Positions 1 to 57,875 of a stretch of 57,875 bases of DNA are shown here, one piece after another. A program made the translations under genes and the position numbers. Positions within the stretch are counted from its first letter, which is position 1. Each line of letters opens with the position of its first letter. Where the stretch lies: assembly GCA_024278935.1 (NCBI GenBank), contig JAJRSF010000055.1, forward strand, positions 1-57,875, in the 5' to 3' direction. Below the pieces are notes generated by a model. The model made no database searches, was not told the origin of the DNA, and was given only the letters and a program-made list of their open reading frames with translations. This DNA comes from Candidatus Zixiibacteriota bacterium. GTDB taxonomy: Bacteria > Zixibacteria > MSB-5A5 > GN15 > FEB-12.

Positions 1-648
1 ATTACATTCCGAGCTACCGACCCGGGAACACTATGGTCTGATGACCCTGCTACATTCACCGTCACAGCACAAAACGATCCACCTGTTGTAACTGATATTC
101 CGAACCAAACTATTTCTGAGGGGAACTCTTTTACAACAATAACTCTCGACAATTTTGTTTCCGATGTTGACAATATTGATTCCGACATGACTTGGACATT
201 TTCTGGAAACACAGAACTGATAGTTGACATTACTAATCGAATCGCCACTATCACAACACCGAATGGTTCATGGACAGGTGCCGAAACGATTACATTCCGT
301 GCCACTGACCCGGGAGCGTTATGGTCTGACGACCCTGCGACATTCACCGTCACAGCACAAAACGATCCACCTGTCGTAACTGACATTCCAAATCAGACAA
401 TCGCCGAAGGTGCTTCTTTTACAACTATCACACTTGATAATTTTGTCTCCGACCCTGATAATGCTGACGCTGAAATGACATGGACATACACAGGCAACAC
501 AGAACTTCTCGTTGATATTACAAATAGAATCGCAACTATCACAACACCAAACGCAGACTGGAATGGTGCCGAAACTATTACATTCCGTGCCACCGACCCG
601 GGAGCGTTATGGTCTGAAGACCCTGCGACTTTCACAGTCACCGCACAA
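1..648 (+). repeat. 288-bp tandem coding repeats (Ig-like units)
   Basis: Two complete units (73-360 and 361-648) and the end of a third (1-72) repeat with a period of exactly 288 bp, or 96 codons. Each unit starts at an Asn-Asp pair and runs through 'IPNQTI', 'NFVSD', 'TITTPN' and 'ATDPG'. The near identity at DNA level implies recent duplication, and the array probably continues upstream of the window. Confidence 0.9.
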
Positions 649-3600
649 AATGATGCACCTACGTTGACAAATTCTACGACTGCTGTCTCTATTTCACCTG
701 TGAACAGAATTGATGCCAACTCGACTATCATCTCGGCAACATTTACAGACATTGACCAACCATCGATAAATAGTTTTAATATCACTTTCAAAACTAGAGA
801 ACCTAATAATTCAACTGAACTTATTCTCGTAAATAATCTCACGCATGGCAATGGTGGGTTGACCGTAGTCGACAATGGTTCCGGTTCTTACACTGCATCT
901 TATTCTTACAATCCATTAGATGGGCAGACCCTTGGATTGTATGATTTATATTTTGAAGCTTTTGATGGCACAGCATCTGTTATAGATGATTTTACAAGTA
1001 ACATAGATGAACTCGAGATAATTGAAATAATAGCCAACGAAGCACCGATTATCACAGCATCGGCAATTTCTGTTTCTCCCCCATCAATTGATAGGGCGGG
1101 AGCAATCAGTACTGCATTTACAATTCCGTTTTCCGATTCAGACATCCCTGCAGTAACAAGTTTTCTTATCACTTTAACAGTACGGGCGCCATTTAATGAA
1201 TCTGTAATTCCACTTTTAGAAAGTTCCGCTCATGGACAAAACGGACTGACCATAATAGACAACGGCGGAGGATCTTTTACGGCAAGTTATTCATGGGACC
1301 CTGCTGATAATATCACAGTTGGGTACTACGATCTATCAGTGATTATTTCAGATGGTTCCGCATCGGACACTGATTTCTTTGATGACAACTCGGACGAACT
1401 TCTTATATCAAATGGTGGTGAAAACTCGGCACCTATTATCGCATCGGATGCATCGTATGCAACTCCGGCAGGAGTTGAACGAATAGGTCTGAACCCTACT
1501 ACTATCGGTTCTCAATTTTTAGATGCTGACCTTCCGGGCGTGAATGCTTTTATAGTCAATATCAGGTTACGCGAACCTGATAATTCTACTGAAATTATTT
1601 TAGCAACTAACGCAACCAATGGTACCCAAGGTATAACAATAACTGATGAAGGTTCCGGTATCTACAGAGTTGAGACGTCATGGGACCCACCCGATGCTCA
1701 GACCCTCGGATTTTATGATATATTTATTTCTATCTCTGACGGAAGCCTGACATCGACTGATGATTACGCAAACAACACCGACGAACTAGAAATATATGAT
1801 GCCATTTCCAATAGTATACCAACTGTCATAGCAGGTGCTACTGCTGTTTCACCGATTTCTGTTAACAGAATTGGTTCTGAGTTTACAACTGTATCAGCAG
1901 AATTTTCCGATGATGATTTCCCTGGGGCAGGTGCGTTTACAGTCACTATAAAATTACAAGAGCCTGATAATTCAACTGAAATTATTTTAGCCAACGCTGC
2001 GAAACATACCGAACAAGGTGTTAGAATCAGCCATGTCTCAGGTTCAACTTACCGGGCATCTGTATTATGGGATCCGCCTGAAATACAAAATACGGGCGTG
2101 TACGATTTATATTTTTACGTCGAAGATAATTTTACTGCTTCAGCTCTCGACGATTTCACAAACAACTCCGATGAGTTAACAGTTACATCGTCAGCAATAG
2201 CAGGCGATGGAAGACTTCTGCGGAGAACTCATGATTCTGACAACTGTGGTGGATCTGCTTCGGCTTGTCATAATGTTTTGGATCATTCAGGGCAAAATTG
2301 TTTAGTCTGTCACACAGCACACAATACAACAAATATTTATATGATACGTGAAACAATCTCAACTCCTAGCTCAGGAGACCGACCTGTTCTATTTAAAACA
2401 ATAGGTACCGGTGACCCATACAACGATCCTGACCCGGTAGTTGGTGATGGAACTTCAGGAGCAATGGCCGATGATACCGATGGCACCCATACAGGTGTTT
2501 GTGAAGTCTGTCATACATCGACAACTCATCATAACAATGATGATACCCATACATCGCAAGGTCATAATAATGCAACCAGTTGTATTTCTTGTCATCCGCA
2601 CTCCGAAGGATTTGCTGTTTCTGGAGGTGGTGAATCATCCGGTGGCTCATCCTGTTCATGTCATGCATCATTTTTTGACCCGATGAGTTCATCAACTTCG
2701 ACCTATCATCACATGTTAACCAGCTCCGACCCTGACTATACTATTTCATCAAAAACGTGTCTGATGTGTCATGTTGACCATGATATTTTCAGACCTGATT
2801 TAAATACAGGATTTGGTAATCGTGGAAGTAACTTACGAGCATCAGTAAATATTACTCCGACACAGGGAAATTCTACCAGCTTATCTAATTCGGATTATTC
2901 GGCAACCGGCGATGGTGGCATCTGTCTTTCTTGTCATACATCTGTTCAGACAAAAGGATATATACATCCCGATGGTACTACAGAAACTTTAGTCATTAAT
3001 AAAACAAGTTTTGATGGAGCTACTTCAAGTCATAACTATTCTGTTCCGACTTCATTCACAACTGACGGTTCGACAATGAATGGTAATTGCATAAAATGTC
3101 ATACAGATAATTTTGCACAAAGCTATCAAGACCCTGCCAACCCATTTGGCATGCATAATTCAGACTTTAGTAAATTCTTGTCTCCGCTTGGCATAGTATC
3201 TCCAACTGATCCGCTTGAAGAAAAAATGTGTTATCAATGTCACTCGACAACATCAAATCCAAATGCCGGAAGCAGTCAGGACTACTATGGTGTGAAAGCG
3301 ATGAGTGCTGCGGCTCTGAGAATTGAAGATGCCTTTAACCGTACCAATGCGCACCCAATAACTAATTCGGGTCTGCATAATTCTTATAATGAATCAGCCG
3401 CTGATTTAGCAGACGGTAACCGCCATGCTGAATGTGCCGATTGCCATGTAGTTCATGAAGCTGTCCAGGGAACTCATGACGGCTCATCACAGCTTGTTTC
3501 AAACGCTCTTAAGGGTGTATGGGGAGTTGAGCCTACATCGTGGCCAGCAGCACCATCACCATCAGATAATGCCAATGTTTTTGCTGCACCTGCAGGATAT

Positions 3601-4290
3601 AATAAAGTTGAGCCTGCTCAAAACGAATATCAGATATGCCTCAAATGCCACTCTGACTATACAACTCTTCCGACTGGTTCCCGTAATATTGCTGAAGAGA
3701 TTAACCCGAACTATCCATCAACACATGGCATAACAATCGCAAATCAGAATCCGTTCTGTAATACTACAACAATGTTTGAACCTTGGGGTTCAAGTGGTTC
3801 AACATATTGTTCTGACTGCCATCGGTCTGATGTAGCTACCGACCCTGAAGGTCCACATGGCTCCAATGCCGACCACCTTCTGGTAGCAACGATCGTATCC
3901 GATGATGCTGTTGGAACACCTCTATGTAATGTATGCCATCGACCTTCTACTTATTGGGATGGTTCTGCGGCTGCCAGCCGTTATGATCAACATCCTGCTA
4001 CTAAAGGTGCTCACCAACTTGCCCAGGGTTGTTTTGCATGCCACATGTGGGACTATGCAAGTACAGCAGGTTTGGGTGTTACTACAACTTTTTGGAATGG
4101 CGGTAATCCTGATTACAAAATCTTTGTCCACGGACAAAACAAGGTTTGGAATTTTAATGATGAAGATGGTTCAGCCGGTACTGGACAACCTGTTGATGCT
4201 TTTGTGAATGGTATGCTAGCAAATGTTGATTTTACGAACAAACAATGTTGGTCTGAAGTCTGTAAAACTCACTCCGGTACAGGATATTAA
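1..4290 (+). CDS. Giant multiheme c-type cytochrome with Ig-like repeats (5' end outside window)
   Basis: The frame is open from base 1, so the true start and signal peptide lie upstream; the first ATG, at 187, is internal. The visible part has 1429 residues. Bases 1-648 encode nearly identical 96-residue Ig/cadherin-like units, and 649 to about 2200 encode four diverged units of roughly 130 residues with recurring 'REPDNSTEIIL' and 'YDLYF' motifs. From 2245 to the end is a heme domain with 12 CxxCH motifs (first at 2299, last at 4030). Three further cysteine motifs are not canonical: CX6CH at 2245, a C-x-C-H motif near 2650, and C-x4-C-x2-H at the extreme C-terminus (from 4246). The architecture suggests a secreted or surface electron-transfer protein. 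A complete paralogue lies at 43825-47238. The ResB/CcsA maturation genes start 10 bases downstream. Confidence 0.9.
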   Translation: MTFRATDPGTLWSDDPATFTVTAQNDPPVVTDIPNQTISEGNSFTTITLDNFVSDVDNIDSDMTWTFSGNTELIVDITNRIATITTPNGSWTGAETITFRATDPGALWSDDPATFTVTAQNDPPVVTDIPNQTIAEGASFTTITLDNFVSDPDNADAEMTWTYTGNTELLVDITNRIATITTPNADWNGAETITFRATDPGALWSEDPATFTVTAQNDAPTLTNSTTAVSISPVNRIDANSTIISATFTDIDQPSINSFNITFKTREPNNSTELILVNNLTHGNGGLTVVDNGSGSYTASYSYNPLDGQTLGLYDLYFEAFDGTASVIDDFTSNIDELEIIEIIANEAPIITASAISVSPPSIDRAGAISTAFTIPFSDSDIPAVTSFLITLTVRAPFNESVIPLLESSAHGQNGLTIIDNGGGSFTASYSWDPADNITVGYYDLSVIISDGSASDTDFFDDNSDELLISNGGENSAPIIASDASYATPAGVERIGLNPTTIGSQFLDADLPGVNAFIVNIRLREPDNSTEIILATNATNGTQGITITDEGSGIYRVETSWDPPDAQTLGFYDIFISISDGSLTSTDDYANNTDELEIYDAISNSIPTVIAGATAVSPISVNRIGSEFTTVSAEFSDDDFPGAGAFTVTIKLQEPDNSTEIILANAAKHTEQGVRISHVSGSTYRASVLWDPPEIQNTGVYDLYFYVEDNFTASALDDFTNNSDELTVTSSAIAGDGRLLRRTHDSDNCGGSASACHNVLDHSGQNCLVCHTAHNTTNIYMIRETISTPSSGDRPVLFKTIGTGDPYNDPDPVVGDGTSGAMADDTDGTHTGVCEVCHTSTTHHNNDDTHTSQGHNNATSCISCHPHSEGFAVSGGGESSGGSSCSCHASFFDPMSSSTSTYHHMLTSSDPDYTISSKTCLMCHVDHDIFRPDLNTGFGNRGSNLRASVNITPTQGNSTSLSNSDYSATGDGGICLSCHTSVQTKGYIHPDGTTETLVINKTSFDGATSSHNYSVPTSFTTDGSTMNGNCIKCHTDNFAQSYQDPANPFGMHNSDFSKFLSPLGIVSPTDPLEEKMCYQCHSTTSNPNAGSSQDYYGVKAMSAAALRIEDAFNRTNAHPITNSGLHNSYNESAADLADGNRHAECADCHVVHEAVQGTHDGSSQLVSNALKGVWGVEPTSWPAAPSPSDNANVFAAPAGYNKVEPAQNEYQICLKCHSDYTTLPTGSRNIAEEINPNYPSTHGITIANQNPFCNTTTMFEPWGSSGSTYCSDCHRSDVATDPEGPHGSNADHLLVATIVSDDAVGTPLCNVCHRPSTYWDGSAAASRYDQHPATKGAHQLAQGCFACHMWDYASTAGLGVTTTFWNGGNPDYKIFVHGQNKVWNFNDEDGSAGTGQPVDAFVNGMLANVDFTNKQCWSEVCKTHSGTGY

Positions 4291-4300
4291 TTAGAATCAA

Positions 4301-5371
4301 ATGAAAATTAATCTCGCTTCTACAAGATTAGCATTTTTCTTAATTGGACTACTTTTATCTCTGATTGTTATTTCTGCAATTATTCCACAAAAGGAATTAG
4401 CAGAAAATCAAATTATCGACTGGCATGAACTGCTTGGCGACAATTATGTCATTATTGAAAAACTCAAACTCGACCAAATCTATGAGACACCATACTTTTT
4501 TATCGTTATAGGTTTACTGGCATTGAATCTTATATTCGGTAATATTAAACGGTTTAAAATAATTTATAAAACTGACAAAACGCTTATTAAGGCTCGTCAT
4601 ATTGGTTCAATAATATTTCATCTCTCACTCGTGTTGATAATGGTTGGCGTCATATTAAATTATCTTTACAAATTCGATGGAGCCTTAGCTCTTATAGAAG
4701 GACAGTCGGTCGTAGACAATGAGCATATATATTCACATATTTACAAAGGTCCCCTCTTTGAAGATTCTTATAAGCGGTTTGAGATCAAACATGTTAAATT
4801 CCTTACCGACTATGAATTAAATAACACTCCCACCAATGCCTGCGAAAGATCTGTAAAAGAAAATCAAATCGCACGGGAGCAAAAAAAGATTATAACAACA
4901 AACTTTCCTTTTTCATACTTAGGATTGGAATTTCACTTTGACCAAAAATTCGGATACGCACCAGAACTTGTTTTTATAGATTCCAGCAACACAGCAATTT
5001 TTAAAAGTTTTATCCGTATTGCTATACAGGAACATCCCGGTCAGGCAAAACATCTCGATTATTATATTATTCCGAATACAAATCATAGGGTAACAATTGA
5101 AGTTTTCCCGAAGAATAACTCCATTGACTCCACCCTTTATAAGTTATTAGTTGAAAAAGATGATATATTGTTGTATGAAGATACAGTACGAACCGGTGAT
5201 ACAGCTTACTTTCAGAATTATAAAGTAGTTATCCCACGGTTGAGAAACTGGTGTTATATCAATGTTGTAAAAAGCCCGTTTTTGACTCTGATTTTTACAA
5301 GTTTTTGGTTGGCACTTATTGGAATGACAATCGGACTTATTCCGCGTGTGATAGGAACTGATAAAAAATGA
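4301..5371 (+). CDS. resB: ResB/Ccs1-like cytochrome c biogenesis protein
   Basis: Predicted 356-residue membrane protein with hydrophobic segments near residues 8-30, 63-80, 101-122 and 322-349 and a large extracytoplasmic region between the third and fourth. This is the ResB/Ccs1 layout of System II cytochrome c maturation, in which ResB and CcsA together move heme across the membrane and attach it to CxxCH apoproteins. It is at the short end for the family. The start lies 10 bases after the multiheme cytochrome stop, and the 3' end overlaps ccsA by 4 bases (ATGA), so translation is probably coupled. The position directly after a multiheme cytochrome suggests a dedicated maturation pair. 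Family assignment rests on topology, 'GSIIFHLSLVLIMVG' and the adjacent ccsA. Confidence 0.85.
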   Translation: MKINLASTRLAFFLIGLLLSLIVISAIIPQKELAENQIIDWHELLGDNYVIIEKLKLDQIYETPYFFIVIGLLALNLIFGNIKRFKIIYKTDKTLIKARHIGSIIFHLSLVLIMVGVILNYLYKFDGALALIEGQSVVDNEHIYSHIYKGPLFEDSYKRFEIKHVKFLTDYELNNTPTNACERSVKENQIAREQKKIITTNFPFSYLGLEFHFDQKFGYAPELVFIDSSNTAIFKSFIRIAIQEHPGQAKHLDYYIIPNTNHRVTIEVFPKNNSIDSTLYKLLVEKDDILLYEDTVRTGDTAYFQNYKVVIPRLRNWCYINVVKSPFLTLIFTSFWLALIGMTIGLIPRVIGTDKK

Positions 5372-6189
5372 ATGCAACCGAAGCTCTCTTTTTTTGGTCA
5401 ACGACTCTCTTTTTGGCTATGACTTTTTTTATTGTCTTATTAGCACTCATGTTTAAAAAAGAGAATGTTTTTAAATATGCTAACTATTCTCTTCTGACCG
5501 CATTTGCCACTCTTTCAACTTTTGGCATTCTGCGTTGGACACTCACCGGACACCCGCCCTTTGTGACGCTCTTTGAGTCGATGATTACTTCGATCTGGTT
5601 TGTCCTTCTATTTTTTATCCTGCTTTTGAAATTTAATAAAAAAACTGTCCTGCTTATTCTACCTGTTTCGACTATAACATTTCTTATGATGGGCTGGGCA
5701 TCATCGCTTTCATCGGAAGCATCCGAGCTTTCTGCCGCTCTTACAAATATCTGGCTCTTTATCCACGCATCGTTTGCAACAGCAGGGGCATCGTCGTTTT
5801 TAATCGGGGCATCGTTTTCAATTCTCTATTTATTAGGCGAAGAGAAATTAAAATCGTATGAACGGATTGCTCCTAAAGTTCCTGAGTTTAAAAACCTGTC
5901 GAAAATGATTCTAAACTTTCTTATCTTTGGTCTGATTCTCTGGGGTGTCATGATTGTCTCCGGGGCAATCTGGGCGCATATTGCATGGGGACGCTACTGG
6001 GCATGGGACCCGATTGAACTTTGGTCGCTGATCAGTTGGCTTCTGTTTGGCTTGGTGATACATACAAAAATAACTTTCAAAATATCCCAAAACTTGTTTT
6101 GCAAATTAACAATTATTGCAGCGGCAACTGTTGTTTTTGCTCTCTGGGGTGTTGGCTATATTTATAACACGATTCATACTTATGGGTGA
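5368..6189 (+). CDS. ccsA: CcsA/ResC-type heme lyase subunit
   Basis: Predicted 273-residue polytopic membrane protein with about eight hydrophobic segments. The tryptophan-rich signature 'WGRYWAWDPIELW' lies near residues 207-219 and is the heme-handling WWD motif of the CcmC/CcsA/ResC family. Conserved histidines near the flanking helices ('IWLFIHASFA', 'LVIHTKI', 'NTIHTYG') fit the axial heme ligands known for the family. It works with ResB in System II cytochrome c maturation. The start overlaps resB by 4 bases, and the stop overlaps the next gene, so the genes form an operon. Confidence 0.93.
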   Translation: MNATEALFFWSTTLFLAMTFFIVLLALMFKKENVFKYANYSLLTAFATLSTFGILRWTLTGHPPFVTLFESMITSIWFVLLFFILLLKFNKKTVLLILPVSTITFLMMGWASSLSSEASELSAALTNIWLFIHASFATAGASSFLIGASFSILYLLGEEKLKSYERIAPKVPEFKNLSKMILNFLIFGLILWGVMIVSGAIWAHIAWGRYWAWDPIELWSLISWLLFGLVIHTKITFKISQNLFCKLTIIAAATVVFALWGVGYIYNTIHTYG

Positions 6190-6548
6190 TACAGATGTTT
6201 AATGTTTTTCTTATGCTTTCAAATTATTTCCATGACCTCTCGGTTGCATTACTTGCATCAAACATCTGTGTAGTCTATTTTTTAGGTCAATTCCTTGACG
6301 AGAATCAAGGCAAACACGATAAAATTAGTTACGTTTTTAATAAGTTAAAAATAGTAACATACTGGGCTTTTGCCTATGTCATGTTTGGTGGTCTACTCAG
6401 AGCGATTTATTTCTTCGATTTTGAATACCACCCGGCAGTTGGTAAAGGGCAGATAACGGCACTTATAGTAAAGCATATCTTTTTATTTGCGATAACGATT
6501 TTTGGCATCTTAGGACATAGAAAGTATCAGAAAAAATATGGAAACTAA
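6186..6548 (+). CDS. Small integral membrane protein of unknown function
   Basis: A 120-residue protein with about four hydrophobic segments (roughly residues 5-32, 58-78 and 86-108) and short polar ends. I do not recognise the family. The GTG start at 6186 overlaps the ccsA stop (GTGA); an ATG at 6195 is an equally plausible start. The 3' end overlaps the radical SAM gene by 11 bases. Its place inside the resB-ccsA operon suggests a role in heme or cytochrome handling at the membrane, but that is inference from context only. Confidence 0.7.
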   Translation: MIQMFNVFLMLSNYFHDLSVALLASNICVVYFLGQFLDENQGKHDKISYVFNKLKIVTYWAFAYVMFGGLLRAIYFFDFEYHPAVGKGQITALIVKHIFLFAITIFGILGHRKYQKKYGN

Positions 6549-8058
6549 AAGAAGAAGAAAAATAATCTTTGTCACGCCACATTATCATTGTGGTGTTGTT
6601 GAAGTCGCTGGGACATGGCCGCCACTTGGTTTTGTCTACCTCGGTGCTCAAGCAAAAAAAGCGGGTTGGGATGTTGAAGTATATGATGTCATGTCTTTAC
6701 ATCATAAGCCAAAGCAGATTAAAAAACATTTCAAAGAAAATCCATTCGATGTTATGGCAACAACTGCAATTACACCGACTTATCTCGACGCCCTAGAACT
6801 CTGCGAATTTGCCAAAGAGATATACCCAGAATGCACAACTCTCATGGGTGGAGTGCACCCGACATTTTCATATAAAGAAATATTTGAAGATGAGAACTCT
6901 CCGCTTGATTATATTATTGCCGGTGAAGGGGAACTTCCTCTGTTTAATTTTCTTTCAAACTTTGAAGATAAAAAATTGCGACATAAAACTTCGAATCTGT
7001 TTTTCAAAGAAGATGGTCAGATAAAACTGAACCCGTTAAGAGCACTTGTCGAAGACTTGGATACTCTTGAAACTGATTTCTCATTACTCGACTGGTCAAT
7101 TTATAAATACCATGTCATCGATGACTCCCGCTTGGGAGCTATCTCTACCTCTCGTGGATGTACCTTTGGTTGTACATTCTGTTCGCAACAACGGTTCTGG
7201 AACACAACTTGGCGAGGACGTAAACCTGAAGCAATTTTAGCAGAGCTTGAACATCTCTACAAAACTTTTGATATAAATGTTTTTCTCTTCACTGATGAAT
7301 ACCCAACTTTGGAACAAGACCGTTGGGAAAAGCTGCTTGATTTGATTATCGCATCACCGATGGAAATATATATTTTAATTGAAACAAGAGTCGAAGATAT
7401 CGTTCGTGATGAAGCGTTCCTTTGGAAATACCGCAAAGCGGGAATCGTGCATGTCTATGTTGGTGCCGAGGCTACCGATCAGGAAATTTTAGATAAGATA
7501 AATAAAGAAATCACAGTAGATGATTCCAGGCGGGCGATTGAACTAATTTCCGAGCATGACATGCTTTCGGAAACATCATTTGTCTTAGGCTTCGCAGAAG
7601 AGACTGCAGAATCTATCGAACGAACTTTTGAACAAGCCAAAGCTATGAACCCTGATTTTGCTCATTTTTTGGCAATCACACCATGGCCGTATTCTGAATT
7701 TTATAAAGAAGTAAAAGACAAAATTGAAATTTATGATTACCGTCAATATAATTTGATTGAACCGATTATTAAACCTGACAATATGACCCTCCGTGATATT
7801 GATCTGGCAATCATAAATTGTTATCGGAAATTCTATATGCCGAAAATGGCAGGCTTCTATAGTGTCAAAGATGAGTTCAAGAAAACTTATCTTATAAAAT
7901 CTATGAAACTGATTATGAAATCATCGTTCTTGATTAAGAAATTTGCAAAACTCGGTATCAACCCGGTTGAGATGATGGAAAAAATGTTTAAGAAGAACAA
8001 AGGGAAACATCCGCAAATGCCACCGGAGATGCCCCCACATTCTCATTCGGACAGCTAG
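6538..8058 (+). CDS. B12-binding-domain radical SAM protein
   Basis: A 506-residue protein with an N-terminal cobalamin-binding-like domain (about residues 20-140, including 'PPLGFVYLGAQAKKAGWDV' and 'MGGVHPTFSY'), then a radical SAM core with C208-x3-C212-x2-C215 ('CTFGCTFC') for the 4Fe-4S cluster. The arrangement matches the BchE/P-methylase-like class, whose members do oxidative cyclisation or methylation with SAM and B12. The C-terminus is rich in Pro, Met and His. The start overlaps the previous gene by 11 bases. The substrate is unknown; position in a cytochrome c maturation operon hints at a tetrapyrrole or cytochrome-related reaction. The last four bases (CTAG) are shared with the convergent pirin gene. 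Confidence 0.88.
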   Translation: METKRRRKIIFVTPHYHCGVVEVAGTWPPLGFVYLGAQAKKAGWDVEVYDVMSLHHKPKQIKKHFKENPFDVMATTAITPTYLDALELCEFAKEIYPECTTLMGGVHPTFSYKEIFEDENSPLDYIIAGEGELPLFNFLSNFEDKKLRHKTSNLFFKEDGQIKLNPLRALVEDLDTLETDFSLLDWSIYKYHVIDDSRLGAISTSRGCTFGCTFCSQQRFWNTTWRGRKPEAILAELEHLYKTFDINVFLFTDEYPTLEQDRWEKLLDLIIASPMEIYILIETRVEDIVRDEAFLWKYRKAGIVHVYVGAEATDQEILDKINKEITVDDSRRAIELISEHDMLSETSFVLGFAEETAESIERTFEQAKAMNPDFAHFLAITPWPYSEFYKEVKDKIEIYDYRQYNLIEPIIKPDNMTLRDIDLAIINCYRKFYMPKMAGFYSVKDEFKKTYLIKSMKLIMKSSFLIKKFAKLGINPVEMMEKMFKKNKGKHPQMPPEMPPHSHSDS

Positions 8059-8753
8059 TTTAAATCAAAAAGTAGAAATTCGGAATCCTTTTGTGCTGTT
8101 ATTTGAAGCAAAGACTCGTCTGTAATCGCGATACCGTCACCCGTTGAAACGGTACTGCCATTTAGCTTCACACTGCCGTCTACGACCTGAACCTAAATAT
8201 TTCTTCCTGCATTAATTAGAAATTCAATACTCTTCTCTTTTTGCAATAGAGAAAGGTATAGCGATACATCCTGATTTATTTTGACCGCACTTTGTGTCGG
8301 CTTGTTTGATGCAAGCAATAAAAAATTATTCACAGCTTTTGTGCGGTCATAAGATTTCTGTTCATACGAAGGTGTTAATCCTTTTTTGTCGGGAAAAATC
8401 CAAATTTGGTATAAGTGAACATATTCGGTATCGGAAGCATTAAATTCTGAATGCATAATACCTGTTCCTGCTGTCATCCGCTGAATCTCACCTTTTTGTA
8501 TAATAGAGCCATTACCAAGTGAATCCTCATGCTTTAAACTGCCTGAATGGATAAATGTAATGATTTCCATATCGTTGTGCGGATGAGTCCCAAACCCGCC
8601 CGATGGAGCGATAAAATCATCGTTTATGACCCGTAAGTGCCTGAAATGTACATGTTTTGGGTCATGGTAATTGCTAAATGAAAATGAATGATGGCTTTGT
8701 AGCCATCCAAGATTGGTCTCACCCCGATCATTTGCTTTTCTAATCTGTATCAT
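8055..8753 (-). pseudogene. Pirin family protein (YhaK-like), interrupted by one in-frame TAG
   Basis: Residues 1-186 are a clear pirin/YhaK-type bicupin, with the metal-binding 'HPHNDME' and 'AGTGIMHSE' motifs. The frame meets a TAG at 8193-8195, after 'NAGRNI', and then continues without further disruption for 45 codons ('VQVVDGSVKLNG' to 'SEFLLFDLN') to a natural stop at 8055. This tail is what pirin C-termini look like; family members have an aromatic residue where the TAG sits. Total length without the TAG is 231 residues, the normal family size. The first part alone could still fold as the N-terminal cupin. Either a recent nonsense mutation or a sequence error would explain it. A MarR gene and a perfect palindrome lie upstream. 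Confidence 0.88.
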
Positions 8754-8771
8754 AACAGTTCCTTTTTAGCC

Positions 8772-8789
8772 TAGTTTAACGTTAAACTA
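8772..8789. promoter_or_regulatory. Perfect 18-bp palindrome, probable MarR operator
   Basis: TAGTTTAACGTTAAACTA is a perfect 18-bp inverted repeat between the MarR gene and the pirin start, 19 bases upstream of the pirin ATG. Size and position fit a MarR-dimer operator controlling the pirin gene, in a common marR-pirin arrangement. The assignment to this regulator is inference. Confidence 0.65.
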
Positions 8790-8831
8790 TATAACCAAAA
8801 ACAGACTGTTTTTGTTCCCACTCCTATTTTT

Positions 8832-9302
8832 TTATACTAATTGCTTTGTTGCACCTACACCAAGTTTTTTACACAAGTTGCCAAGCTGTTCTTGTTCTTC
8901 ATTTGAAAGAACCGACATCTCAGAAACCAATATTTCAAGATGTTCTGAGAATACTTTTGTAATCAGCTCATCGCCTTGTGGAGTCAAACGAATCGAGTAG
9001 TATCTTCTATCATCTTCATCCTGTTGGCGAACGACAAGGTTTCGTTTTGATAAATTTTCAATAACCGTAGTCAGGTTCCCCGATGTTTTTAAGACTTTGC
9101 TTGCTATCTCTTTTTGACAAAGCGTACCAAGATGATACAGCACTTCTAATACCTGGAATTGACTCAGGCTTAAATTGAATTCGGCAATATGTTTGTGGGT
9201 ACGTGTCGTAAACGAATCAGTACCACGCAAAAGTTTTACAAAAGTTTGTAGAACTCTTTCTTCGCTTTCGCCGTAGGTTTTTCTTTTCATCTTCTTTTGC
9301 AT
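8832..9302 (-). CDS. MarR family transcriptional regulator
   Basis: A 156-residue protein with the MarR winged-helix layout: N-terminal dimerisation helices, 'LSLSQFQVLEVLYHLG', the recognition region 'QKEIASKVLKTSGNLTTVIENL', and the wing with 'DEDDRRYYSIRLTPQG', which carries the typical DxRxxxxxLTxxG pattern. Members of this family usually repress genes for redox, phenolic or oxidative-stress responses and release DNA on ligand binding or cysteine oxidation. It lies upstream of pirin on the same strand with a perfect palindrome in the gap. The start could be the ATG at 9302 or the one at 9290; neither has a strong ribosome binding site. Confidence 0.92.
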   Translation of the reverse strand: MQKKMKRKTYGESEERVLQTFVKLLRGTDSFTTRTHKHIAEFNLSLSQFQVLEVLYHLGTLCQKEIASKVLKTSGNLTTVIENLSKRNLVVRQQDEDDRRYYSIRLTPQGDELITKVFSEHLEILVSEMSVLSNEEQEQLGNLCKKLGVGATKQLV

Positions 9303-9364
9303 AAGTAGTTAAAATATATATCAGTAATTCTCATAAACCAACAATAGATACGTGATTCAGAGTT

Positions 9365-10429
9365 TTAAAAACTGATATTTATCGACCCATTAAAGAGTAT
9401 TTTATCATAATCATACAGATCTATGTCTGAACTATTTTCGATAAAACTAACTGAAAGTCGTGGGGCGATAATAGACCTTTCACTGTTAAAGGATTTTTCT
9501 ATATGTATAGAATAGACATTTGATTTATCACTTCTAGAAAAAATTGTAAAGACAGGAATTTCACCTAAATCAGATTCAAGCTGATCAATATAAGCTTTTT
9601 CACTATACGATGCTCCAAGAGTCATGATAAACTGATTTCTGAATATTTTTTTCAACGAAATACTTATTTCATCGCCACCCCAAAGAGTTGACCATGGCGA
9701 GAGGTAGTCAATAGTAAAACCGGGCATATACGCTTCATCTTCAGTCTCTAAATTTCTATTGAGGTATGAAATATTTAGGCCGACCGAATTACCAATTGGT
9801 CGTGAAAAACGCATAAACAGATCAAGATAAGAATTAGCACTATTAAATGAATCATCAGTTGTAAAATCTTTTTGGTAAAAGGCAGCTTCAAAATAGAAAG
9901 AGTTATTGGTAAGAAGAGTCGCATTTAAACCGCCAAAAAAGTAATACATTTTATCTGTCACAGAAGTTGTGTTCGTATAATTAACCGATTTGGCACCACC
10001 GCCGAGTGTACTTAACAACTTTTGAGATAGCTGATAACTCCAGCTCCCACTTCCGCTGATTATCGCATTATTATATGAGCTGAAATCTGTGCCATAGCGT
10101 AACATTGAAACACTGCTGTTGAAATAGAGTTGTGATTTCATAAGTGCACTTGTTGGAATAAAAGTAACCGATACTCCACCGAGGAAATTTGACAATCCGC
10201 TTGTTTGGGAATATAGTTTGAGATCTCCAAATGCATTTAATTCAAGCATCTCCGATGGGTAGGTGAGCAGATCAGATGACAAAGTAGTGTAAGAATCAGA
10301 AATCGCAAAAGAATCATTAAACAGGTTACTACTGTATCCGCCATCAATAGAAAGCGATGTCATCGTATCTGAAAGCACAAAAGGACTCATCAGAGTCATA
10401 ATACAAAATATAATAATAATTTTTTTCAA
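9365..10429 (-). CDS. Outer-membrane beta-barrel protein, unknown function
   Basis: A 354-residue protein with a clear signal peptide ('MKKIIIIFCIMTLMSPFVLS'), then alternating amphipathic strands rich in Tyr, Ser and Asn, ending in 'GSINISF' with a C-terminal Phe, the usual mark of a barrel recognised by the outer-membrane assembly machinery. I recognise no specific family. A strong ribosome binding site (GGAG) precedes the ATG. It lies downstream of the secreted Asp/Gly-rich protein gene on the same strand, separated by a large hairpin, so the two may be co-transcribed. Confidence 0.8.
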   Translation of the reverse strand: MKKIIIIFCIMTLMSPFVLSDTMTSLSIDGGYSSNLFNDSFAISDSYTTLSSDLLTYPSEMLELNAFGDLKLYSQTSGLSNFLGGVSVTFIPTSALMKSQLYFNSSVSMLRYGTDFSSYNNAIISGSGSWSYQLSQKLLSTLGGGAKSVNYTNTTSVTDKMYYFFGGLNATLLTNNSFYFEAAFYQKDFTTDDSFNSANSYLDLFMRFSRPIGNSVGLNISYLNRNLETEDEAYMPGFTIDYLSPWSTLWGGDEISISLKKIFRNQFIMTLGASYSEKAYIDQLESDLGEIPVFTIFSRSDKSNVYSIHIEKSFNSERSIIAPRLSVSFIENSSDIDLYDYDKILFNGSINISF

Positions 10430-10451
10430 TGTAAGCTCCGTCTCTTAAATT

Positions 10452-10492
10452 GTGATAGAGAAAGCGGTAATCGAACCGCTTTCTCATATCAC
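10452..10492. other. Long intercistronic hairpin
   Basis: GTGATA+GAGAAAGCGGT pairs with ACCGCTTTCTC+A+TATCAC around a 6-base loop: 17 paired positions with one bulged A. It sits between the stop of the secreted protein gene and the start of the barrel gene. No U-run follows on the minus strand, so an RNA-processing or stability element is at least as likely as an intrinsic terminator. Confidence 0.8.
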
Positions 10493-10510
10493 AGGAGGTA
10501 TTAAATGAAT

Positions 10511-10981
10511 TTAGTTTCCGCCGCGCCCACGTGGTCCTTTTGGGCCGCTTCCATCACAAACCGCAGAACCTCCTTGGGGGCCAGTTCCGTCACATACACC
10601 GGTACCCGTGCCGGCGGCTTGACTGCCCGAACCTCTATTTGCTCTGCTTTGGAATTTTGTTGAATTTGCATTTCCAAAACGGTTCTTCTTCTGAAATTTA
10701 TTCATAGTTCCATCACCTGTACCATCGCCGGTACCGGTTCTGTTGAGTTTACCTTTTTGTTGGCCAGTGCCATCTTTTGCTTGTTTGATGTAGTCAGGGT
10801 CTTGTCCATTAGGGATTCCGTCGCCATCATGGTCAGGAGCATTATCATTAAATCCGTCACCATCTAAATCTACAAAATTTGTATTTGTGCTGTCACAAGT
10901 CTGTGCTTGAGTGCTAGGTGCTAATACTGCCATAACGCTAAAGACCAGCAAAGCCATAAAAAGTGTTTGAATTGTCTTCAT
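10511..10981 (-). CDS. Small secreted Asp/Gly-rich protein with DxDGDG calcium-binding-like motifs
   Basis: A 156-residue protein. I place the start at 10981 because GGAG lies 8 bases upstream and a clean signal peptide follows ('MKTIQTLFMALLVFSVMAVL...TQAQ'). The mature part begins with 'DLDGDGFNDNAPDHDGDG' and 'NGQDPDY', which resemble thrombospondin type 3 or EF-hand-like calcium loops. It then turns into low-complexity Gly/Thr/Ser/Arg sequence with repeated 'GTGDGTG' and two 'VCDG(T/S)GP' elements. No family is recognised beyond the loops. Secretion and calcium binding are predictions. It precedes the barrel gene 9365-10429. Confidence 0.8.
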   Translation of the reverse strand: MKTIQTLFMALLVFSVMAVLAPSTQAQTCDSTNTNFVDLDGDGFNDNAPDHDGDGIPNGQDPDYIKQAKDGTGQQKGKLNRTGTGDGTGDGTMNKFQKKNRFGNANSTKFQSRANRGSGSQAAGTGTGVCDGTGPQGGSAVCDGSGPKGPRGRGGN

Positions 10982-11192
10982 TTTGGTTCTCCATTCTTGT
11001 TTTCTTACAGTTATTATCTCAATTTCGTGTATAAGACATTTCCATCCATAAAAAAGATTAATCATATTTTATAAAGTTGATAAAAAACATGTTATTTTGT
11101 CCTCTATTTGGGCTTAAAACCTTATTTAAGACTATTTTATCCTACATATGAAACATCTTGACTTTTAATCAATTTTCTATGTAATTGGACTC

Positions 11193-12997
11193 ATGAATGA
11201 AAAAAATAACAATAGACCACACACTTTTCACATACCTGTAATGGGTACCGGCTTCTCAATAGACACCCCTGTCAAAGTTGCCAAATATGGTATTTCATCG
11301 GTTCTTTCGTTAGTCGATGATATACTTGTTGAACAAATGAGAAAATACCATAGTGATAAGAATAATGTACCATATGAACATATCTCAGAAAAAGATGATG
11401 ACTATCGTGCAAAACGTACAACGAAGTACCTTGATCTGCTCAATGACATCATTATAGCACAATCGAATGAGCTAAAATCGGCGCCTTTTGAAAAAGGTTC
11501 TGAGATAACAAAATATTTTGAAATGCTACCTGATTCAGATACAAAAGCACTGTACCAAAAAATGCTTGCTGAATCTGATGCACAAGAAAAAACAAAACTG
11601 CAGGATGAGCTCCGTTCGTTAGTTGTAATAGGTTCTATCGATGTAAATATCATGACAAAACTAGACCGTGATATTTATAAAAATGGTGAAAAATTAGCAC
11701 CTGAATTTTCCGATGCTTCTTCCTCACTTCGTGGATATGCCAACAGTTCGCTGAGCTCATCGATCATATTTTCAGCCGGAATGAACCGTCGCTTATATGG
11801 ATATATTCAGCAGTTCAAAGATTTCTTCCCAAATTCTACCGGTGAGTTAAAGAAAAAGATTATCCTCAAAGTATCCGACTATCGGTCAGCAATTATTCAA
11901 GGAAAATTTTTAGCTCTTAAAGGTCTCTGGGTTTCCGAATACAGAATCGAATCAGGTCTCAACTGTGGCGGTCATGCATTTGCATCGCAAGGTTTTTTGA
12001 CCGGTCCTATACTTGAAGAGTTCCGTTTGAAAAAAGATGAACTGATTGAAAACCTTTTTAGAATTTATTCGAAAAATTTAGCAAAAAAAGGTTACGACCC
12101 GCTACCGGAACCTCCTGAAACACGCATCACTATGCAAGGCGGAATTGGAACTGCCGATGAACAGAACTTCCTTCTGGATCATTACAAAATCGACGGCACC
12201 GGATGGGGAACTCCGTTTTTGCTTGCTGACGATGTCGTAAATCTTGATGCTGATCACAGACAGAAACTTATCGAAGCTACCGAAGCTGATGTCTTTTTAA
12301 GTAACAGTTCACCACTTGGAGTTCCTTTCTGGAATTTAAGAACTTCAACAAGTGAAAACTGCGACAGGACAGAGTTGATTCGGGGAAATCTGGTTCACCA
12401 TGTCCAAAAGGATTCTTAGTCTCAAATACAGAATTTACTAAGGTTCCTATTTGCCACGCATCTCGTGTATTCCAAAAACGTAAACTCAGAGAACTTGATG
12501 GTACAACAGGTATACAAAAAGATATTTTCACACAGATGACTGACAATGTCACCGACAAAACTTGTATCTGTCATGACCTTGCCGGTTCTGCCACGCTTCC
12601 ATTAGGCATCGACCCAAAGGCGACACCATCAATTTGCTGTGGTCCTAATATTGTAAATTTCACAAAAGCGACATCGCTTGAAGAAATGGTCAATCATATT
12701 TATGGGAAGATTTCAATTTTACAAAACGAAAATCGGCCTCACATGTTTGTACGTGAGCTGAGTATATATGTCGATTATTTGAAATTTGAATTGAAAAAAA
12801 CTTCCGATGGACTCCTTGATAAGACCAACAAATATTTTCAGGGATTTAAAGATAATCTGATCAGTGGTATTGAACATTATCATGAAATTGCGGAACAGTT
12901 TAATCAAGAACAACGGGATAAATTCAAAAAAGAATTAGACATTCTGCTTGCTGAAATTGAATTGTTATCGCTTTGCCCGACAGAGCAACCTTCTTAA
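11193..12997 (+). pseudogene. Conserved hypothetical protein broken by a -1-type frameshift
   Basis: The first frame gives a long conserved-looking protein ('TFHIPVMGTGFSIDTP', 'NCGGHAFASQGFLTGP', 'GGIGTADEQNFLLDHY', 'SPLGVPFWNLRTS') that ends at 12419. From about 12356 another frame continues the protein: 'VDSGKSGSPCPKGFLVSN', 'VPICHASRVFQKRKL', 'KTCICHDLAG', 'PSICCGPNIVNF', to a stop at 12997. The join lies at the A-run 12355-12358: one extra A restores a single reading frame of about 600 residues. The conserved cysteines in the second half suggest a metal or Fe-S site. I recognise a recurrent conserved bacterial protein but cannot name a function. A strong terminator follows at 13017. Confidence 0.82.
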
Positions 12998-13016
12998 ATT
13001 ATTAGACTTTTTAAAG

Positions 13017-13060
13017 CGTGCCATTATTTTCTATTGTAGAAATAATGGCACGTTTTTATT
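13017..13060 (+). terminator. Intrinsic terminator after 11193-12997
   Basis: A perfect 13-bp stem (CGTGCCATTATTT pairs with AAATAATGGCACG) with a 10-base loop is followed directly by TTTTT. It lies 20 bases after the stop at 12997. The remaining gap to 13253 is very AT-rich and holds no other recognisable feature. Confidence 0.9.
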
Positions 13061-13253
13061 ATTATTTCTAATCTTCCCCCTACTTCAAAAAATTCTTATT
13101 CTTTTCAAATATTCTACGAGAAATTACTCCGTTTCAGTGTGAAACAAGTAACAATAAATTAAATTTGTTCTAAATTTAAAATAAATTTAAAAACTTAAAT
13201 TCCGATAATAATTATATAAGTCAGGTTTTATAATTATTTCAGGAGAAAATATT

Positions 13254-13601
13254 GTGCAGACATTCAATTTAGATAATGCGTTAAAGATAGTAGATAATGA
13301 TTATGAATTACTTCAAGAAATTGTACAATTATTCAAATCTGAAAAAATTTCTATGCTCAAAGCAATAGAAAACTCTTTAGAACAAGAAAATTTAGAGTCG
13401 ATTAAATTCTCTGCCCATTCTCTCAAAGGTACTCTCTCTAATCTTGGTGCTGATATTTGCACAGACCTCGCTCTTCAAATTGAACATACCGAGACTGCCG
13501 ATAAAATTGCACATTCAGTTGAGTTGTTTGCTTCATTAAAATTGGAAGTTGAGAATTTTTTAGTTGAAGTAGATGAAAAGTTAAAAGCGGTCAATCAGTA
13601 A
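13254..13601 (+). CDS. Histidine phosphotransfer (Hpt) domain protein
   Basis: A 115-residue all-helical protein with the Hpt signature 'AHSLKGT', in which His55 is the expected phosphorylation site. Hpt proteins relay phosphate between receiver domains in multistep phosphorelays. The start is a GTG at 13254 with AGGAG 8 bases upstream. No histidine kinase is encoded in the window. The double-receiver protein at 38345-39091 is a possible partner by type, though not by linkage. It is convergent with the nap operon, with only 19 bases between the stops. Confidence 0.9.
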   Translation: MQTFNLDNALKIVDNDYELLQEIVQLFKSEKISMLKAIENSLEQENLESIKFSAHSLKGTLSNLGADICTDLALQIEHTETADKIAHSVELFASLKLEVENFLVEVDEKLKAVNQ

Positions 13602-13620
13602 GTATCGTTCATTGTAATTT

Positions 13621-14199
13621 TTACGACAACACTATAGTTTTGACACCCTTAGCATCCGTCAAGACACACGCCTCTTCACAAATCCCACACCCGGTACACG
13701 TTTCATCGTTTATCACAGGCTTATTGAATTTCATTTTGATCGCATCCCGTTTTAAGGGACAGGCATCATAACAGGTCATACAACTCTGACCATTGTAAGG
13801 CAGACATTTATCTTCGACAATTTGTGCAAGACCTATCTTAGGAAATATCATATCTTTCGGAGTTACAAGTGCATTACGCTCACATACTTTTGTACAGAGA
13901 ATTTCATCGCACATAATACATGCTTTTTCAGATGGTACAATAATCGGAAGGTTCTTCCCGGTTAGCTCATCTGGCGAAAACTTGATACAACTTACCGGAC
14001 AGACAGAAATGCAATCCCCACAAGACTCACATCTGCTTTGAAAATCATCAATAGCACCCGGTGGGTAGATCTCTTTTTTTGGGTTGAGAATTTTATCGGG
14101 CAGTTTTTTCTGAATAGATTCAGCAAAAATGCCACCTATCATCTGAAATGATTTTTTGAGGAAGTTTGATCTTGAAGTCATAGGGAGAATGTAATGCAT
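13621..14199 (-). CDS. NapG/NapF-like 4Fe-4S ferredoxin protein, last gene of the nap operon
   Basis: A 192-residue protein with four cysteine clusters of the MauM/NapG type: 'CESCGDCISVCPVSC', 'CIMCDEILCTKVC', 'CMTCYDACP' and 'CTGCGICEEAC'. It resembles NapG (15536-16183) throughout, including 'PPGAI' before the first cluster, but its N-terminus reads 'MTSRSNFLKKS', without a twin arginine, so it is probably not Tat-exported and may act in the cytoplasm like NapF. The ATG at 14199 overlaps the base of a hairpin, so the ATG at 14181 is an alternative start; neither has a clear ribosome binding site. Confidence 0.82.
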   Translation of the reverse strand: MHYILPMTSRSNFLKKSFQMIGGIFAESIQKKLPDKILNPKKEIYPPGAIDDFQSRCESCGDCISVCPVSCIKFSPDELTGKNLPIIVPSEKACIMCDEILCTKVCERNALVTPKDMIFPKIGLAQIVEDKCLPYNGQSCMTCYDACPLKRDAIKMKFNKPVINDETCTGCGICEEACVLTDAKGVKTIVLS

Positions 14200-14226
14200 T
14201 GGCGGGGTTTACACAACCCCGCCAAT
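14198..14226. other. Perfect hairpin between napB and the terminal ferredoxin gene
   Basis: ATTGGCGGGGTT pairs perfectly with AACCCCGCCAAT around a 5-base loop, giving a 12-bp GC-rich stem in an AT-rich region. It lies between the napB stop and the start of the ferredoxin gene, with no U-run after it on the minus strand. It may set the relative expression of the two genes by processing or partial termination, or hide the 14199 start codon. Confidence 0.8.
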
Positions 14227-14238
14227 CATATTTCAATA

Positions 14239-14628
14239 TTAATTTGGCACATGTTTAATAAAGTAGTTATCTACTTTAAAATCGTCACCTTCAGCTGTTT
14301 CTTCAGCGGCAGGAATATGACACTGCATACAAACGTGACGTTCAGGATGTAGTGTTTGAGGAACATCTACCTCATCTTTGTTATAATGACACTCCAAGCA
14401 AATTTCTCCACCATTTTCAGAGGCTATAACATCATCACCAATTACGATTGGATGTTCAGCAGGAATCAATGGTGGTGCACCAAATGATGCTACGTTATCA
14501 TGAGTTACTAACTCAAGATTTAATTTCTGTTCATCGGTGAGCGGGGCATTACTTTTTTCTTCTCCCTGACATGCTATAAGCATCGATAAAAGTAATAACA
14601 CGCTCATGAAAGCGATAAAATGTTTCAT
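14239..14628 (-). CDS. napB: NapB-like diheme cytochrome c, predicted lipoprotein
   Basis: A 129-residue protein with a lipoprotein signal ('LLLSMLIAC', Cys20) and two CxxCH motifs, 'CLECH' and 'CMQCH', spaced as in NapB, with 'HPERHVCMQCHIP' matching the region around the second heme. NapB passes electrons to NapA. It is shorter than typical NapB and, unlike the soluble textbook protein, appears to be lipid-anchored. GGAG lies 9 bases before the ATG, and the start overlaps the napH stop by 4 bases. Confidence 0.87.
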   Translation of the reverse strand: MKHFIAFMSVLLLLSMLIACQGEEKSNAPLTDEQKLNLELVTHDNVASFGAPPLIPAEHPIVIGDDVIASENGGEICLECHYNKDEVDVPQTLHPERHVCMQCHIPAAEETAEGDDFKVDNYFIKHVPN

Positions 14629-15539
14629 GAAACATTCTCCTTCTTTATTTTTAAACTAATTTTTAATGCGTTTTCAGGACAAATATCTATACAATTTAAA
14701 CAATTTGTACACGAGCTATCAATTACCCAGTTGGTCGAACCTTGCACCGGTGCGATAAGAACATTCGACGGTAAACAGACATCAAAACATTCATTGCACT
14801 GAGTACAAGCGACATGGTCGATTTTGATTTTAACCGGAGAAAATTTTCCAAGCAAAGTATAAAAAGTACCAACAGGACAAGCATGTCGACACCACCATCC
14901 TTTACTATAGAAAAGATCAATCAGTAAAATCAAAGCAATCAGCCAGAGCGAACTGTTAAACAGAATTTGCCAATCATAATAACTGTCAGACATCAGCGAC
15001 GATGTATAACCGCTGTTTTCAATATTATCAGATGATGTCAACTCTTTCCCAAATTGAGCCTGTGATTGGTCAACGCCTAAAGCAATATTCTGACTGATAA
15101 TTCCGATTGGAGAAATCAGTTCAAAAACAGGCTTTGATGTTATCACGCTCAGGAGCAAAAAGATAACAAAAATATAATATTTAAATGATGCCGACGGTTT
15201 CATATTTAAAACAGCAAATCTGTCATGTAACTTTGCCGTAAACTCTGACAACCAATAGATAGGACAAACCCATCCGCAAAAAACTCTTCCACCAACAATA
15301 AAATAAAACACGGCTACAATTAATCCACCAATCACTAATGGCAGATAAAATGTTTTTGCTGCCAACATAAAATCTATCGCAGCAAATGGGTCTACCAACA
15401 AGATAGAAAACAGCTCACCCGAAATAAGAGTACCTCGGAAAACAGACAGTTTCAACAATGGAGACAGAAGTAAAAGGATTACGCTAAATTGCACAAACCT
15501 TCTTAAAATCCGCCATTTGTTTTGAGCTATCTTGTTCAT
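14625..15539 (-). CDS. napH: NapH, quinol-dehydrogenase membrane component
   Basis: A 304-residue protein with about four to five hydrophobic segments, the NapH cytoplasmic motifs 'CGWVCPIYWL' and 'CRHACPVGTFY', and two C-terminal ferredoxin clusters ('CTQCNECFDVC' and 'CTNCLNCIDICP'). With NapG it forms a quinol-oxidising unit that delivers electrons to NapB and NapA. No napC is present, so NapGH is probably the only quinol route to this nitrate reductase. Its start overlaps the napG stop (ATGA). Confidence 0.92.
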   Translation of the reverse strand: MNKIAQNKWRILRRFVQFSVILLLLSPLLKLSVFRGTLISGELFSILLVDPFAAIDFMLAAKTFYLPLVIGGLIVAVFYFIVGGRVFCGWVCPIYWLSEFTAKLHDRFAVLNMKPSASFKYYIFVIFLLLSVITSKPVFELISPIGIISQNIALGVDQSQAQFGKELTSSDNIENSGYTSSLMSDSYYDWQILFNSSLWLIALILLIDLFYSKGWWCRHACPVGTFYTLLGKFSPVKIKIDHVACTQCNECFDVCLPSNVLIAPVQGSTNWVIDSSCTNCLNCIDICPENALKISLKIKKENVS

Positions 15540-16183
15540 GACTTCTGCTCCCGAAGTAAGATATAGTGAGCAGCTTTGTCACCTCGTTCGGTTGGTAACA
15601 CTGTAATCGCTGTTTTATCAAGTGGACATGCATTTTCGCAAATTCCACAACCGGTACAGAATTCTTTATGAATGACTGGTTCAAAAACAGTATGTTTTTT
15701 TGTTATTGATTGTTGATGCTTATCAAGAGTTATCGCTTTGTTTGTCAATGGGCAAACTCGATAACAAATTTCACAACGGATTCCATTTAACGAAAGGCAG
15801 GCTTCCCTATCGGTGATAACAGCAGTACCCATATTTGATTTATTGACATCTTTCAAATCATGGTTTAGAGCTGTTGTTGGACAGGCAGTGATGCAAGGAA
15901 TATCAGCACACATCTGACAAGGCACTTCACGGAAATCAATATACGGCGTACCGATATTGAGACCATCTTCAAGTGACCCAAGTTTCAGAGTGTCGTACGG
16001 ACAATCCTGCACACACTTGCCACACCTGATACAAGCCGATAAAAATTGGTTCTCTTCAATTGCACCGGGAGGTCTAAAATAATGTTTCTTATTACTCCCA
16101 AGCAGACTGACAAAAGAGAAGCCACCGGTTATACCTACGGTAGAAAATGCTACTGATCGTTTTATAAAATCTCGTCGTTTCAT
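15536..16183 (-). CDS. napG: NapG, Tat-exported ferredoxin
   Basis: A 215-residue protein that begins 'MKRRDFIKRSVAFSTVG', a twin-arginine signal, and has four Fe-S clusters of MauM/NapG type: 'CIRCGKCVQDCP', 'CQMCADIPCITACP', 'CEICYRVCP' and 'CTGCGICENACP'. It accepts electrons from NapH on the outer face of the membrane and passes them on to NapA/NapB. Its stop overlaps the napH start. Confidence 0.93.
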   Translation of the reverse strand: MKRRDFIKRSVAFSTVGITGGFSFVSLLGSNKKHYFRPPGAIEENQFLSACIRCGKCVQDCPYDTLKLGSLEDGLNIGTPYIDFREVPCQMCADIPCITACPTTALNHDLKDVNKSNMGTAVITDREACLSLNGIRCEICYRVCPLTNKAITLDKHQQSITKKHTVFEPVIHKEFCTGCGICENACPLDKTAITVLPTERGDKAAHYILLREQKS

Positions 16184-16235
16184 ATTTTCAATCTCACTCT
16201 CTAATTCTCATAGAGAGTGAGTTCTTTTTATTTCG

Positions 16236-18725
16236 TTATGCTTTCTCGATTGTAACAGCACATTTTTTATAATCAGGTTCTTTTGAAATCGGATCATAAC
16301 AATCAAGAGTTATTTTATTAACCAAACGGGTTTCATCAAAGAACGGAATAAAGACCATTCCTTTTTGAGGAACCGTACGTCCGTTCACATCAGCTGGGAA
16401 TACAACTTCACCACGACGTGATTTGACACGAATCAAATCACCACGGACAATGCCCATACGTTTAGCATCATCAGGATTAATATTGACAACCGCTCTTGGA
16501 ACAGCTCTGCGTAATTCAGGAACACGCATAGTCATCGAACCGGTATGCCAATGTTCAAGCACACGGCCGGTACATAACCAGAATGGATAATCTTTATCTG
16601 GCTCTTCAGCAGCTGGTTCGTATGGAACCGCAAAAACTGTTGCACGGTAATCAGATTTAGATGCCTTATAAAAAGCGATACCATCTTTGAATGTACGTTC
16701 AGGATGGTCTTTGATAAACTTGGCAGCATAAGGATCATACTTAGCGTTGTAACGCCATTTTACCGAGACATAATCGCTTGCTTCGGTGTTTTCAATATCT
16801 GCCCAAACATCTGTGAAATCCGTTTTGTCATTTTTGGCAACATACGGCCAGACAACACCATGTTTTTCTCTTAAGACATCATAAGGAGCTAAATCTTTGG
16901 CACGTCCAACGGAGAATGAACGATATTCTTCCCACATATCTTTGTACATGGTAGCTTCGTTAAAGTTAAAAATCTTATCGGCAACAGTAGTATTGGCGTC
17001 GATTTTTAAACGTTTGGCAACTTCAATCATCTGCCAGATTTCATTTTTGGCATCACCGGGTGAAGTCACAATTTCATTCCAATGCTGGGTACGTCTTTCA
17101 GCGTTACCAAAAGCACCTTCTTTTTCAATCCACATTGCTGATGGTAAAATAACATCGGCAACTTCGGTTGAACGAGTAGGGTATACATCGGAAACAATTA
17201 TGAAGCAATCTTTTTCGATGGCAGCTTTTGTAAACCGGTTTAAGTTCGGAAGCGATTGGAATGGATTTGCTGCTTGGACCCATAATAATTTGATTGAACC
17301 ATTATCGATTGCTCTAAACATTTCGATAGTATGTAAACCGACTTTTGGATTAATCTTATCAACCGGGATTTTCCAGATATCGGCAGCAATCTTACGATGT
17401 GCTTCTACTTTAACAACTAAATCGGCAGGAAGACGATGTACAAAAGTTCCTACTTCACGAGCTGTACCACAAGCAGACGGTTGACCGGTGAGAGAGAAAG
17501 GTCCCTGTCCCGGTTTAGAAATTTTACCTGTAAGCAAATGGATAGAATAGACAAGCTGATTAACCCATGTGCCACGAGTATGCTGATTAAAACCCATTGT
17601 CCAATATGAGACAACTTTACGGTTTGGATCAGAAATCAGTTTGGCAGCTTCTTCAAGTTTGTCAATTGGAACGCCCGAGATTTTTGAGGCATACTTAGCA
17701 TCAAAACCGGCTACAAATTTTTTATAATCTTTAAAAGAAATCTTCGTCATTTTACCGGCAGTTTTCGGAATATCTTTTCCGCCATCTAAAAGACCATAGC
17801 CAATATTGGTTTCACCTTTTTTAAATACTAAATTATCATTTACAAATTCTTCGTCGTACAATTTGTTTTTGATAGTGTAATGGATAAAATAATTGGCGAT
17901 TGCTAAATCTGTCTGCGGTTTGAATTCTAAATAAAGATCAGACTCTTCAGATACACGGGTAAACTGTGTTCCCAAATCAATAATCTTCACTTTATCAGGG
18001 TTCTTCATTTTTGTATCCATGATACGTGAGAACAAGACAGGATGCATCTCTGCCATGTTTGCTCCCCAAGTGAAGAATGTATCGGCATGTTCCAAATCTT
18101 CATAGGAACCCATAGGTTCATCAGATTGGAAAGTCCGCATAAACGCTGCCACAGCTGACGCCATACACATACGGGCGTTTGGATCTAAGTTGTTAGAACC
18201 GACACCATCTTTTGAGATAAAGCCTAAACCGGCTTTCATAAATTTAAGAGCAGCGTACCCTTCAAAAATTGTCCACTGACCGGAACCAAACATAGAGACA
18301 GCATCGGAGCCGTCACGTTTGAGAATTTCTTCATACTTTGATGCGATCAAGTCGAGAGTTTCATCCCATGATGATTCGACCATTTTACCATTTTTGCGAA
18401 TCATTGGTTTAGTTAAACGATCTTTACCATATAAAATCTTTGAAAGGAAATATCCTGTCACACAGTTGAGACCTTTGTTTGACCAACAATCCGGGTCACC
18501 TTTGGTAGCAACAACTGTATCATCTTTTTTACCAACCAGAACACCGCAACCGGTACCACAGAAACGACAAACTGCTTTGTCCCATGTAATTCCAAGTTGA
18601 TCAACTTTGCCATCAACAGCAGTTGAATTGTCTCCTTCTTTCTTCCCACAGGAAGCAACAAGCGAGGCAACCGCAAGCGATGCTGCCGACGATTTAATAA
18701 AATCCCTACGATCCAAGGTACTCAT
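16236..18725 (-). CDS. napA: NapA, periplasmic nitrate reductase catalytic subunit, Tat-lipoprotein type
   Basis: A molybdopterin oxidoreductase of the NapA family. With the start at 18725 it has 829 residues; GGAG lies 9 bases upstream, and another ATG at 18740 would add five residues. The 'RRDFIK' Tat motif is followed by a lipobox-like 'LVASC' (Cys26), so it may be lipid-anchored. The 4Fe-4S site starts at Cys53 ('CRFCGTGCGVLVG'), the Mo-ligand Cys lies in 'ARMCMASAVAAFMRTF', and 'GANMAEMHPVLFSRI' is typical of NapA rather than formate dehydrogenase. It reduces nitrate to nitrite with a bis-MGD cofactor that the divergent mob/moa operon would help make. Confidence 0.95.
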   Translation of the reverse strand: MSTLDRRDFIKSSAASLAVASLVASCGKKEGDNSTAVDGKVDQLGITWDKAVCRFCGTGCGVLVGKKDDTVVATKGDPDCWSNKGLNCVTGYFLSKILYGKDRLTKPMIRKNGKMVESSWDETLDLIASKYEEILKRDGSDAVSMFGSGQWTIFEGYAALKFMKAGLGFISKDGVGSNNLDPNARMCMASAVAAFMRTFQSDEPMGSYEDLEHADTFFTWGANMAEMHPVLFSRIMDTKMKNPDKVKIIDLGTQFTRVSEESDLYLEFKPQTDLAIANYFIHYTIKNKLYDEEFVNDNLVFKKGETNIGYGLLDGGKDIPKTAGKMTKISFKDYKKFVAGFDAKYASKISGVPIDKLEEAAKLISDPNRKVVSYWTMGFNQHTRGTWVNQLVYSIHLLTGKISKPGQGPFSLTGQPSACGTAREVGTFVHRLPADLVVKVEAHRKIAADIWKIPVDKINPKVGLHTIEMFRAIDNGSIKLLWVQAANPFQSLPNLNRFTKAAIEKDCFIIVSDVYPTRSTEVADVILPSAMWIEKEGAFGNAERRTQHWNEIVTSPGDAKNEIWQMIEVAKRLKIDANTTVADKIFNFNEATMYKDMWEEYRSFSVGRAKDLAPYDVLREKHGVVWPYVAKNDKTDFTDVWADIENTEASDYVSVKWRYNAKYDPYAAKFIKDHPERTFKDGIAFYKASKSDYRATVFAVPYEPAAEEPDKDYPFWLCTGRVLEHWHTGSMTMRVPELRRAVPRAVVNINPDDAKRMGIVRGDLIRVKSRRGEVVFPADVNGRTVPQKGMVFIPFFDETRLVNKITLDCYDPISKEPDYKKCAVTIEKA

Positions 18726-18750
18726 TTTCCTTGACTCCATTTCTTAAGAT

Positions 18751-19023
18751 TTAGTTCGTTATGTTTTTATATTTTTTGATTTCATCTTCAAAGAAGTGTG
18801 AAATAATTTCGACACCGGTGACACCATCAAGTCTTCTAATATCTTCCCACAAACCAACAGCATATTCTGTTGATTCAGTTTCCAAAACTACAGCTAATTT
18901 GTTTTCAGCAGTTTCAATAATTTCCATTTGTGGAACAGATGCAATTTTTTTCTCTACCGTTGCAAAATCTTTTGCTTCGGCATGAACCAAAATTGATGAT
19001 ACCACTTGGTTCTCTTTATTCAT
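18751..19023 (-). CDS. napD: NapD, NapA-signal-peptide chaperone
   Basis: A 90-residue protein matching NapD: 'VSSILVHAEAKDFATVEKKI' opens the ferredoxin-like fold, and 'LETESTEYAVGLWEDIRRLDGV' is the second half. NapD binds the NapA Tat signal and holds back export until the cofactor is inserted. First gene of the nap operon, with AGGAG 6 bases before the ATG and napA starting shortly after its stop. Confidence 0.92.
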   Translation of the reverse strand: MNKENQVVSSILVHAEAKDFATVEKKIASVPQMEIIETAENKLAVVLETESTEYAVGLWEDIRRLDGVTGVEIISHFFEDEIKKYKNITN

Positions 19024-19107
19024 TTATTCTCCTATTTGATATATCTATGCAAGTTGTTAACTGTCTACTAAATTGTCCACTAAAAAGGTTGACTCACTTG
19101 ACAATTT

Positions 19108-19123
19108 TGTGACATTTTTCACT
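19108..19123. promoter_or_regulatory. CRP/FNR-superfamily dyad, nap promoter
   Basis: TGTGA-CATTTT-TCACT fits the TGTGA-N6-TCACA pattern of CRP-like and HcpR-like regulators with one mismatch. It lies 85 bases upstream of the napD ATG. The same half-sites and spacing occur at 27219-27234 in front of the hydrogenase operon. The regulator is not identified in the window. Confidence 0.65.
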
Positions 19124-19156
19124 TGTGTTAATATCGAAAATTAGCTATTTTTTCCC

Positions 19157-19172
19157 ATTGACTTAAGTCAAT
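19157..19172. promoter_or_regulatory. Perfect FNR-like palindrome, Moco promoter
   Basis: ATTGACTTAAGTCAAT is a perfect 16-bp palindrome whose core TTGAC-N4-GTCAA follows the FNR/Dnr pattern. Its centre (19164.5) lies about 41 bases upstream of the inferred transcription start near 19205, the class II activator position. It may also act on the divergent nap promoter. Confidence 0.65.
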
Positions 19173-19228
19173 GCACAAACAGCGGAATCGCTTATTTTGT
19201 ATTGAGTTAGAAAAGAAGATATTTTTAA

Positions 19229-19320
19229 TCTCCGAACCTCGGAAGACCCACGTGGCCACCGAGGACTCTACGGCCGGAAGAGCAATTTTCCGACCTGCCC
19301 GGTTTGGCAAAGGAGACTCC
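19229..19320 (+). ncRNA. Candidate molybdenum-cofactor (Moco/Tuco) riboswitch
   Basis: A GC-rich, highly structured leader in AT-rich DNA, directly upstream of a Moco biosynthesis operon. TCTCC (19229-19233) can close on GGAGA (19312-19316); inside, CCTCGG pairs with CCGAGG around a CCACGTGG segment, CGGAA pairs with TTCCG, and TGCC pairs with GGCA. A multi-stem domain of this size in front of mobA/moaA genes fits the Moco RNA motif, which senses Moco or the tungsten cofactor and turns down its own synthesis. I cannot run a covariance search, so the class is inferred from structure and gene context. Confidence 0.65.
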
Positions 19321-19342
19321 ACGATGGACGTACTTTCGTATG

Positions 19343-19365
19343 ACCTCTGCCGACCGGTATGAGGT
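19343..19365 (+). promoter_or_regulatory. Hairpin sequestering the mobA ribosome binding site
   Basis: GAGGT at 19361-19365 is the mobA ribosome binding site (7 bases before the ATG at 19373), and ACCTC at 19343-19347 is its exact complement. The resulting hairpin is followed by TTTTTT. It could be the expression platform of the upstream riboswitch, by blocking ribosome binding or, less likely with 5 bp, by terminating transcription. Confidence 0.6.
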
Positions 19366-19372
19366 ATTTTTT

Positions 19373-19942
19373 ATGGAACGAACTGACATACAAGCATTTG
19401 TACTCGCTGGCGGTCAAAGCAGCCGTGCCGGGTATGATAAACTGCTCACTGCAATCAACAAAACAACGCTGGTTGAGAAAACAATTTCGGCTTGCGACGG
19501 CATGTTCTGTTCAGTATCATTGGTAGCCAAATCAGCAGAAAAATATGGTAATCTCCCAGTAACAACTCTGATTGATTCTGAACTCGCCGATGGACCGATG
19601 GCAGGCATAATCACCGCCTTGGAAAACTGCGATTCTGAATTCTGTTTTATAACCGCTGCTGATTTATACGATTTAGATAAAAATGTAATAACTGAAATAC
19701 TTCAAGCCTACACAAACGAACAGTTTTTAGGAGCAGAAATAAATAACCGCATCCAACCGCTCTGTGCTATCTATCACAAATCTTGTCTACCTCTGATAGT
19801 TGAAACAGCGAAGTCAGGTAATTACAAAATGCGTGATTTTCTCAAACAGGTAGATTCCAAATTTATTCCGCTCACTATCTCCCCTTGGAGAAATGTCAAT
19901 TACCACGAAGATTTTGAGTCGATTCGGAGTGAACATGTATAG
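19373..19942 (+). CDS. mobA: MobA, molybdenum cofactor guanylyltransferase
   Basis: A 189-residue nucleotidyltransferase. The N-terminal 'VLAGGQSSRAGYDKLL' is the family's GTP-binding loop, usually LAGGxSxRMGxDK, here with Ala in place of Met. 'ELADGPMAGIITALE' and 'ITAADLYDLD' follow as in MobA. It attaches GMP to molybdopterin to make MGD, the cofactor type of NapA. The start at 19373 is chosen for the GAGGT ribosome binding site; an earlier in-frame ATG at 19304 would lie inside the riboswitch. First gene of the Moco operon. Confidence 0.9.
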   Translation: MERTDIQAFVLAGGQSSRAGYDKLLTAINKTTLVEKTISACDGMFCSVSLVAKSAEKYGNLPVTTLIDSELADGPMAGIITALENCDSEFCFITAADLYDLDKNVITEILQAYTNEQFLGAEINNRIQPLCAIYHKSCLPLIVETAKSGNYKMRDFLKQVDSKFIPLTISPWRNVNYHEDFESIRSEHV

Positions 19943-20438
19943 CATCGCAATAGTCGGAGCAAAAAATTCTGGTAAGACAACCCTGATGGAAAAACTTCTG
20001 CAAGGTTTGACTGCTCAAGGCATCAGATGTATGTCTAAAAAGCATACTTCACATCATCATCAGTTTGACACTGTCGGTAAAGATTCCGAACGTCATCGCA
20101 AAGCAGGTGCCAATCTTACTATGGCGACAAACCCGGGTGAATTTGCAATTTTTTCAATAACCAATGATTCTCTCCAAGAAAAGATTATGAATACAATCAA
20201 TTCAGAATTTGATATCTGCCTAATTGAAGGTGATAAATTTTCCAATGTCGAAAAAGTTCTACTCACAAGAAACATAACAGAAATAGATTCTAAAAACATC
20301 GAACATATTATAGCATCGTATGGTGATGATAATTCCAAATTGACAGCGAATCATTTTGAAACGGATTCAATTGATTCTCTGGTCACATTTATTATCGCTC
20401 AAACTAAAAAGCAAACTACTGCGGGAGAACAAAAATGA
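19935..20438 (+). CDS. mobB: MobB, MGD biosynthesis GTP-binding adapter
   Basis: A 167-residue P-loop protein: 'VGAKNSGKTTLMEKLL' is the Walker A loop, and 'KHTSHHHQFDTVGKDSERHRKAGA' is the signature MobB segment. 'ICLIEGDKFSNVEKVLL' matches the family's third motif. MobB assists MobA in MGD formation. The start overlaps the mobA end by 8 bases, with GGAG just upstream; the stop overlaps the moaA start by 4 bases. Confidence 0.92.
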   Translation: MYSIAIVGAKNSGKTTLMEKLLQGLTAQGIRCMSKKHTSHHHQFDTVGKDSERHRKAGANLTMATNPGEFAIFSITNDSLQEKIMNTINSEFDICLIEGDKFSNVEKVLLTRNITEIDSKNIEHIIASYGDDNSKLTANHFETDSIDSLVTFIIAQTKKQTTAGEQK

Positions 20439-21376
20439 TTAACCGCATTAAATATCTTCGGGTATCACTCCTCAACAGTTGTAACCTAAACTGTTTTTAT
20501 TGTCGACCTCCTCAACAGGAGAATGATACCTATGTGCATGAAAATTTTGATAATTTTAAAAACTCGATTAAACTTCTGCATACTTTAGGAATTGAAAAAA
20601 TCAGGTTCACAGGTGGTGAGCCAACTTTGTACAAACAACTCCCGGAGCTGATTCAGTTTGTAAAAAAAACAAATCCGAAAATCCACACTGCCTTAACATC
20701 GAATGCGATACTTCTTAAAAAGAAAGCGAAGCTTCTCGCAGACTCCGGACTTGATTCTGTAAATATTTCAATAGACACTTTGGATGAAACTCGGTTCTGT
20801 TCGGTGACAGGTCGGAACAAATATAACGATATGATTGACGGTATAAAAGAAGCTATCAAACATATTCCAAAAGTAAAACTTAACACAGTTCTCATTCGTG
20901 GAACCAACGACGATGAAGCCGATGATCTGATACAATTTGCCAACAAACTAAAAGTCGACATCCGTTTTATCGAATTCATGCCGACTAAGCTCAACTCTCA
21001 AAACTCTGATCAATATATATCCGGCGATGAAATCAAAAAGTCTCTCCCCTATACTTTTACCCCAGCAAGTAGTGACCCATCGACTGCCGCTCGCTATGTC
21101 AGCTCTCCTGATTTAGATATCAAAGTAGGATTTATCAACCCGGTCTCGCATTCATTTTGTGCCATGTGTAACCGCATACGGTTGACATCCGATGGTCGCT
21201 TGTACGGCTGTCTCTTCTCGGGGGCATCGTTTAATCTCTTTGAATCCTTACAGCAAGGCTACGACAACGCAACAAGAGAAGTCAACCAATTGGTCGCCAA
21301 CAAAACATACACCGGTTGTTCCCGCAAATCCGGTGACTCTGCTTTTTTCCCATCATTTGTGAACATGGGAGGTTGA
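20435..21376 (+). CDS. moaA: MoaA, GTP 3',8-cyclase
   Basis: A 313-residue radical SAM enzyme. The N-terminal cluster motif is 'CNLNCFYC' (CxxxCxxC), 'RFTGGEPTLY' is the SAM-binding GGE region, and the C-terminal 'CAMCNRIRLTSDGRLYGC' supplies the second, GTP-binding 4Fe-4S cluster. The protein ends in Gly-Gly ('NMGG'), the tail that MoaA uses in catalysis. It carries out the first step of molybdopterin synthesis from GTP, with MoaC following. It starts within the mobB stop. Confidence 0.95.
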   Translation: MINRIKYLRVSLLNSCNLNCFYCRPPQQENDTYVHENFDNFKNSIKLLHTLGIEKIRFTGGEPTLYKQLPELIQFVKKTNPKIHTALTSNAILLKKKAKLLADSGLDSVNISIDTLDETRFCSVTGRNKYNDMIDGIKEAIKHIPKVKLNTVLIRGTNDDEADDLIQFANKLKVDIRFIEFMPTKLNSQNSDQYISGDEIKKSLPYTFTPASSDPSTAARYVSSPDLDIKVGFINPVSHSFCAMCNRIRLTSDGRLYGCLFSGASFNLFESLQQGYDNATREVNQLVANKTYTGCSRKSGDSAFFPSFVNMGG

Positions 21377-21377
21377 G

Positions 21378-21860
21378 ATGTCAAAACTTACTCATACTGA
21401 TTCCGACGGCAAAGCAACCATGGTCGACATTTCGCACAAGCAGGAAACTGTTCGCCAAGCAACTGTCTCGGTCAAGGTTCTTCTAAACTAAAAGACTTTT
21501 GAACTTATCCAGTCTAACAATTTAAAAAAAGGCGACGTCCTCACTGTTGCTAAAATAGCAGGGATTCAAGCTGCCAAAAAAACATCGGAGCTTATTCCTC
21601 TCTGTCATCAAGTTGCCTTAGACACCGTTGACATAAAATTTGAATTAGATAAAACGAACTCTACGATACTTATACTGGCAACATCTAAAACTTCGGCACC
21701 AACAGGTGTTGAGATGGAAGCGTTCTGTGCTGCTTCAATCGCCGCTGTCACAATTTATGATATGGTAAAAGCAGTACAAAAAGATGTTGTCATTTCAGAA
21801 CTCAAACTCTTACATAAAACAGGAGGTAAATCAGGTGAATACAAACGGACAGATTTATAA
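21378..21860 (+). pseudogene. moaC: MoaC, cyclic pyranopterin monophosphate synthase, interrupted by one in-frame TAA
   Basis: Translation from the ATG at 21378 gives a normal MoaC N-terminus ('MSKLTHTDSDGKATMVDIS', 'ETVRQATVSVKVLLN'), then TAA at 21489-21491, then the rest without further breaks: 'GDVLTVAKIAGIQAAKKT', 'LIPLCHQV', 'GVEMEAFCAAS', 'TIYDMVKAVQKD' and 'LLHKTGGKSGEYKRTDL'. Length is 159 residues plus the TAA codon, as for ordinary MoaC. All catalytic motifs lie after the stop, so the truncated product would be inactive. As the pathway needs MoaC and all neighbours are intact, a sequence error, readthrough, a second moaC copy elsewhere or re-initiation must be considered. It starts 2 bases after moaA. 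Confidence 0.9.
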
Positions 21861-22275
21861 AATTTCTATCGCTCCTGAAAAAGGAATGCAGAAAAAAAAT
21901 ATCGACAACGCTGAACTCCAAATTGACTTTGGTATAATTGGCGATGGTCATGCAGGGTCAGGGCGACAGGTTTCTCTTTTGCCATTTGAATCTTTTGAAA
22001 AAGTGAAAAATGATATTGTCGAAATTAACCCGGGTGATTTTGCCGAAAACATTACTACAACCGGGATAGATTTCACAGATGTTACCATTGGGAAAAAGAT
22101 GAAAATCGGCGACAGCATAGAACTCGAAGTTACTCAAATCGGCAAAGAATGTCATCATGGTTGTTATATTCGTGAAGCTGTTGGCGATTGTATTATGCCG
22201 AGAGAAGGAATTTTTGCCAAGGTTCTGCATGGCGGCAAGATGTCTGTTGGCGACTCAATTCAGTGGAGTAACTAA
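21835..22275 (+). CDS. MOSC domain protein
   Basis: A 146-residue MOSC-type beta-barrel domain with the conserved 'GDGHAGSGRQVSLL' and 'FAENITTTGIDF' motifs, and 'IGKECHHGCYI...GDCIMPREGIFAKV', whose Cys fits the conserved cysteine of the family. MOSC domains are linked to Moco sulfuration or Moco-bound transfer chemistry; short forms next to mogA are common. The start is a GTG at 21835: an AGGAGG 8 bases upstream lies within the moaC codons for 'GGKSGE', so the two genes overlap by 26 bases in different frames. An open frame reaches back to 21784 but has no ribosome binding site. Confidence 0.85.
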   Translation: MNTNGQIYKISIAPEKGMQKKNIDNAELQIDFGIIGDGHAGSGRQVSLLPFESFEKVKNDIVEINPGDFAENITTTGIDFTDVTIGKKMKIGDSIELEVTQIGKECHHGCYIREAVGDCIMPREGIFAKVLHGGKMSVGDSIQWSN

Positions 22276-22772
22276 TGCCATACTCGGTTGGGATTATTAT
22301 TATTTCAGATAGAGCCTCAAGAGGTGAACGTGAAGATGGGTGCCTTCCTGTTTTCAAAGAAACACTCGACGATCGGTTTGAGATTGTAGAATCTAAAATC
22401 GTATCTGATGACCCTGAAAATATTGAATCAGCAATAAGAGAATTTGTTGAGAAAAAACATAGACTGATATTTACATCGGGTGGCACAGGATGCGCCCCTC
22501 GGGACAACACCCCCGAAGTTACCAAGCAAATTATCGAACGGTTCACGCCGGGAGTCGATGAAGCTATCCGAACATTTTCAGTTACAAAATCAGCTTACGC
22601 AATTTACTCTCGAGCTGTCTCGGGAATCACCCAGCAATCTTTTATTGTCAATCTCCCCGGTTCTCCAAAAGCAGTCAAAGAAATTGTTGAGTTTCTCCTC
22701 CCTACCATTGAACACCCTCTGCGGTTAGTTGCCAACCTTGTTAAAGATTGTCAGAAAGAACTCAATCAATGA
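22275..22772 (+). CDS. mogA: MogA/MoaB, molybdopterin adenylyltransferase
   Basis: A 165-residue protein with the MogA/MoaB motifs: 'IIISDRASRGEREDG', 'TSGGTGCAPRDNTPE' (the MPT-binding loop) and 'VNLPGSPKAVKE'. It adenylates molybdopterin before MoeA inserts molybdate. The start overlaps the MOSC stop by one base (TAATG), and the end overlaps moeA (ATGA). Confidence 0.92.
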   Translation: MPYSVGIIIISDRASRGEREDGCLPVFKETLDDRFEIVESKIVSDDPENIESAIREFVEKKHRLIFTSGGTGCAPRDNTPEVTKQIIERFTPGVDEAIRTFSVTKSAYAIYSRAVSGITQQSFIVNLPGSPKAVKEIVEFLLPTIEHPLRLVANLVKDCQKELNQ

Positions 22773-23962
22773 AATCATACGCCGAAGCAGTCGAAATAAT
22801 TTCGCAAGCAATTCAAAAATCTAAAATCATAAATCTCCCGATAGAACAATCTGCAAATTTTATACTCGCAGAAGATATTGTTTCATCTGTCGATGTTGCC
22901 CCTTACAGAAATTCTGCTATGGATGGTTTTGCGGTTGCATTCGCAGACACAAAACAAATCCCGTTCTCGCTCCCGATACAAGCAATCACCTACGCCGGTG
23001 ATTCCGACCAATATAAGTACGAACCAAACACAGCAATAAAAATTATGACCGGCGCTCCAGTTCCTAAAGGGTACGATACCGTTATTCAAGTTGAGCATAC
23101 TACTTTTGATAAAGATGAAGTAACTTTTGAAAAAGCGATAAAAGAAAATCAGAACGTTCGCCAACCGGGTGAAGATATAAAAAGAGATGACCTACTTTTA
23201 CAAGCAGGTGAAAAAATAAACCCGCTCTACATTGGTATCTTGGCTTCGATAGGCATGGACAAAGTTGCGGTATACAAAAAACCATCGGTCTTAGTATTAA
23301 GCACAGGCAACGAACTGGTCGAACCCGGCAACGACTTACAGTTCGGACAACTTTATAACAGCAACAGCTACACAGTGCGGTCAATGCTGGCACCATTCTG
23401 CGAATCTATCACGGTTGACTCGATAGTTTTAGATGAACGAGATTCTGTAGTCAAAGCTCTCTCGAAAAATTACGATATTATTATAACAAGTGGTGGCGTT
23501 TCCGCAGGCGATAAAGATTTTATCCCTGAAATTGCCGAACAATGCGGATGGGTAAAAAAACTACATAAGGCAGCAATCAAACCGGGCAAACCTCTGTTTT
23601 TTGCCAAGCGTAATAATCAATATTTGTTCGGTCTCCCGGGCAACCCTCTTTCTACTGCAGTGACCTGTGCCTGCTTTGTAATTCCTGCTATAAAGAAAAT
23701 GATAGGTGTCAAAGATTACAGACTGTCTACGACATCTGCTTCATTAAGTAAAGATTCAATAATGAAATCTGGACGGACACTTATTTGGCCGGGTAAAATA
23801 TTTTTCGAAGATGGCAACTTGGTCGCATCGTTTGCTGACAAAAAATCATCGGCTGCACTCTCGGCACTACTCAAAACCGACGGACTTATTATCCAATATA
23901 CAACTGACAATGCTCCGCCTAAAATTGAGATCACTTATTGGCATGAGATTTTAAATATCTAA
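22769..23962 (+). CDS. moeA: MoeA, molybdopterin molybdenumtransferase
   Basis: A 397-residue protein with the MoeA order of motifs: 'PYRNSAMDGFAV' near residues 50-60, 'IMTGAPVPKGYDTVI', 'VLSTGNELVEPG', 'SGGVSAGDKDF', 'KPGKPLFFA' and 'LFGLPGNPLST', followed by a C-terminal barrel domain. It ligates molybdate to adenylated molybdopterin made by MogA. The start at 22769 overlaps the mogA stop; an earlier in-frame start exists but lies inside mogA. Confidence 0.94.
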   Translation: MKSYAEAVEIISQAIQKSKIINLPIEQSANFILAEDIVSSVDVAPYRNSAMDGFAVAFADTKQIPFSLPIQAITYAGDSDQYKYEPNTAIKIMTGAPVPKGYDTVIQVEHTTFDKDEVTFEKAIKENQNVRQPGEDIKRDDLLLQAGEKINPLYIGILASIGMDKVAVYKKPSVLVLSTGNELVEPGNDLQFGQLYNSNSYTVRSMLAPFCESITVDSIVLDERDSVVKALSKNYDIIITSGGVSAGDKDFIPEIAEQCGWVKKLHKAAIKPGKPLFFAKRNNQYLFGLPGNPLSTAVTCACFVIPAIKKMIGVKDYRLSTTSASLSKDSIMKSGRTLIWPGKIFFEDGNLVASFADKKSSAALSALLKTDGLIIQYTTDNAPPKIEITYWHEILNI

Positions 23963-23978
23963 AATTTAAGAAACCAAT

Positions 23979-25124
23979 ATGCTGAACGAGATAAAAACAA
24001 ATTTACACACAATGCGTTTCACCCTTATGGAGTTCTCCGGCTCGCTTGGTGATTTGGGTACCTTCATCCCATTGGTTGCGGGTATTTCAATTGTCACCGG
24101 TATGGACCTTGGTATAATTTTAATTTTTGCAGGACTGTTTAATATTCTGACCGGAATTCTTTTTGGTCAACCGATACCTGTTCAACCAATGAAAGCAATC
24201 GCCGCAGTTGCTATAGCAGAACAACTGTTACCGTCAGAAATTGCCGCCGCAGGACTTCTTGCTGGTGCGATAGTTTTTGTCTTAGGCAGTTCAGGACTCA
24301 TCAGTAAAGTTGAGCATTTTATACCAAAACCGATTATACGAGGCATCCAATTAGGCGTTGGATTAAAACTGGCAATCAAAGGGATCGCTTTTATTTCAGA
24401 AACTCCAATGACAGGTTTTAATTCTGTTGTTACAGCATTGATAATTGGTATCGCTGTTTTGCTACTTACGAAATTCAAAAAATTTCCGTCAGCAATTTTA
24501 TTATTCGGAAGCGGACTTGTTATTCTCTTTTCTCTTACCCCCGACTTACTTTCGCAAATCCATTTTTCATTGCCTTCATTTCAATTGATAATTCCAACTG
24601 CCGAAAACTGGCTGACCGGACTTACTCGTGGAGCATTGCCACAAATACCACTAACTTTGTTAAATTCAGTTTTTGCCGTCTGCATACTTTCGGGTGATTT
24701 ATTCCCCGGCAAAAAAATATCTACCGGCAAAATGGCAACCTCGGTCGGACTGATGAACTTAATCGGTTGCGGATTCGGTGGGCTTCCGATGTGTCACGGC
24801 TCCGGCGGACTAGCCGGTCAGTACCATTTTGGAGCCAGAACCGGCGGTTCGGTTGTGATACTCGGTGTAATAAAGCTACTGGTCGGACTCTTTTTAGGCG
24901 TTTCAGCTATGCAGTTAATTCAGCTCTACCCGCTCTCAATATTGGGCATTATGCTCATTTTCGCAGGCTACGAACTTGCCCGCCCAGCCAAAGACCAAAA
25001 AACTCTGAACGGATTACTGATTACAATTTCAACTGCTTTCGGAATTATCTTTTTAAACACTCTCTATGGTTTCTTAATCGGCTTAGGGTTATTTTTCATA
25101 TTAAAACTATTTAAGATAAAATAA
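23979..25124 (+). CDS. Molybdate permease of the MOT1/SulP-like type
   Basis: A 381-residue protein with about ten hydrophobic segments and the two signatures of MOT1-type molybdate transporters: 'FSGSLGDLGTFIPLV' with 'PIPVQPMKAIAAVAIAE' in the first half, and 'GFGGLPMCHGSGGLAGQYHF' in the second. It would import molybdate for the operon it closes, in place of the common ModABC transporter. It starts 16 bases after moeA. Confidence 0.88.
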   Translation: MLNEIKTNLHTMRFTLMEFSGSLGDLGTFIPLVAGISIVTGMDLGIILIFAGLFNILTGILFGQPIPVQPMKAIAAVAIAEQLLPSEIAAAGLLAGAIVFVLGSSGLISKVEHFIPKPIIRGIQLGVGLKLAIKGIAFISETPMTGFNSVVTALIIGIAVLLLTKFKKFPSAILLFGSGLVILFSLTPDLLSQIHFSLPSFQLIIPTAENWLTGLTRGALPQIPLTLLNSVFAVCILSGDLFPGKKISTGKMATSVGLMNLIGCGFGGLPMCHGSGGLAGQYHFGARTGGSVVILGVIKLLVGLFLGVSAMQLIQLYPLSILGIMLIFAGYELARPAKDQKTLNGLLITISTAFGIIFLNTLYGFLIGLGLFFILKLFKIK

Positions 25125-25161
25125 AATTGAAACATTTACTAAATTTCTATATATTAGCTAT

Positions 25162-26892
25162 ATGAAATATTTGCCAGTCACAAAAGATGAACTCAAGCAA
25201 CTGAATTGGGATTCTCTTGATATAATTTTAGTCTCTGGAGACAGTTATATTGATTCTCCCTACAGCGGCACTGCTCTTATCGGACGGTACCTCACCAAAA
25301 ATGGTTTCCGTGTCGGTATCATACCGCAACCAGATTTACATTCAGGTGTCGACATCACAAGTTTAGGTGAACCAAATCTTTTTTGGGGAGTAAGCGGTGG
25401 AACGGTCGACTCGATGGTCGCAAATTATACCGCATCAAAAAAACGTCGCAAGTCCGATGATTTCACACCAGGAGGTATCAACAACAAACGTCCTGATCGT
25501 GCTGTCATTGTGTATAGTAATCTTATCCGTAAACATTTTAAACACACCAAGCCGATTGTCTTAGGTGGAATCGAAGCAAGTTTACGTCGGGTTGCTCATT
25601 ATGATTTCTGGACTAACAAACTTCGCAAATCGATTCTCTTTGATGCCAAGGCTGATATGCTTGTCTATGGTATGGCTGAGAAAACTATTGTGCAGGTTGC
25701 TCATGCGATGAGGCAGAAAAAAAGTTGGCAAGAAATCAACGGCTTGTGTTATATCTCAAATGAAGTTCCTGAGAACTATAAAGAGTTGCCATCGTTTGAT
25801 GAAGTCCAAAAATCAAAAGCAAAATTCACAAAGATGTTTCATCTGTTTTACAACAACAACGATCCTATCACAGCTTTTGGGCTCGCACAAAAAACTGACA
25901 CTCGATTTCTGATACAGAACAAACCCGCCAATCATCTTTCTCAAAAAGAACTCGACAATATTTTTGATATGGACTTCTCTCTTGATGCTCACCCATCGCA
26001 TAGCAAAGATGGTAAAGTAAAAGCTCTTGATACAATAAAGTTTTCTCTGACAACTCATCGAGGATGTTATGGCGAATGTAATTTCTGTGCAATAGCAGTT
26101 CACCAAGGGCAAACAGTAAATTGGCGATCGGAAAAATCTATCTTAAAAGAAGCTAAAAAATTCACCAAGCATAAATCGTTCAAAGGTATTATTAGTGATG
26201 CCGGTGGTCCGACTGCTAACATGTATGGATTTGAGTGTGCGAAAAAAATTAAAAAAGGGTGTTGTGAGAATAAGCGATGTATCTCGCCTGTTGTTTGTAA
26301 AAGTTTGAAACCAACTCATGGGTCACAGATAAATCTTCTAAACAATATACAAAATATTGATGGCGTCAAAAAAGTCTTTATCGCATCGGGCATTCGATAT
26401 GACATGATTGTCAATGATAAACAGTTCGGTCAAAAATATGTCAACAGCTTAGTAAAGAAACATACATCGGGTCAGCTCAAAGTTGCCCCCTAACATACCG
26501 ACAATAAAGTTTTAGACCTGATGGGTAAGCCGGATCAATCATCGCTTTTGCAATTTCATTCAATGTTTTTAAATGCGACTGCTCACTCTGACAAAAAACA
26601 ATTTCTGACATACTATCTAATAGCGGCTCATCCCGGATGTACTGAACATGAGATGAAAAACTTAAAAGAGTTTACATCGAATAATCTCAGAATCAATCCT
26701 GAACAGGTACAAATTTTCACTCCCCTTCCGTCGACATATTCAGCCCTCATGTACTATACTGAGCAAGACCCATTTACCGGTTTAAAATTATTTGTTGAAA
26801 AAGATACGAACAGAAAGATAAAGCAAAAAGATATTCTGACGCATAAGTCATTTTACAAAAAGAAATCATCATCTAAAAGACTGTCAAAATAA
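25162..26892 (+). pseudogene. ygiQ: YgiQ family radical SAM protein, interrupted by one in-frame TAA
   Basis: Starts with the YgiQ N-terminus ('LDIILVSGDSYIDSPYSG') and has 'HRGCYGECNFCAIAVHQG', the radical SAM cluster motif CxxxCxxC, and 'SDAGGPTANMYG'. After 'GQLKVAP' a TAA occurs at 26491-26493 where the family has Glu ('VAPEH'). The frame then runs on ('HTDNKVLDLMGKP', 'QFLTYYLIAAHPGCTEHEM', 'QIFTPLPSTYSALMYYTE') to the natural stop at 26892. In total there are 575 residues plus the TAA codon, the usual family length. One G-to-T change (GAA to TAA) explains it. The gene lies between the Moco and hydrogenase operons and has no evident link to either. The true function of YgiQ is not known. 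Confidence 0.92.
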
Positions 26893-27218
26893 TAATCTAC
26901 TATTCTTCACAACTATAAGAACAAACTAACCATCCCCACTCTTAAAAAAGCTGTGTTAATCACAACAACTTTCATTTACTTTCCCCCTTCTCTGTTGGCA
27001 ATCATCTGTTCACTCGTGTGAGGTGAAAGTTTTATTTCAACAAATTCAATAACTTTAATTAATATAGCAATATATCTATAACAAAAAAGTCATAGTTGAG
27101 TCATTCTATTGCAGGCAGGAACAGGCTTAATTACCATAACATGTTGTTGTAACCTACGATAAGGGTACTTTGAGTGTATTAGCTAGTGCTTCTAAAATAC
27201 TTTAACTTTATCTTATTA

Positions 27219-27234
27219 TGTGAAATTTTTCACT
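27219..27234 (+). promoter_or_regulatory. CRP/FNR-superfamily dyad, hydrogenase promoter
   Basis: TGTGA-AATTTT-TCACT, with the inner 14 bases GTGAAA-TT-TTTCAC forming a perfect dyad. The half-sites and the next two bases (TG) match the nap site at 19108-19123. The centre (27226.5) lies about 41 bases upstream of the start site inferred from the -10 at 27256-27261, the class II activator position. Confidence 0.65.
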
Positions 27235-27261
27235 TGACTTATTAAAACTTCATGATACATT
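27234..27261 (+). promoter_or_regulatory. Sigma70-like promoter of the hydrogenase operon
   Basis: -35 TTGACT at 27234-27239 and -10 TACATT at 27256-27261 with a 16-base spacer; transcription would start near 27268, leaving a leader of about 95 bases before hydB. The -35 element abuts the dyad at 27219-27234. Confidence 0.5.
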
Positions 27262-27362
27262 CCAAGTAGATAATAGACAATATAGGATAAGTTTTATAGG
27301 GAAACTGTCGATAAATCAACAAAGTAGAATAACCATATTATAACTCGTTGTGATAGGACAAT

Positions 27363-28529
27363 ATGAGCAAGTTAAAGATCACAAAAGACACAAAGTATAC
27401 CGTTAACAAAGATGCAATCGAATCTTTATTAACAGAACTAAAAAAACAAAAGTTCAAAACAATTGGTCCAATTGTTCGAGATGAGACAATCATCTATGAT
27501 GAATTGGAAAACATCAATGACCTCCCGATTGGACTTACCGATGTCCATGAAGCAGGTTCGTATCGTTTAAAAGAACGTGAAGATAAAGCATTGTTTGGTT
27601 ACAATGTCGGACCTTTTTCGTTTAAGAAATACCTCTTTCCCCCTAAACTGACAATACTCAAATCGAAACGAGTCGATGGGAAGATTAAAATCATCAAAGA
27701 GAATGAATCAGTTGAAAAACTTGCATTCTTTGGTGTGAAACCATGTGAACTTCATGCAATACTCATCCAAGATAAGATTTTTATCGAGGGTGAATATATT
27801 GATAATTATTATAAGAAACAACGTGACTCTCTTTTTATAGTCACAACAAATTGTACCGAAGCCGGTAGTTCTTGTTTTTGTACTTCGACCAAAACTGGAC
27901 CATCTGCTGATAAAGGTTTTGACATTGCCATCACAGAATTACTTGATGGTGACAGACATAATTTTATTATTGAAGCCGGCACAAAAAACGGTCTTAAGAT
28001 ATTAAAAGAATTACCACTTGTAGAAGCATCTAAAAACGATCTTGATACTGCTGAGCAAAAGATTAAATCTGCCAGCGAAAATATGGGTCGGTCACTTGAT
28101 ACTTCTAACTTAGTTGAACTTCTACTAGGTAATCTAAACCATCCCCATTGGGATGACATCGCCAAACGTTGTCTCTCATGTGGAAACTGCACCATGGTCT
28201 GCCCTACCTGTTTCTGTTCGAACATCCAAGATGTAACATCACTCACCGGTGATGAAAACGAAAGGGTTCGTACATGGGATTCCTGTTTTAGCATGGAATA
28301 TTCATATATCCATGGTGGTGCGGTGCGAGCATCGAATAAATCTCGATACCGTCAGTGGATGACTCATAAACTTGCAAGTTGGCAAGAGCAATTTCAAACT
28401 CTTGGGTGCGTAGGATGCGGACGATGTATTGTCTGGTGTCCTGTCGGTATTGATATAACCAAAGAAACGAAAGCTATTTTAAAACAAGTAACTGCTCAAG
28501 CCGAGCAATCAGCCCAGGCGGAGAATTAA
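27363..28529 (+). CDS. hydB: Group 3b NiFe hydrogenase, beta subunit (HydB), 4Fe-4S protein
   Basis: A 388-residue protein of the sulfhydrogenase beta / anaerobic sulfite reductase A family. Two 4Fe-4S motifs lie in the C-terminal third: 'CLSCGNCTMVCPTCFC' from about residue 270 and 'CVGCGRCIVWCPVGID' from about residue 349; 'AFFGVKPCELHAI' in the N-terminal half is characteristic. It carries electrons between the flavin subunit HydG and the NiFe subunits. First gene of a twelve-gene operon reaching to hypE. Confidence 0.92.
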   Translation: MSKLKITKDTKYTVNKDAIESLLTELKKQKFKTIGPIVRDETIIYDELENINDLPIGLTDVHEAGSYRLKEREDKALFGYNVGPFSFKKYLFPPKLTILKSKRVDGKIKIIKENESVEKLAFFGVKPCELHAILIQDKIFIEGEYIDNYYKKQRDSLFIVTTNCTEAGSSCFCTSTKTGPSADKGFDIAITELLDGDRHNFIIEAGTKNGLKILKELPLVEASKNDLDTAEQKIKSASENMGRSLDTSNLVELLLGNLNHPHWDDIAKRCLSCGNCTMVCPTCFCSNIQDVTSLTGDENERVRTWDSCFSMEYSYIHGGAVRASNKSRYRQWMTHKLASWQEQFQTLGCVGCGRCIVWCPVGIDITKETKAILKQVTAQAEQSAQAEN

Positions 28530-28530
28530 T

Positions 28531-28995
28531 ATGAAAAATTTAGAATCATATTTAGCAGATCATCCTTTTTTAAAAGGGATGGGAAAAAAGCATATTGAAC
28601 TGATAGTTGGATGTGCCAAAAATGTGCGGATAAACCCGGGCGAATATTTGTTTCATGAAGGGGATGAAGCTGACCTGTTTTATTTCATCCGCGATGGAAA
28701 ACTCGCAATGGAAGTTTTCCGTCCTCAAAAAGGTAGTATAGTTTTCAACACATTAGGCAATAATGATGTCTTAGGATGGTCATGGTTAGTAGCCCCATAT
28801 ATCAGACATTTTGATTGCCGGGCAATGGATGTTACCCGAGCAATTGCTTTAGATGGAAACTGTTTACGGAAAAAATGTGATGAAGATCACGAGCTTGGTT
28901 ATGATATAATGAAACGATTTGTCAACCTTATGGAAGATGAATTAATGGCATTAAGATTACAACTATTGGATATATATGACACACCTATCAAATAA
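28531..28995 (+). CDS. Stand-alone cyclic-nucleotide-binding-domain protein in the hydrogenase operon
   Basis: A 154-residue cNMP-binding (CAP_ED) beta-barrel domain, with 'INPGEYLFHEGDEADLFYFIRDGKLAMEV' as its clearest segment, followed by a C-helix and no helix-turn-helix. It starts one base after hydB and overlaps hydG by 20 bases, so it is made together with the hydrogenase. Without a DNA-binding domain it cannot be the activator at the nap/hyd dyads. A role in tuning the enzyme or its assembly in response to a nucleotide or redox signal is inference. Ligand-contact residues of classic CRP are not obvious, so it may bind something else. Confidence 0.85.
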   Translation: MKNLESYLADHPFLKGMGKKHIELIVGCAKNVRINPGEYLFHEGDEADLFYFIRDGKLAMEVFRPQKGSIVFNTLGNNDVLGWSWLVAPYIRHFDCRAMDVTRAIALDGNCLRKKCDEDHELGYDIMKRFVNLMEDELMALRLQLLDIYDTPIK

Positions 28996-29845
28996 CAAAC
29001 CAGTCGATACTCAGATTACAAACGCTGCATTTATTCCTGAAATGTTTGTAATAAAAAAAATTCGAAAAGAAACAGAAGATACTTTCACTATTGAACTCGC
29101 AGCTGAAAATGGTGAGACATCTTTTGAGTTTTTGCCGGGGCAGTTTAATATGCTCTATGTACACGGATGCGGAGAAGTGCCTATCTCTATATGTGGCGAT
29201 CCGAATAGACCTAATAAACTTTTTCACACAATTAGAATGGTTGGCGATGTCACCCGAGCAATCAGGCGGCTAAAAGTTGGCGATATGCTAGGCGTGCGAG
29301 GTCCTTACGGTAAAGAATGGCCGATTGAAAAAGCAGAAGGTAAAGATATCGTTATAGTTGCCGGCGGAATTGGCTTAGCACCGCTTCGTCCGGTTGTATA
29401 TCATATTTTAAATAACCGTGAAAAGTATAAACGGATTTCGATTTTATATGGTACACGTATGCCATCAGATATTATTTTCAACAAAGAATTAGAATCTTTG
29501 CGTGGTCGATTTGATATTGACCTCTATGTCACTGTCGATCGTGCCGATCAAAAATGGATGGGCAATGTTGGCGTTGTAACAACTCTCATTAAAAACAGCA
29601 ACTTTGATCCAGAAAATACAACAGCATTTTTATGCGGTCCTGAAATTATGATGCGTTACACCGCCATTGCCTGCCAACAGCAAGGTCTTGCCCCTGAGAA
29701 CATTTTTGTTTCTCTTGAGCGTAATATGAAATGTGGCGTCGGCTTATGCGGACATTGTCAGTACACCGGAAAAATAATTTGTAAAGATGGCCCGGTGTTT
29801 AACTACGACACGGTTAAAGATTTAATTAAGAAGAGGGAGATCTAA
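28976..29845 (+). CDS. hydG: Group 3b NiFe hydrogenase, gamma subunit (HydG), flavin/NAD(P) subunit
   Basis: A 289-residue ferredoxin-NADP-reductase-type protein: the flavin domain has '[11 protein letters not shown]', the nucleotide domain has '[16 protein letters not shown]' and '[12 protein letters not shown]', and the C-terminus has a 2Fe-2S motif '[12 protein letters not shown]...C'. It exchanges electrons with NAD(P)(H) for the hydrogenase. The start lies inside the cyclic-nucleotide-domain gene (20-base overlap). hydD follows after one base. Confidence 0.93.
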
Positions 29846-29846
29846 G

Positions 29847-30635
29847 ATGCCTTTGAACACACCAAGTAAACCAAAATTGGCAGTATGGAAATTTGCATCA
29901 TGCGATGGATGCCAGCTATCTCTTCTTGATTGCGAAGATGCTTTACTGGCAATCGCTGACAATATTCAAATAGCTTCATTCCCCGAAGCATCTCGTGCCG
30001 TTTTACGAGGACCTTATGAAATATCACTTGTAGAAGGTTCGATTACTTCAGAACATGATGCCGAACGGATTCATAAAATTCGCAGACTGTCGAAAACGCT
30101 TATTACTATCGGAGCATGTGCAACATCGGGTGGTATTCAAGCCTTAAAAAACTTCAAAGATGTAAACGATTTTGTTAATATCGTCTATGCTAAGCCAGAA
30201 TATATTTCTTCATTAAAGAATTCAACACCAATAGCAGATCATGTAAAAGTTGATTTTGAACTTCGTGGTTGTCCAATCAACAAAGATGCTTTGGTTGAAG
30301 TTTGTAATGCATATCTGAATCGACGTAAACCTAATATCCCAACCTATTCCGTATGTATGGAATGTAAACGTCGGGGAAATATCTGCGTTATGACATCCAA
30401 AGGGATCCCATGTCTTGGACCGGTTACCCACGCAGGTTGCGATGCTATCTGCCCTGCCTATAATCGGGGATGTTATAGTTGCTTTGGTCCATCTGAAGAC
30501 CCTAATGTAAAAGCATTAAGTAATCAGTTTGAAAAAATGGGCATGTCCAAAGATGAGCTTATTAGATTATACCGCGGTATAAATGCCAACGCTGAAGAAT
30601 TTAAAAATGAAAGTATCTTCCATGAGCAAAAGTAA
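29847..30635 (+). CDS. hydD: Group 3b NiFe hydrogenase, small subunit (HydD)
   Basis: A 262-residue small subunit without a signal peptide, so cytoplasmic. '[15 protein letters not shown]' supplies the proximal-cluster CxxC, '[15 protein letters not shown]' and '[14 protein letters not shown]' are the next ligands, and the C-terminal part has '[12 protein letters not shown]' and '[18 protein letters not shown]' for further Fe-S clusters. GGGAG lies before the start. It transfers electrons between the active-site subunit HydA and HydB. Confidence 0.94.
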
Positions 30636-31920
30636 AACAAAAATTATAAATGTTGACTACCTTGCCAGAGTTGAAGGTGAAGGTTCTCTCTATTTGAAAA
30701 TAAAAAATGATAAAGTTGAAGATATCAAATTTAAGATATTTGAACCACCTCGGTTTTTTGAAGCATTTTTAAGAGAACGTCATTACTCCGAAGCTCCAGA
30801 CATTACTGCTCGTATCTGCGGTATCTGTCCTATCGCATACCAGATGGGTGCGGTGCATGCGATGGAAAATGCACTCGGCGTTTCACTTGATGATGATTTA
30901 CGAGACTTACGCCGTCTAATCTATTGTGGTGAGTGGATTGAAAGTCATGTGCTGCATGTCTACATGCTGCACGCTCCTGATTTTCTTGGTTATCAAGATG
31001 CTATTCAAATGGCTAAAGATCATCCCGATGTTGTAAACGATGGATTACGATTGAAAAAAATTGGTAACGAAATCGTTACTCTTTTAGGTGGTCGTGAAAT
31101 TCATCCTATCAATGTTAAAGTCGGTGGGTTTTATAAACTGCCTTCAAAAAGTGATTTCCATTCCCTTCTTGAAAATCTTCGATGGGCTCGAACTGCTGCT
31201 CATAATATGATAAAATTGACAGCATCACTTGAGTTTCCAAAGTTTGAACAAGACTATGAATTTGTCGCACTCAGACATCCTGATGAATACCCATTCAATG
31301 AAGGACGACTTGTATCTAACAGAGGTTTAGATATTGATGTTACCGACTTTGAAAAACATTTTGAGGAAGAACAAGTTGAACATTCTACCTCACTTCATTG
31401 TAAACTAAAAGAACGTGGCAAATATAAAGTCGGACCTCTCGCACGTTACTCATTGAACTTTGATAAGTTTTCACCTGAAGTTCAAAAAGCTGCCAAAGAT
31501 GCAGGACTCAAAGAAGAATGCTATAATCCATTTAAGAGTATTCTCGTTCGTTCAGTTGAAACACTACACGCCGTCAACGAGGCAATTCGGATAATTGAGA
31601 ATTACAAAGAACCTAAAAAACCGGGTATCGAAATCAATCCGAAAGAGAGCGTTGGCTATGGATGTACCGAAGCACCTCGCGGTATTTGCTACCATCGTTA
31701 TAATCTTGATTCAAACGGTTTGATAACCGATGCCAATATAGTTCCGCCAACATCGCAGAACCAAGGTTCTATTGAGTCTGATTTACGTGAGTTGATTCCA
31801 TTGATTATAAATTTACCAGATGATGAGATCACTTGGAAATGCGAACAAGCCATACGAAATTATGACCCATGTATTTCCTGCTCATGTCACTTCTTAAAAG
31901 TCACTATCGACCGAGGATAA
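30622..31920 (+). CDS. hydA: Group 3b NiFe hydrogenase, large catalytic subunit (HydA)
   Basis: A 432-residue NiFe large subunit. The N-terminal NiFe motif is '[19 protein letters not shown]' (RxCGxC, with Tyr where many groups have His, as I recall for other group 3b enzymes), and the C-terminal motif is 'DPCISCSCH' followed by a nine-residue tail 'FLKVTIDRG' that the maturation protease would cut off. Start 30622 gives 'MSKSKTK' and overlaps hydD by 14 bases; an ATG at 30607 is possible. Both nickel ligands of the C-terminal motif are cysteine, not selenocysteine. It catalyses reversible H2 oxidation coupled to NAD(P). Confidence 0.95.
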
Positions 31921-31921
31921 G

Positions 31922-32389
31922 ATGTCACTCCTTATCATTGGTATAGGTAACGAATTTCGTTCAGATGATGCTGTCGGCTTGGAAATAGCCGACAGTTTGT
32001 CTGAGTGCAATTGTGAAAACTGCACTGTGCAAAGGTCATCGGGTGAAGGTATCGCCTTGATAAATATGTGGGAAGATTTCGACCATGTGATTTTAATCGA
32101 TGCCGTCAAATCAGAGAGCGATGCAGGAACTATTCACGAAATTGACATTCCAAAAAATAATTTAGAACCTGACCTGTTTCAAACTTCATCACATCTTTTT
32201 GCTCTCCCCGAAGCTGTGCGACTCGCTAAAGAAGTTGATAAACTCCCTAAGACAATGCAAGTTTATGGTATTGAAGGAAAAAACTTTGAGTATGGTGTTG
32301 AGCTCACCCCGGAAATTGAGTCCGCAAAATTTAAGTTAATTCAAATATTAAAAGCTGACATAGAAAAATTTAACTCGTATACTTCGTAA
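31922..32389 (+). CDS. Hydrogenase maturation protease (HyaD/HoxW family)
   Basis: A 155-residue M52-type endopeptidase: 'IIGIGNEFRSDDAVG' supplies the first nickel-sensing acid, 'HVILIDAV' the second, and 'SSHLFALPEAVRLA' the conserved His. It trims the C-terminal tail of HydA after nickel insertion, consistent with the tail seen there. It starts one base after hydA, with GAGGA just upstream. Confidence 0.92.
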   Translation: MSLLIIGIGNEFRSDDAVGLEIADSLSECNCENCTVQRSSGEGIALINMWEDFDHVILIDAVKSESDAGTIHEIDIPKNNLEPDLFQTSSHLFALPEAVRLAKEVDKLPKTMQVYGIEGKNFEYGVELTPEIESAKFKLIQILKADIEKFNSYTS

Positions 32390-32733
32390 TGCATGAACTT
32401 TCGATAGCATCATCTATTGTTAAAACTGTCTTACAGGAAATCGACACTCGCGACCTTAAAACAGTTACCAAAATTGGATTGCGAATCGGTGTCTTAACCG
32501 ATATCGTACCTGACTCACTTCAGTTTGGCTTCAAAGCTATAACCAAAGACAGTGTTTTAGCAGACACAGATCTACTTATTGAAACGATACCTGTTAAAGG
32601 CTCATGCAAAGAATGCCATTCTGATTTTGAAGTTGTCGAGTTTGTTTTTATCTGCCCGAGTTGTTCATCAAATAAAATTGATATGAATCAAGGCAACGAA
32701 CTTGAAATTGCATATATTGAAGCAGAAGATTAA
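32389..32733 (+). CDS. hypA: HypA, nickel-delivery protein
   Basis: A 114-residue protein beginning 'MHELSIASSIV', whose Met-His binds nickel, with a zinc site of four cysteines ('CKECHSDF' and 'CPSCSS'). It inserts nickel into HydA together with HypB. The start overlaps the protease stop by one base (TAATG). Confidence 0.95.
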   Translation: MHELSIASSIVKTVLQEIDTRDLKTVTKIGLRIGVLTDIVPDSLQFGFKAITKDSVLADTDLLIETIPVKGSCKECHSDFEVVEFVFICPSCSSNKIDMNQGNELEIAYIEAED

Positions 32734-32744
32734 GAGGAGCTTTT

Positions 32745-33413
32745 ATGCCTGAAAAAATTGCTATTGAGAAAAAAGTACTTTCAGAAAATGATAAACTAGC
32801 ACAAGAACTACGAGAGAAATTTACCGCCCATAATATCTTTGTCATAAATCTAGTCAGTTCACCCGGGTCGGGTAAAACATCTCTGCTTGAAAAAACTTTG
32901 GAAAAGCTACATGACAAGCTCAGCATCGCTTTAGTTGCCGGAGATGTTCAAACGGAAAATGATGCCGACCGTCTTATCAGAGCAGGCGGAAAAATGGTTC
33001 GCCCGATTGTTACCGGCGGAAGTTGCCATCTTGATGCCAGTATGATTTTAAAATCTATCGAGCAGTTTGATCTAGAGACTATTGATCTTTTTGTGATTGA
33101 AAATGTCGGCAACTTGGTATGTCCATCCAGTTATGATTTGGGTGAGGATATGAAAGTTGTTTTAATAAGCACAGCCGAAGGTGACGATAAACCGCTCAAA
33201 TATCCGGCTATGTTTCGAAAATCATCAGTAATGGTTGTCAACAAAACTGACCTACTTGGTTTTTCTGATTTTGAATTACACACAGTAAAAGAAAATGCAA
33301 AACAGATAAACGGACAGATTGATATTATTGAACTCTCATGTCGTACCGGTGATGGTTTGCCAAAATGGTTTGATTGGTTAACCGAACAAGTAGCTTTGAA
33401 AAAAAACGAATAA
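32745..33413 (+). CDS. hypB: HypB, nickel-insertion GTPase
   Basis: A 222-residue GTPase: P-loop 'VSSPGSGKTSLLEKTL', 'GDVQTENDADRL', the metal-site region 'TGGSCHLDA', 'ENVGNLVCPSSYDLG' and 'VNKTDLL'. It lacks the N-terminal His-rich nickel-storage stretch found in some HypB proteins. AGGAG precedes the ATG. It works with HypA. Confidence 0.96.
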   Translation: MPEKIAIEKKVLSENDKLAQELREKFTAHNIFVINLVSSPGSGKTSLLEKTLEKLHDKLSIALVAGDVQTENDADRLIRAGGKMVRPIVTGGSCHLDASMILKSIEQFDLETIDLFVIENVGNLVCPSSYDLGEDMKVVLISTAEGDDKPLKYPAMFRKSSVMVVNKTDLLGFSDFELHTVKENAKQINGQIDIIELSCRTGDGLPKWFDWLTEQVALKKNE

Positions 33414-33423
33414 AAATTCAGAC

Positions 33424-35685
33424 ATGTGTATCAAAAGAGAAAAAATTGTCATAAGCGGTATTGTACAAGGAGTTGGTTTTCGACCAACGGTATACCGTCT
33501 TGCCAAAGAACTTTCTCTTTCAGGTTTTGTCAGCAATAATGCTTGTGGCGTCCATATAGAAATTGAGGGTGAGAATTCTCAACTAGAAAAATTCCACAAC
33601 CGTCTGCAGTCTGCACCTCCCCCGTTATCAAAAATTAAAAATTATGCAGTCGATATAATTCCTATTCGCAAAGATTCCAAATTTGAAATACAATTAAGCA
33701 AACATAACACGCCCCCAACAGCCTTAATCTCTCCTGACATTGCAACCTGTGACGATTGTCTACGAGAAATGTTTGACCCAAATGATCGTCGCTATTTATA
33801 TCCGTTTATAAACTGCACCAACTGTGGACCTCGTTTTACGATTTTGAAATCTATTCCGTATGACCGAGCCTTAACATCGATGTCGTCATTTCCGTTATGC
33901 CCTCAATGCCAATCAGAATATGACAACCCCACAGACCGTCGTTTCCACGCGCAACCAAATGCATGTGCTGTATGCGGTCCTCAACTATCACTACACGATG
34001 GTACAACGATTATCAATTCAGAAAATATGATTGCTGATGTTATCAAATATTTACAAGAAGGAAAAATAGGAGCAATAAAAGGTATCGGCGGATTTCATCT
34101 TGCGGTAGACCCATCTAATATAAAAGCTACCGAAACTCTACGTGTGCGAAAAGGACGAGCGGAAAAACCGTTTGCTTTGATGGCAAAAGATATACAAACG
34201 ATAAAAAAGTATTGCTATCTTTCTGAAGAAGAGATTGAATTACTGACAAGTTATAAACGCCCGATTGTACTACTGAAGAAAAAAGAAAACTGCACTCTTC
34301 CTGAAAACATCGCTCCTCACAATCAACACCTTGGCTTGATGCTTGCTTACTCACCTGTGCATCATCTGTTATTACAATCAGAATTTGACTGCCTTGTGAT
34401 GACCTCGGCTAATTTATCTGAAGAACCTATTGTCATTGACAACCAAGAAGCTATTGACAGATTAACAGGTATAGCCGATTTTTTTCTGCTTCATAATCGT
34501 GAGATTCTCAAACGATGCGACGACTCTATTGTAAGAGTGCTTGATAATAAGACGCAAATAATAAGACGTTCTCGGGGTTATGTTCCACTTCCTAATTTTA
34601 TCAATGATAAAATCACACATAGTGTACTTGCTGTTGGTGGTGAATTAAAAAATTCGATCGCACTATCCCGCGATGATACAGTTTTTCTGAGCCAGTACAT
34701 AGGTGATTTAGACAATCCAAAAGCATATGATTTTTTTGAAGAAACAATTTCCCACTTTTCTAAAATTCTTGAGATCAAACCAAACTATATCGCTTATGAT
34801 ATGCATCCCGAATATCTCTCGACAAAATGGGCAAAAAGTCAAGACCTCCCTAGTGTGGCAGTACAGCATCACCATGCCCATATGGTTTCTGTTATGGCAG
34901 AGAATAATTATTACGACAAAGCAATAGGCATAATTTTAGATGGTACCGGATACGGCACCGATGGAACTATCTGGGGTGGCGAAGTTTTAGTTGGCGATGC
35001 ATTGTCAGTTGAGCGATTTTCTTTTCTCAAACAAGTTAGATTACCGGGTGGAACTGCAGCAATCAAAGAACCATGGCGAATGGCGTTAGCGTATTTACAT
35101 GCTACCTATCGGAACGATATTCCGAATGACTTACCTTTTATGCGATCTTTAGATAAAAACAAAATTGACATAGTCTACCAGATGATTGATAAACAAATAA
35201 ACTCACCGTTCACCTCTAGCTGTGGTCGTTTGTTTGATGCTGTTTCTGCTCTGCTTAATATACGGCAAACTATTAACTATGATGCCCAGGCTGCTATCGA
35301 GCTTGAAGCAATTGCTACAACAGGAGCTGTTCCAACCATAACTCCTATAACTATAAACGGAACTTTCATTGACACAACTGAATTGATTCGTAACATCGTT
35401 AATATGATTTTAGATAATAAACCAACTGCTGATATCGCACTATACTTCCACTATCAACTTGCTGAATATTTTATCGCGGCAGCAATATCTGCCAAAGAAA
35501 AGTATGCACTCAACAGAGTTGCTTTAAGCGGTGGAGTTTACCAAAATAAAATCTTCTATACACAGATGTTAAAACGTTTACAAGATGAAAATTTTTCAGT
35601 ACTTATACATACAGAACTGCCAACCAACGATGGCGGACTTGCATTAGGGCAAATTATAATTGCCGATGCTTTGATAAATGCCTAA
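33424..35685 (+). CDS. hypF: HypF, carbamoyltransferase for cyanide ligand synthesis
   Basis: A 753-residue protein of full family length, with domains in order: acylphosphatase ('GIVQGVGFRPTVYRLA'), two C4 zinc fingers ('CDDCLREMF', 'CTNCGPRF', 'CPQCQSEY', 'CAVCGPQL'), a YrdC-like domain ('GKIGAIKGIGGFHLAVD', 'KPFALMAK') and a Kae1-like domain with the metal-binding 'VQHHHAHM' and 'ILDGTGYGTDGTIWGGE'. It makes the carbamoyl group that HypE turns into cyanide for the NiFe site. Confidence 0.96.
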   Translation: MCIKREKIVISGIVQGVGFRPTVYRLAKELSLSGFVSNNACGVHIEIEGENSQLEKFHNRLQSAPPPLSKIKNYAVDIIPIRKDSKFEIQLSKHNTPPTALISPDIATCDDCLREMFDPNDRRYLYPFINCTNCGPRFTILKSIPYDRALTSMSSFPLCPQCQSEYDNPTDRRFHAQPNACAVCGPQLSLHDGTTIINSENMIADVIKYLQEGKIGAIKGIGGFHLAVDPSNIKATETLRVRKGRAEKPFALMAKDIQTIKKYCYLSEEEIELLTSYKRPIVLLKKKENCTLPENIAPHNQHLGLMLAYSPVHHLLLQSEFDCLVMTSANLSEEPIVIDNQEAIDRLTGIADFFLLHNREILKRCDDSIVRVLDNKTQIIRRSRGYVPLPNFINDKITHSVLAVGGELKNSIALSRDDTVFLSQYIGDLDNPKAYDFFEETISHFSKILEIKPNYIAYDMHPEYLSTKWAKSQDLPSVAVQHHHAHMVSVMAENNYYDKAIGIILDGTGYGTDGTIWGGEVLVGDALSVERFSFLKQVRLPGGTAAIKEPWRMALAYLHATYRNDIPNDLPFMRSLDKNKIDIVYQMIDKQINSPFTSSCGRLFDAVSALLNIRQTINYDAQAAIELEAIATTGAVPTITPITINGTFIDTTELIRNIVNMILDNKPTADIALYFHYQLAEYFIAAAISAKEKYALNRVALSGGVYQNKIFYTQMLKRLQDENFSVLIHTELPTNDGGLALGQIIIADALINA

Positions 35686-35701
35686 AAGAAAGAAGTTTAA
35701 T

Positions 35702-35980
35702 ATGTGTTCGGCGATTCCCGGAAAAGTTATTGAACTATACGATAAGAACTCTATGCTCATGGGTAAAATTGATTACGCCGGAACAATCAAAGAAGCCTGC
35801 CTTGCTTATGTCCCTGAAGTTGCGGTCGGACAGTATGTCATTGTGCATGCTGGGTTTGCTCTAAATATTATCAATGAAGAAGAAGCGAAAAAAACTTTTG
35901 CACTCTGGGATGAAATGACTGCTAAAGCAGAAAGTGAAGGGCTGGATATTTTTGGTATGCCCTTAAAGGATAAAAAGTAA
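35702..35980 (+). CDS. hypC: HypC/HupF chaperone
   Basis: A 92-residue HypC with the required N-terminal Cys2 ('MCSAIPGKVIEL') and 'YVIVHAGFALNIINEEEA'. It carries the Fe(CN)2CO unit with HypD to the large subunit. The start at 35702 is chosen because Cys must be residue 2; the open frame reaches upstream to 35678, inside hypF. Confidence 0.95.
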   Translation: MCSAIPGKVIELYDKNSMLMGKIDYAGTIKEACLAYVPEVAVGQYVIVHAGFALNIINEEEAKKTFALWDEMTAKAESEGLDIFGMPLKDKK

Positions 35981-35983
35981 ATC

Positions 35984-37078
35984 ATGAGGTATCTCGATGA
36001 ATTCCGTGACCCAAAAATTGCCAAAAAAATTGTCGAAGAGATTCACACTGCCACTACCAAAGACTGGGGTATTATGGAAGTATGCGGTGGGCAGACTCAT
36101 TCGATAATGAAACATGGAATCGACCAGCTTATACCAAAGCAGATTGAATTGGTACATGGTCCCGGTTGTCCGGTCTGCGTGACACCTCTTGAGAAAATTG
36201 ACAAAGCTTTAGCAATTGCATCACGAGATGACGTGATATTTACATCGTTTGGTGATATGCTTCGTGTACCAGGTTCTAAAAAAGATTTGTTTATGGTTAA
36301 ATCAGAAGGCGGCGATGTTCGCATAGTCTATTCCCCTCTTGATGCTTTAAAAATTGCCAAAGAGAACCCAAATAAAAAAGTTGTATTTTTTGCCGTTGGT
36401 TTTGAAACAACCGCACCTCTCACTGCCATGGCAGCATGGCAAGCTAAAGAACAAGGAATCAATAATTTTTCACTTTTAGTTTCTCATGTACTCGTACCTC
36501 CTGCAATAATTGCTCTACAGAGTTCAACAGAAAATAGGGTTAATGGCTACCTTGCGGCAGGTCATGTTTGTGCGGTCATGGGTCTCGAAGAATACTACCC
36601 GCTCGCTGAAAAATATAAACTTCCGATTGTTGCAACAGGCTTTGAACCAGTTGATATTCTTGAAGGAATTCTTATGGTTGTTAAACAACTTGAATCAGGA
36701 AAATATGAAGTCGAAAACCAATATGCCAGAGTCGTAAATAGTGAAGGCGACCGCCCTGCTATGGATATTATCAATAAAGTATTTCAAGTCTCTGATCAAA
36801 AATGGCGTGGCATCGGTCTTATCCCAAATTCGGGGTTAACACTTACCGATGAAATGTCTCTATATGATTCTGAAAAAGTTTTTGACATTGCTGATATAAA
36901 AGTTGATGAGCCAAAAGAATGTATATCCGGCGTAATTTTACAAGGGTTAAAAAAACCAAACCAATGTCCTGAGTTTGGAAAGAAATGTACGCCTAAAAAT
37001 CCACTTGGTGCTACGATGGTCTCATCGGAAGGTGCCTGTGCTGCTTACTACGCCTACCATAGACGGGAGAATGTATAA
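35984..37078 (+). CDS. hypD: HypD, Fe(CN)2CO assembly scaffold
   Basis: A 364-residue protein with the HypD motifs '[15 protein letters not shown]', '[12 protein letters not shown]' (redox CxxC), '[14 protein letters not shown]' and the C-terminal cluster cysteines in '[16 protein letters not shown]' and 'EGACAAYY'. It assembles the iron-diatomic centre with HypC and HypE. hypC precedes it by 3 bases and hypE follows after one. Confidence 0.96.
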
Positions 37079-37079
37079 G

Positions 37080-38141
37080 ATGACGAAAAGTATAAACCAA
37101 GACCAATTCACCTGTCCACTTCCGATAACCAAACATGACACGATTCAACTTGCTCATGGTTCCGGTGGGCAAATGTCTCAAGATTTGATTTCAAAACTTT
37201 TTGTATGGGCGTTTGAAAATGATGAGTTAAACAAACACGATGACAACGCAGTGCTTCACATAGATTGCAATAAAATTTCTTTTTCCACCGACTCGTATGT
37301 TGTTGACCCTATCTTTTTCCCCGGTGGTAATATCGGTGATCTCGCTGTAAACGGAACGGTCAACGATGTCTCGATGGCAGGAGCAAAACCATTGTATCTC
37401 AGTTGTGGGTTTATAATCGAAGAAGGGTTCCCTCTTGCAGATTTAAAAAATATTGTCATCTCGATGAAAAAAGCTGCCGCAACTGCCGGAGTAAAAATTG
37501 TAACCGGTGACACAAAAGTTGTTAACAAAGGTAAGGGCGATAAAATATTTATCAACACATCGGGGATCGGAATCATTGAACATGACTACAAAATCGGAGC
37601 CGATTGTTTACAGCCCGATGATGTTATAATCATAAGCGGAACTATCGCCGACCATGGGATATGCATTCTTTCACAACGAGAGGGTTTAGCATTTGAAGCA
37701 GAAATCGAATCGGACTCTGCCCCACTCAACCAACTTGTACAAATTGCATTACAAGCTGGAGGTTCGTCGATACATGCTTTTCGTGATCCTACCCGAGGCG
37801 GTGTTGCTGCAACATTAAATGAGTTTGCGCAAACATCTCAAGTTGGCATTCGAATCAAAGAAGAGTTTATCAGAGTCAACGATCCGGTTCGAGGTGCCTG
37901 TGAAATTCTAGGGCTTGACCCATTGTATATTGCAAACGAAGGCAAGATGATTGTAGTAGTCAAAAAAGATAAAGCTAAAGAAGTTCTCAAAGCAATGCAG
38001 TTGCATCCACTCGGTAAAGATTCTGCTATAATAGGCGATGTTATTTCTGAAAAATCAGGACTGGTGCAACTATTAACACAACTTGGAACAAGCAGAATTA
38101 TTGATATGCCAGTCGGTGAGCAATTACCACGTATCTGTTAA
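37080..38141 (+). CDS. hypE: HypE, carbamoyl dehydratase
   Basis: A 353-residue PurM-like ATPase: 'QLAHGSGGQMSQDLI', 'VNGTVNDVSMAGAKPLYL' and 'RDPTRGGVAATLNE', ending in 'LPRIC', whose terminal Cys is carbamoylated by HypF and dehydrated to thiocyanate. GGGAG lies before the ATG at 37080, one base after hypD. Last gene of the hydrogenase operon. Confidence 0.96.
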   Translation: MTKSINQDQFTCPLPITKHDTIQLAHGSGGQMSQDLISKLFVWAFENDELNKHDDNAVLHIDCNKISFSTDSYVVDPIFFPGGNIGDLAVNGTVNDVSMAGAKPLYLSCGFIIEEGFPLADLKNIVISMKKAAATAGVKIVTGDTKVVNKGKGDKIFINTSGIGIIEHDYKIGADCLQPDDVIIISGTIADHGICILSQREGLAFEAEIESDSAPLNQLVQIALQAGGSSIHAFRDPTRGGVAATLNEFAQTSQVGIRIKEEFIRVNDPVRGACEILGLDPLYIANEGKMIVVVKKDKAKEVLKAMQLHPLGKDSAIIGDVISEKSGLVQLLTQLGTSRIIDMPVGEQLPRIC

Positions 38142-38181
38142 AATTAGAAAAGTAATTTTTACAATTATAATTAAAAACGAG

Positions 38182-38204
38182 TTGTTTCTAACTGAAACAA
38201 TTTT
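38182..38204 (+). terminator. Weak hairpin terminator after hypE
   Basis: TTGTTTC pairs with GAAACAA around a 5-base loop (7-bp stem), followed by TTTT. It lies about 40 bases after the hypE stop. The stem is short and AT-rich, so termination would be partial. Confidence 0.5.
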
Positions 38205-38344
38205 CTAATTCACCCGACAGCTTTAGTATTTTCATAAGATATTCATATAATCACATTAAGTACCTCAACACTTTTGTCGATTTATACTAAAACATTATTA
38301 ATTTTATGCATACTGTTATTTTAAAAAGAAACCGGAATATTTAA

Positions 38345-39091
38345 ATGAAAATTCTTATCGCTGAAGATGACCCTGTCTCGTTAAAAGTATTAGAGACTAT
38401 TTTAAAAAAACTAGGCAATGAACTAATTACAGCAACCAACGGTAGAGAAGCAATTGAAGCATTAAACAGAGAGTCACAAATCGATCTAATTATTTCAGAT
38501 ATTATGATGCCGGAGATTGATGGTTTTGGCCTCCTCAAGTTTGTAAAAAGTAAAAATAAATTTAACAAGATCCCTGTTATACTAGCAACTGCTGTAAATG
38601 ATATAAGTTCGGTACAAACAGCATTAAAAAATGGAGTGGTGGGTTATCTAGTAAAACCAATCACAAAAGATTTGCTGGTATCAAAATTAGATGAAATTTC
38701 TCAAAATCTGCCGCCATCAATTTTAGTTGTCGATGATGAGGAAATTATTCGATCACTTTTAAAAAGAGTTATTGAAATTGATGGTTATAGAGTCGTTACC
38801 GCATCAAACGGAGTCGAGGCTTTAAATATCATTAAACACAAAAATATAAATCTTGTCATATCAGATATCAAAATGCCCGAAATGACAGGTGTTGAACTTT
38901 TGAAAGAAATCATCACACAAGAACTAAACATGAAAGTTGTATTGATGACAGGTCTCAGTCTTGAAGTTAACAAAGACCAAGCACTTACACTGGGAGCGGC
39001 TGATTATATTTCTAAGCCATTCAATAACACCGAAATTTTAGAAAAAATAAGAAAATATTACACCGAAGAAACCTCACTTAAAACTGCTTGA
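38345..39091 (+). CDS. Double-receiver response regulator (REC-REC)
   Basis: A 248-residue protein made of two complete receiver domains and nothing else. The first has acidic residues 'EDD' near residues 7-9, phospho-acceptor Asp52 ('ISDIMMPEIDG') and Lys104 ('VKPI'). The second has 'VVDDEE', Asp174 ('ISDIKMPEMTG') and 'ISKPF'. There is no output domain, so it would signal by protein-protein contact or relay phosphate. No kinase is next to it. The orphan Hpt protein at 13254-13601 is a candidate partner by type only. It is convergent with the next gene. Confidence 0.93.
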   Translation: MKILIAEDDPVSLKVLETILKKLGNELITATNGREAIEALNRESQIDLIISDIMMPEIDGFGLLKFVKSKNKFNKIPVILATAVNDISSVQTALKNGVVGYLVKPITKDLLVSKLDEISQNLPPSILVVDDEEIIRSLLKRVIEIDGYRVVTASNGVEALNIIKHKNINLVISDIKMPEMTGVELLKEIITQELNMKVVLMTGLSLEVNKDQALTLGAADYISKPFNNTEILEKIRKYYTEETSLKTA

Positions 39092-39107
39092 TATACTAAC
39101 TATCTCC

Positions 39108-42100
39108 TTATTTGTGCATAAGTTGTTCTAAAATTGTTTTAACAGCTTCACCAAGATTATCAAAGTTTAATTTTAAATCTATCTCTTTGGGTTCATCCAA
39201 AAGTGTCAGTTCAATATGGAAATCTATTCCTTCTCTTTTGACTAAATTTTTTAATGACGAATCAAATTCAGATTTCAGAATTTTGACAGGTGATTTTCCA
39301 TTATCAGCTATATACTCAATTATCTTTTGATAGAATAAACGGAGGTCGTTCAGTTTTTCTTTTTCCAAGAGAAGTTTAGCCCACAATTTTTCTGATTCAT
39401 TTTTTAATGCGACTAATGACGGATTATTATCAGGGTCCGGTATTGCTTTATAAATAGCAACTTTGCTTACATATATTGCATGGGCTTTTGTATAGATAAT
39501 TGCTTTCTTTCGATACACCCCAAGTTTATTTCTAAAGTTTTTTAATGCTGCTCTTTTTTGTCTAACTAATCTCTTTTTAATACTTCTGAATTTATTATAT
39601 GCGGAATTTTTACTATTTTTTGATGCAACCAAGTTTCTATAAGCTATATCACGAGGAACTTTTTGCGACAACATGATCTCTTTTGCTTTAGCACGTACTA
39701 TATCAAGTTCTTTTTTAAGTTCTTCTATAGCCTGATCTTTTTTTACCTGTAATTTTTCAGCTTGCTCAAATGCTGCCATTGTAGCATCGATAGTAACAAT
39801 TCCTGCTTCGGCAAGCTTTGACAAACCTAAACTAAGCGGGACTTCTAAAGCCTCACCAAAATCATTTTCGAGTTCCCCATGAACGGCAAAATCCGGATTG
39901 GTAAGATTAAAAGCACCACTTGCTGTTAATTGAGATTTATATAAGCCATCAATTTCAGTCTCAGTTTTAAATGCCAAACTGTCACGGGTAATTGCAAGAT
40001 CAATCAATTTCATACTTCCAAGAATATCTACTTCACCATTTAAAATAAAATGAGATTCAAAAGGTACCAACTGCAGATCAATCATTGCATCTTTCCAAAC
40101 TAAAGGACCTACCTTGAATTCATTGAGATGTCCTTTTGCCCAGATACCATCAACTCCAACATTACAATCAATAGCCGCAAAGTTTTCCATCTCTCCCCCC
40201 GATGTAAAACTCATATGTAGTTCACCTTTGATTGCCATACCCGCTTCAACGCCGAGATCGGGATCACTTTTTGGAGCAAACTTTAAACCCATTTTTTTGA
40301 TATCCATCTCAGGGAAATTTGCTGTAGGAAGAGGAGTAGCGGCAACACCCGATGCTGCTGTGACCATTTTGGTTTGCAGTTCAGCCAAATCGGAAAATCC
40401 GATACCATCTTCGCTCTCACCATCAAAGATCGCATTTGTAGGAACACCGGTATAGCCATTAATAGCAACCGCAACAGCACATTGGATATCTTTTTTCCCA
40501 ATGACTAAATCACCCGCAAAGCCAAGCCCAATATTTCCATAAGCATTCACAGAAATTGTTAGTACTGATTTGTTTAGAGTTAAGAACTTGATTCCAAATG
40601 GAGCAACCCATGGTTCTTCAGCTTCGAGCCCTCCGACGATTGACAAGGCAACTCCGGCACCATCTTTAGAAATCTGCCCTTTGATGAAGAAAGTTAAAAT
40701 ATCTCCATTGATGTCAACTGTAATCGCCCCGATAACACCTACCGACGGTGTCCCAGTTATCTCAAGAGCTAGCTCGCCAGACTTAAACCATGCCGGTGCT
40801 CCCGGTGGTTGCATTGGCGGAAGCCCTGCTTTGAGATAGATATCTTTAATTAGGTCTGACTTTCCGCCCGACTTACCAGACATCAGTCCAAAAACATTTC
40901 CAAAAGAACCTTGCAGAAGTAATCCTTTGGAATGCATTCCGAGATGTTCCATCAGTTTATAGAGAGGGTCATCTTCAGTCATGTTTTCAAGCGGTATAAC
41001 AGAAATTAAATTTATACCCGGTTTGAGAACCAATTCATATTCATCGCTTGCGGACATCTTAGAAAAAAACTGACGAGTATCATAATCGAGGTCATCAGAT
41101 GAAAGCCGACTATCTTCATTGGTAATGACAAAGCCAACGTTGGAGAAATCGAGATTATCCAATACCGGGTTCGAGAGTAGTGGAATAGCTTCGGTAAGTT
41201 TCCACTTTTCTGGTTTTACACCAACGATGAATTGTCTTTCATTCTTTTCATTTTTAGATAGCGAAAGCAAAATATCAGACTTTGCATTCATCAGTTCAGT
41301 TTGTGCAACGATAAAGAACTCGCTGTTTTCACCGCCTGAAAAACCTAATGATATATTTGACAAGTCAAACATATCTGTTGGGATGTTTATCATTTTTGTA
41401 GATGCTTTGTCTGTTATCGTTTTTTGCATTATTGTCATAAGTTTTTTGAGACTGAAATCATCTGAAAGTTTTGCTTTTGCTCTAAAGCTATACTTTTTCT
41501 TCTTTTTAGTATCTGTAGTAGACGTCGTTGATTTAGTTGTATCTGCTTTTGAAGTATCCGGTTTAACTGACAGGTCGTGCTTAAAAGCGACTAAAAGAGT
41601 ATCGGCTACTTTCATCTCTCCAATTGAAAAACCACCCATAATTTGCATGCCGATTTTTTCTTGAGCGAGGTCCAAAGTAAGTTTTGCATCATGTATCCCC
41701 AACCACGGTAAGCCAAGCCTAATCGTATCTTCGGTTCCATACTCCAATGTCAACTTTACATCCGACGAATCACTCAACTCTTGTTCCAAATGCATCGAAC
41801 GATAAAACGAATGTTCTTTCCTGTCACCAAAGCTCCCTTTGATAGTTTCTTTGAGTTCTATAAATGGTGTATACTTTGCCTCTAAGCTGCTCTTTGTTGA
41901 ATCAGTTGTTTTTGTCGTATCAGTTGGTGAGCTTGCTAAATTTGTGGAGTCAGCGGAAGGAGTCGTTGTCTTCGTTGAATCTTTTGTTGTTGATGTTGTG
42001 TCAGATGATTTCCCTAACGCTCTTTTTATGCCACCTTTGAATTCGAATTGTCTGGAGTTTAACCAGAGCCTAATTTCCGGAGACATTATTGCCGGGAATT

Positions 42101-43622
42101 TTGCTCCAAGCGATAGCTCAAAATCTTTTGCTGCTTTTTTGGTCAGTAAATTTTTTACCGGACCACCATAGCCGGTAATAATAATTTGATTGCTTTCAAC
42201 ACCGATAAAACTTACAAACGCTTCAAACCATGGAGTTCTATCTATATCAACAACAGAATAAAAATTCATACCCGGTTCAACGGCAACTGAATTTGTATCG
42301 AAAAAATTTGCAACACCGGAGGGCAGAGTTTTTGATTCCAAAGTATGTTTTTTATTTGCAAATACCAGCACCGTAAAATCAGTAGCAATTTCATTGTACC
42401 GTCCATGCGATGCAAATGTTACAAATGCATTTCCAAATGAGAAACTTCTAAACTTAATAGAAATCGCACACTTTAAACCTTTATCAAATTTAAGAGTCAG
42501 TAAGACTTCGGCATTTTTTTCATTGTATCTTTCAGTCTCACCTCTGAATGCGATAACTTTATTTTTTGTATCAAATGAGACTGCCACTTTGGAGATTGAA
42601 AACCGATCAAATCGACCAAGCCCCGGAATCGGAAGGATAACTTCTCCGCCGGCTTTTATACGTTCGTATTCAGCTTTCACTTCTTCAAAAGATAAACTGC
42701 TTAGGTTCGCTAAAATATTACCCGACGAACCTTCTTCCCCATCAGCTGCTAGAATAATTGTCTTTGTATCTCCTCCAAGTACAATTTCATCTGCTTGCTC
42801 TTTATATACGAATGTCCAGATTTCACTTTTCCCCTCATTGGTCGTAGGAGCAAAGCCATTATCGTCTATGACAGATACCTGCCATACATATTTTTTCCCA
42901 TCAACAAATGACAAGGCAGTTACCGGATAAGAATAACTTGCTTGTAATATATTTGTTTCCGAATGGTGCATGAATCCGGATTGCGTTAAGGCTTCAAGTG
43001 GAGTTTGGTAATCTAGTACTTCGGCGATATTTAAAATATAGGAAAAAGGATAATCAACCGGTACTTGAATTGGCTGCCATTGAAATATCGGTGATTGGTT
43101 TTCCAATGTATCATTATCAAAGGGATAGTTCAAATATGGCGGAGCAGGGTATAAAATATCAAATGAAAAACAAATTTCATCGGCTAACTCGACTGCATAT
43201 AAATCTTTATATATTAAACAAATTGTGTAACTGCCCTCGGGGAGTCTACCTGTACGAATTATAATTTCTTCAATGCTCTCATCATAAGAAATAGATGAAC
43301 TGTTCAGTAAGTCAGGAGAAAAAACAGTCTGTTCATCCCCGCTCATAATTTCTATACTGTGGCTTGAACCGCTCGCAATAATACCGCTTCCACTTTTATC
43401 TATAGTTATAAAAATTTCGCCGGTTATAGTTTCGCTTGAGTCATTAAAAATTGAGAACTGTATCATATCCGGACTCATTTCCCACTCGCTGATATACGGT
43501 GTCGGAAACGGGTCTACTTGCAATGTAACTGTCACTGCTTGGGCTGTTATGAAAGATGGAAAAAGAAATATCGGAACTATAATGCCAATGACAATTAGTA
43601 TTAATTGCTTAAACTGACTCAT
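39108..43622 (-). CDS. 1504-residue exported protein of unknown function
   Basis: Begins with a signal peptide ('MSQFKQLILIVIGIIVPIFLF...TAQA'). Residues about 30-160 look like an Ig-type domain, and 165-275 resemble an FN3-like module ('LNYPFDNDTLENQSPIFQW', 'KKYVWQVSVIDDNGF'). Two Ser/Thr/Asp/Lys low-complexity linkers follow ('DSTKTTTPSADST...' and 'DTTKSTTSTTDTKKKKK'), then long beta-rich stretches with many Gly/Asp turns, and near residues 1290-1430 a Lys/Ala/Glu-rich coiled coil. I do not recognise a family. A large cell-surface or periplasmic structural protein is the best guess. GAGGAG precedes the ATG. The neighbouring upstream gene on the same strand is the multiheme cytochrome 43825-47238, some 200 bases away. 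Confidence 0.85.
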   Translation of the reverse strand: MSQFKQLILIVIGIIVPIFLFPSFITAQAVTVTLQVDPFPTPYISEWEMSPDMIQFSIFNDSSETITGEIFITIDKSGSGIIASGSSHSIEIMSGDEQTVFSPDLLNSSSISYDESIEEIIIRTGRLPEGSYTICLIYKDLYAVELADEICFSFDILYPAPPYLNYPFDNDTLENQSPIFQWQPIQVPVDYPFSYILNIAEVLDYQTPLEALTQSGFMHHSETNILQASYSYPVTALSFVDGKKYVWQVSVIDDNGFAPTTNEGKSEIWTFVYKEQADEIVLGGDTKTIILAADGEEGSSGNILANLSSLSFEEVKAEYERIKAGGEVILPIPGLGRFDRFSISKVAVSFDTKNKVIAFRGETERYNEKNAEVLLTLKFDKGLKCAISIKFRSFSFGNAFVTFASHGRYNEIATDFTVLVFANKKHTLESKTLPSGVANFFDTNSVAVEPGMNFYSVVDIDRTPWFEAFVSFIGVESNQIIITGYGGPVKNLLTKKAAKDFELSLGAKFPAIMSPEIRLWLNSRQFEFKGGIKRALGKSSDTTSTTKDSTKTTTPSADSTNLASSPTDTTKTTDSTKSSLEAKYTPFIELKETIKGSFGDRKEHSFYRSMHLEQELSDSSDVKLTLEYGTEDTIRLGLPWLGIHDAKLTLDLAQEKIGMQIMGGFSIGEMKVADTLLVAFKHDLSVKPDTSKADTTKSTTSTTDTKKKKKYSFRAKAKLSDDFSLKKLMTIMQKTITDKASTKMINIPTDMFDLSNISLGFSGGENSEFFIVAQTELMNAKSDILLSLSKNEKNERQFIVGVKPEKWKLTEAIPLLSNPVLDNLDFSNVGFVITNEDSRLSSDDLDYDTRQFFSKMSASDEYELVLKPGINLISVIPLENMTEDDPLYKLMEHLGMHSKGLLLQGSFGNVFGLMSGKSGGKSDLIKDIYLKAGLPPMQPPGAPAWFKSGELALEITGTPSVGVIGAITVDINGDILTFFIKGQISKDGAGVALSIVGGLEAEEPWVAPFGIKFLTLNKSVLTISVNAYGNIGLGFAGDLVIGKKDIQCAVAVAINGYTGVPTNAIFDGESEDGIGFSDLAELQTKMVTAASGVAATPLPTANFPEMDIKKMGLKFAPKSDPDLGVEAGMAIKGELHMSFTSGGEMENFAAIDCNVGVDGIWAKGHLNEFKVGPLVWKDAMIDLQLVPFESHFILNGEVDILGSMKLIDLAITRDSLAFKTETEIDGLYKSQLTASGAFNLTNPDFAVHGELENDFGEALEVPLSLGLSKLAEAGIVTIDATMAAFEQAEKLQVKKDQAIEELKKELDIVRAKAKEIMLSQKVPRDIAYRNLVASKNSKNSAYNKFRSIKKRLVRQKRAALKNFRNKLGVYRKKAIIYTKAHAIYVSKVAIYKAIPDPDNNPSLVALKNESEKLWAKLLLEKEKLNDLRLFYQKIIEYIADNGKSPVKILKSEFDSSLKNLVKREGIDFHIELTLLDEPKEIDLKLNFDNLGEAVKTILEQLMHK

Positions 43623-43824
43623 ACGTAACTCCTCAAGTAAGCTATATTACTATCATTTTGAATTAGATTGATAATAGTAAAATATACTACATGTACCTAC
43701 GATGTCAAGTTTAACGATTTACTACTTTTGCCAAAACAGAGTTCATCGTTTAGCTTAAAAAATGTTTTGATAGATTTTATCCAATGGTAGAACTAATATA
43801 ACAGGCGGTATATGATTTCTTGTA

Positions 43825-46800
43825 TCAATAACCAGTACCGGAATGCGTACGACAAACTTCAGACCAGCAATCTCTATTCGTATAATCCATGTCAGAAAGA
43901 TAGCCATTACAGAAAGCATCGGCATCTTGTCCACTACCAGCTGACCCATCCCTGTCTCTGAAGTTCCATCTCTTGTTTTGACCATGGATTAGAATTTTGA
44001 AGTCAGGATTTCCCCCTGCCCAACTGGTAGTTGAAACACCCAACCCGGATGTACTGGCATAATCCCACATGTGGCAAGCAAAACACCCTTGGGCATACCG
44101 ATGAGCTGACCTTGTTGCTGGATGTTGAGGGAAACGGCTTGATGATGCCGAGCCATTCCAATAGACCGAAGACCTATGGCAGACATTACAAAGTGGCGTA
44201 CCGACTGTACTGTTAGAAACTACCGATGCTACTAGAAGGTGTTCGATATTAGAACCATGCGGACCTTCTGGGTCAGAAGCTATATCAGAACGATGACAAT
44301 CAGAACAGTAAGTTGAACCACTGGCGCCCCAAGGTTCAAACATTGTTGTAGAATTACAATATGAATTTTGATTGGCGATAGTTATACCATGAGTCGAAGG
44401 ATAATTTGGATTTATTTCTTCGGCAATATTTCTTGAATCAACAGGGAGAGTTCTATAATTGGAATGACATTTTAAGCAAATTTGGTATTCATATTGTATC
44501 GGAGGTTGATTGTTATACCCAATAACATCATACCCTGTTGGAGCTACAAAGAGATTGGCATTGTCAGTTGGAATAGGACGCACTGGCCAAGTTAAAGGCT
44601 CCACACCCCATGTTCCTTTCAAAGGATTAGAGATTAGTTGAGAAGAACCATCGTGGGTTCCGTCTGTAGCTTCATGCACATTATGGCAATCCGCACCCTC
44701 AACATGGCGAGATGCTGCCGATATATCCTCATCCGGTCTATGAATACCAGAGTAGTTTCCAACCTGATGAGCATACGTGTAACCAAATTCTGTTTCAATA
44801 TCCAAGGCACTATTTGCCATACCTTGCACACCAAAGAAATCAAGATTAGAACCTGCGTTCGGATTGGAAATAGTAGAGTGACATTTAAAACAAAAATTTT
44901 CTTCAAGAAATTCACCCGGAGAAACAACACCTGTGGAATCAAGAAGCAATGATGTCCCTGAACCATGCAAACTAACTTTCACCGATGAACTTTGATACGT
45001 CTTTGCCATATCATCATTATGGCACTTTGTACAATTGGCATTAAATTGGGAGCCATCTGCTCCATAGATCACAGGTACCGAATAGTTATGTGTACTTGTG
45101 GCAGCATCAAAGGAAGTTTTTATAACATAGCGATGCACACTACTGCCATCAGCTGCAGTTGCAAAAGGTGAGAACCCAGCTTTTCTTAACATGAACATAG
45201 TATGACAAGATGAACATTCCATATCCGGCGTATCATGACAAGAAAGGCAGACTCCTCCTGTACCGCTTGATTGATAATCACTATTCAGCAAAGTTGTATT
45301 ATCACCAATTAAAGGTTCAATATTCTTATCAACTCGAAGATTATAAGCTCGCTCCCCCACACCTGGGTTTAAATCAGCCCGAAAAATATTATGGTCAACA
45401 TGACAAGAGAGACAATTTTTTGAATTATACATTCCATAAGGTGGGAAATAATCGGCGTCATCATCATACAAAATATGACGAGTTAAAATTGAAGTGCTAT
45501 CCATTGATGTGAATATATCCCCATGACAAGCACAAGCAACACCTCCTGTCGATTCAGAGACAGCGAACCCTTCTGAGTGCGGATGACACCCAACACAATT
45601 CTCACCATCATGGTGGTTCGGTGGTAGTTGGCTGCCGTCATTGCGATGATGTTCGGTTGTTGTATGACAAACTTCACACACTCCGGTAAATACGGCATTT
45701 GTAGAATCAGCCATCACACCCGATGTAGGGTCGCCTATAATCGGATCAGGGTCGTTATAAGGATCGCCTATACCGGTTGTTTTGAAGACAACTGATTTAT
45801 CACCTGAATTTGGTGTTGCAATTGTCTCTCGAACTAAATAAATATTTTTGCTTCCATGAGAAGTATGACATACAATGCAATCCTGATTTTGATGATTAGA
45901 GATATTATGGCAGGCAGAATTCGCCCCTCCACAATTATCAGCATTATTGGTTCTTCTCAGCATATTGCCATCGCCAAGTATTGACGAAGATGTAACCGTT
46001 AGTTCATCTATGTTATTAGCATAACCATCTTCCGCATTGGCGGCATGATCATCTTCTACATAAAAATATAAATCGTACGTCCCTGTAACAACATCATCAG
46101 GTGGTTCCCACAAAACTGATGCTTCATAATAAGAACCATTTATTCGTCTTACAAAAAGACCTTGCTCAGAATGTTTAGCTGCATTAACTATCGTATATTC
46201 AGTTGACAAAGGATCACGTACTTTGATACTGATACTAAATGTACTTGGACCAGACATATCAAGATCAGTAAAAGCAGTTTTAATCATAATAAATTCAGAG
46301 CCTATACGATTTACAGATGTTGGCAGTGCAAAAGTATTACCTGATGTAAGAGTAGGTGCATTATTTGTAATCGCATCATAAATTTCAAACTCATCAGAGT
46401 TGTTAGCATAATCATCAGAAGATGTCGCAGTACCATCATTAATTAAAATACAAATATCATAATACCCAAGAAGCTGCACATCCGGTGGATCCCAACTAAC
46501 CTCAACACGGTATATTCCACTTCCCTCATCACTAATTGTCACACCCTGTGTTACGTTTGTCGCCGCATCGGCAAGAATTATTTCAGATGAGTTATCAGGT
46601 TCCCGTAATTTTATTGTAACAGTAAATGCATTAATTCCCGGCATATCAGCATCAATAAATTGAGCTCCTATTATTGTTACATTACCACCAATTCTATCAA
46701 CTCCGGCAGGAGTTGCATACGAAGCATCCGATGCAATTATCGGCGAAACATTTTCTCCACCATTGGTTATAAGTAACTCATCAGAATTATCATCAAAAAA

Positions 46801-47238
46801 ATCGGGATCGGAATCCACACCATCTGATATCACAGCATATAAATCATAGTAGCCCAATGTAATATTATCAGATGGGTCCCAGTTAACATCGGCTGTATAT
46901 GAACCAGACCCATTATCAACAATAGTGACACCATTTTGACCATGCTGAGAATTTTCTACAATCGGTAAGATAGATTCATTATACGGTGCGCGAACTTTTA
47001 TTGTAACGAAAAATGAATTTATATCAACGGCATCTAAATCAGTAAAAGTTACACTCAAATTTGTAATACTTGCACCGCCTCTATCAATAGCACTAGGCAA
47101 AACTATCGTTGAAGACAAAGTTATAGTTGGCGTATTGATTTGGGTTATAGATAAATTAGATGCAATACCCTGAGACCATAAGAAAATTATGGTCAATAAT
47201 ATAATAGAATTGATAACATTATTTCGAAGTCTATGCAT
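43825..47238 (-). CDS. Giant multiheme c-type cytochrome with Ig-like repeats (complete paralogue)
   Basis: A 1137-residue protein with a signal peptide ('MHRLRNNVINSIILLTIIF...GIAS'), three Ig-like units of about 130 residues matching the units at 651-2200, and a C-terminal heme domain with 12 CxxCH motifs. It shares with the 1-4290 protein the CX6CH motif ('CGGANSACH'), the C-x-C-H motif ('CACH') and the terminal 'CWSEVC' with its downstream His. It differs in two heme sites: the motif 'ECADCH' of the first protein is 'EGADCH' here (Gly codon at 44695-44697), and an extra 'ECSSCH' is present. It lacks the 96-residue repeats. Probably an exported electron-transfer protein. Confidence 0.92.
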   Translation of the reverse strand: MHRLRNNVINSIILLTIIFLWSQGIASNLSITQINTPTITLSSTIVLPSAIDRGGASITNLSVTFTDLDAVDINSFFVTIKVRAPYNESILPIVENSQHGQNGVTIVDNGSGSYTADVNWDPSDNITLGYYDLYAVISDGVDSDPDFFDDNSDELLITNGGENVSPIIASDASYATPAGVDRIGGNVTIIGAQFIDADMPGINAFTVTIKLREPDNSSEIILADAATNVTQGVTISDEGSGIYRVEVSWDPPDVQLLGYYDICILINDGTATSSDDYANNSDEFEIYDAITNNAPTLTSGNTFALPTSVNRIGSEFIMIKTAFTDLDMSGPSTFSISIKVRDPLSTEYTIVNAAKHSEQGLFVRRINGSYYEASVLWEPPDDVVTGTYDLYFYVEDDHAANAEDGYANNIDELTVTSSSILGDGNMLRRTNNADNCGGANSACHNISNHQNQDCIVCHTSHGSKNIYLVRETIATPNSGDKSVVFKTTGIGDPYNDPDPIIGDPTSGVMADSTNAVFTGVCEVCHTTTEHHRNDGSQLPPNHHDGENCVGCHPHSEGFAVSESTGGVACACHGDIFTSMDSTSILTRHILYDDDADYFPPYGMYNSKNCLSCHVDHNIFRADLNPGVGERAYNLRVDKNIEPLIGDNTTLLNSDYQSSGTGGVCLSCHDTPDMECSSCHTMFMLRKAGFSPFATAADGSSVHRYVIKTSFDAATSTHNYSVPVIYGADGSQFNANCTKCHNDDMAKTYQSSSVKVSLHGSGTSLLLDSTGVVSPGEFLEENFCFKCHSTISNPNAGSNLDFFGVQGMANSALDIETEFGYTYAHQVGNYSGIHRPDEDISAASRHVEGADCHNVHEATDGTHDGSSQLISNPLKGTWGVEPLTWPVRPIPTDNANLFVAPTGYDVIGYNNQPPIQYEYQICLKCHSNYRTLPVDSRNIAEEINPNYPSTHGITIANQNSYCNSTTMFEPWGASGSTYCSDCHRSDIASDPEGPHGSNIEHLLVASVVSNSTVGTPLCNVCHRSSVYWNGSASSSRFPQHPATRSAHRYAQGCFACHMWDYASTSGLGVSTTSWAGGNPDFKILIHGQNKRWNFRDRDGSAGSGQDADAFCNGYLSDMDYTNRDCWSEVCRTHSGTGY

Positions 47239-47316
47239 TGAAGTAAACTCAGTAAATTACCCTTAGAATTGATCTGTAAATTTAGAATTGTTGGTTCTAA
47301 TTACTTGCTTATAAAT

Positions 47317-47345
47317 ATAATAACATAGGATAATTTATTAGTCAA
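47317..47345 (-). promoter_or_regulatory. Sigma70-like promoter of the multiheme cytochrome gene
   Basis: On the minus strand, TTGACT (47345-47340) and TATTAT (47322-47317) are separated by 17 bases. Transcription would start near 47310, giving a leader of about 70 bases before the ATG at 47238. Confidence 0.6.
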
Positions 47346-47512
47346 GCTATAATCGACTTTATTGTCCAATTAAGACTATTTTACTTCTCTTTATATTAAA
47401 CTTCGATATTTGCTAAATTGTTTTTGAAGATTTTTGCATCGAATATGATTTAACACCAATAATTATATTTCCACTATTAGCTAAATCAACACGCCTACCC
47501 TCAAAACAACTC

Positions 47513-47557
47513 AAATAAAAAACAACCGCCTCTGAGAACTCATGGGACGGTTGTTTT
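47513..47557 (-). terminator. Intrinsic terminator of the lipoprotein gene
   Basis: AACAACCG (47521-47528) pairs with CGGTTGTT (47548-47555). Read on the minus strand, the stem is followed by a T-rich run (TTTTTTATT). It lies 40 bases after the stop of the gene at 47598. Confidence 0.85.
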
Positions 47558-47597
47558 CGGAATATAATTAGTCAAAATCCTATTGTCAGGTTCTGTT

Positions 47598-48869
47598 CTA
47601 TAACGTAGGAGGAGCACCTGCGACAGTAGTAATTGAGATAAAGATGAATGACTGCCAAACCAAATTTGGTTCACCATTTTGAGCGAATCCGTTGAATAGG
47701 ACATCACCAACGAGCAATGATCCGCCTTCAGTTAGGGAACCATCTAAGAGTACAACAAATGACCATTCGTTACCATCGATAATTGTCAAGAAGTTTGCCT
47801 CAGCAGACCAAGTTCCGCCCCAAGGGCCTTCGCTGGATCCGGTAGCAGACATTGTACCGTCTGATGTAAAGGTAATCTGTTCGCTATCATCAGTGCTATT
47901 TATTGTGTGTGTCCGTGAAGATGTACCACCTTGGGTAATTGAGGCTCCACTCAAATCAGTTTCAGTAAGTGGTAGAAGCTTGAGTATTGTAATTGGTCTC
48001 GGAGCAACACCCAACTCAATAAGTGAGATTGAAATAGCACGTGAGCTCCCACCAGAGCGTGTAATTGTGACTATATCTTCCCCGGGAAATGTAAGAGTCA
48101 TTACACCTGCTGTATTTATATCCCAAGCAAAATCATCTTCGATTCCTAATCCACCTTGGTCAATAGTCTCGCTAAAAGACATGAGCGAACCAGTTGATCC
48201 ACTATCAGATGAATTCAATAGTCTATCAAAAGATATAAACCCAAATCCTTCTTCAAGCGGATCTGCTATAATAAATGTAAGTCCTGCCAACTCGGCTGGA
48301 TCAAATGTGTTGTCTGTTCCATCCCTTAAATTGGCATTCACTGTTGCGGTGTCAAGAAGAGTTGTTCCGGCAGTGGCGATAGCCCCAACGATAGCTGGAT
48401 CAGTTTCAAATCCGGTTGAACTTGGGTTTTCAAAGACATTGCTGGATACTGTTTGCCCGGCGAGAGCCGCTGAGGCAGCGGTGACATTGATACCGTTTGA
48501 AGGATCGTTATCGCCATCTAGCGACTGAAGAAAACGAGCAATGTTCTCTGGAACGATGAAGTCATTTGGGGTGCAAACAGCGGCACCATCAGCTAGTGTT
48601 CCCAGTTGACCTCCACCGACTGAAAAAGATAATGGCTGACCTGGAGTATATGCGAATCTGCCGTTGACGTCGGTAACTGCTGGCGGGGTTTCACCGGATT
48701 GATAAGTCAAACCTTCGACTTCCGCATCGAGAAAGACACCCAGCAAGGTGGATATTTCTGGATTAGTGACACTTTCATCGTCATCACTACAGCTTATTAG
48801 TCCTAGAGTCAGCACAGCTACTGCGGTAACTGCGATTATCGATTTCTTGAATAATTTCTTGTTCAACAT
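47598..48869 (-). CDS. Exported lipoprotein with carboxypeptidase-regulatory-like N-terminus
   Basis: A 423-residue protein with a lipoprotein signal peptide ending in 'GLISC', followed by an acidic 'SDDDES' linker. 'GVFLDAEVEGLTYQSG' and 'VTDVNGRFAYTPGQPLSFSVGG' form a module seen at the start of many surface lipoproteins; the rest is beta-rich, and 'GSSEGPWGGTWSAEANFLTI' resembles lipocalin-like sequence. The start at 48869 has AGGAAAG at good spacing; an ATG at 48887 is in frame. No specific function is recognised. Codons and base composition are more GC-rich than in the neighbours. Confidence 0.83.
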   Translation of the reverse strand: MLNKKLFKKSIIAVTAVAVLTLGLISCSDDDESVTNPEISTLLGVFLDAEVEGLTYQSGETPPAVTDVNGRFAYTPGQPLSFSVGGGQLGTLADGAAVCTPNDFIVPENIARFLQSLDGDNDPSNGINVTAASAALAGQTVSSNVFENPSSTGFETDPAIVGAIATAGTTLLDTATVNANLRDGTDNTFDPAELAGLTFIIADPLEEGFGFISFDRLLNSSDSGSTGSLMSFSETIDQGGLGIEDDFAWDINTAGVMTLTFPGEDIVTITRSGGSSRAISISLIELGVAPRPITILKLLPLTETDLSGASITQGGTSSRTHTINSTDDSEQITFTSDGTMSATGSSEGPWGGTWSAEANFLTIIDGNEWSFVVLLDGSLTEGGSLLVGDVLFNGFAQNGEPNLVWQSFIFISITTVAGAPPTL

Positions 48870-49502
48870 TATTCTTTCCTTTTGCAATTTAGAAAAATTA
48901 GTATTTATTGTTACATGTTCTCTATTGTTTATAGAATGTGCTAATGCAAAACACAGCGCCCACTATTGATTTTAATAGATTACATGAATCCATTTTATAC
49001 ATGTTCTTTATGCAAACAATAAAGTAGAACTTTAATCTTTTGTCAAGCAACATATTAATAGAAATATGGACTTGTCACCAATTAGTTCCCAGCCGATTTT
49101 TTACTTATTTTTTTTATGTTATAAGTGCTAGATTCTTTTTATAATAGCGGCGCAGGGACTTGAACCCCGGACACGATCAAGCCATTTTCGTAAGATATTG
49201 ATAATCTTCGCATTATGTTTTCTTTCAAAAACTTACAAAGAATTCCTTTTGATTTTTTATGATTGTTTTTAACCTGTTTTAAAGGTTTTTGTATTGAAAC
49301 TGTCCCCAAATTGTTTCCGGGACCAATAAGATATCATAGATGTTTAATTCTATCTCCTGTTTTTTAAAAGATATGACCAGATACATTCTAGTCAAGGTTC
49401 CATATAACTTTCTCAAAGCTAATTTTCTTCCCCCGTTGTCATGCATTAAAATAACTAGCAAGTGTGAGCCTGCGGAGTTTAAAAAACTAAAAAGAGCTCC
49501 TA
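48870..49502. other. Long intergenic region with tRNA relic
   Basis: About 630 bases between the lipoprotein and dockerin-like protein genes. The only recognisable element is a tRNA 3'-end fragment at 49146-49183. A 77-codon minus-strand frame at 49279-49512 has no family resemblance that I can support. Confidence 0.5.
49146..49183 (-). other. tRNA 3'-end fragment, possible attachment-site scar
   Basis: On the minus strand the sequence reads as a T-arm and acceptor 3' strand: CGGGG-TTCAAGT-CCCTG makes a 5-bp T-stem (one G-T pair) with a proper T-loop, followed by the 7-base CGCCGCT. No anticodon arm, D-arm or complementary 5' acceptor strand (AGCGGCG) is found within several hundred bases. 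A lone tRNA 3' end is what remains at one border of many tRNA-integrated elements. Confidence 0.55.
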
Positions 49503-51413
49503 CTAGGGACAAACAACTGGCGAACCTCCACCAGTAAATATAAAGTCTACAAGAAAAACTAAGTCAGAAATATCAATTTGTTCACCAACGTCACCGTCTA
49601 CATTAGCTTCAGTATCACAACTTGGAGATGCTCCTCCAGTAAATATAAAATCTACAAGAAAGACTAAGTCTGAGATATCAACTGCATCTCCAAGGTCACC
49701 ATCAACATTTCCACGTATTGCAATACAACAAGCTGGCAAGTTTGAACCGAAAGACACATCTAATATAGCGTTTGTTGTCATTGCATATCCGAGTACTTTG
49801 GTAGAATCTATATATGTTGAAAGTGTATCGGAATTGTAAAAGATGTTATAGTTACCATTCGGTATATAGATTTCATATTGTCCTAATAAATCTGTATTAT
49901 TAAATTGTGTATAGACGGTATCACCAGTACTTGTTATCACTACAGTTATCTCAACATTTGCAACAGGCATTGTCCCAGCATCTGTGACTGTTCCCGAAAG
50001 TACTAAACCTGTATCCAAAGTAATATTTAACAATGTATCAACATTCAATGAGATGTTTGATATAAGTGACGCTGAGAGAAAATTTGTGAGGAGAGGTTCT
50101 ATCTCTACATTATATATACCCGGTTCAATGACAACAGTAAAAGTACCTGCCTCATCACTATTATCACCTACGATTTGTATTTTCTGTCCAGTAGCTGCAT
50201 CTTTGATATCAATATCAGCATTAAAAACAGCTTCTCCGCTTCCATTTAGTATAATTCCAGAGATAAGAATTCCGTCGACTAGGGTAACATCTTGATTATA
50301 ATTATTTGTAACAAGTACAGTTGGAAACTCCGCAGGAGCTAAACCCGTTGCAACCAATGGTTGATATACAAGGTTATAGGTTCCACTTGGAACTATCACT
50401 TGATAGAATCCGCTGGCATCAGTATTATCACCAGATGTCACTAATTTGATTCCTGTATTTGAATCAATAATATCGATATCAACATTTTGTATCGGCGTAA
50501 ACATTGAGTTGGTAACAATTCCAGAGATATAGAAACCTTGATCAAGGGTATAGTTTAATGTAGTAACTCCAGTGATCACAACTGCGGTATCATCGAGTGG
50601 AATAGACGAAGATCCAGCTTGAGGACTGACGTTTACATCAAAAATTCCTGAAGGTAAAATCACAGAAAAGAATCCAGCACCATCGGTATTGTCACTAGGT
50701 GTAACCTGGATCAATCCTGTAGCTCGATTGAAAAAGTCAAGATCGGCATTAACAGCGGGAGCTCCACCCATCTCAGTTATTGTGCCAAAGACTTCGAATC
50801 CTATTTCCATATTTATATCAATAGTTGTATCGCTACCAATTACTACATTGTAAATTTCCACAGGTACCCATGGATCAGCTCCTACCCCAACTGCTCGATA
50901 CCGAATGATGAATTCACCTGGTGGAACAGTAATATGATAGAAACCAGTTATGTCGGTATTATCTCCTGAGGTTGTCAGTTTGTTCCCTGAATTTTGTTCA
51001 TACACATTCAAGTCAATATCAAAAATACCTTGCCCAAGAGAGTCTCTTACGAATCCAGAAAGATGGAAGCCTGTTGCCAGCATTACATCAAATGTTGTAT
51101 TACCATTTACATTTATACTTAGGTATGTTTCACCAATATGCCCTTGCACCGCTGGGACAACCTCAAGCCCAAAAACCCCAACAGGCAGTCCAACAATAGA
51201 GTAAAACCCAGTTCCATCAGTTTGTGTTAATGGTATCCCAATAGGAGTTCCAAATTCATCGAACAATAAAACTTTCACGCCAAATATCGGCGTCGATGAT
51301 GAATCGGTTACTGTTCCAGATAATGTAAACTGTGCAAATATTTGAGGAGTTAAAAACAAAAACATCCCCATCAAAGCCAGATACACAATTTTAGTCAATT
51401 TTTTGTTTCCCAT
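49503..51413 (-). CDS. Secreted six-repeat protein with dockerin-like C-terminal doublet
   Basis: A 636-residue protein with a signal peptide ('MGNKKLTKIVYLALMGMFLFL...IFAQ') and six carboxypeptidase-regulatory-like (transthyretin-fold) repeats of about 90 residues, each opening with a 'xxSGxVxD' strand and holding a 'GDNTDxxGFY'-like motif. The C-terminus has two copies of a dockerin-type loop-helix, 'NVDGD-x5-6-DISDLVFLVDFIFTGG', each with a DxDGD calcium loop. Dockerins bind cohesins, but in FCB lineages this doublet is a common C-terminal module of exported proteins with unknown partner. AGGA lies before the ATG. The next gene upstream is its paralogue. Confidence 0.87.
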   Translation of the reverse strand: MGNKKLTKIVYLALMGMFLFLTPQIFAQFTLSGTVTDSSSTPIFGVKVLLFDEFGTPIGIPLTQTDGTGFYSIVGLPVGVFGLEVVPAVQGHIGETYLSINVNGNTTFDVMLATGFHLSGFVRDSLGQGIFDIDLNVYEQNSGNKLTTSGDNTDITGFYHITVPPGEFIIRYRAVGVGADPWVPVEIYNVVIGSDTTIDINMEIGFEVFGTITEMGGAPAVNADLDFFNRATGLIQVTPSDNTDGAGFFSVILPSGIFDVNVSPQAGSSSIPLDDTAVVITGVTTLNYTLDQGFYISGIVTNSMFTPIQNVDIDIIDSNTGIKLVTSGDNTDASGFYQVIVPSGTYNLVYQPLVATGLAPAEFPTVLVTNNYNQDVTLVDGILISGIILNGSGEAVFNADIDIKDAATGQKIQIVGDNSDEAGTFTVVIEPGIYNVEIEPLLTNFLSASLISNISLNVDTLLNITLDTGLVLSGTVTDAGTMPVANVEITVVITSTGDTVYTQFNNTDLLGQYEIYIPNGNYNIFYNSDTLSTYIDSTKVLGYAMTTNAILDVSFGSNLPACCIAIRGNVDGDLGDAVDISDLVFLVDFIFTGGASPSCDTEANVDGDVGEQIDISDLVFLVDFIFTGGGSPVVCP

Positions 51414-51447
51414 ACAAAATCATCCTTTATAAAAATTACTTTCTTTT

Positions 51448-53412
51448 CTATTTTAACAATACTGCTTTTCGAGCATTTGCTCCTTGTGAAGTAACTATCT
51501 GATAAAAATATAAACCCGAGGCAACTTTTTTATTTCGTTTATCGGTACCGTCCCATTGCACAGCGTAGACGCCAGTAGGATAGTAATTATCAACTAAACT
51601 CTTTACTTTCTGACCTAAGATATTGTAGATATCAACTTGTACATCTGTTGGAGACATTATATCAAACCTGATTATGGTACTACTATTAAATGGGTTTGGT
51701 TGGTTTTGATATAAAATAAAATCATCATCGTTAGCTTCACTTTTCTTATGACTCAGATGAATAGTAACAGAATCGCCATCTTCTATAAAATAATTTGGTA
51801 AAATTTCAGAACCTAATTTTGTACTTGCGTTAGGAATCGCAACAATATCATACCATCCTTGAGGTAGGACAACTTCTGCAACCCCATTCATGTCGGTATA
51901 ATCATTCGGTGTAAAAAGCTCTTGAGTTGTGTTCGGCAAGGAGATGTCAATATCAGTAGATGGAAGCGGACTGTCAAGTTCATCTACAACAATAAGAGTT
52001 ACGAGGCTCCCATCCTCTAATATAATTTGACCTGACAAAGTGTCCGTTGTAAAATTAACCTCTTTAAATTCCTGAGCTATATAATGAGAACCTCGAGGTG
52101 GTGAAATTTGTAAATTGAAAGTTCCTTGAGGGACTTGTATATCAAAGAGACCTAAACTATCCGTTATATTTCCAACAAGATAAATTTTTGAAGATGTTGT
52201 TGGAGTGACTAGCGACAACTTAATATTGCCAAGACCGCTTAAACTGTTATCAATAATTTGACCAGAAAAATTTACATTTACTACTTGAACCATCACAAGT
52301 TCAATAAGAGTATCCTGATTAAGAGAGACATTAGGGATTAGTATCTGTTGGAATGTCGAACCAAGTGGAGGATCAAACTGAAGATCGTAGAGTCCTTGTT
52401 GCACGGTCACAATGGTCTCGCCTGTGGCAGTAGTTTTATCGTTGGGAGTATATAGCTTTGCACCACTCTCTGAGAGTTTGACATCAATATCAACACCAGC
52501 TACAGGGTTACCCAATGTATCTACAATACGAACGGTACATAAGAGTCCTTCTTCGAGAACTTCATCATATATTCTATCCGTTATGATGCTCACACTATCA
52601 ATCAACTTGCCCACATATCGTGAGCCTCTTGCTGGAGCAAAGCGTAATTGGTAAAGCCCAGAGTTTACCACTACATTATAATTACCTAATGTATCAGTAC
52701 TATTATTTGATGTAAATATTTTTGATCCGGTGACAGCATCACGCAAATCAATATCAACATTGAAAACACCTGAACTGCTTAAATCGGTAACAGTACCAGT
52801 AAGATTATGAGCTGTTGACATAGTAATATTTATCGTTGTATCAGTAAAAACAATAACAGTGTCAAGTTGCACTCCAAGGAAACTACTATTTACAGGAGAG
52901 TCATAACGGATACGAAAAAGTCCTTGCGGAACAACGACAGAATAAGAACCATCAACAATAAAAGAATTATCATCAGGAGTAAAAACTCTTCCCCCGCCTA
53001 TAGAATCAACATCTATATCAGCCTCCCCAATCGGATTGCCTAGAGAATCAGAAATAATTCCAGATATCGTAATGCCAGATTCAAGCTGAACATCTAATGC
53101 CATACTTGTCGAGAGATCAAAATTAAAGAACTGTTTACCAAGTAAACTATTGCCTTGGGAAGGAGCAAAAGTCACTCGATAAAAAGTTGAATTTAAAACG
53201 GTCACCGAATAAAATCCATTGATATCAGTATTATCACCAGGTGTAACTAACTTCACACCAGTTTGCATATCGAAAAAGTCTAAATCAACAGAAGCCACCG
53301 GCGCACCATTGGCATCACGTACAAAGCCAGAAAGAGTTGAAATTGCATACGACAATTCAAATGAAATGATAAAAACAATAAAACTGTAAAATAAAATCTT
53401 TCTTAAATACAT
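51448..53412 (-). CDS. Secreted six-repeat protein with FlgD/T9SS-like C-terminal domain
   Basis: A 654-residue protein with a signal peptide ('MYLRKILFYSFIVFIISFELSYAIS'), six carboxypeptidase-regulatory-like repeats with the same 'GDNTD' style as its neighbour 49503-51413, and a C-terminal domain 'YQNQPNPFNSSTIIRFDI', 'VDIYNILGQKVKSLVD', 'AVQWDGTDKRNKKVASG', 'LYFYQI', ending in 'KAVLLK'. This C-terminal domain is the FlgD-Ig/type IX sorting-like module common in FCB bacteria. The two genes appear to be a tandem duplication with different C-terminal anchors. Confidence 0.88.
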   Translation of the reverse strand: MYLRKILFYSFIVFIISFELSYAISTLSGFVRDANGAPVASVDLDFFDMQTGVKLVTPGDNTDINGFYSVTVLNSTFYRVTFAPSQGNSLLGKQFFNFDLSTSMALDVQLESGITISGIISDSLGNPIGEADIDVDSIGGGRVFTPDDNSFIVDGSYSVVVPQGLFRIRYDSPVNSSFLGVQLDTVIVFTDTTINITMSTAHNLTGTVTDLSSSGVFNVDIDLRDAVTGSKIFTSNNSTDTLGNYNVVVNSGLYQLRFAPARGSRYVGKLIDSVSIITDRIYDEVLEEGLLCTVRIVDTLGNPVAGVDIDVKLSESGAKLYTPNDKTTATGETIVTVQQGLYDLQFDPPLGSTFQQILIPNVSLNQDTLIELVMVQVVNVNFSGQIIDNSLSGLGNIKLSLVTPTTSSKIYLVGNITDSLGLFDIQVPQGTFNLQISPPRGSHYIAQEFKEVNFTTDTLSGQIILEDGSLVTLIVVDELDSPLPSTDIDISLPNTTQELFTPNDYTDMNGVAEVVLPQGWYDIVAIPNASTKLGSEILPNYFIEDGDSVTIHLSHKKSEANDDDFILYQNQPNPFNSSTIIRFDIMSPTDVQVDIYNILGQKVKSLVDNYYPTGVYAVQWDGTDKRNKKVASGLYFYQIVTSQGANARKAVLLK

Positions 53413-53422
53413 CGTTCTCTTT

Positions 53423-55261
53423 TTAGATTATAAAATTTAAATTTAGTTTAACAAAAGTCGCAGACTCTTGGTATGGATCAAAAGCAGTTCCTGGTTGAAA
53501 AGTGCTAATAATTAGAGTTGGTTCAACTCTTTCAAAATAGACAGGAAAAGCTGCGATAATATCAAAGCCGGAACCGATATCATCAGCACTACCATTTGGA
53601 CGAGCAGGCGGATCATACAGGTTGCTTCCTTTCACATCGTTATCAGGGAACTCTTGTGTATAGCTATGATAAATAAAATCAACAGAAATATTTTCAGTAG
53701 GATAAATTCCAACTCCAAAAGTTAAAATTTTCAGATTACTTAGTTCCGGATCAAGTAAGTTGCCGTAGTAGTACACAGAACTTTGGCCATTAAATACAGA
53801 TACATTGTCTTGGTAGCCTGTTTGTCTGAATCGCTCATTCACAAGTGGTGTTGATGGGTCATCACCAGACCCGAAAGCGTACGCTATAGTAACTGAAGGG
53901 TTATACTTTGCATCTGATGTAAAGAATGTAGCTCCAAAATCATAAGCAGTTCCTTCTGACTTTTCTCCTTTATCTTCCCCACTAATAAAAGAAAGTTCTG
54001 CCCAAGGTTTTATATTCTGCCATTCACCTATATACCTGAATCCAATCCATTTTGGTTCACGGTTGCGAAGCGATGTGTCCGATCTTTTGAGATAATACGC
54101 AGACAATTTATTATCAGGTCTAAAATACCAACTCGCTTGACCGAATATATCTGTCCATGTATCAAACTTATCTTTGATTGGATTGATAGCAGTGATATAT
54201 GCGGACTCAAAAAGGAAATCATTTTGCCCGTAATAGAAAACTCGTACAGCGTCCATGTAATCATCAAATAACCATTCACGAGGTTCTTCAAAGTTTTGAC
54301 GTCCAACAGAAACAGCAATACCAGAATTTTGAATATTATGCCATAGGAAAAATAACTGAGTAATATCGGCTTCTAAGTCGTAGGGAGGGATATTTTGATC
54401 ACTAGTTAATACAAACCGCTTTCTTAATCTCATTTGAAAAAAAGCAGAACGATTGTTATCTATTATCTATGTAACTTGTAGTCGGAAATCATGTTCGGAA
54501 TCATCTTCGTTCGCATTGATAGTTTGTGATAGGTCATACTCTTTTTTGCTAAACCAATTTTGTCTATACTTTAGTTCGCTGTGAATAATATTATTCAACA
54601 CATACCCATCACCAATATTATAAACAGAACTCTCTTGAAGATCACCGAATAAATATTTTTCCATTTTGTAGAGATGACTGGTAGCATCATTTACATCTGT
54701 TTTATTATTTAATATAATTATAAGCCCTGAGACTTCGATAGTATCGGGAGCAATTCCATCGATCGAAACTTTTGTAACTGTACCTTTTATTTTTTTACTT
54801 TTCTTAACATCACGCAATTTTATCTTTGTTGCTTTCCAATTGCCATTCTCTTGTATCCGACATGTCACTTGTACAAGTTTGCCTAATTTCAAATTGCTAA
54901 TTGAATTTTTTTGAGAACCGTCATCAATAAATTCTGTTTTCGAAGTAATTCTTATCTGCTTTCCAAAAATAGATATCGTGCTATTTTTAAAATCGATATT
55001 ATCAACAATACCACGTAATTTTGGTTTACGTGGTTTTGGAAGAACTTCAATATCAGTCGCAATAAAACTTTGACCGTCTTCAAAATACCCTTCTACTTCA
55101 TACGCTTTCCCTGTCTCAATATTCAATGCAATATATTCAGGACTGTTGGCAAAACCAATATCCGTATTAAATATGAGTACAGCAAATATTGTAAAAATTA
55201 TTTTTACTTTCTTATATATTAATTCATTCATTTTAGAATGTATCCTTTCATTTTTACCCAT
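53423..55261 (-). pseudogene. Alginate-export-type porin with N-terminal OB-like domain, interrupted by one in-frame TAG
   Basis: The 5' part (55261 to 54470) has a signal peptide ('MNELIYKKVKIIFTIFAVLIF...FANS') and beta-rich domains with 'GKQIRITSKTEFIDDGS' and 'GKLVQVTCRIQENGNWKATKI', similar to DUF5666. It runs to 'EHDFRLQVT' and meets TAG at 54467-54469. The frame then continues intact through 'IIDNNRSAFFQMRLRKRFVLTS' into a beta-barrel of AlgE type ('GIAVSVGRQNFEEPREWLFDDYMDAV', 'FGVGIYPTENISVDFIYHSY'), ending 'KLNLNFII'. The second part alone has no signal peptide, so the two parts are clearly one gene of 611 sense codons. The substrate is unknown. Confidence 0.85.
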
Positions 55262-55276
55262 TTCTATTTCCCAATC

Positions 55277-56575
55277 CTAATTCCCTAAAGAGTTAATTGA
55301 TTTTCTTAAGAGATGAATCGTAAGTTCTCTCCATCTCGGTCTATAATAATAAATTGTTGCCAAACGCAGCAATGTCGTAGACCGCCACCAGTTGACACGT
55401 TTTAAAAACTGATCGTCGGCATCATATTCTTTTATAAATGATTGTTCACCCTTCATGATTTGTCCAGCATGTTCTGGAGATTGACAAGAACGCAAATATA
55501 AATGAGCAACAAAGTTACCATAGTCAAGTGCAGGGTCGCCAGCAGTTAAATTATCAAAGTCGAGTATCGTAGTTCTTGCTTTTGAATAGATAACTTGTTT
55601 ATCATAAAAATCTCTATGAATACATTGATAAGCTGACGATATTTGCACTACTTCAAGTAAGTCTTTGAGAATTTCATACGCTTCAATAAATTGTTTTGAT
55701 TCGCCAGGAGAAATCAGTTGTAAAATCTCAATTTGTTTAAATAATATTTTTAATTCTTGTTGAATTGAAAAACTACCTAGGCCAGCAATTGGAACAGAGT
55801 GGATTTTTTTTATAATTTTCGCAGCCTGCACACATCCCGTTTCAAATGAATCTTGTCCTATTAAATCATGTAGAGTTGTTCCTTCTACCTTCTCCATAAG
55901 CAAAACTCCATCAGGTTCATAAAACCCATAAATCTTAGGAGTAGACAAAGCACTATTCATCGATGAATCAAGCCCTGAATGTTCAAGAAGTTTTGATTTT
56001 TCATACAACAATTTACTCTTTGAAGGTTTAGATAGCTTCATAACAAAAATTTTATTATTGCCACATGATTTAATTTCTTTATCCGTTTGTAACTCTAACA
56101 CAGCTCTTCGTTCTAAACGATAACCTAAAACTTTATGAATTAAAATTTTATAATTACAATCATCGGCATTTAATAAATCTTTAAAAATAAAATCATTTTT
56201 ATCCTCAGAACAAATCTTAAGTAAACTTTTTAATTTGGGATCATATGGGAAAAATAAGATGACTAATTTATACTCATCTATTGAGAAATAATATTTGTTA
56301 TCTAATTTTTCTTTATATTTATTAAATTCTTCAGAAGTATTAAATAGTTTTCCATAAAATATTTAATACGATTCCGCATTATTAAAATATACATGATATT
56401 GTAATATAATTGCTTTTTCTCGATAATACAAACGAGTCATATAAACTTTTTCAACAGCCTTTGAAAATCTTTCTGTACCTTGTAGCCCTTTTGCGAAGAT
56501 AGATGTAACCAAGTCAGGGTCTGAAAGAGCCTTCAGGTAATTTGGTTCTAAATTTATATTAGCCTTTGATAACAT
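55277..56575 (-). pseudogene. APH-fold phosphotransferase, interrupted by one in-frame TAA
   Basis: The C-terminal part (from about 56100) is a kinase of the aminoglycoside-phosphotransferase fold: 'CIHRDFYDKQVIY' is the catalytic loop (HxDxxxxN-like, with Gln/Val near the usual Asn), and 'TTILDFDNLTAGDPALDYGNF' holds the metal-binding Asp. The N-terminal part starts at 56575 ('MLSKANINLEPNYLKALSD') and meets TAA at 56363-56365, after 'NNAESY'. The frame then runs on without break ('IFYGKLFNTSEEFNKY', 'KVLGYRLERRAVLEL') into the kinase. Alignment with the upstream paralogue places Glu at the TAA. A GTG at 56101 could re-initiate. The substrate is unknown; antibiotic resistance is not implied. 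Confidence 0.82.
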
Positions 56576-57875
56576 CTAATACTACTTTCAAAGTTATAAT
56601 TATTTTTGTGTCCCAATTTTTTTCAAAAACCCTAAATGGTTTTATAGCAAGTTGTAATAATGAAATTGCTACCCAATAGTGTAATTTATGTTCATCAATT
56701 TTCCAGTTTGAAAAAGATTCATATTCAGTCAGGAAATCTGAAACATATTGATCCACACTAGAACTAGGATCAGATATCTTTTTATAGTACAAATGTCCAA
56801 TATAGTTTCCTATATCTTCATGAAAATCGCCAAAAGAGAAACGGTCAAAATCAAGAAGATACAGTTTTTCTTCTGATAACAATATTTGTTCAAATGAGAA
56901 ATCGCCGTGTAACAAAACTTTCTCCGAAATTGTTAAGTTCTCTGAAATGCTTTTTAGCGCTTTTAAAATCTCATCAATAATAAAATTTGATTCTGGTAGA
57001 ATTGTAATTATTGATTTTGCTGTTGCCTCATAATCGTTTTTTAAATTTAAGGCTCTTGATTTAACAGAATCGCTAATTTTGGCATTATGTATATCAGCTA
57101 TTAATGAAGCAGTCAATTTATTAATAGAATCAAATCCCTGAGTATTTAAATGCATATCTAAGGGTTCAGCCTTTATCTCTTTAAAAACCATTAATTGATT
57201 TTCAACATCAAAATAAATTGGAGCTGTAACGTTTGAGTTACGTATTGTAAGCTCGCCAAGTAAGTCAGACACAGCTTTTCCACGCTCGGTAGTATCAGAT
57301 TTTATATAGTAATGAATTGTTTCCTTTTTGCCTGTTAGAGTATTAGTGCATATAGTATGAATTTTTAGTAATGCTCTCTTTTCTGGTTTATAACGAAGTA
57401 ATTCGTACGTCATTTTTTTATGAGAAAGTTTAAGATTACCATTTTTAAAAATATTATCTTGTTTGTATAGAACCCTTCTAAGTTTTCGAGCATCAAGCAA
57501 TGAACTTAATGCTTGAATTTCCCTGTCAGCATAGTAAGGATAAAATATTATTTGCTCACTATCGCAGTAGATTGGAATATTAAGAAATTGTTTATTATAA
57601 GAGTGGGCAGTTTCAGATTTTTCTTTTGCTTGCTTGTAATTCTGTTGCGTATAAACTTTTGCATATACAAACTCTATTTTTATTTTCTTGGTCACCTTAT
57701 CAATAACTTCAATCTTGTACGTAACAATACAACTTGTAAGTCGTTTGAATCGAATATAGGAGATTGAAACTTTTTTTATGTTATTTATTGAATTGACTAG
57801 ACAGAGTTGTAACTGTTCATAAATAAATTCATAAAAAAACAACAGACGTAACCCTTTCAGCTTAGAATCGGAAGG
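56559..57875 (-). CDS. APH-fold phosphotransferase (5' end outside window)
   Basis: The frame is open to the last base of the window; the first listed start codon (TTG at 57842) has no support, so the gene is taken as partial. About 438 residues are visible. The C-terminal half carries the kinase motifs 'VLLHGDFSFEQILL' (HGDxxxxQ catalytic loop) and 'LYLLDFDRFSFGDFHEDIGNYIGHLYY' (metal-binding Asp). The N-terminal half ('IEFVYAKVYTQQNYKQAKEKS', 'YELLRYKPEKRALLKI') matches the N-terminal part of the next gene, so both share a two-part layout. The stop lies 17 bases inside the next gene, so they form an operon. Substrate unknown; sugar or lipid-linked kinase activity is possible. Confidence 0.82.
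   Translation of the reverse strand, partial: PSDSKLKGLRLLFFYEFIYEQLQLCLVNSINNIKKVSISYIRFKRLTSCIVTYKIEVIDKVTKKIKIEFVYAKVYTQQNYKQAKEKSETAHSYNKQFLNIPIYCDSEQIIFYPYYADREIQALSSLLDARKLRRVLYKQDNIFKNGNLKLSHKKMTYELLRYKPEKRALLKIHTICTNTLTGKKETIHYYIKSDTTERGKAVSDLLGELTIRNSNVTAPIYFDVENQLMVFKEIKAEPLDMHLNTQGFDSINKLTASLIADIHNAKISDSVKSRALNLKNDYEATAKSIITILPESNFIIDEILKALKSISENLTISEKVLLHGDFSFEQILLSEEKLYLLDFDRFSFGDFHEDIGNYIGHLYYKKISDPSSSVDQYVSDFLTEYESFSNWKIDEHKLHYWVAISLLQLAIKPFRVFEKNWDTKIIITLKVVLDVIKG

Follow-up and report, generated by a model that had tools for sequence, protein, structure and literature searches.

A B12-binding radical SAM enzyme related to BchE is encoded together with a ResB-CcsA (System II) pair and a small membrane protein (sMP), directly downstream of a multiheme cytochrome c gene, in the 57,875-nucleotide stretch of DNA that we analysed (the window). 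The genes are linked, and the enzyme, sMP and this type of CcsA co-occur in an all-or-none manner; the enzyme is kin to BchE, the heme exporter retains its conserved residues, and BchH is absent from all nine carrier genomes searched. We judge the chances to be about even that ResB, CcsA, sMP and the BchE-like enzyme form a dedicated second module for cytochrome c maturation, in which attachment would follow oxidation of a heme or porphyrin side chain by the enzyme.

Organization of the locus

The features of the locus are the following.

1-4290, plus strand: multiheme cytochrome c, 12 CxxCH motifs, N-terminal Ig-like repeats (open reading frame and motif count)
2245-2271, plus strand: atypical CX6CH motif (CGGSASACH) in the cytochrome
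4246-4272, plus strand: C-terminal CWx(n)CxxH of the cytochrome, candidate atypical heme site (motif comparison)
4301-5371, plus strand: ResB (CcsB-type), short form, 356 aa (PF05140)
5368-6189, plus strand: CcsA, System II heme exporter/synthase, 273 aa (PF01578, TIGR03144)
6195-6548, plus strand: sMP, small membrane protein, ~117-118 aa (alternative GTG start at 6186)
6538-8058, plus strand: BchE-like B12-binding radical SAM enzyme, 506 aa (Pfam and NCBIfam matches)

Each of the five genes lies where the earlier note, which read them as one operon, had placed it. The cytochrome reading frame is open to base 1, with its first ATG at 187, and its 5′ end is therefore cut by the contig edge; it ends at 4290, 10 nt before ResB. 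Overlaps of 4 nt between ResB and CcsA (5368-5371) and of 11 nt between sMP and the radical SAM gene (6538-6548) are as previously described, but the 4-nt overlap also claimed for CcsA and sMP requires the GTG start at 6186, and alignment of homologues favors the ATG at 6195, which would give a 5-nt gap after CcsA. Ten loci were checked, including one in another phylum, and in every one the sMP and BchE-like genes overlap by 11, 14, 17 or 20 nt in a single register. Chance does not explain the arrangement, given this constant register and the presence of the same gene set in several families of the class. Its reading as an operon is strongly supported.

Convergent to the operon are a pirin and a MarR-type regulator (8193-9302, minus strand). 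Other parts of the window encode a molybdopterin oxidoreductase, Fe-S subunits, MoaA-like and MoeA proteins and a Radical_SAM_N (YgiQ-type) protein (13621-26493), as well as a nickel-iron hydrogenase large subunit, HypF, HypD and a cyclic-nucleotide-binding protein (28531-38141).

Distribution of the module

Among 132 genomes of the phylum, close homologues of the BchE-like enzyme, sMP and this CcsA are found in an identical set of 11; two more CcsA matches are weak (54 bits) and of CcmC size. Random draws would yield the identical set with P = 3e-16, a value that is overstated since the carriers of one phylum are related and do not count as independent genomes. Stronger evidence is that presence varies within genera (one of four genomes in the window's genus, g1, one of three in g20 and one of two in g25), which indicates that this trio has been acquired or lost jointly on several occasions. 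In these genomes, then, the module comes and goes as a whole.

In most carriers, across families, the gene order is cytochrome, ResB, CcsA, an NHL propeller, sMP and enzyme, with no NHL gene between CcsA and sMP in the window and in locus L047. Cytochrome homologues lie directly upstream of ResB at seven loci (L017, L046, L048, L049, L050, L053 and L098). CcsA is missing from the module position in L048 and sits on another contig, and in genome G114 the cytochrome stands beside a partial ResB ~100 kb away.

The earlier note had made its proposal depend on linkage beyond the source species, and such linkage is present, in 11 of the phylum's genomes as well as a Lindowbacteria genome. In the latter, which belongs to another phylum, sMP and the enzyme adjoin ResB and a homologous cytochrome; CcsA lies ~2 kb past ResB and is separated from the BchE-like gene by ~6 kb that contain other genes. 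Lindowbacteria was the only case outside the phylum in a genome-collection search with a one-sequence query. Matches of 235-248 bits in eight further genomes were rejected as other B12 radical SAM proteins, and the two of these neighborhoods that were inspected contain no ResB, CcsA or sMP. No similar loci were found in viral contigs, and no sMP on plasmids.

A relative of BchE in genomes without BchH

BchE is the anaerobic Mg-protoporphyrin IX monomethyl ester cyclase, which forms the fifth ring (E-ring) of chlorophyll; its substrate is the methyl ester made by BchM. The window enzyme matches the Pfam models Radical_SAM (1.8e-23) and B12-binding (7.5e-23) and carries CxxxCxxC at C208/C212/C215, bearing out its earlier identification as a B12 radical SAM protein. 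What that identification missed is a specific kinship with BchE: the top NCBIfam model is TIGR02026 (BchE), with 392.6 bits over residues 8-475, and the next family scores 115.9 bits. Relatives of the enzyme score 363-408 bits with TIGR02026, and other or unrelated B12 radical SAM proteins 203-255; a bona fide BchE, encoded in a bchE-bchJ plasmid locus, reaches 785.8 bits, and the curated cut-off is 481.35 bits. In a maximum-likelihood tree, eleven BchE-like sequences form one group (98/99) separate from the BchE group (98/99), in a topology whose order among groups is unresolved and in which several outgroup branches are long.

The enzyme resembles BchE in the span of its B12-binding and radical SAM domains and is ~35-38% identical to BchE proteins, but it has a shorter C-terminus and is tied to cytochrome maturation rather than to photosynthesis genes. 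Ninety-one positions are conserved in both the BchE-like family and BchE, and ~30 of them are seldom found in the comparison families, including YHxGxxExAGxW in the B12 domain, W383, Y404-N405 and K412-P413. The residues common with BchE may mark a porphyrin pocket.

BchH is found in none of nine carrier genomes, and none of the nine has a BchM match over cut-off; by this search for BchH and BchM, these genomes thus give no indication of making the Mg-porphyrin substrate. An ordinary BchE of a phototroph is excluded by the sub-cut-off score together with the absence of BchH. In the open-access literature searched, no non-phototroph was reported to pair a BchE-like enzyme with multiheme cytochromes.

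A second cytochrome c maturation system

ResB matches PF05140 (3.5e-25; 89.2 bits, cut-off 24.6), and its H107, invariant in nine homologues, is a candidate for TM-His2. CcsA matches PF01578 (Cytochrom_C_asm; 1.3e-27, 97.2 bits) and scores 134.8 bits with TIGR03144, short of the equivalog cut-off of 187.6. Its WWD motif reads WGRYWAWDP, and five histidines, including H204, H232 and H270, are invariant in nine homologues. These conserved residues of CcsA and ResB match the heme channel described for CcsBA (PMC10663686), and the pair is predicted to attach heme to cytochrome c. As in other System II (ResB/CcsB and CcsA) loci, the two genes are side by side and the WWD motif and histidines are conserved; the differences are the added BchE-like enzyme and sMP, the short ResB, and a position second to Ccm-type genes.

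This last point had been overlooked in the earlier note. The genome of the window encodes CcmA, CcmB, CcmC and CcmE together, with CcmF nearby, on contig C54, and the carriers checked also have Ccm-type (System I) genes, with one exception, G036, a fragmented assembly in which the operon's CcsA was found alone with no Ccm-type match. Two genomes of the same genus, G002 and G003, have CcmC/CcmF-type matches only and lack this CcsA type, sMP and the BchE-like enzyme. The Ccm genes of the window's genome and the CcmC/CcmF-type matches in these module-free relatives indicate that System II is an extra; it is here a second, dedicated system, tied to the BchE-like enzyme.

The small membrane protein

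Invariant residues of sMP are H16, G69, R72, E80, K96 and H97 (numbered from 6186), and a two-sequence model (pLDDT 79) predicts three helices. H16 in helix 1 and H97 in helix 3 are both 14 residues past the helix start, and because of this equal distance they are probably at the same membrane depth, where they could ligate a tetrapyrrole. Five of the 11 sMP members show similarity to CopD (PF05425; best E 2.4e-5), with scores of 26.8 and 25.8 bits that fall below the Pfam gathering score of 32.1. Though weakly similar to CopD, sMP is a stand-alone protein of ~118 aa tied to a BchE-like enzyme. The same model gave no Foldseek match to a known fold at E 0.001, an absence that says little for a two-sequence model, and generic helical bundles only with VIA-align; the sequence had no significant match in the PDB.

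The cytochrome and its heme sites

A second 12-heme Ig-repeat cytochrome in the window (43825-47238, minus strand) is 60% identical to the first and has the same CW..CxxH tail, with no ResB, CcsA or BchE-like neighbors. The same genome (G000) carries a third, more distant copy on contig C63 (L097, 1963-7641). These 12-heme cytochromes all terminate in tyrosine (4285-4290 in the window, and in homologues), with or without the module. A profile of the heme domain, compared at sequence level with PDB chains that include solved nanowire cytochromes, found no match at E 0.1. The CX6CH and CXCH motifs were rejected as special sites of the module, both being present in module-free homologues.

The tail of the protein does differ. 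A CWx(3-11)CxxH ending is found in module-linked cytochromes, in the second copy in the window and in the Lindowbacteria protein, whereas relatives in module-free genomes and the third copy end in CYVTCHGKDH. CWx(n)CxxH could accordingly be read, on motif comparison, as a special heme attachment site to which the System II pair is dedicated, with the BchE-like enzyme modifying the apocytochrome and not heme, for example by hydroxylation or by a cross-link near that site. Dedicated lyases for atypical sites are established, with Wolinella NrfI and CcsA1 serving CXXCK and CX15CH (PMC6976685), and PbsB, a non-methylating B12 radical SAM enzyme, acts on peptides (PMC13142503). Like NrfI, CcsA1 and Shewanella SirE (PMC6976685), the pair described here would be one cytochrome's own lyase beside a general system, but the atypical motifs served by those lyases differ in form from CWx(n)CxxH. 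Modification of the apocytochrome is possible but doubtful. The second Cys of the tail is followed by xxH and not by H or K, leaving CWx(n)CxxH a candidate heme site, and the difference in tails comes from few, related homologues; furthermore, a dedicated lyase by itself needs no radical SAM enzyme, and the residue set common with BchE points to porphyrin. To our knowledge, no radical SAM partner is known for the dedicated lyases of atypical sites (NrfI, CcsA1, SirE).

Probable electron-transfer setting

The module stands at the end of a long locus in genomes G124, G016 and G059. The locus encodes cytochromes with 17, 9, 10, 4, 4, 7 and 5 hemes as well as NHL propellers and a protein of 713-769 aa, probably an outer-membrane barrel. 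Inferred from its gene content, this locus looks like a conduit for extracellular electron transfer. Conserved upstream of the module in L103, L104 and L105 is a long locus of this same composition, in which one propeller has a type IX secretion tail. The window's phylum and Lindowbacteria have proteins with 42 CxxCH motifs, of 1037 aa (L101, 12453-15566) and 1059 aa (L107, 1906-5085).

The module closes a large locus that encodes many multiheme cytochromes along with beta-propellers and a putative barrel, and such a position might also suit an enzyme that makes a free modified tetrapyrrole or redox cofactor instead of heme c, its linkage to CcsA and ResB reflecting common regulation; the two invariant histidines of sMP could bind such a tetrapyrrole in the membrane. 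This seems unlikely, in that the all-or-none tie is to CcsA and sMP, and all three genes are missing from relatives whose cytochrome locus is similar. It is highly improbable that the radical SAM enzyme is a chance passenger that serves some unrelated purpose: its tie to the cytochrome is a genomic one, but coincidence fits poorly with a distribution that is identical across 132 genomes, with adjacency and an overlap whose register is conserved, and with recurrence of the arrangement in another phylum.

A model for modified heme attachment

Kinship with BchE and a dedicated heme exporter favor heme or porphyrin as the substrate. BchE oxidises the 13-propionate side chain of its porphyrin via hydroxy and keto intermediates (PMC13142503). 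Such a reaction would spare the two vinyl groups for thioether bonds. An altered heme could therefore still be attached by CcsA/ResB, which favors modification of heme or porphyrin before export.

The pathway that we infer, from substrate and reaction to the role of sMP and the heme sites receiving the product, would serve the large multiheme cytochrome encoded in an extracellular-electron-transfer locus. The BchE-like enzyme would work in the cytoplasm under anoxic conditions, oxidising a side chain on heme or on a porphyrin precursor; by analogy with BchE, this side chain might be the C-13 propionate. At the inner membrane face sMP might keep the tetrapyrrole or hand it over, or else supply electrons. 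The altered heme would then be exported by CcsA/ResB and joined to the cytochrome via its vinyl groups.

Several observations count against this model of heme or porphyrin oxidation. The cytochrome family also occurs in module-free genomes with Ccm-type genes only, G002 and G003 among the genomes that hold a relative of it despite lacking the module, and thus the module is not essential for the family overall. BchE residues may be common by descent without a common substrate. BchE uses a methyl ester made by BchM, for which the nine carriers gave no match over cut-off, and the distance of ~6 kb, with intervening genes, between CcsA and the BchE-like gene in Lindowbacteria also weighs against it.

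Heme c is generally regarded as chemically uniform. Our analysis suggests, but does not prove, that bacteria with no sign of chlorophyll synthesis attach a chemically altered heme. More specifically, and only tentatively, we propose that these chlorophyll-less bacteria attach a new heme c, altered in its C-13 side chain by the BchE-like enzyme, to cytochromes for extracellular electron transfer through a dedicated System II exporter. If this is true, some electron-conducting cytochromes would carry a tuned heme, and BchE would be given a role outside photosynthesis.
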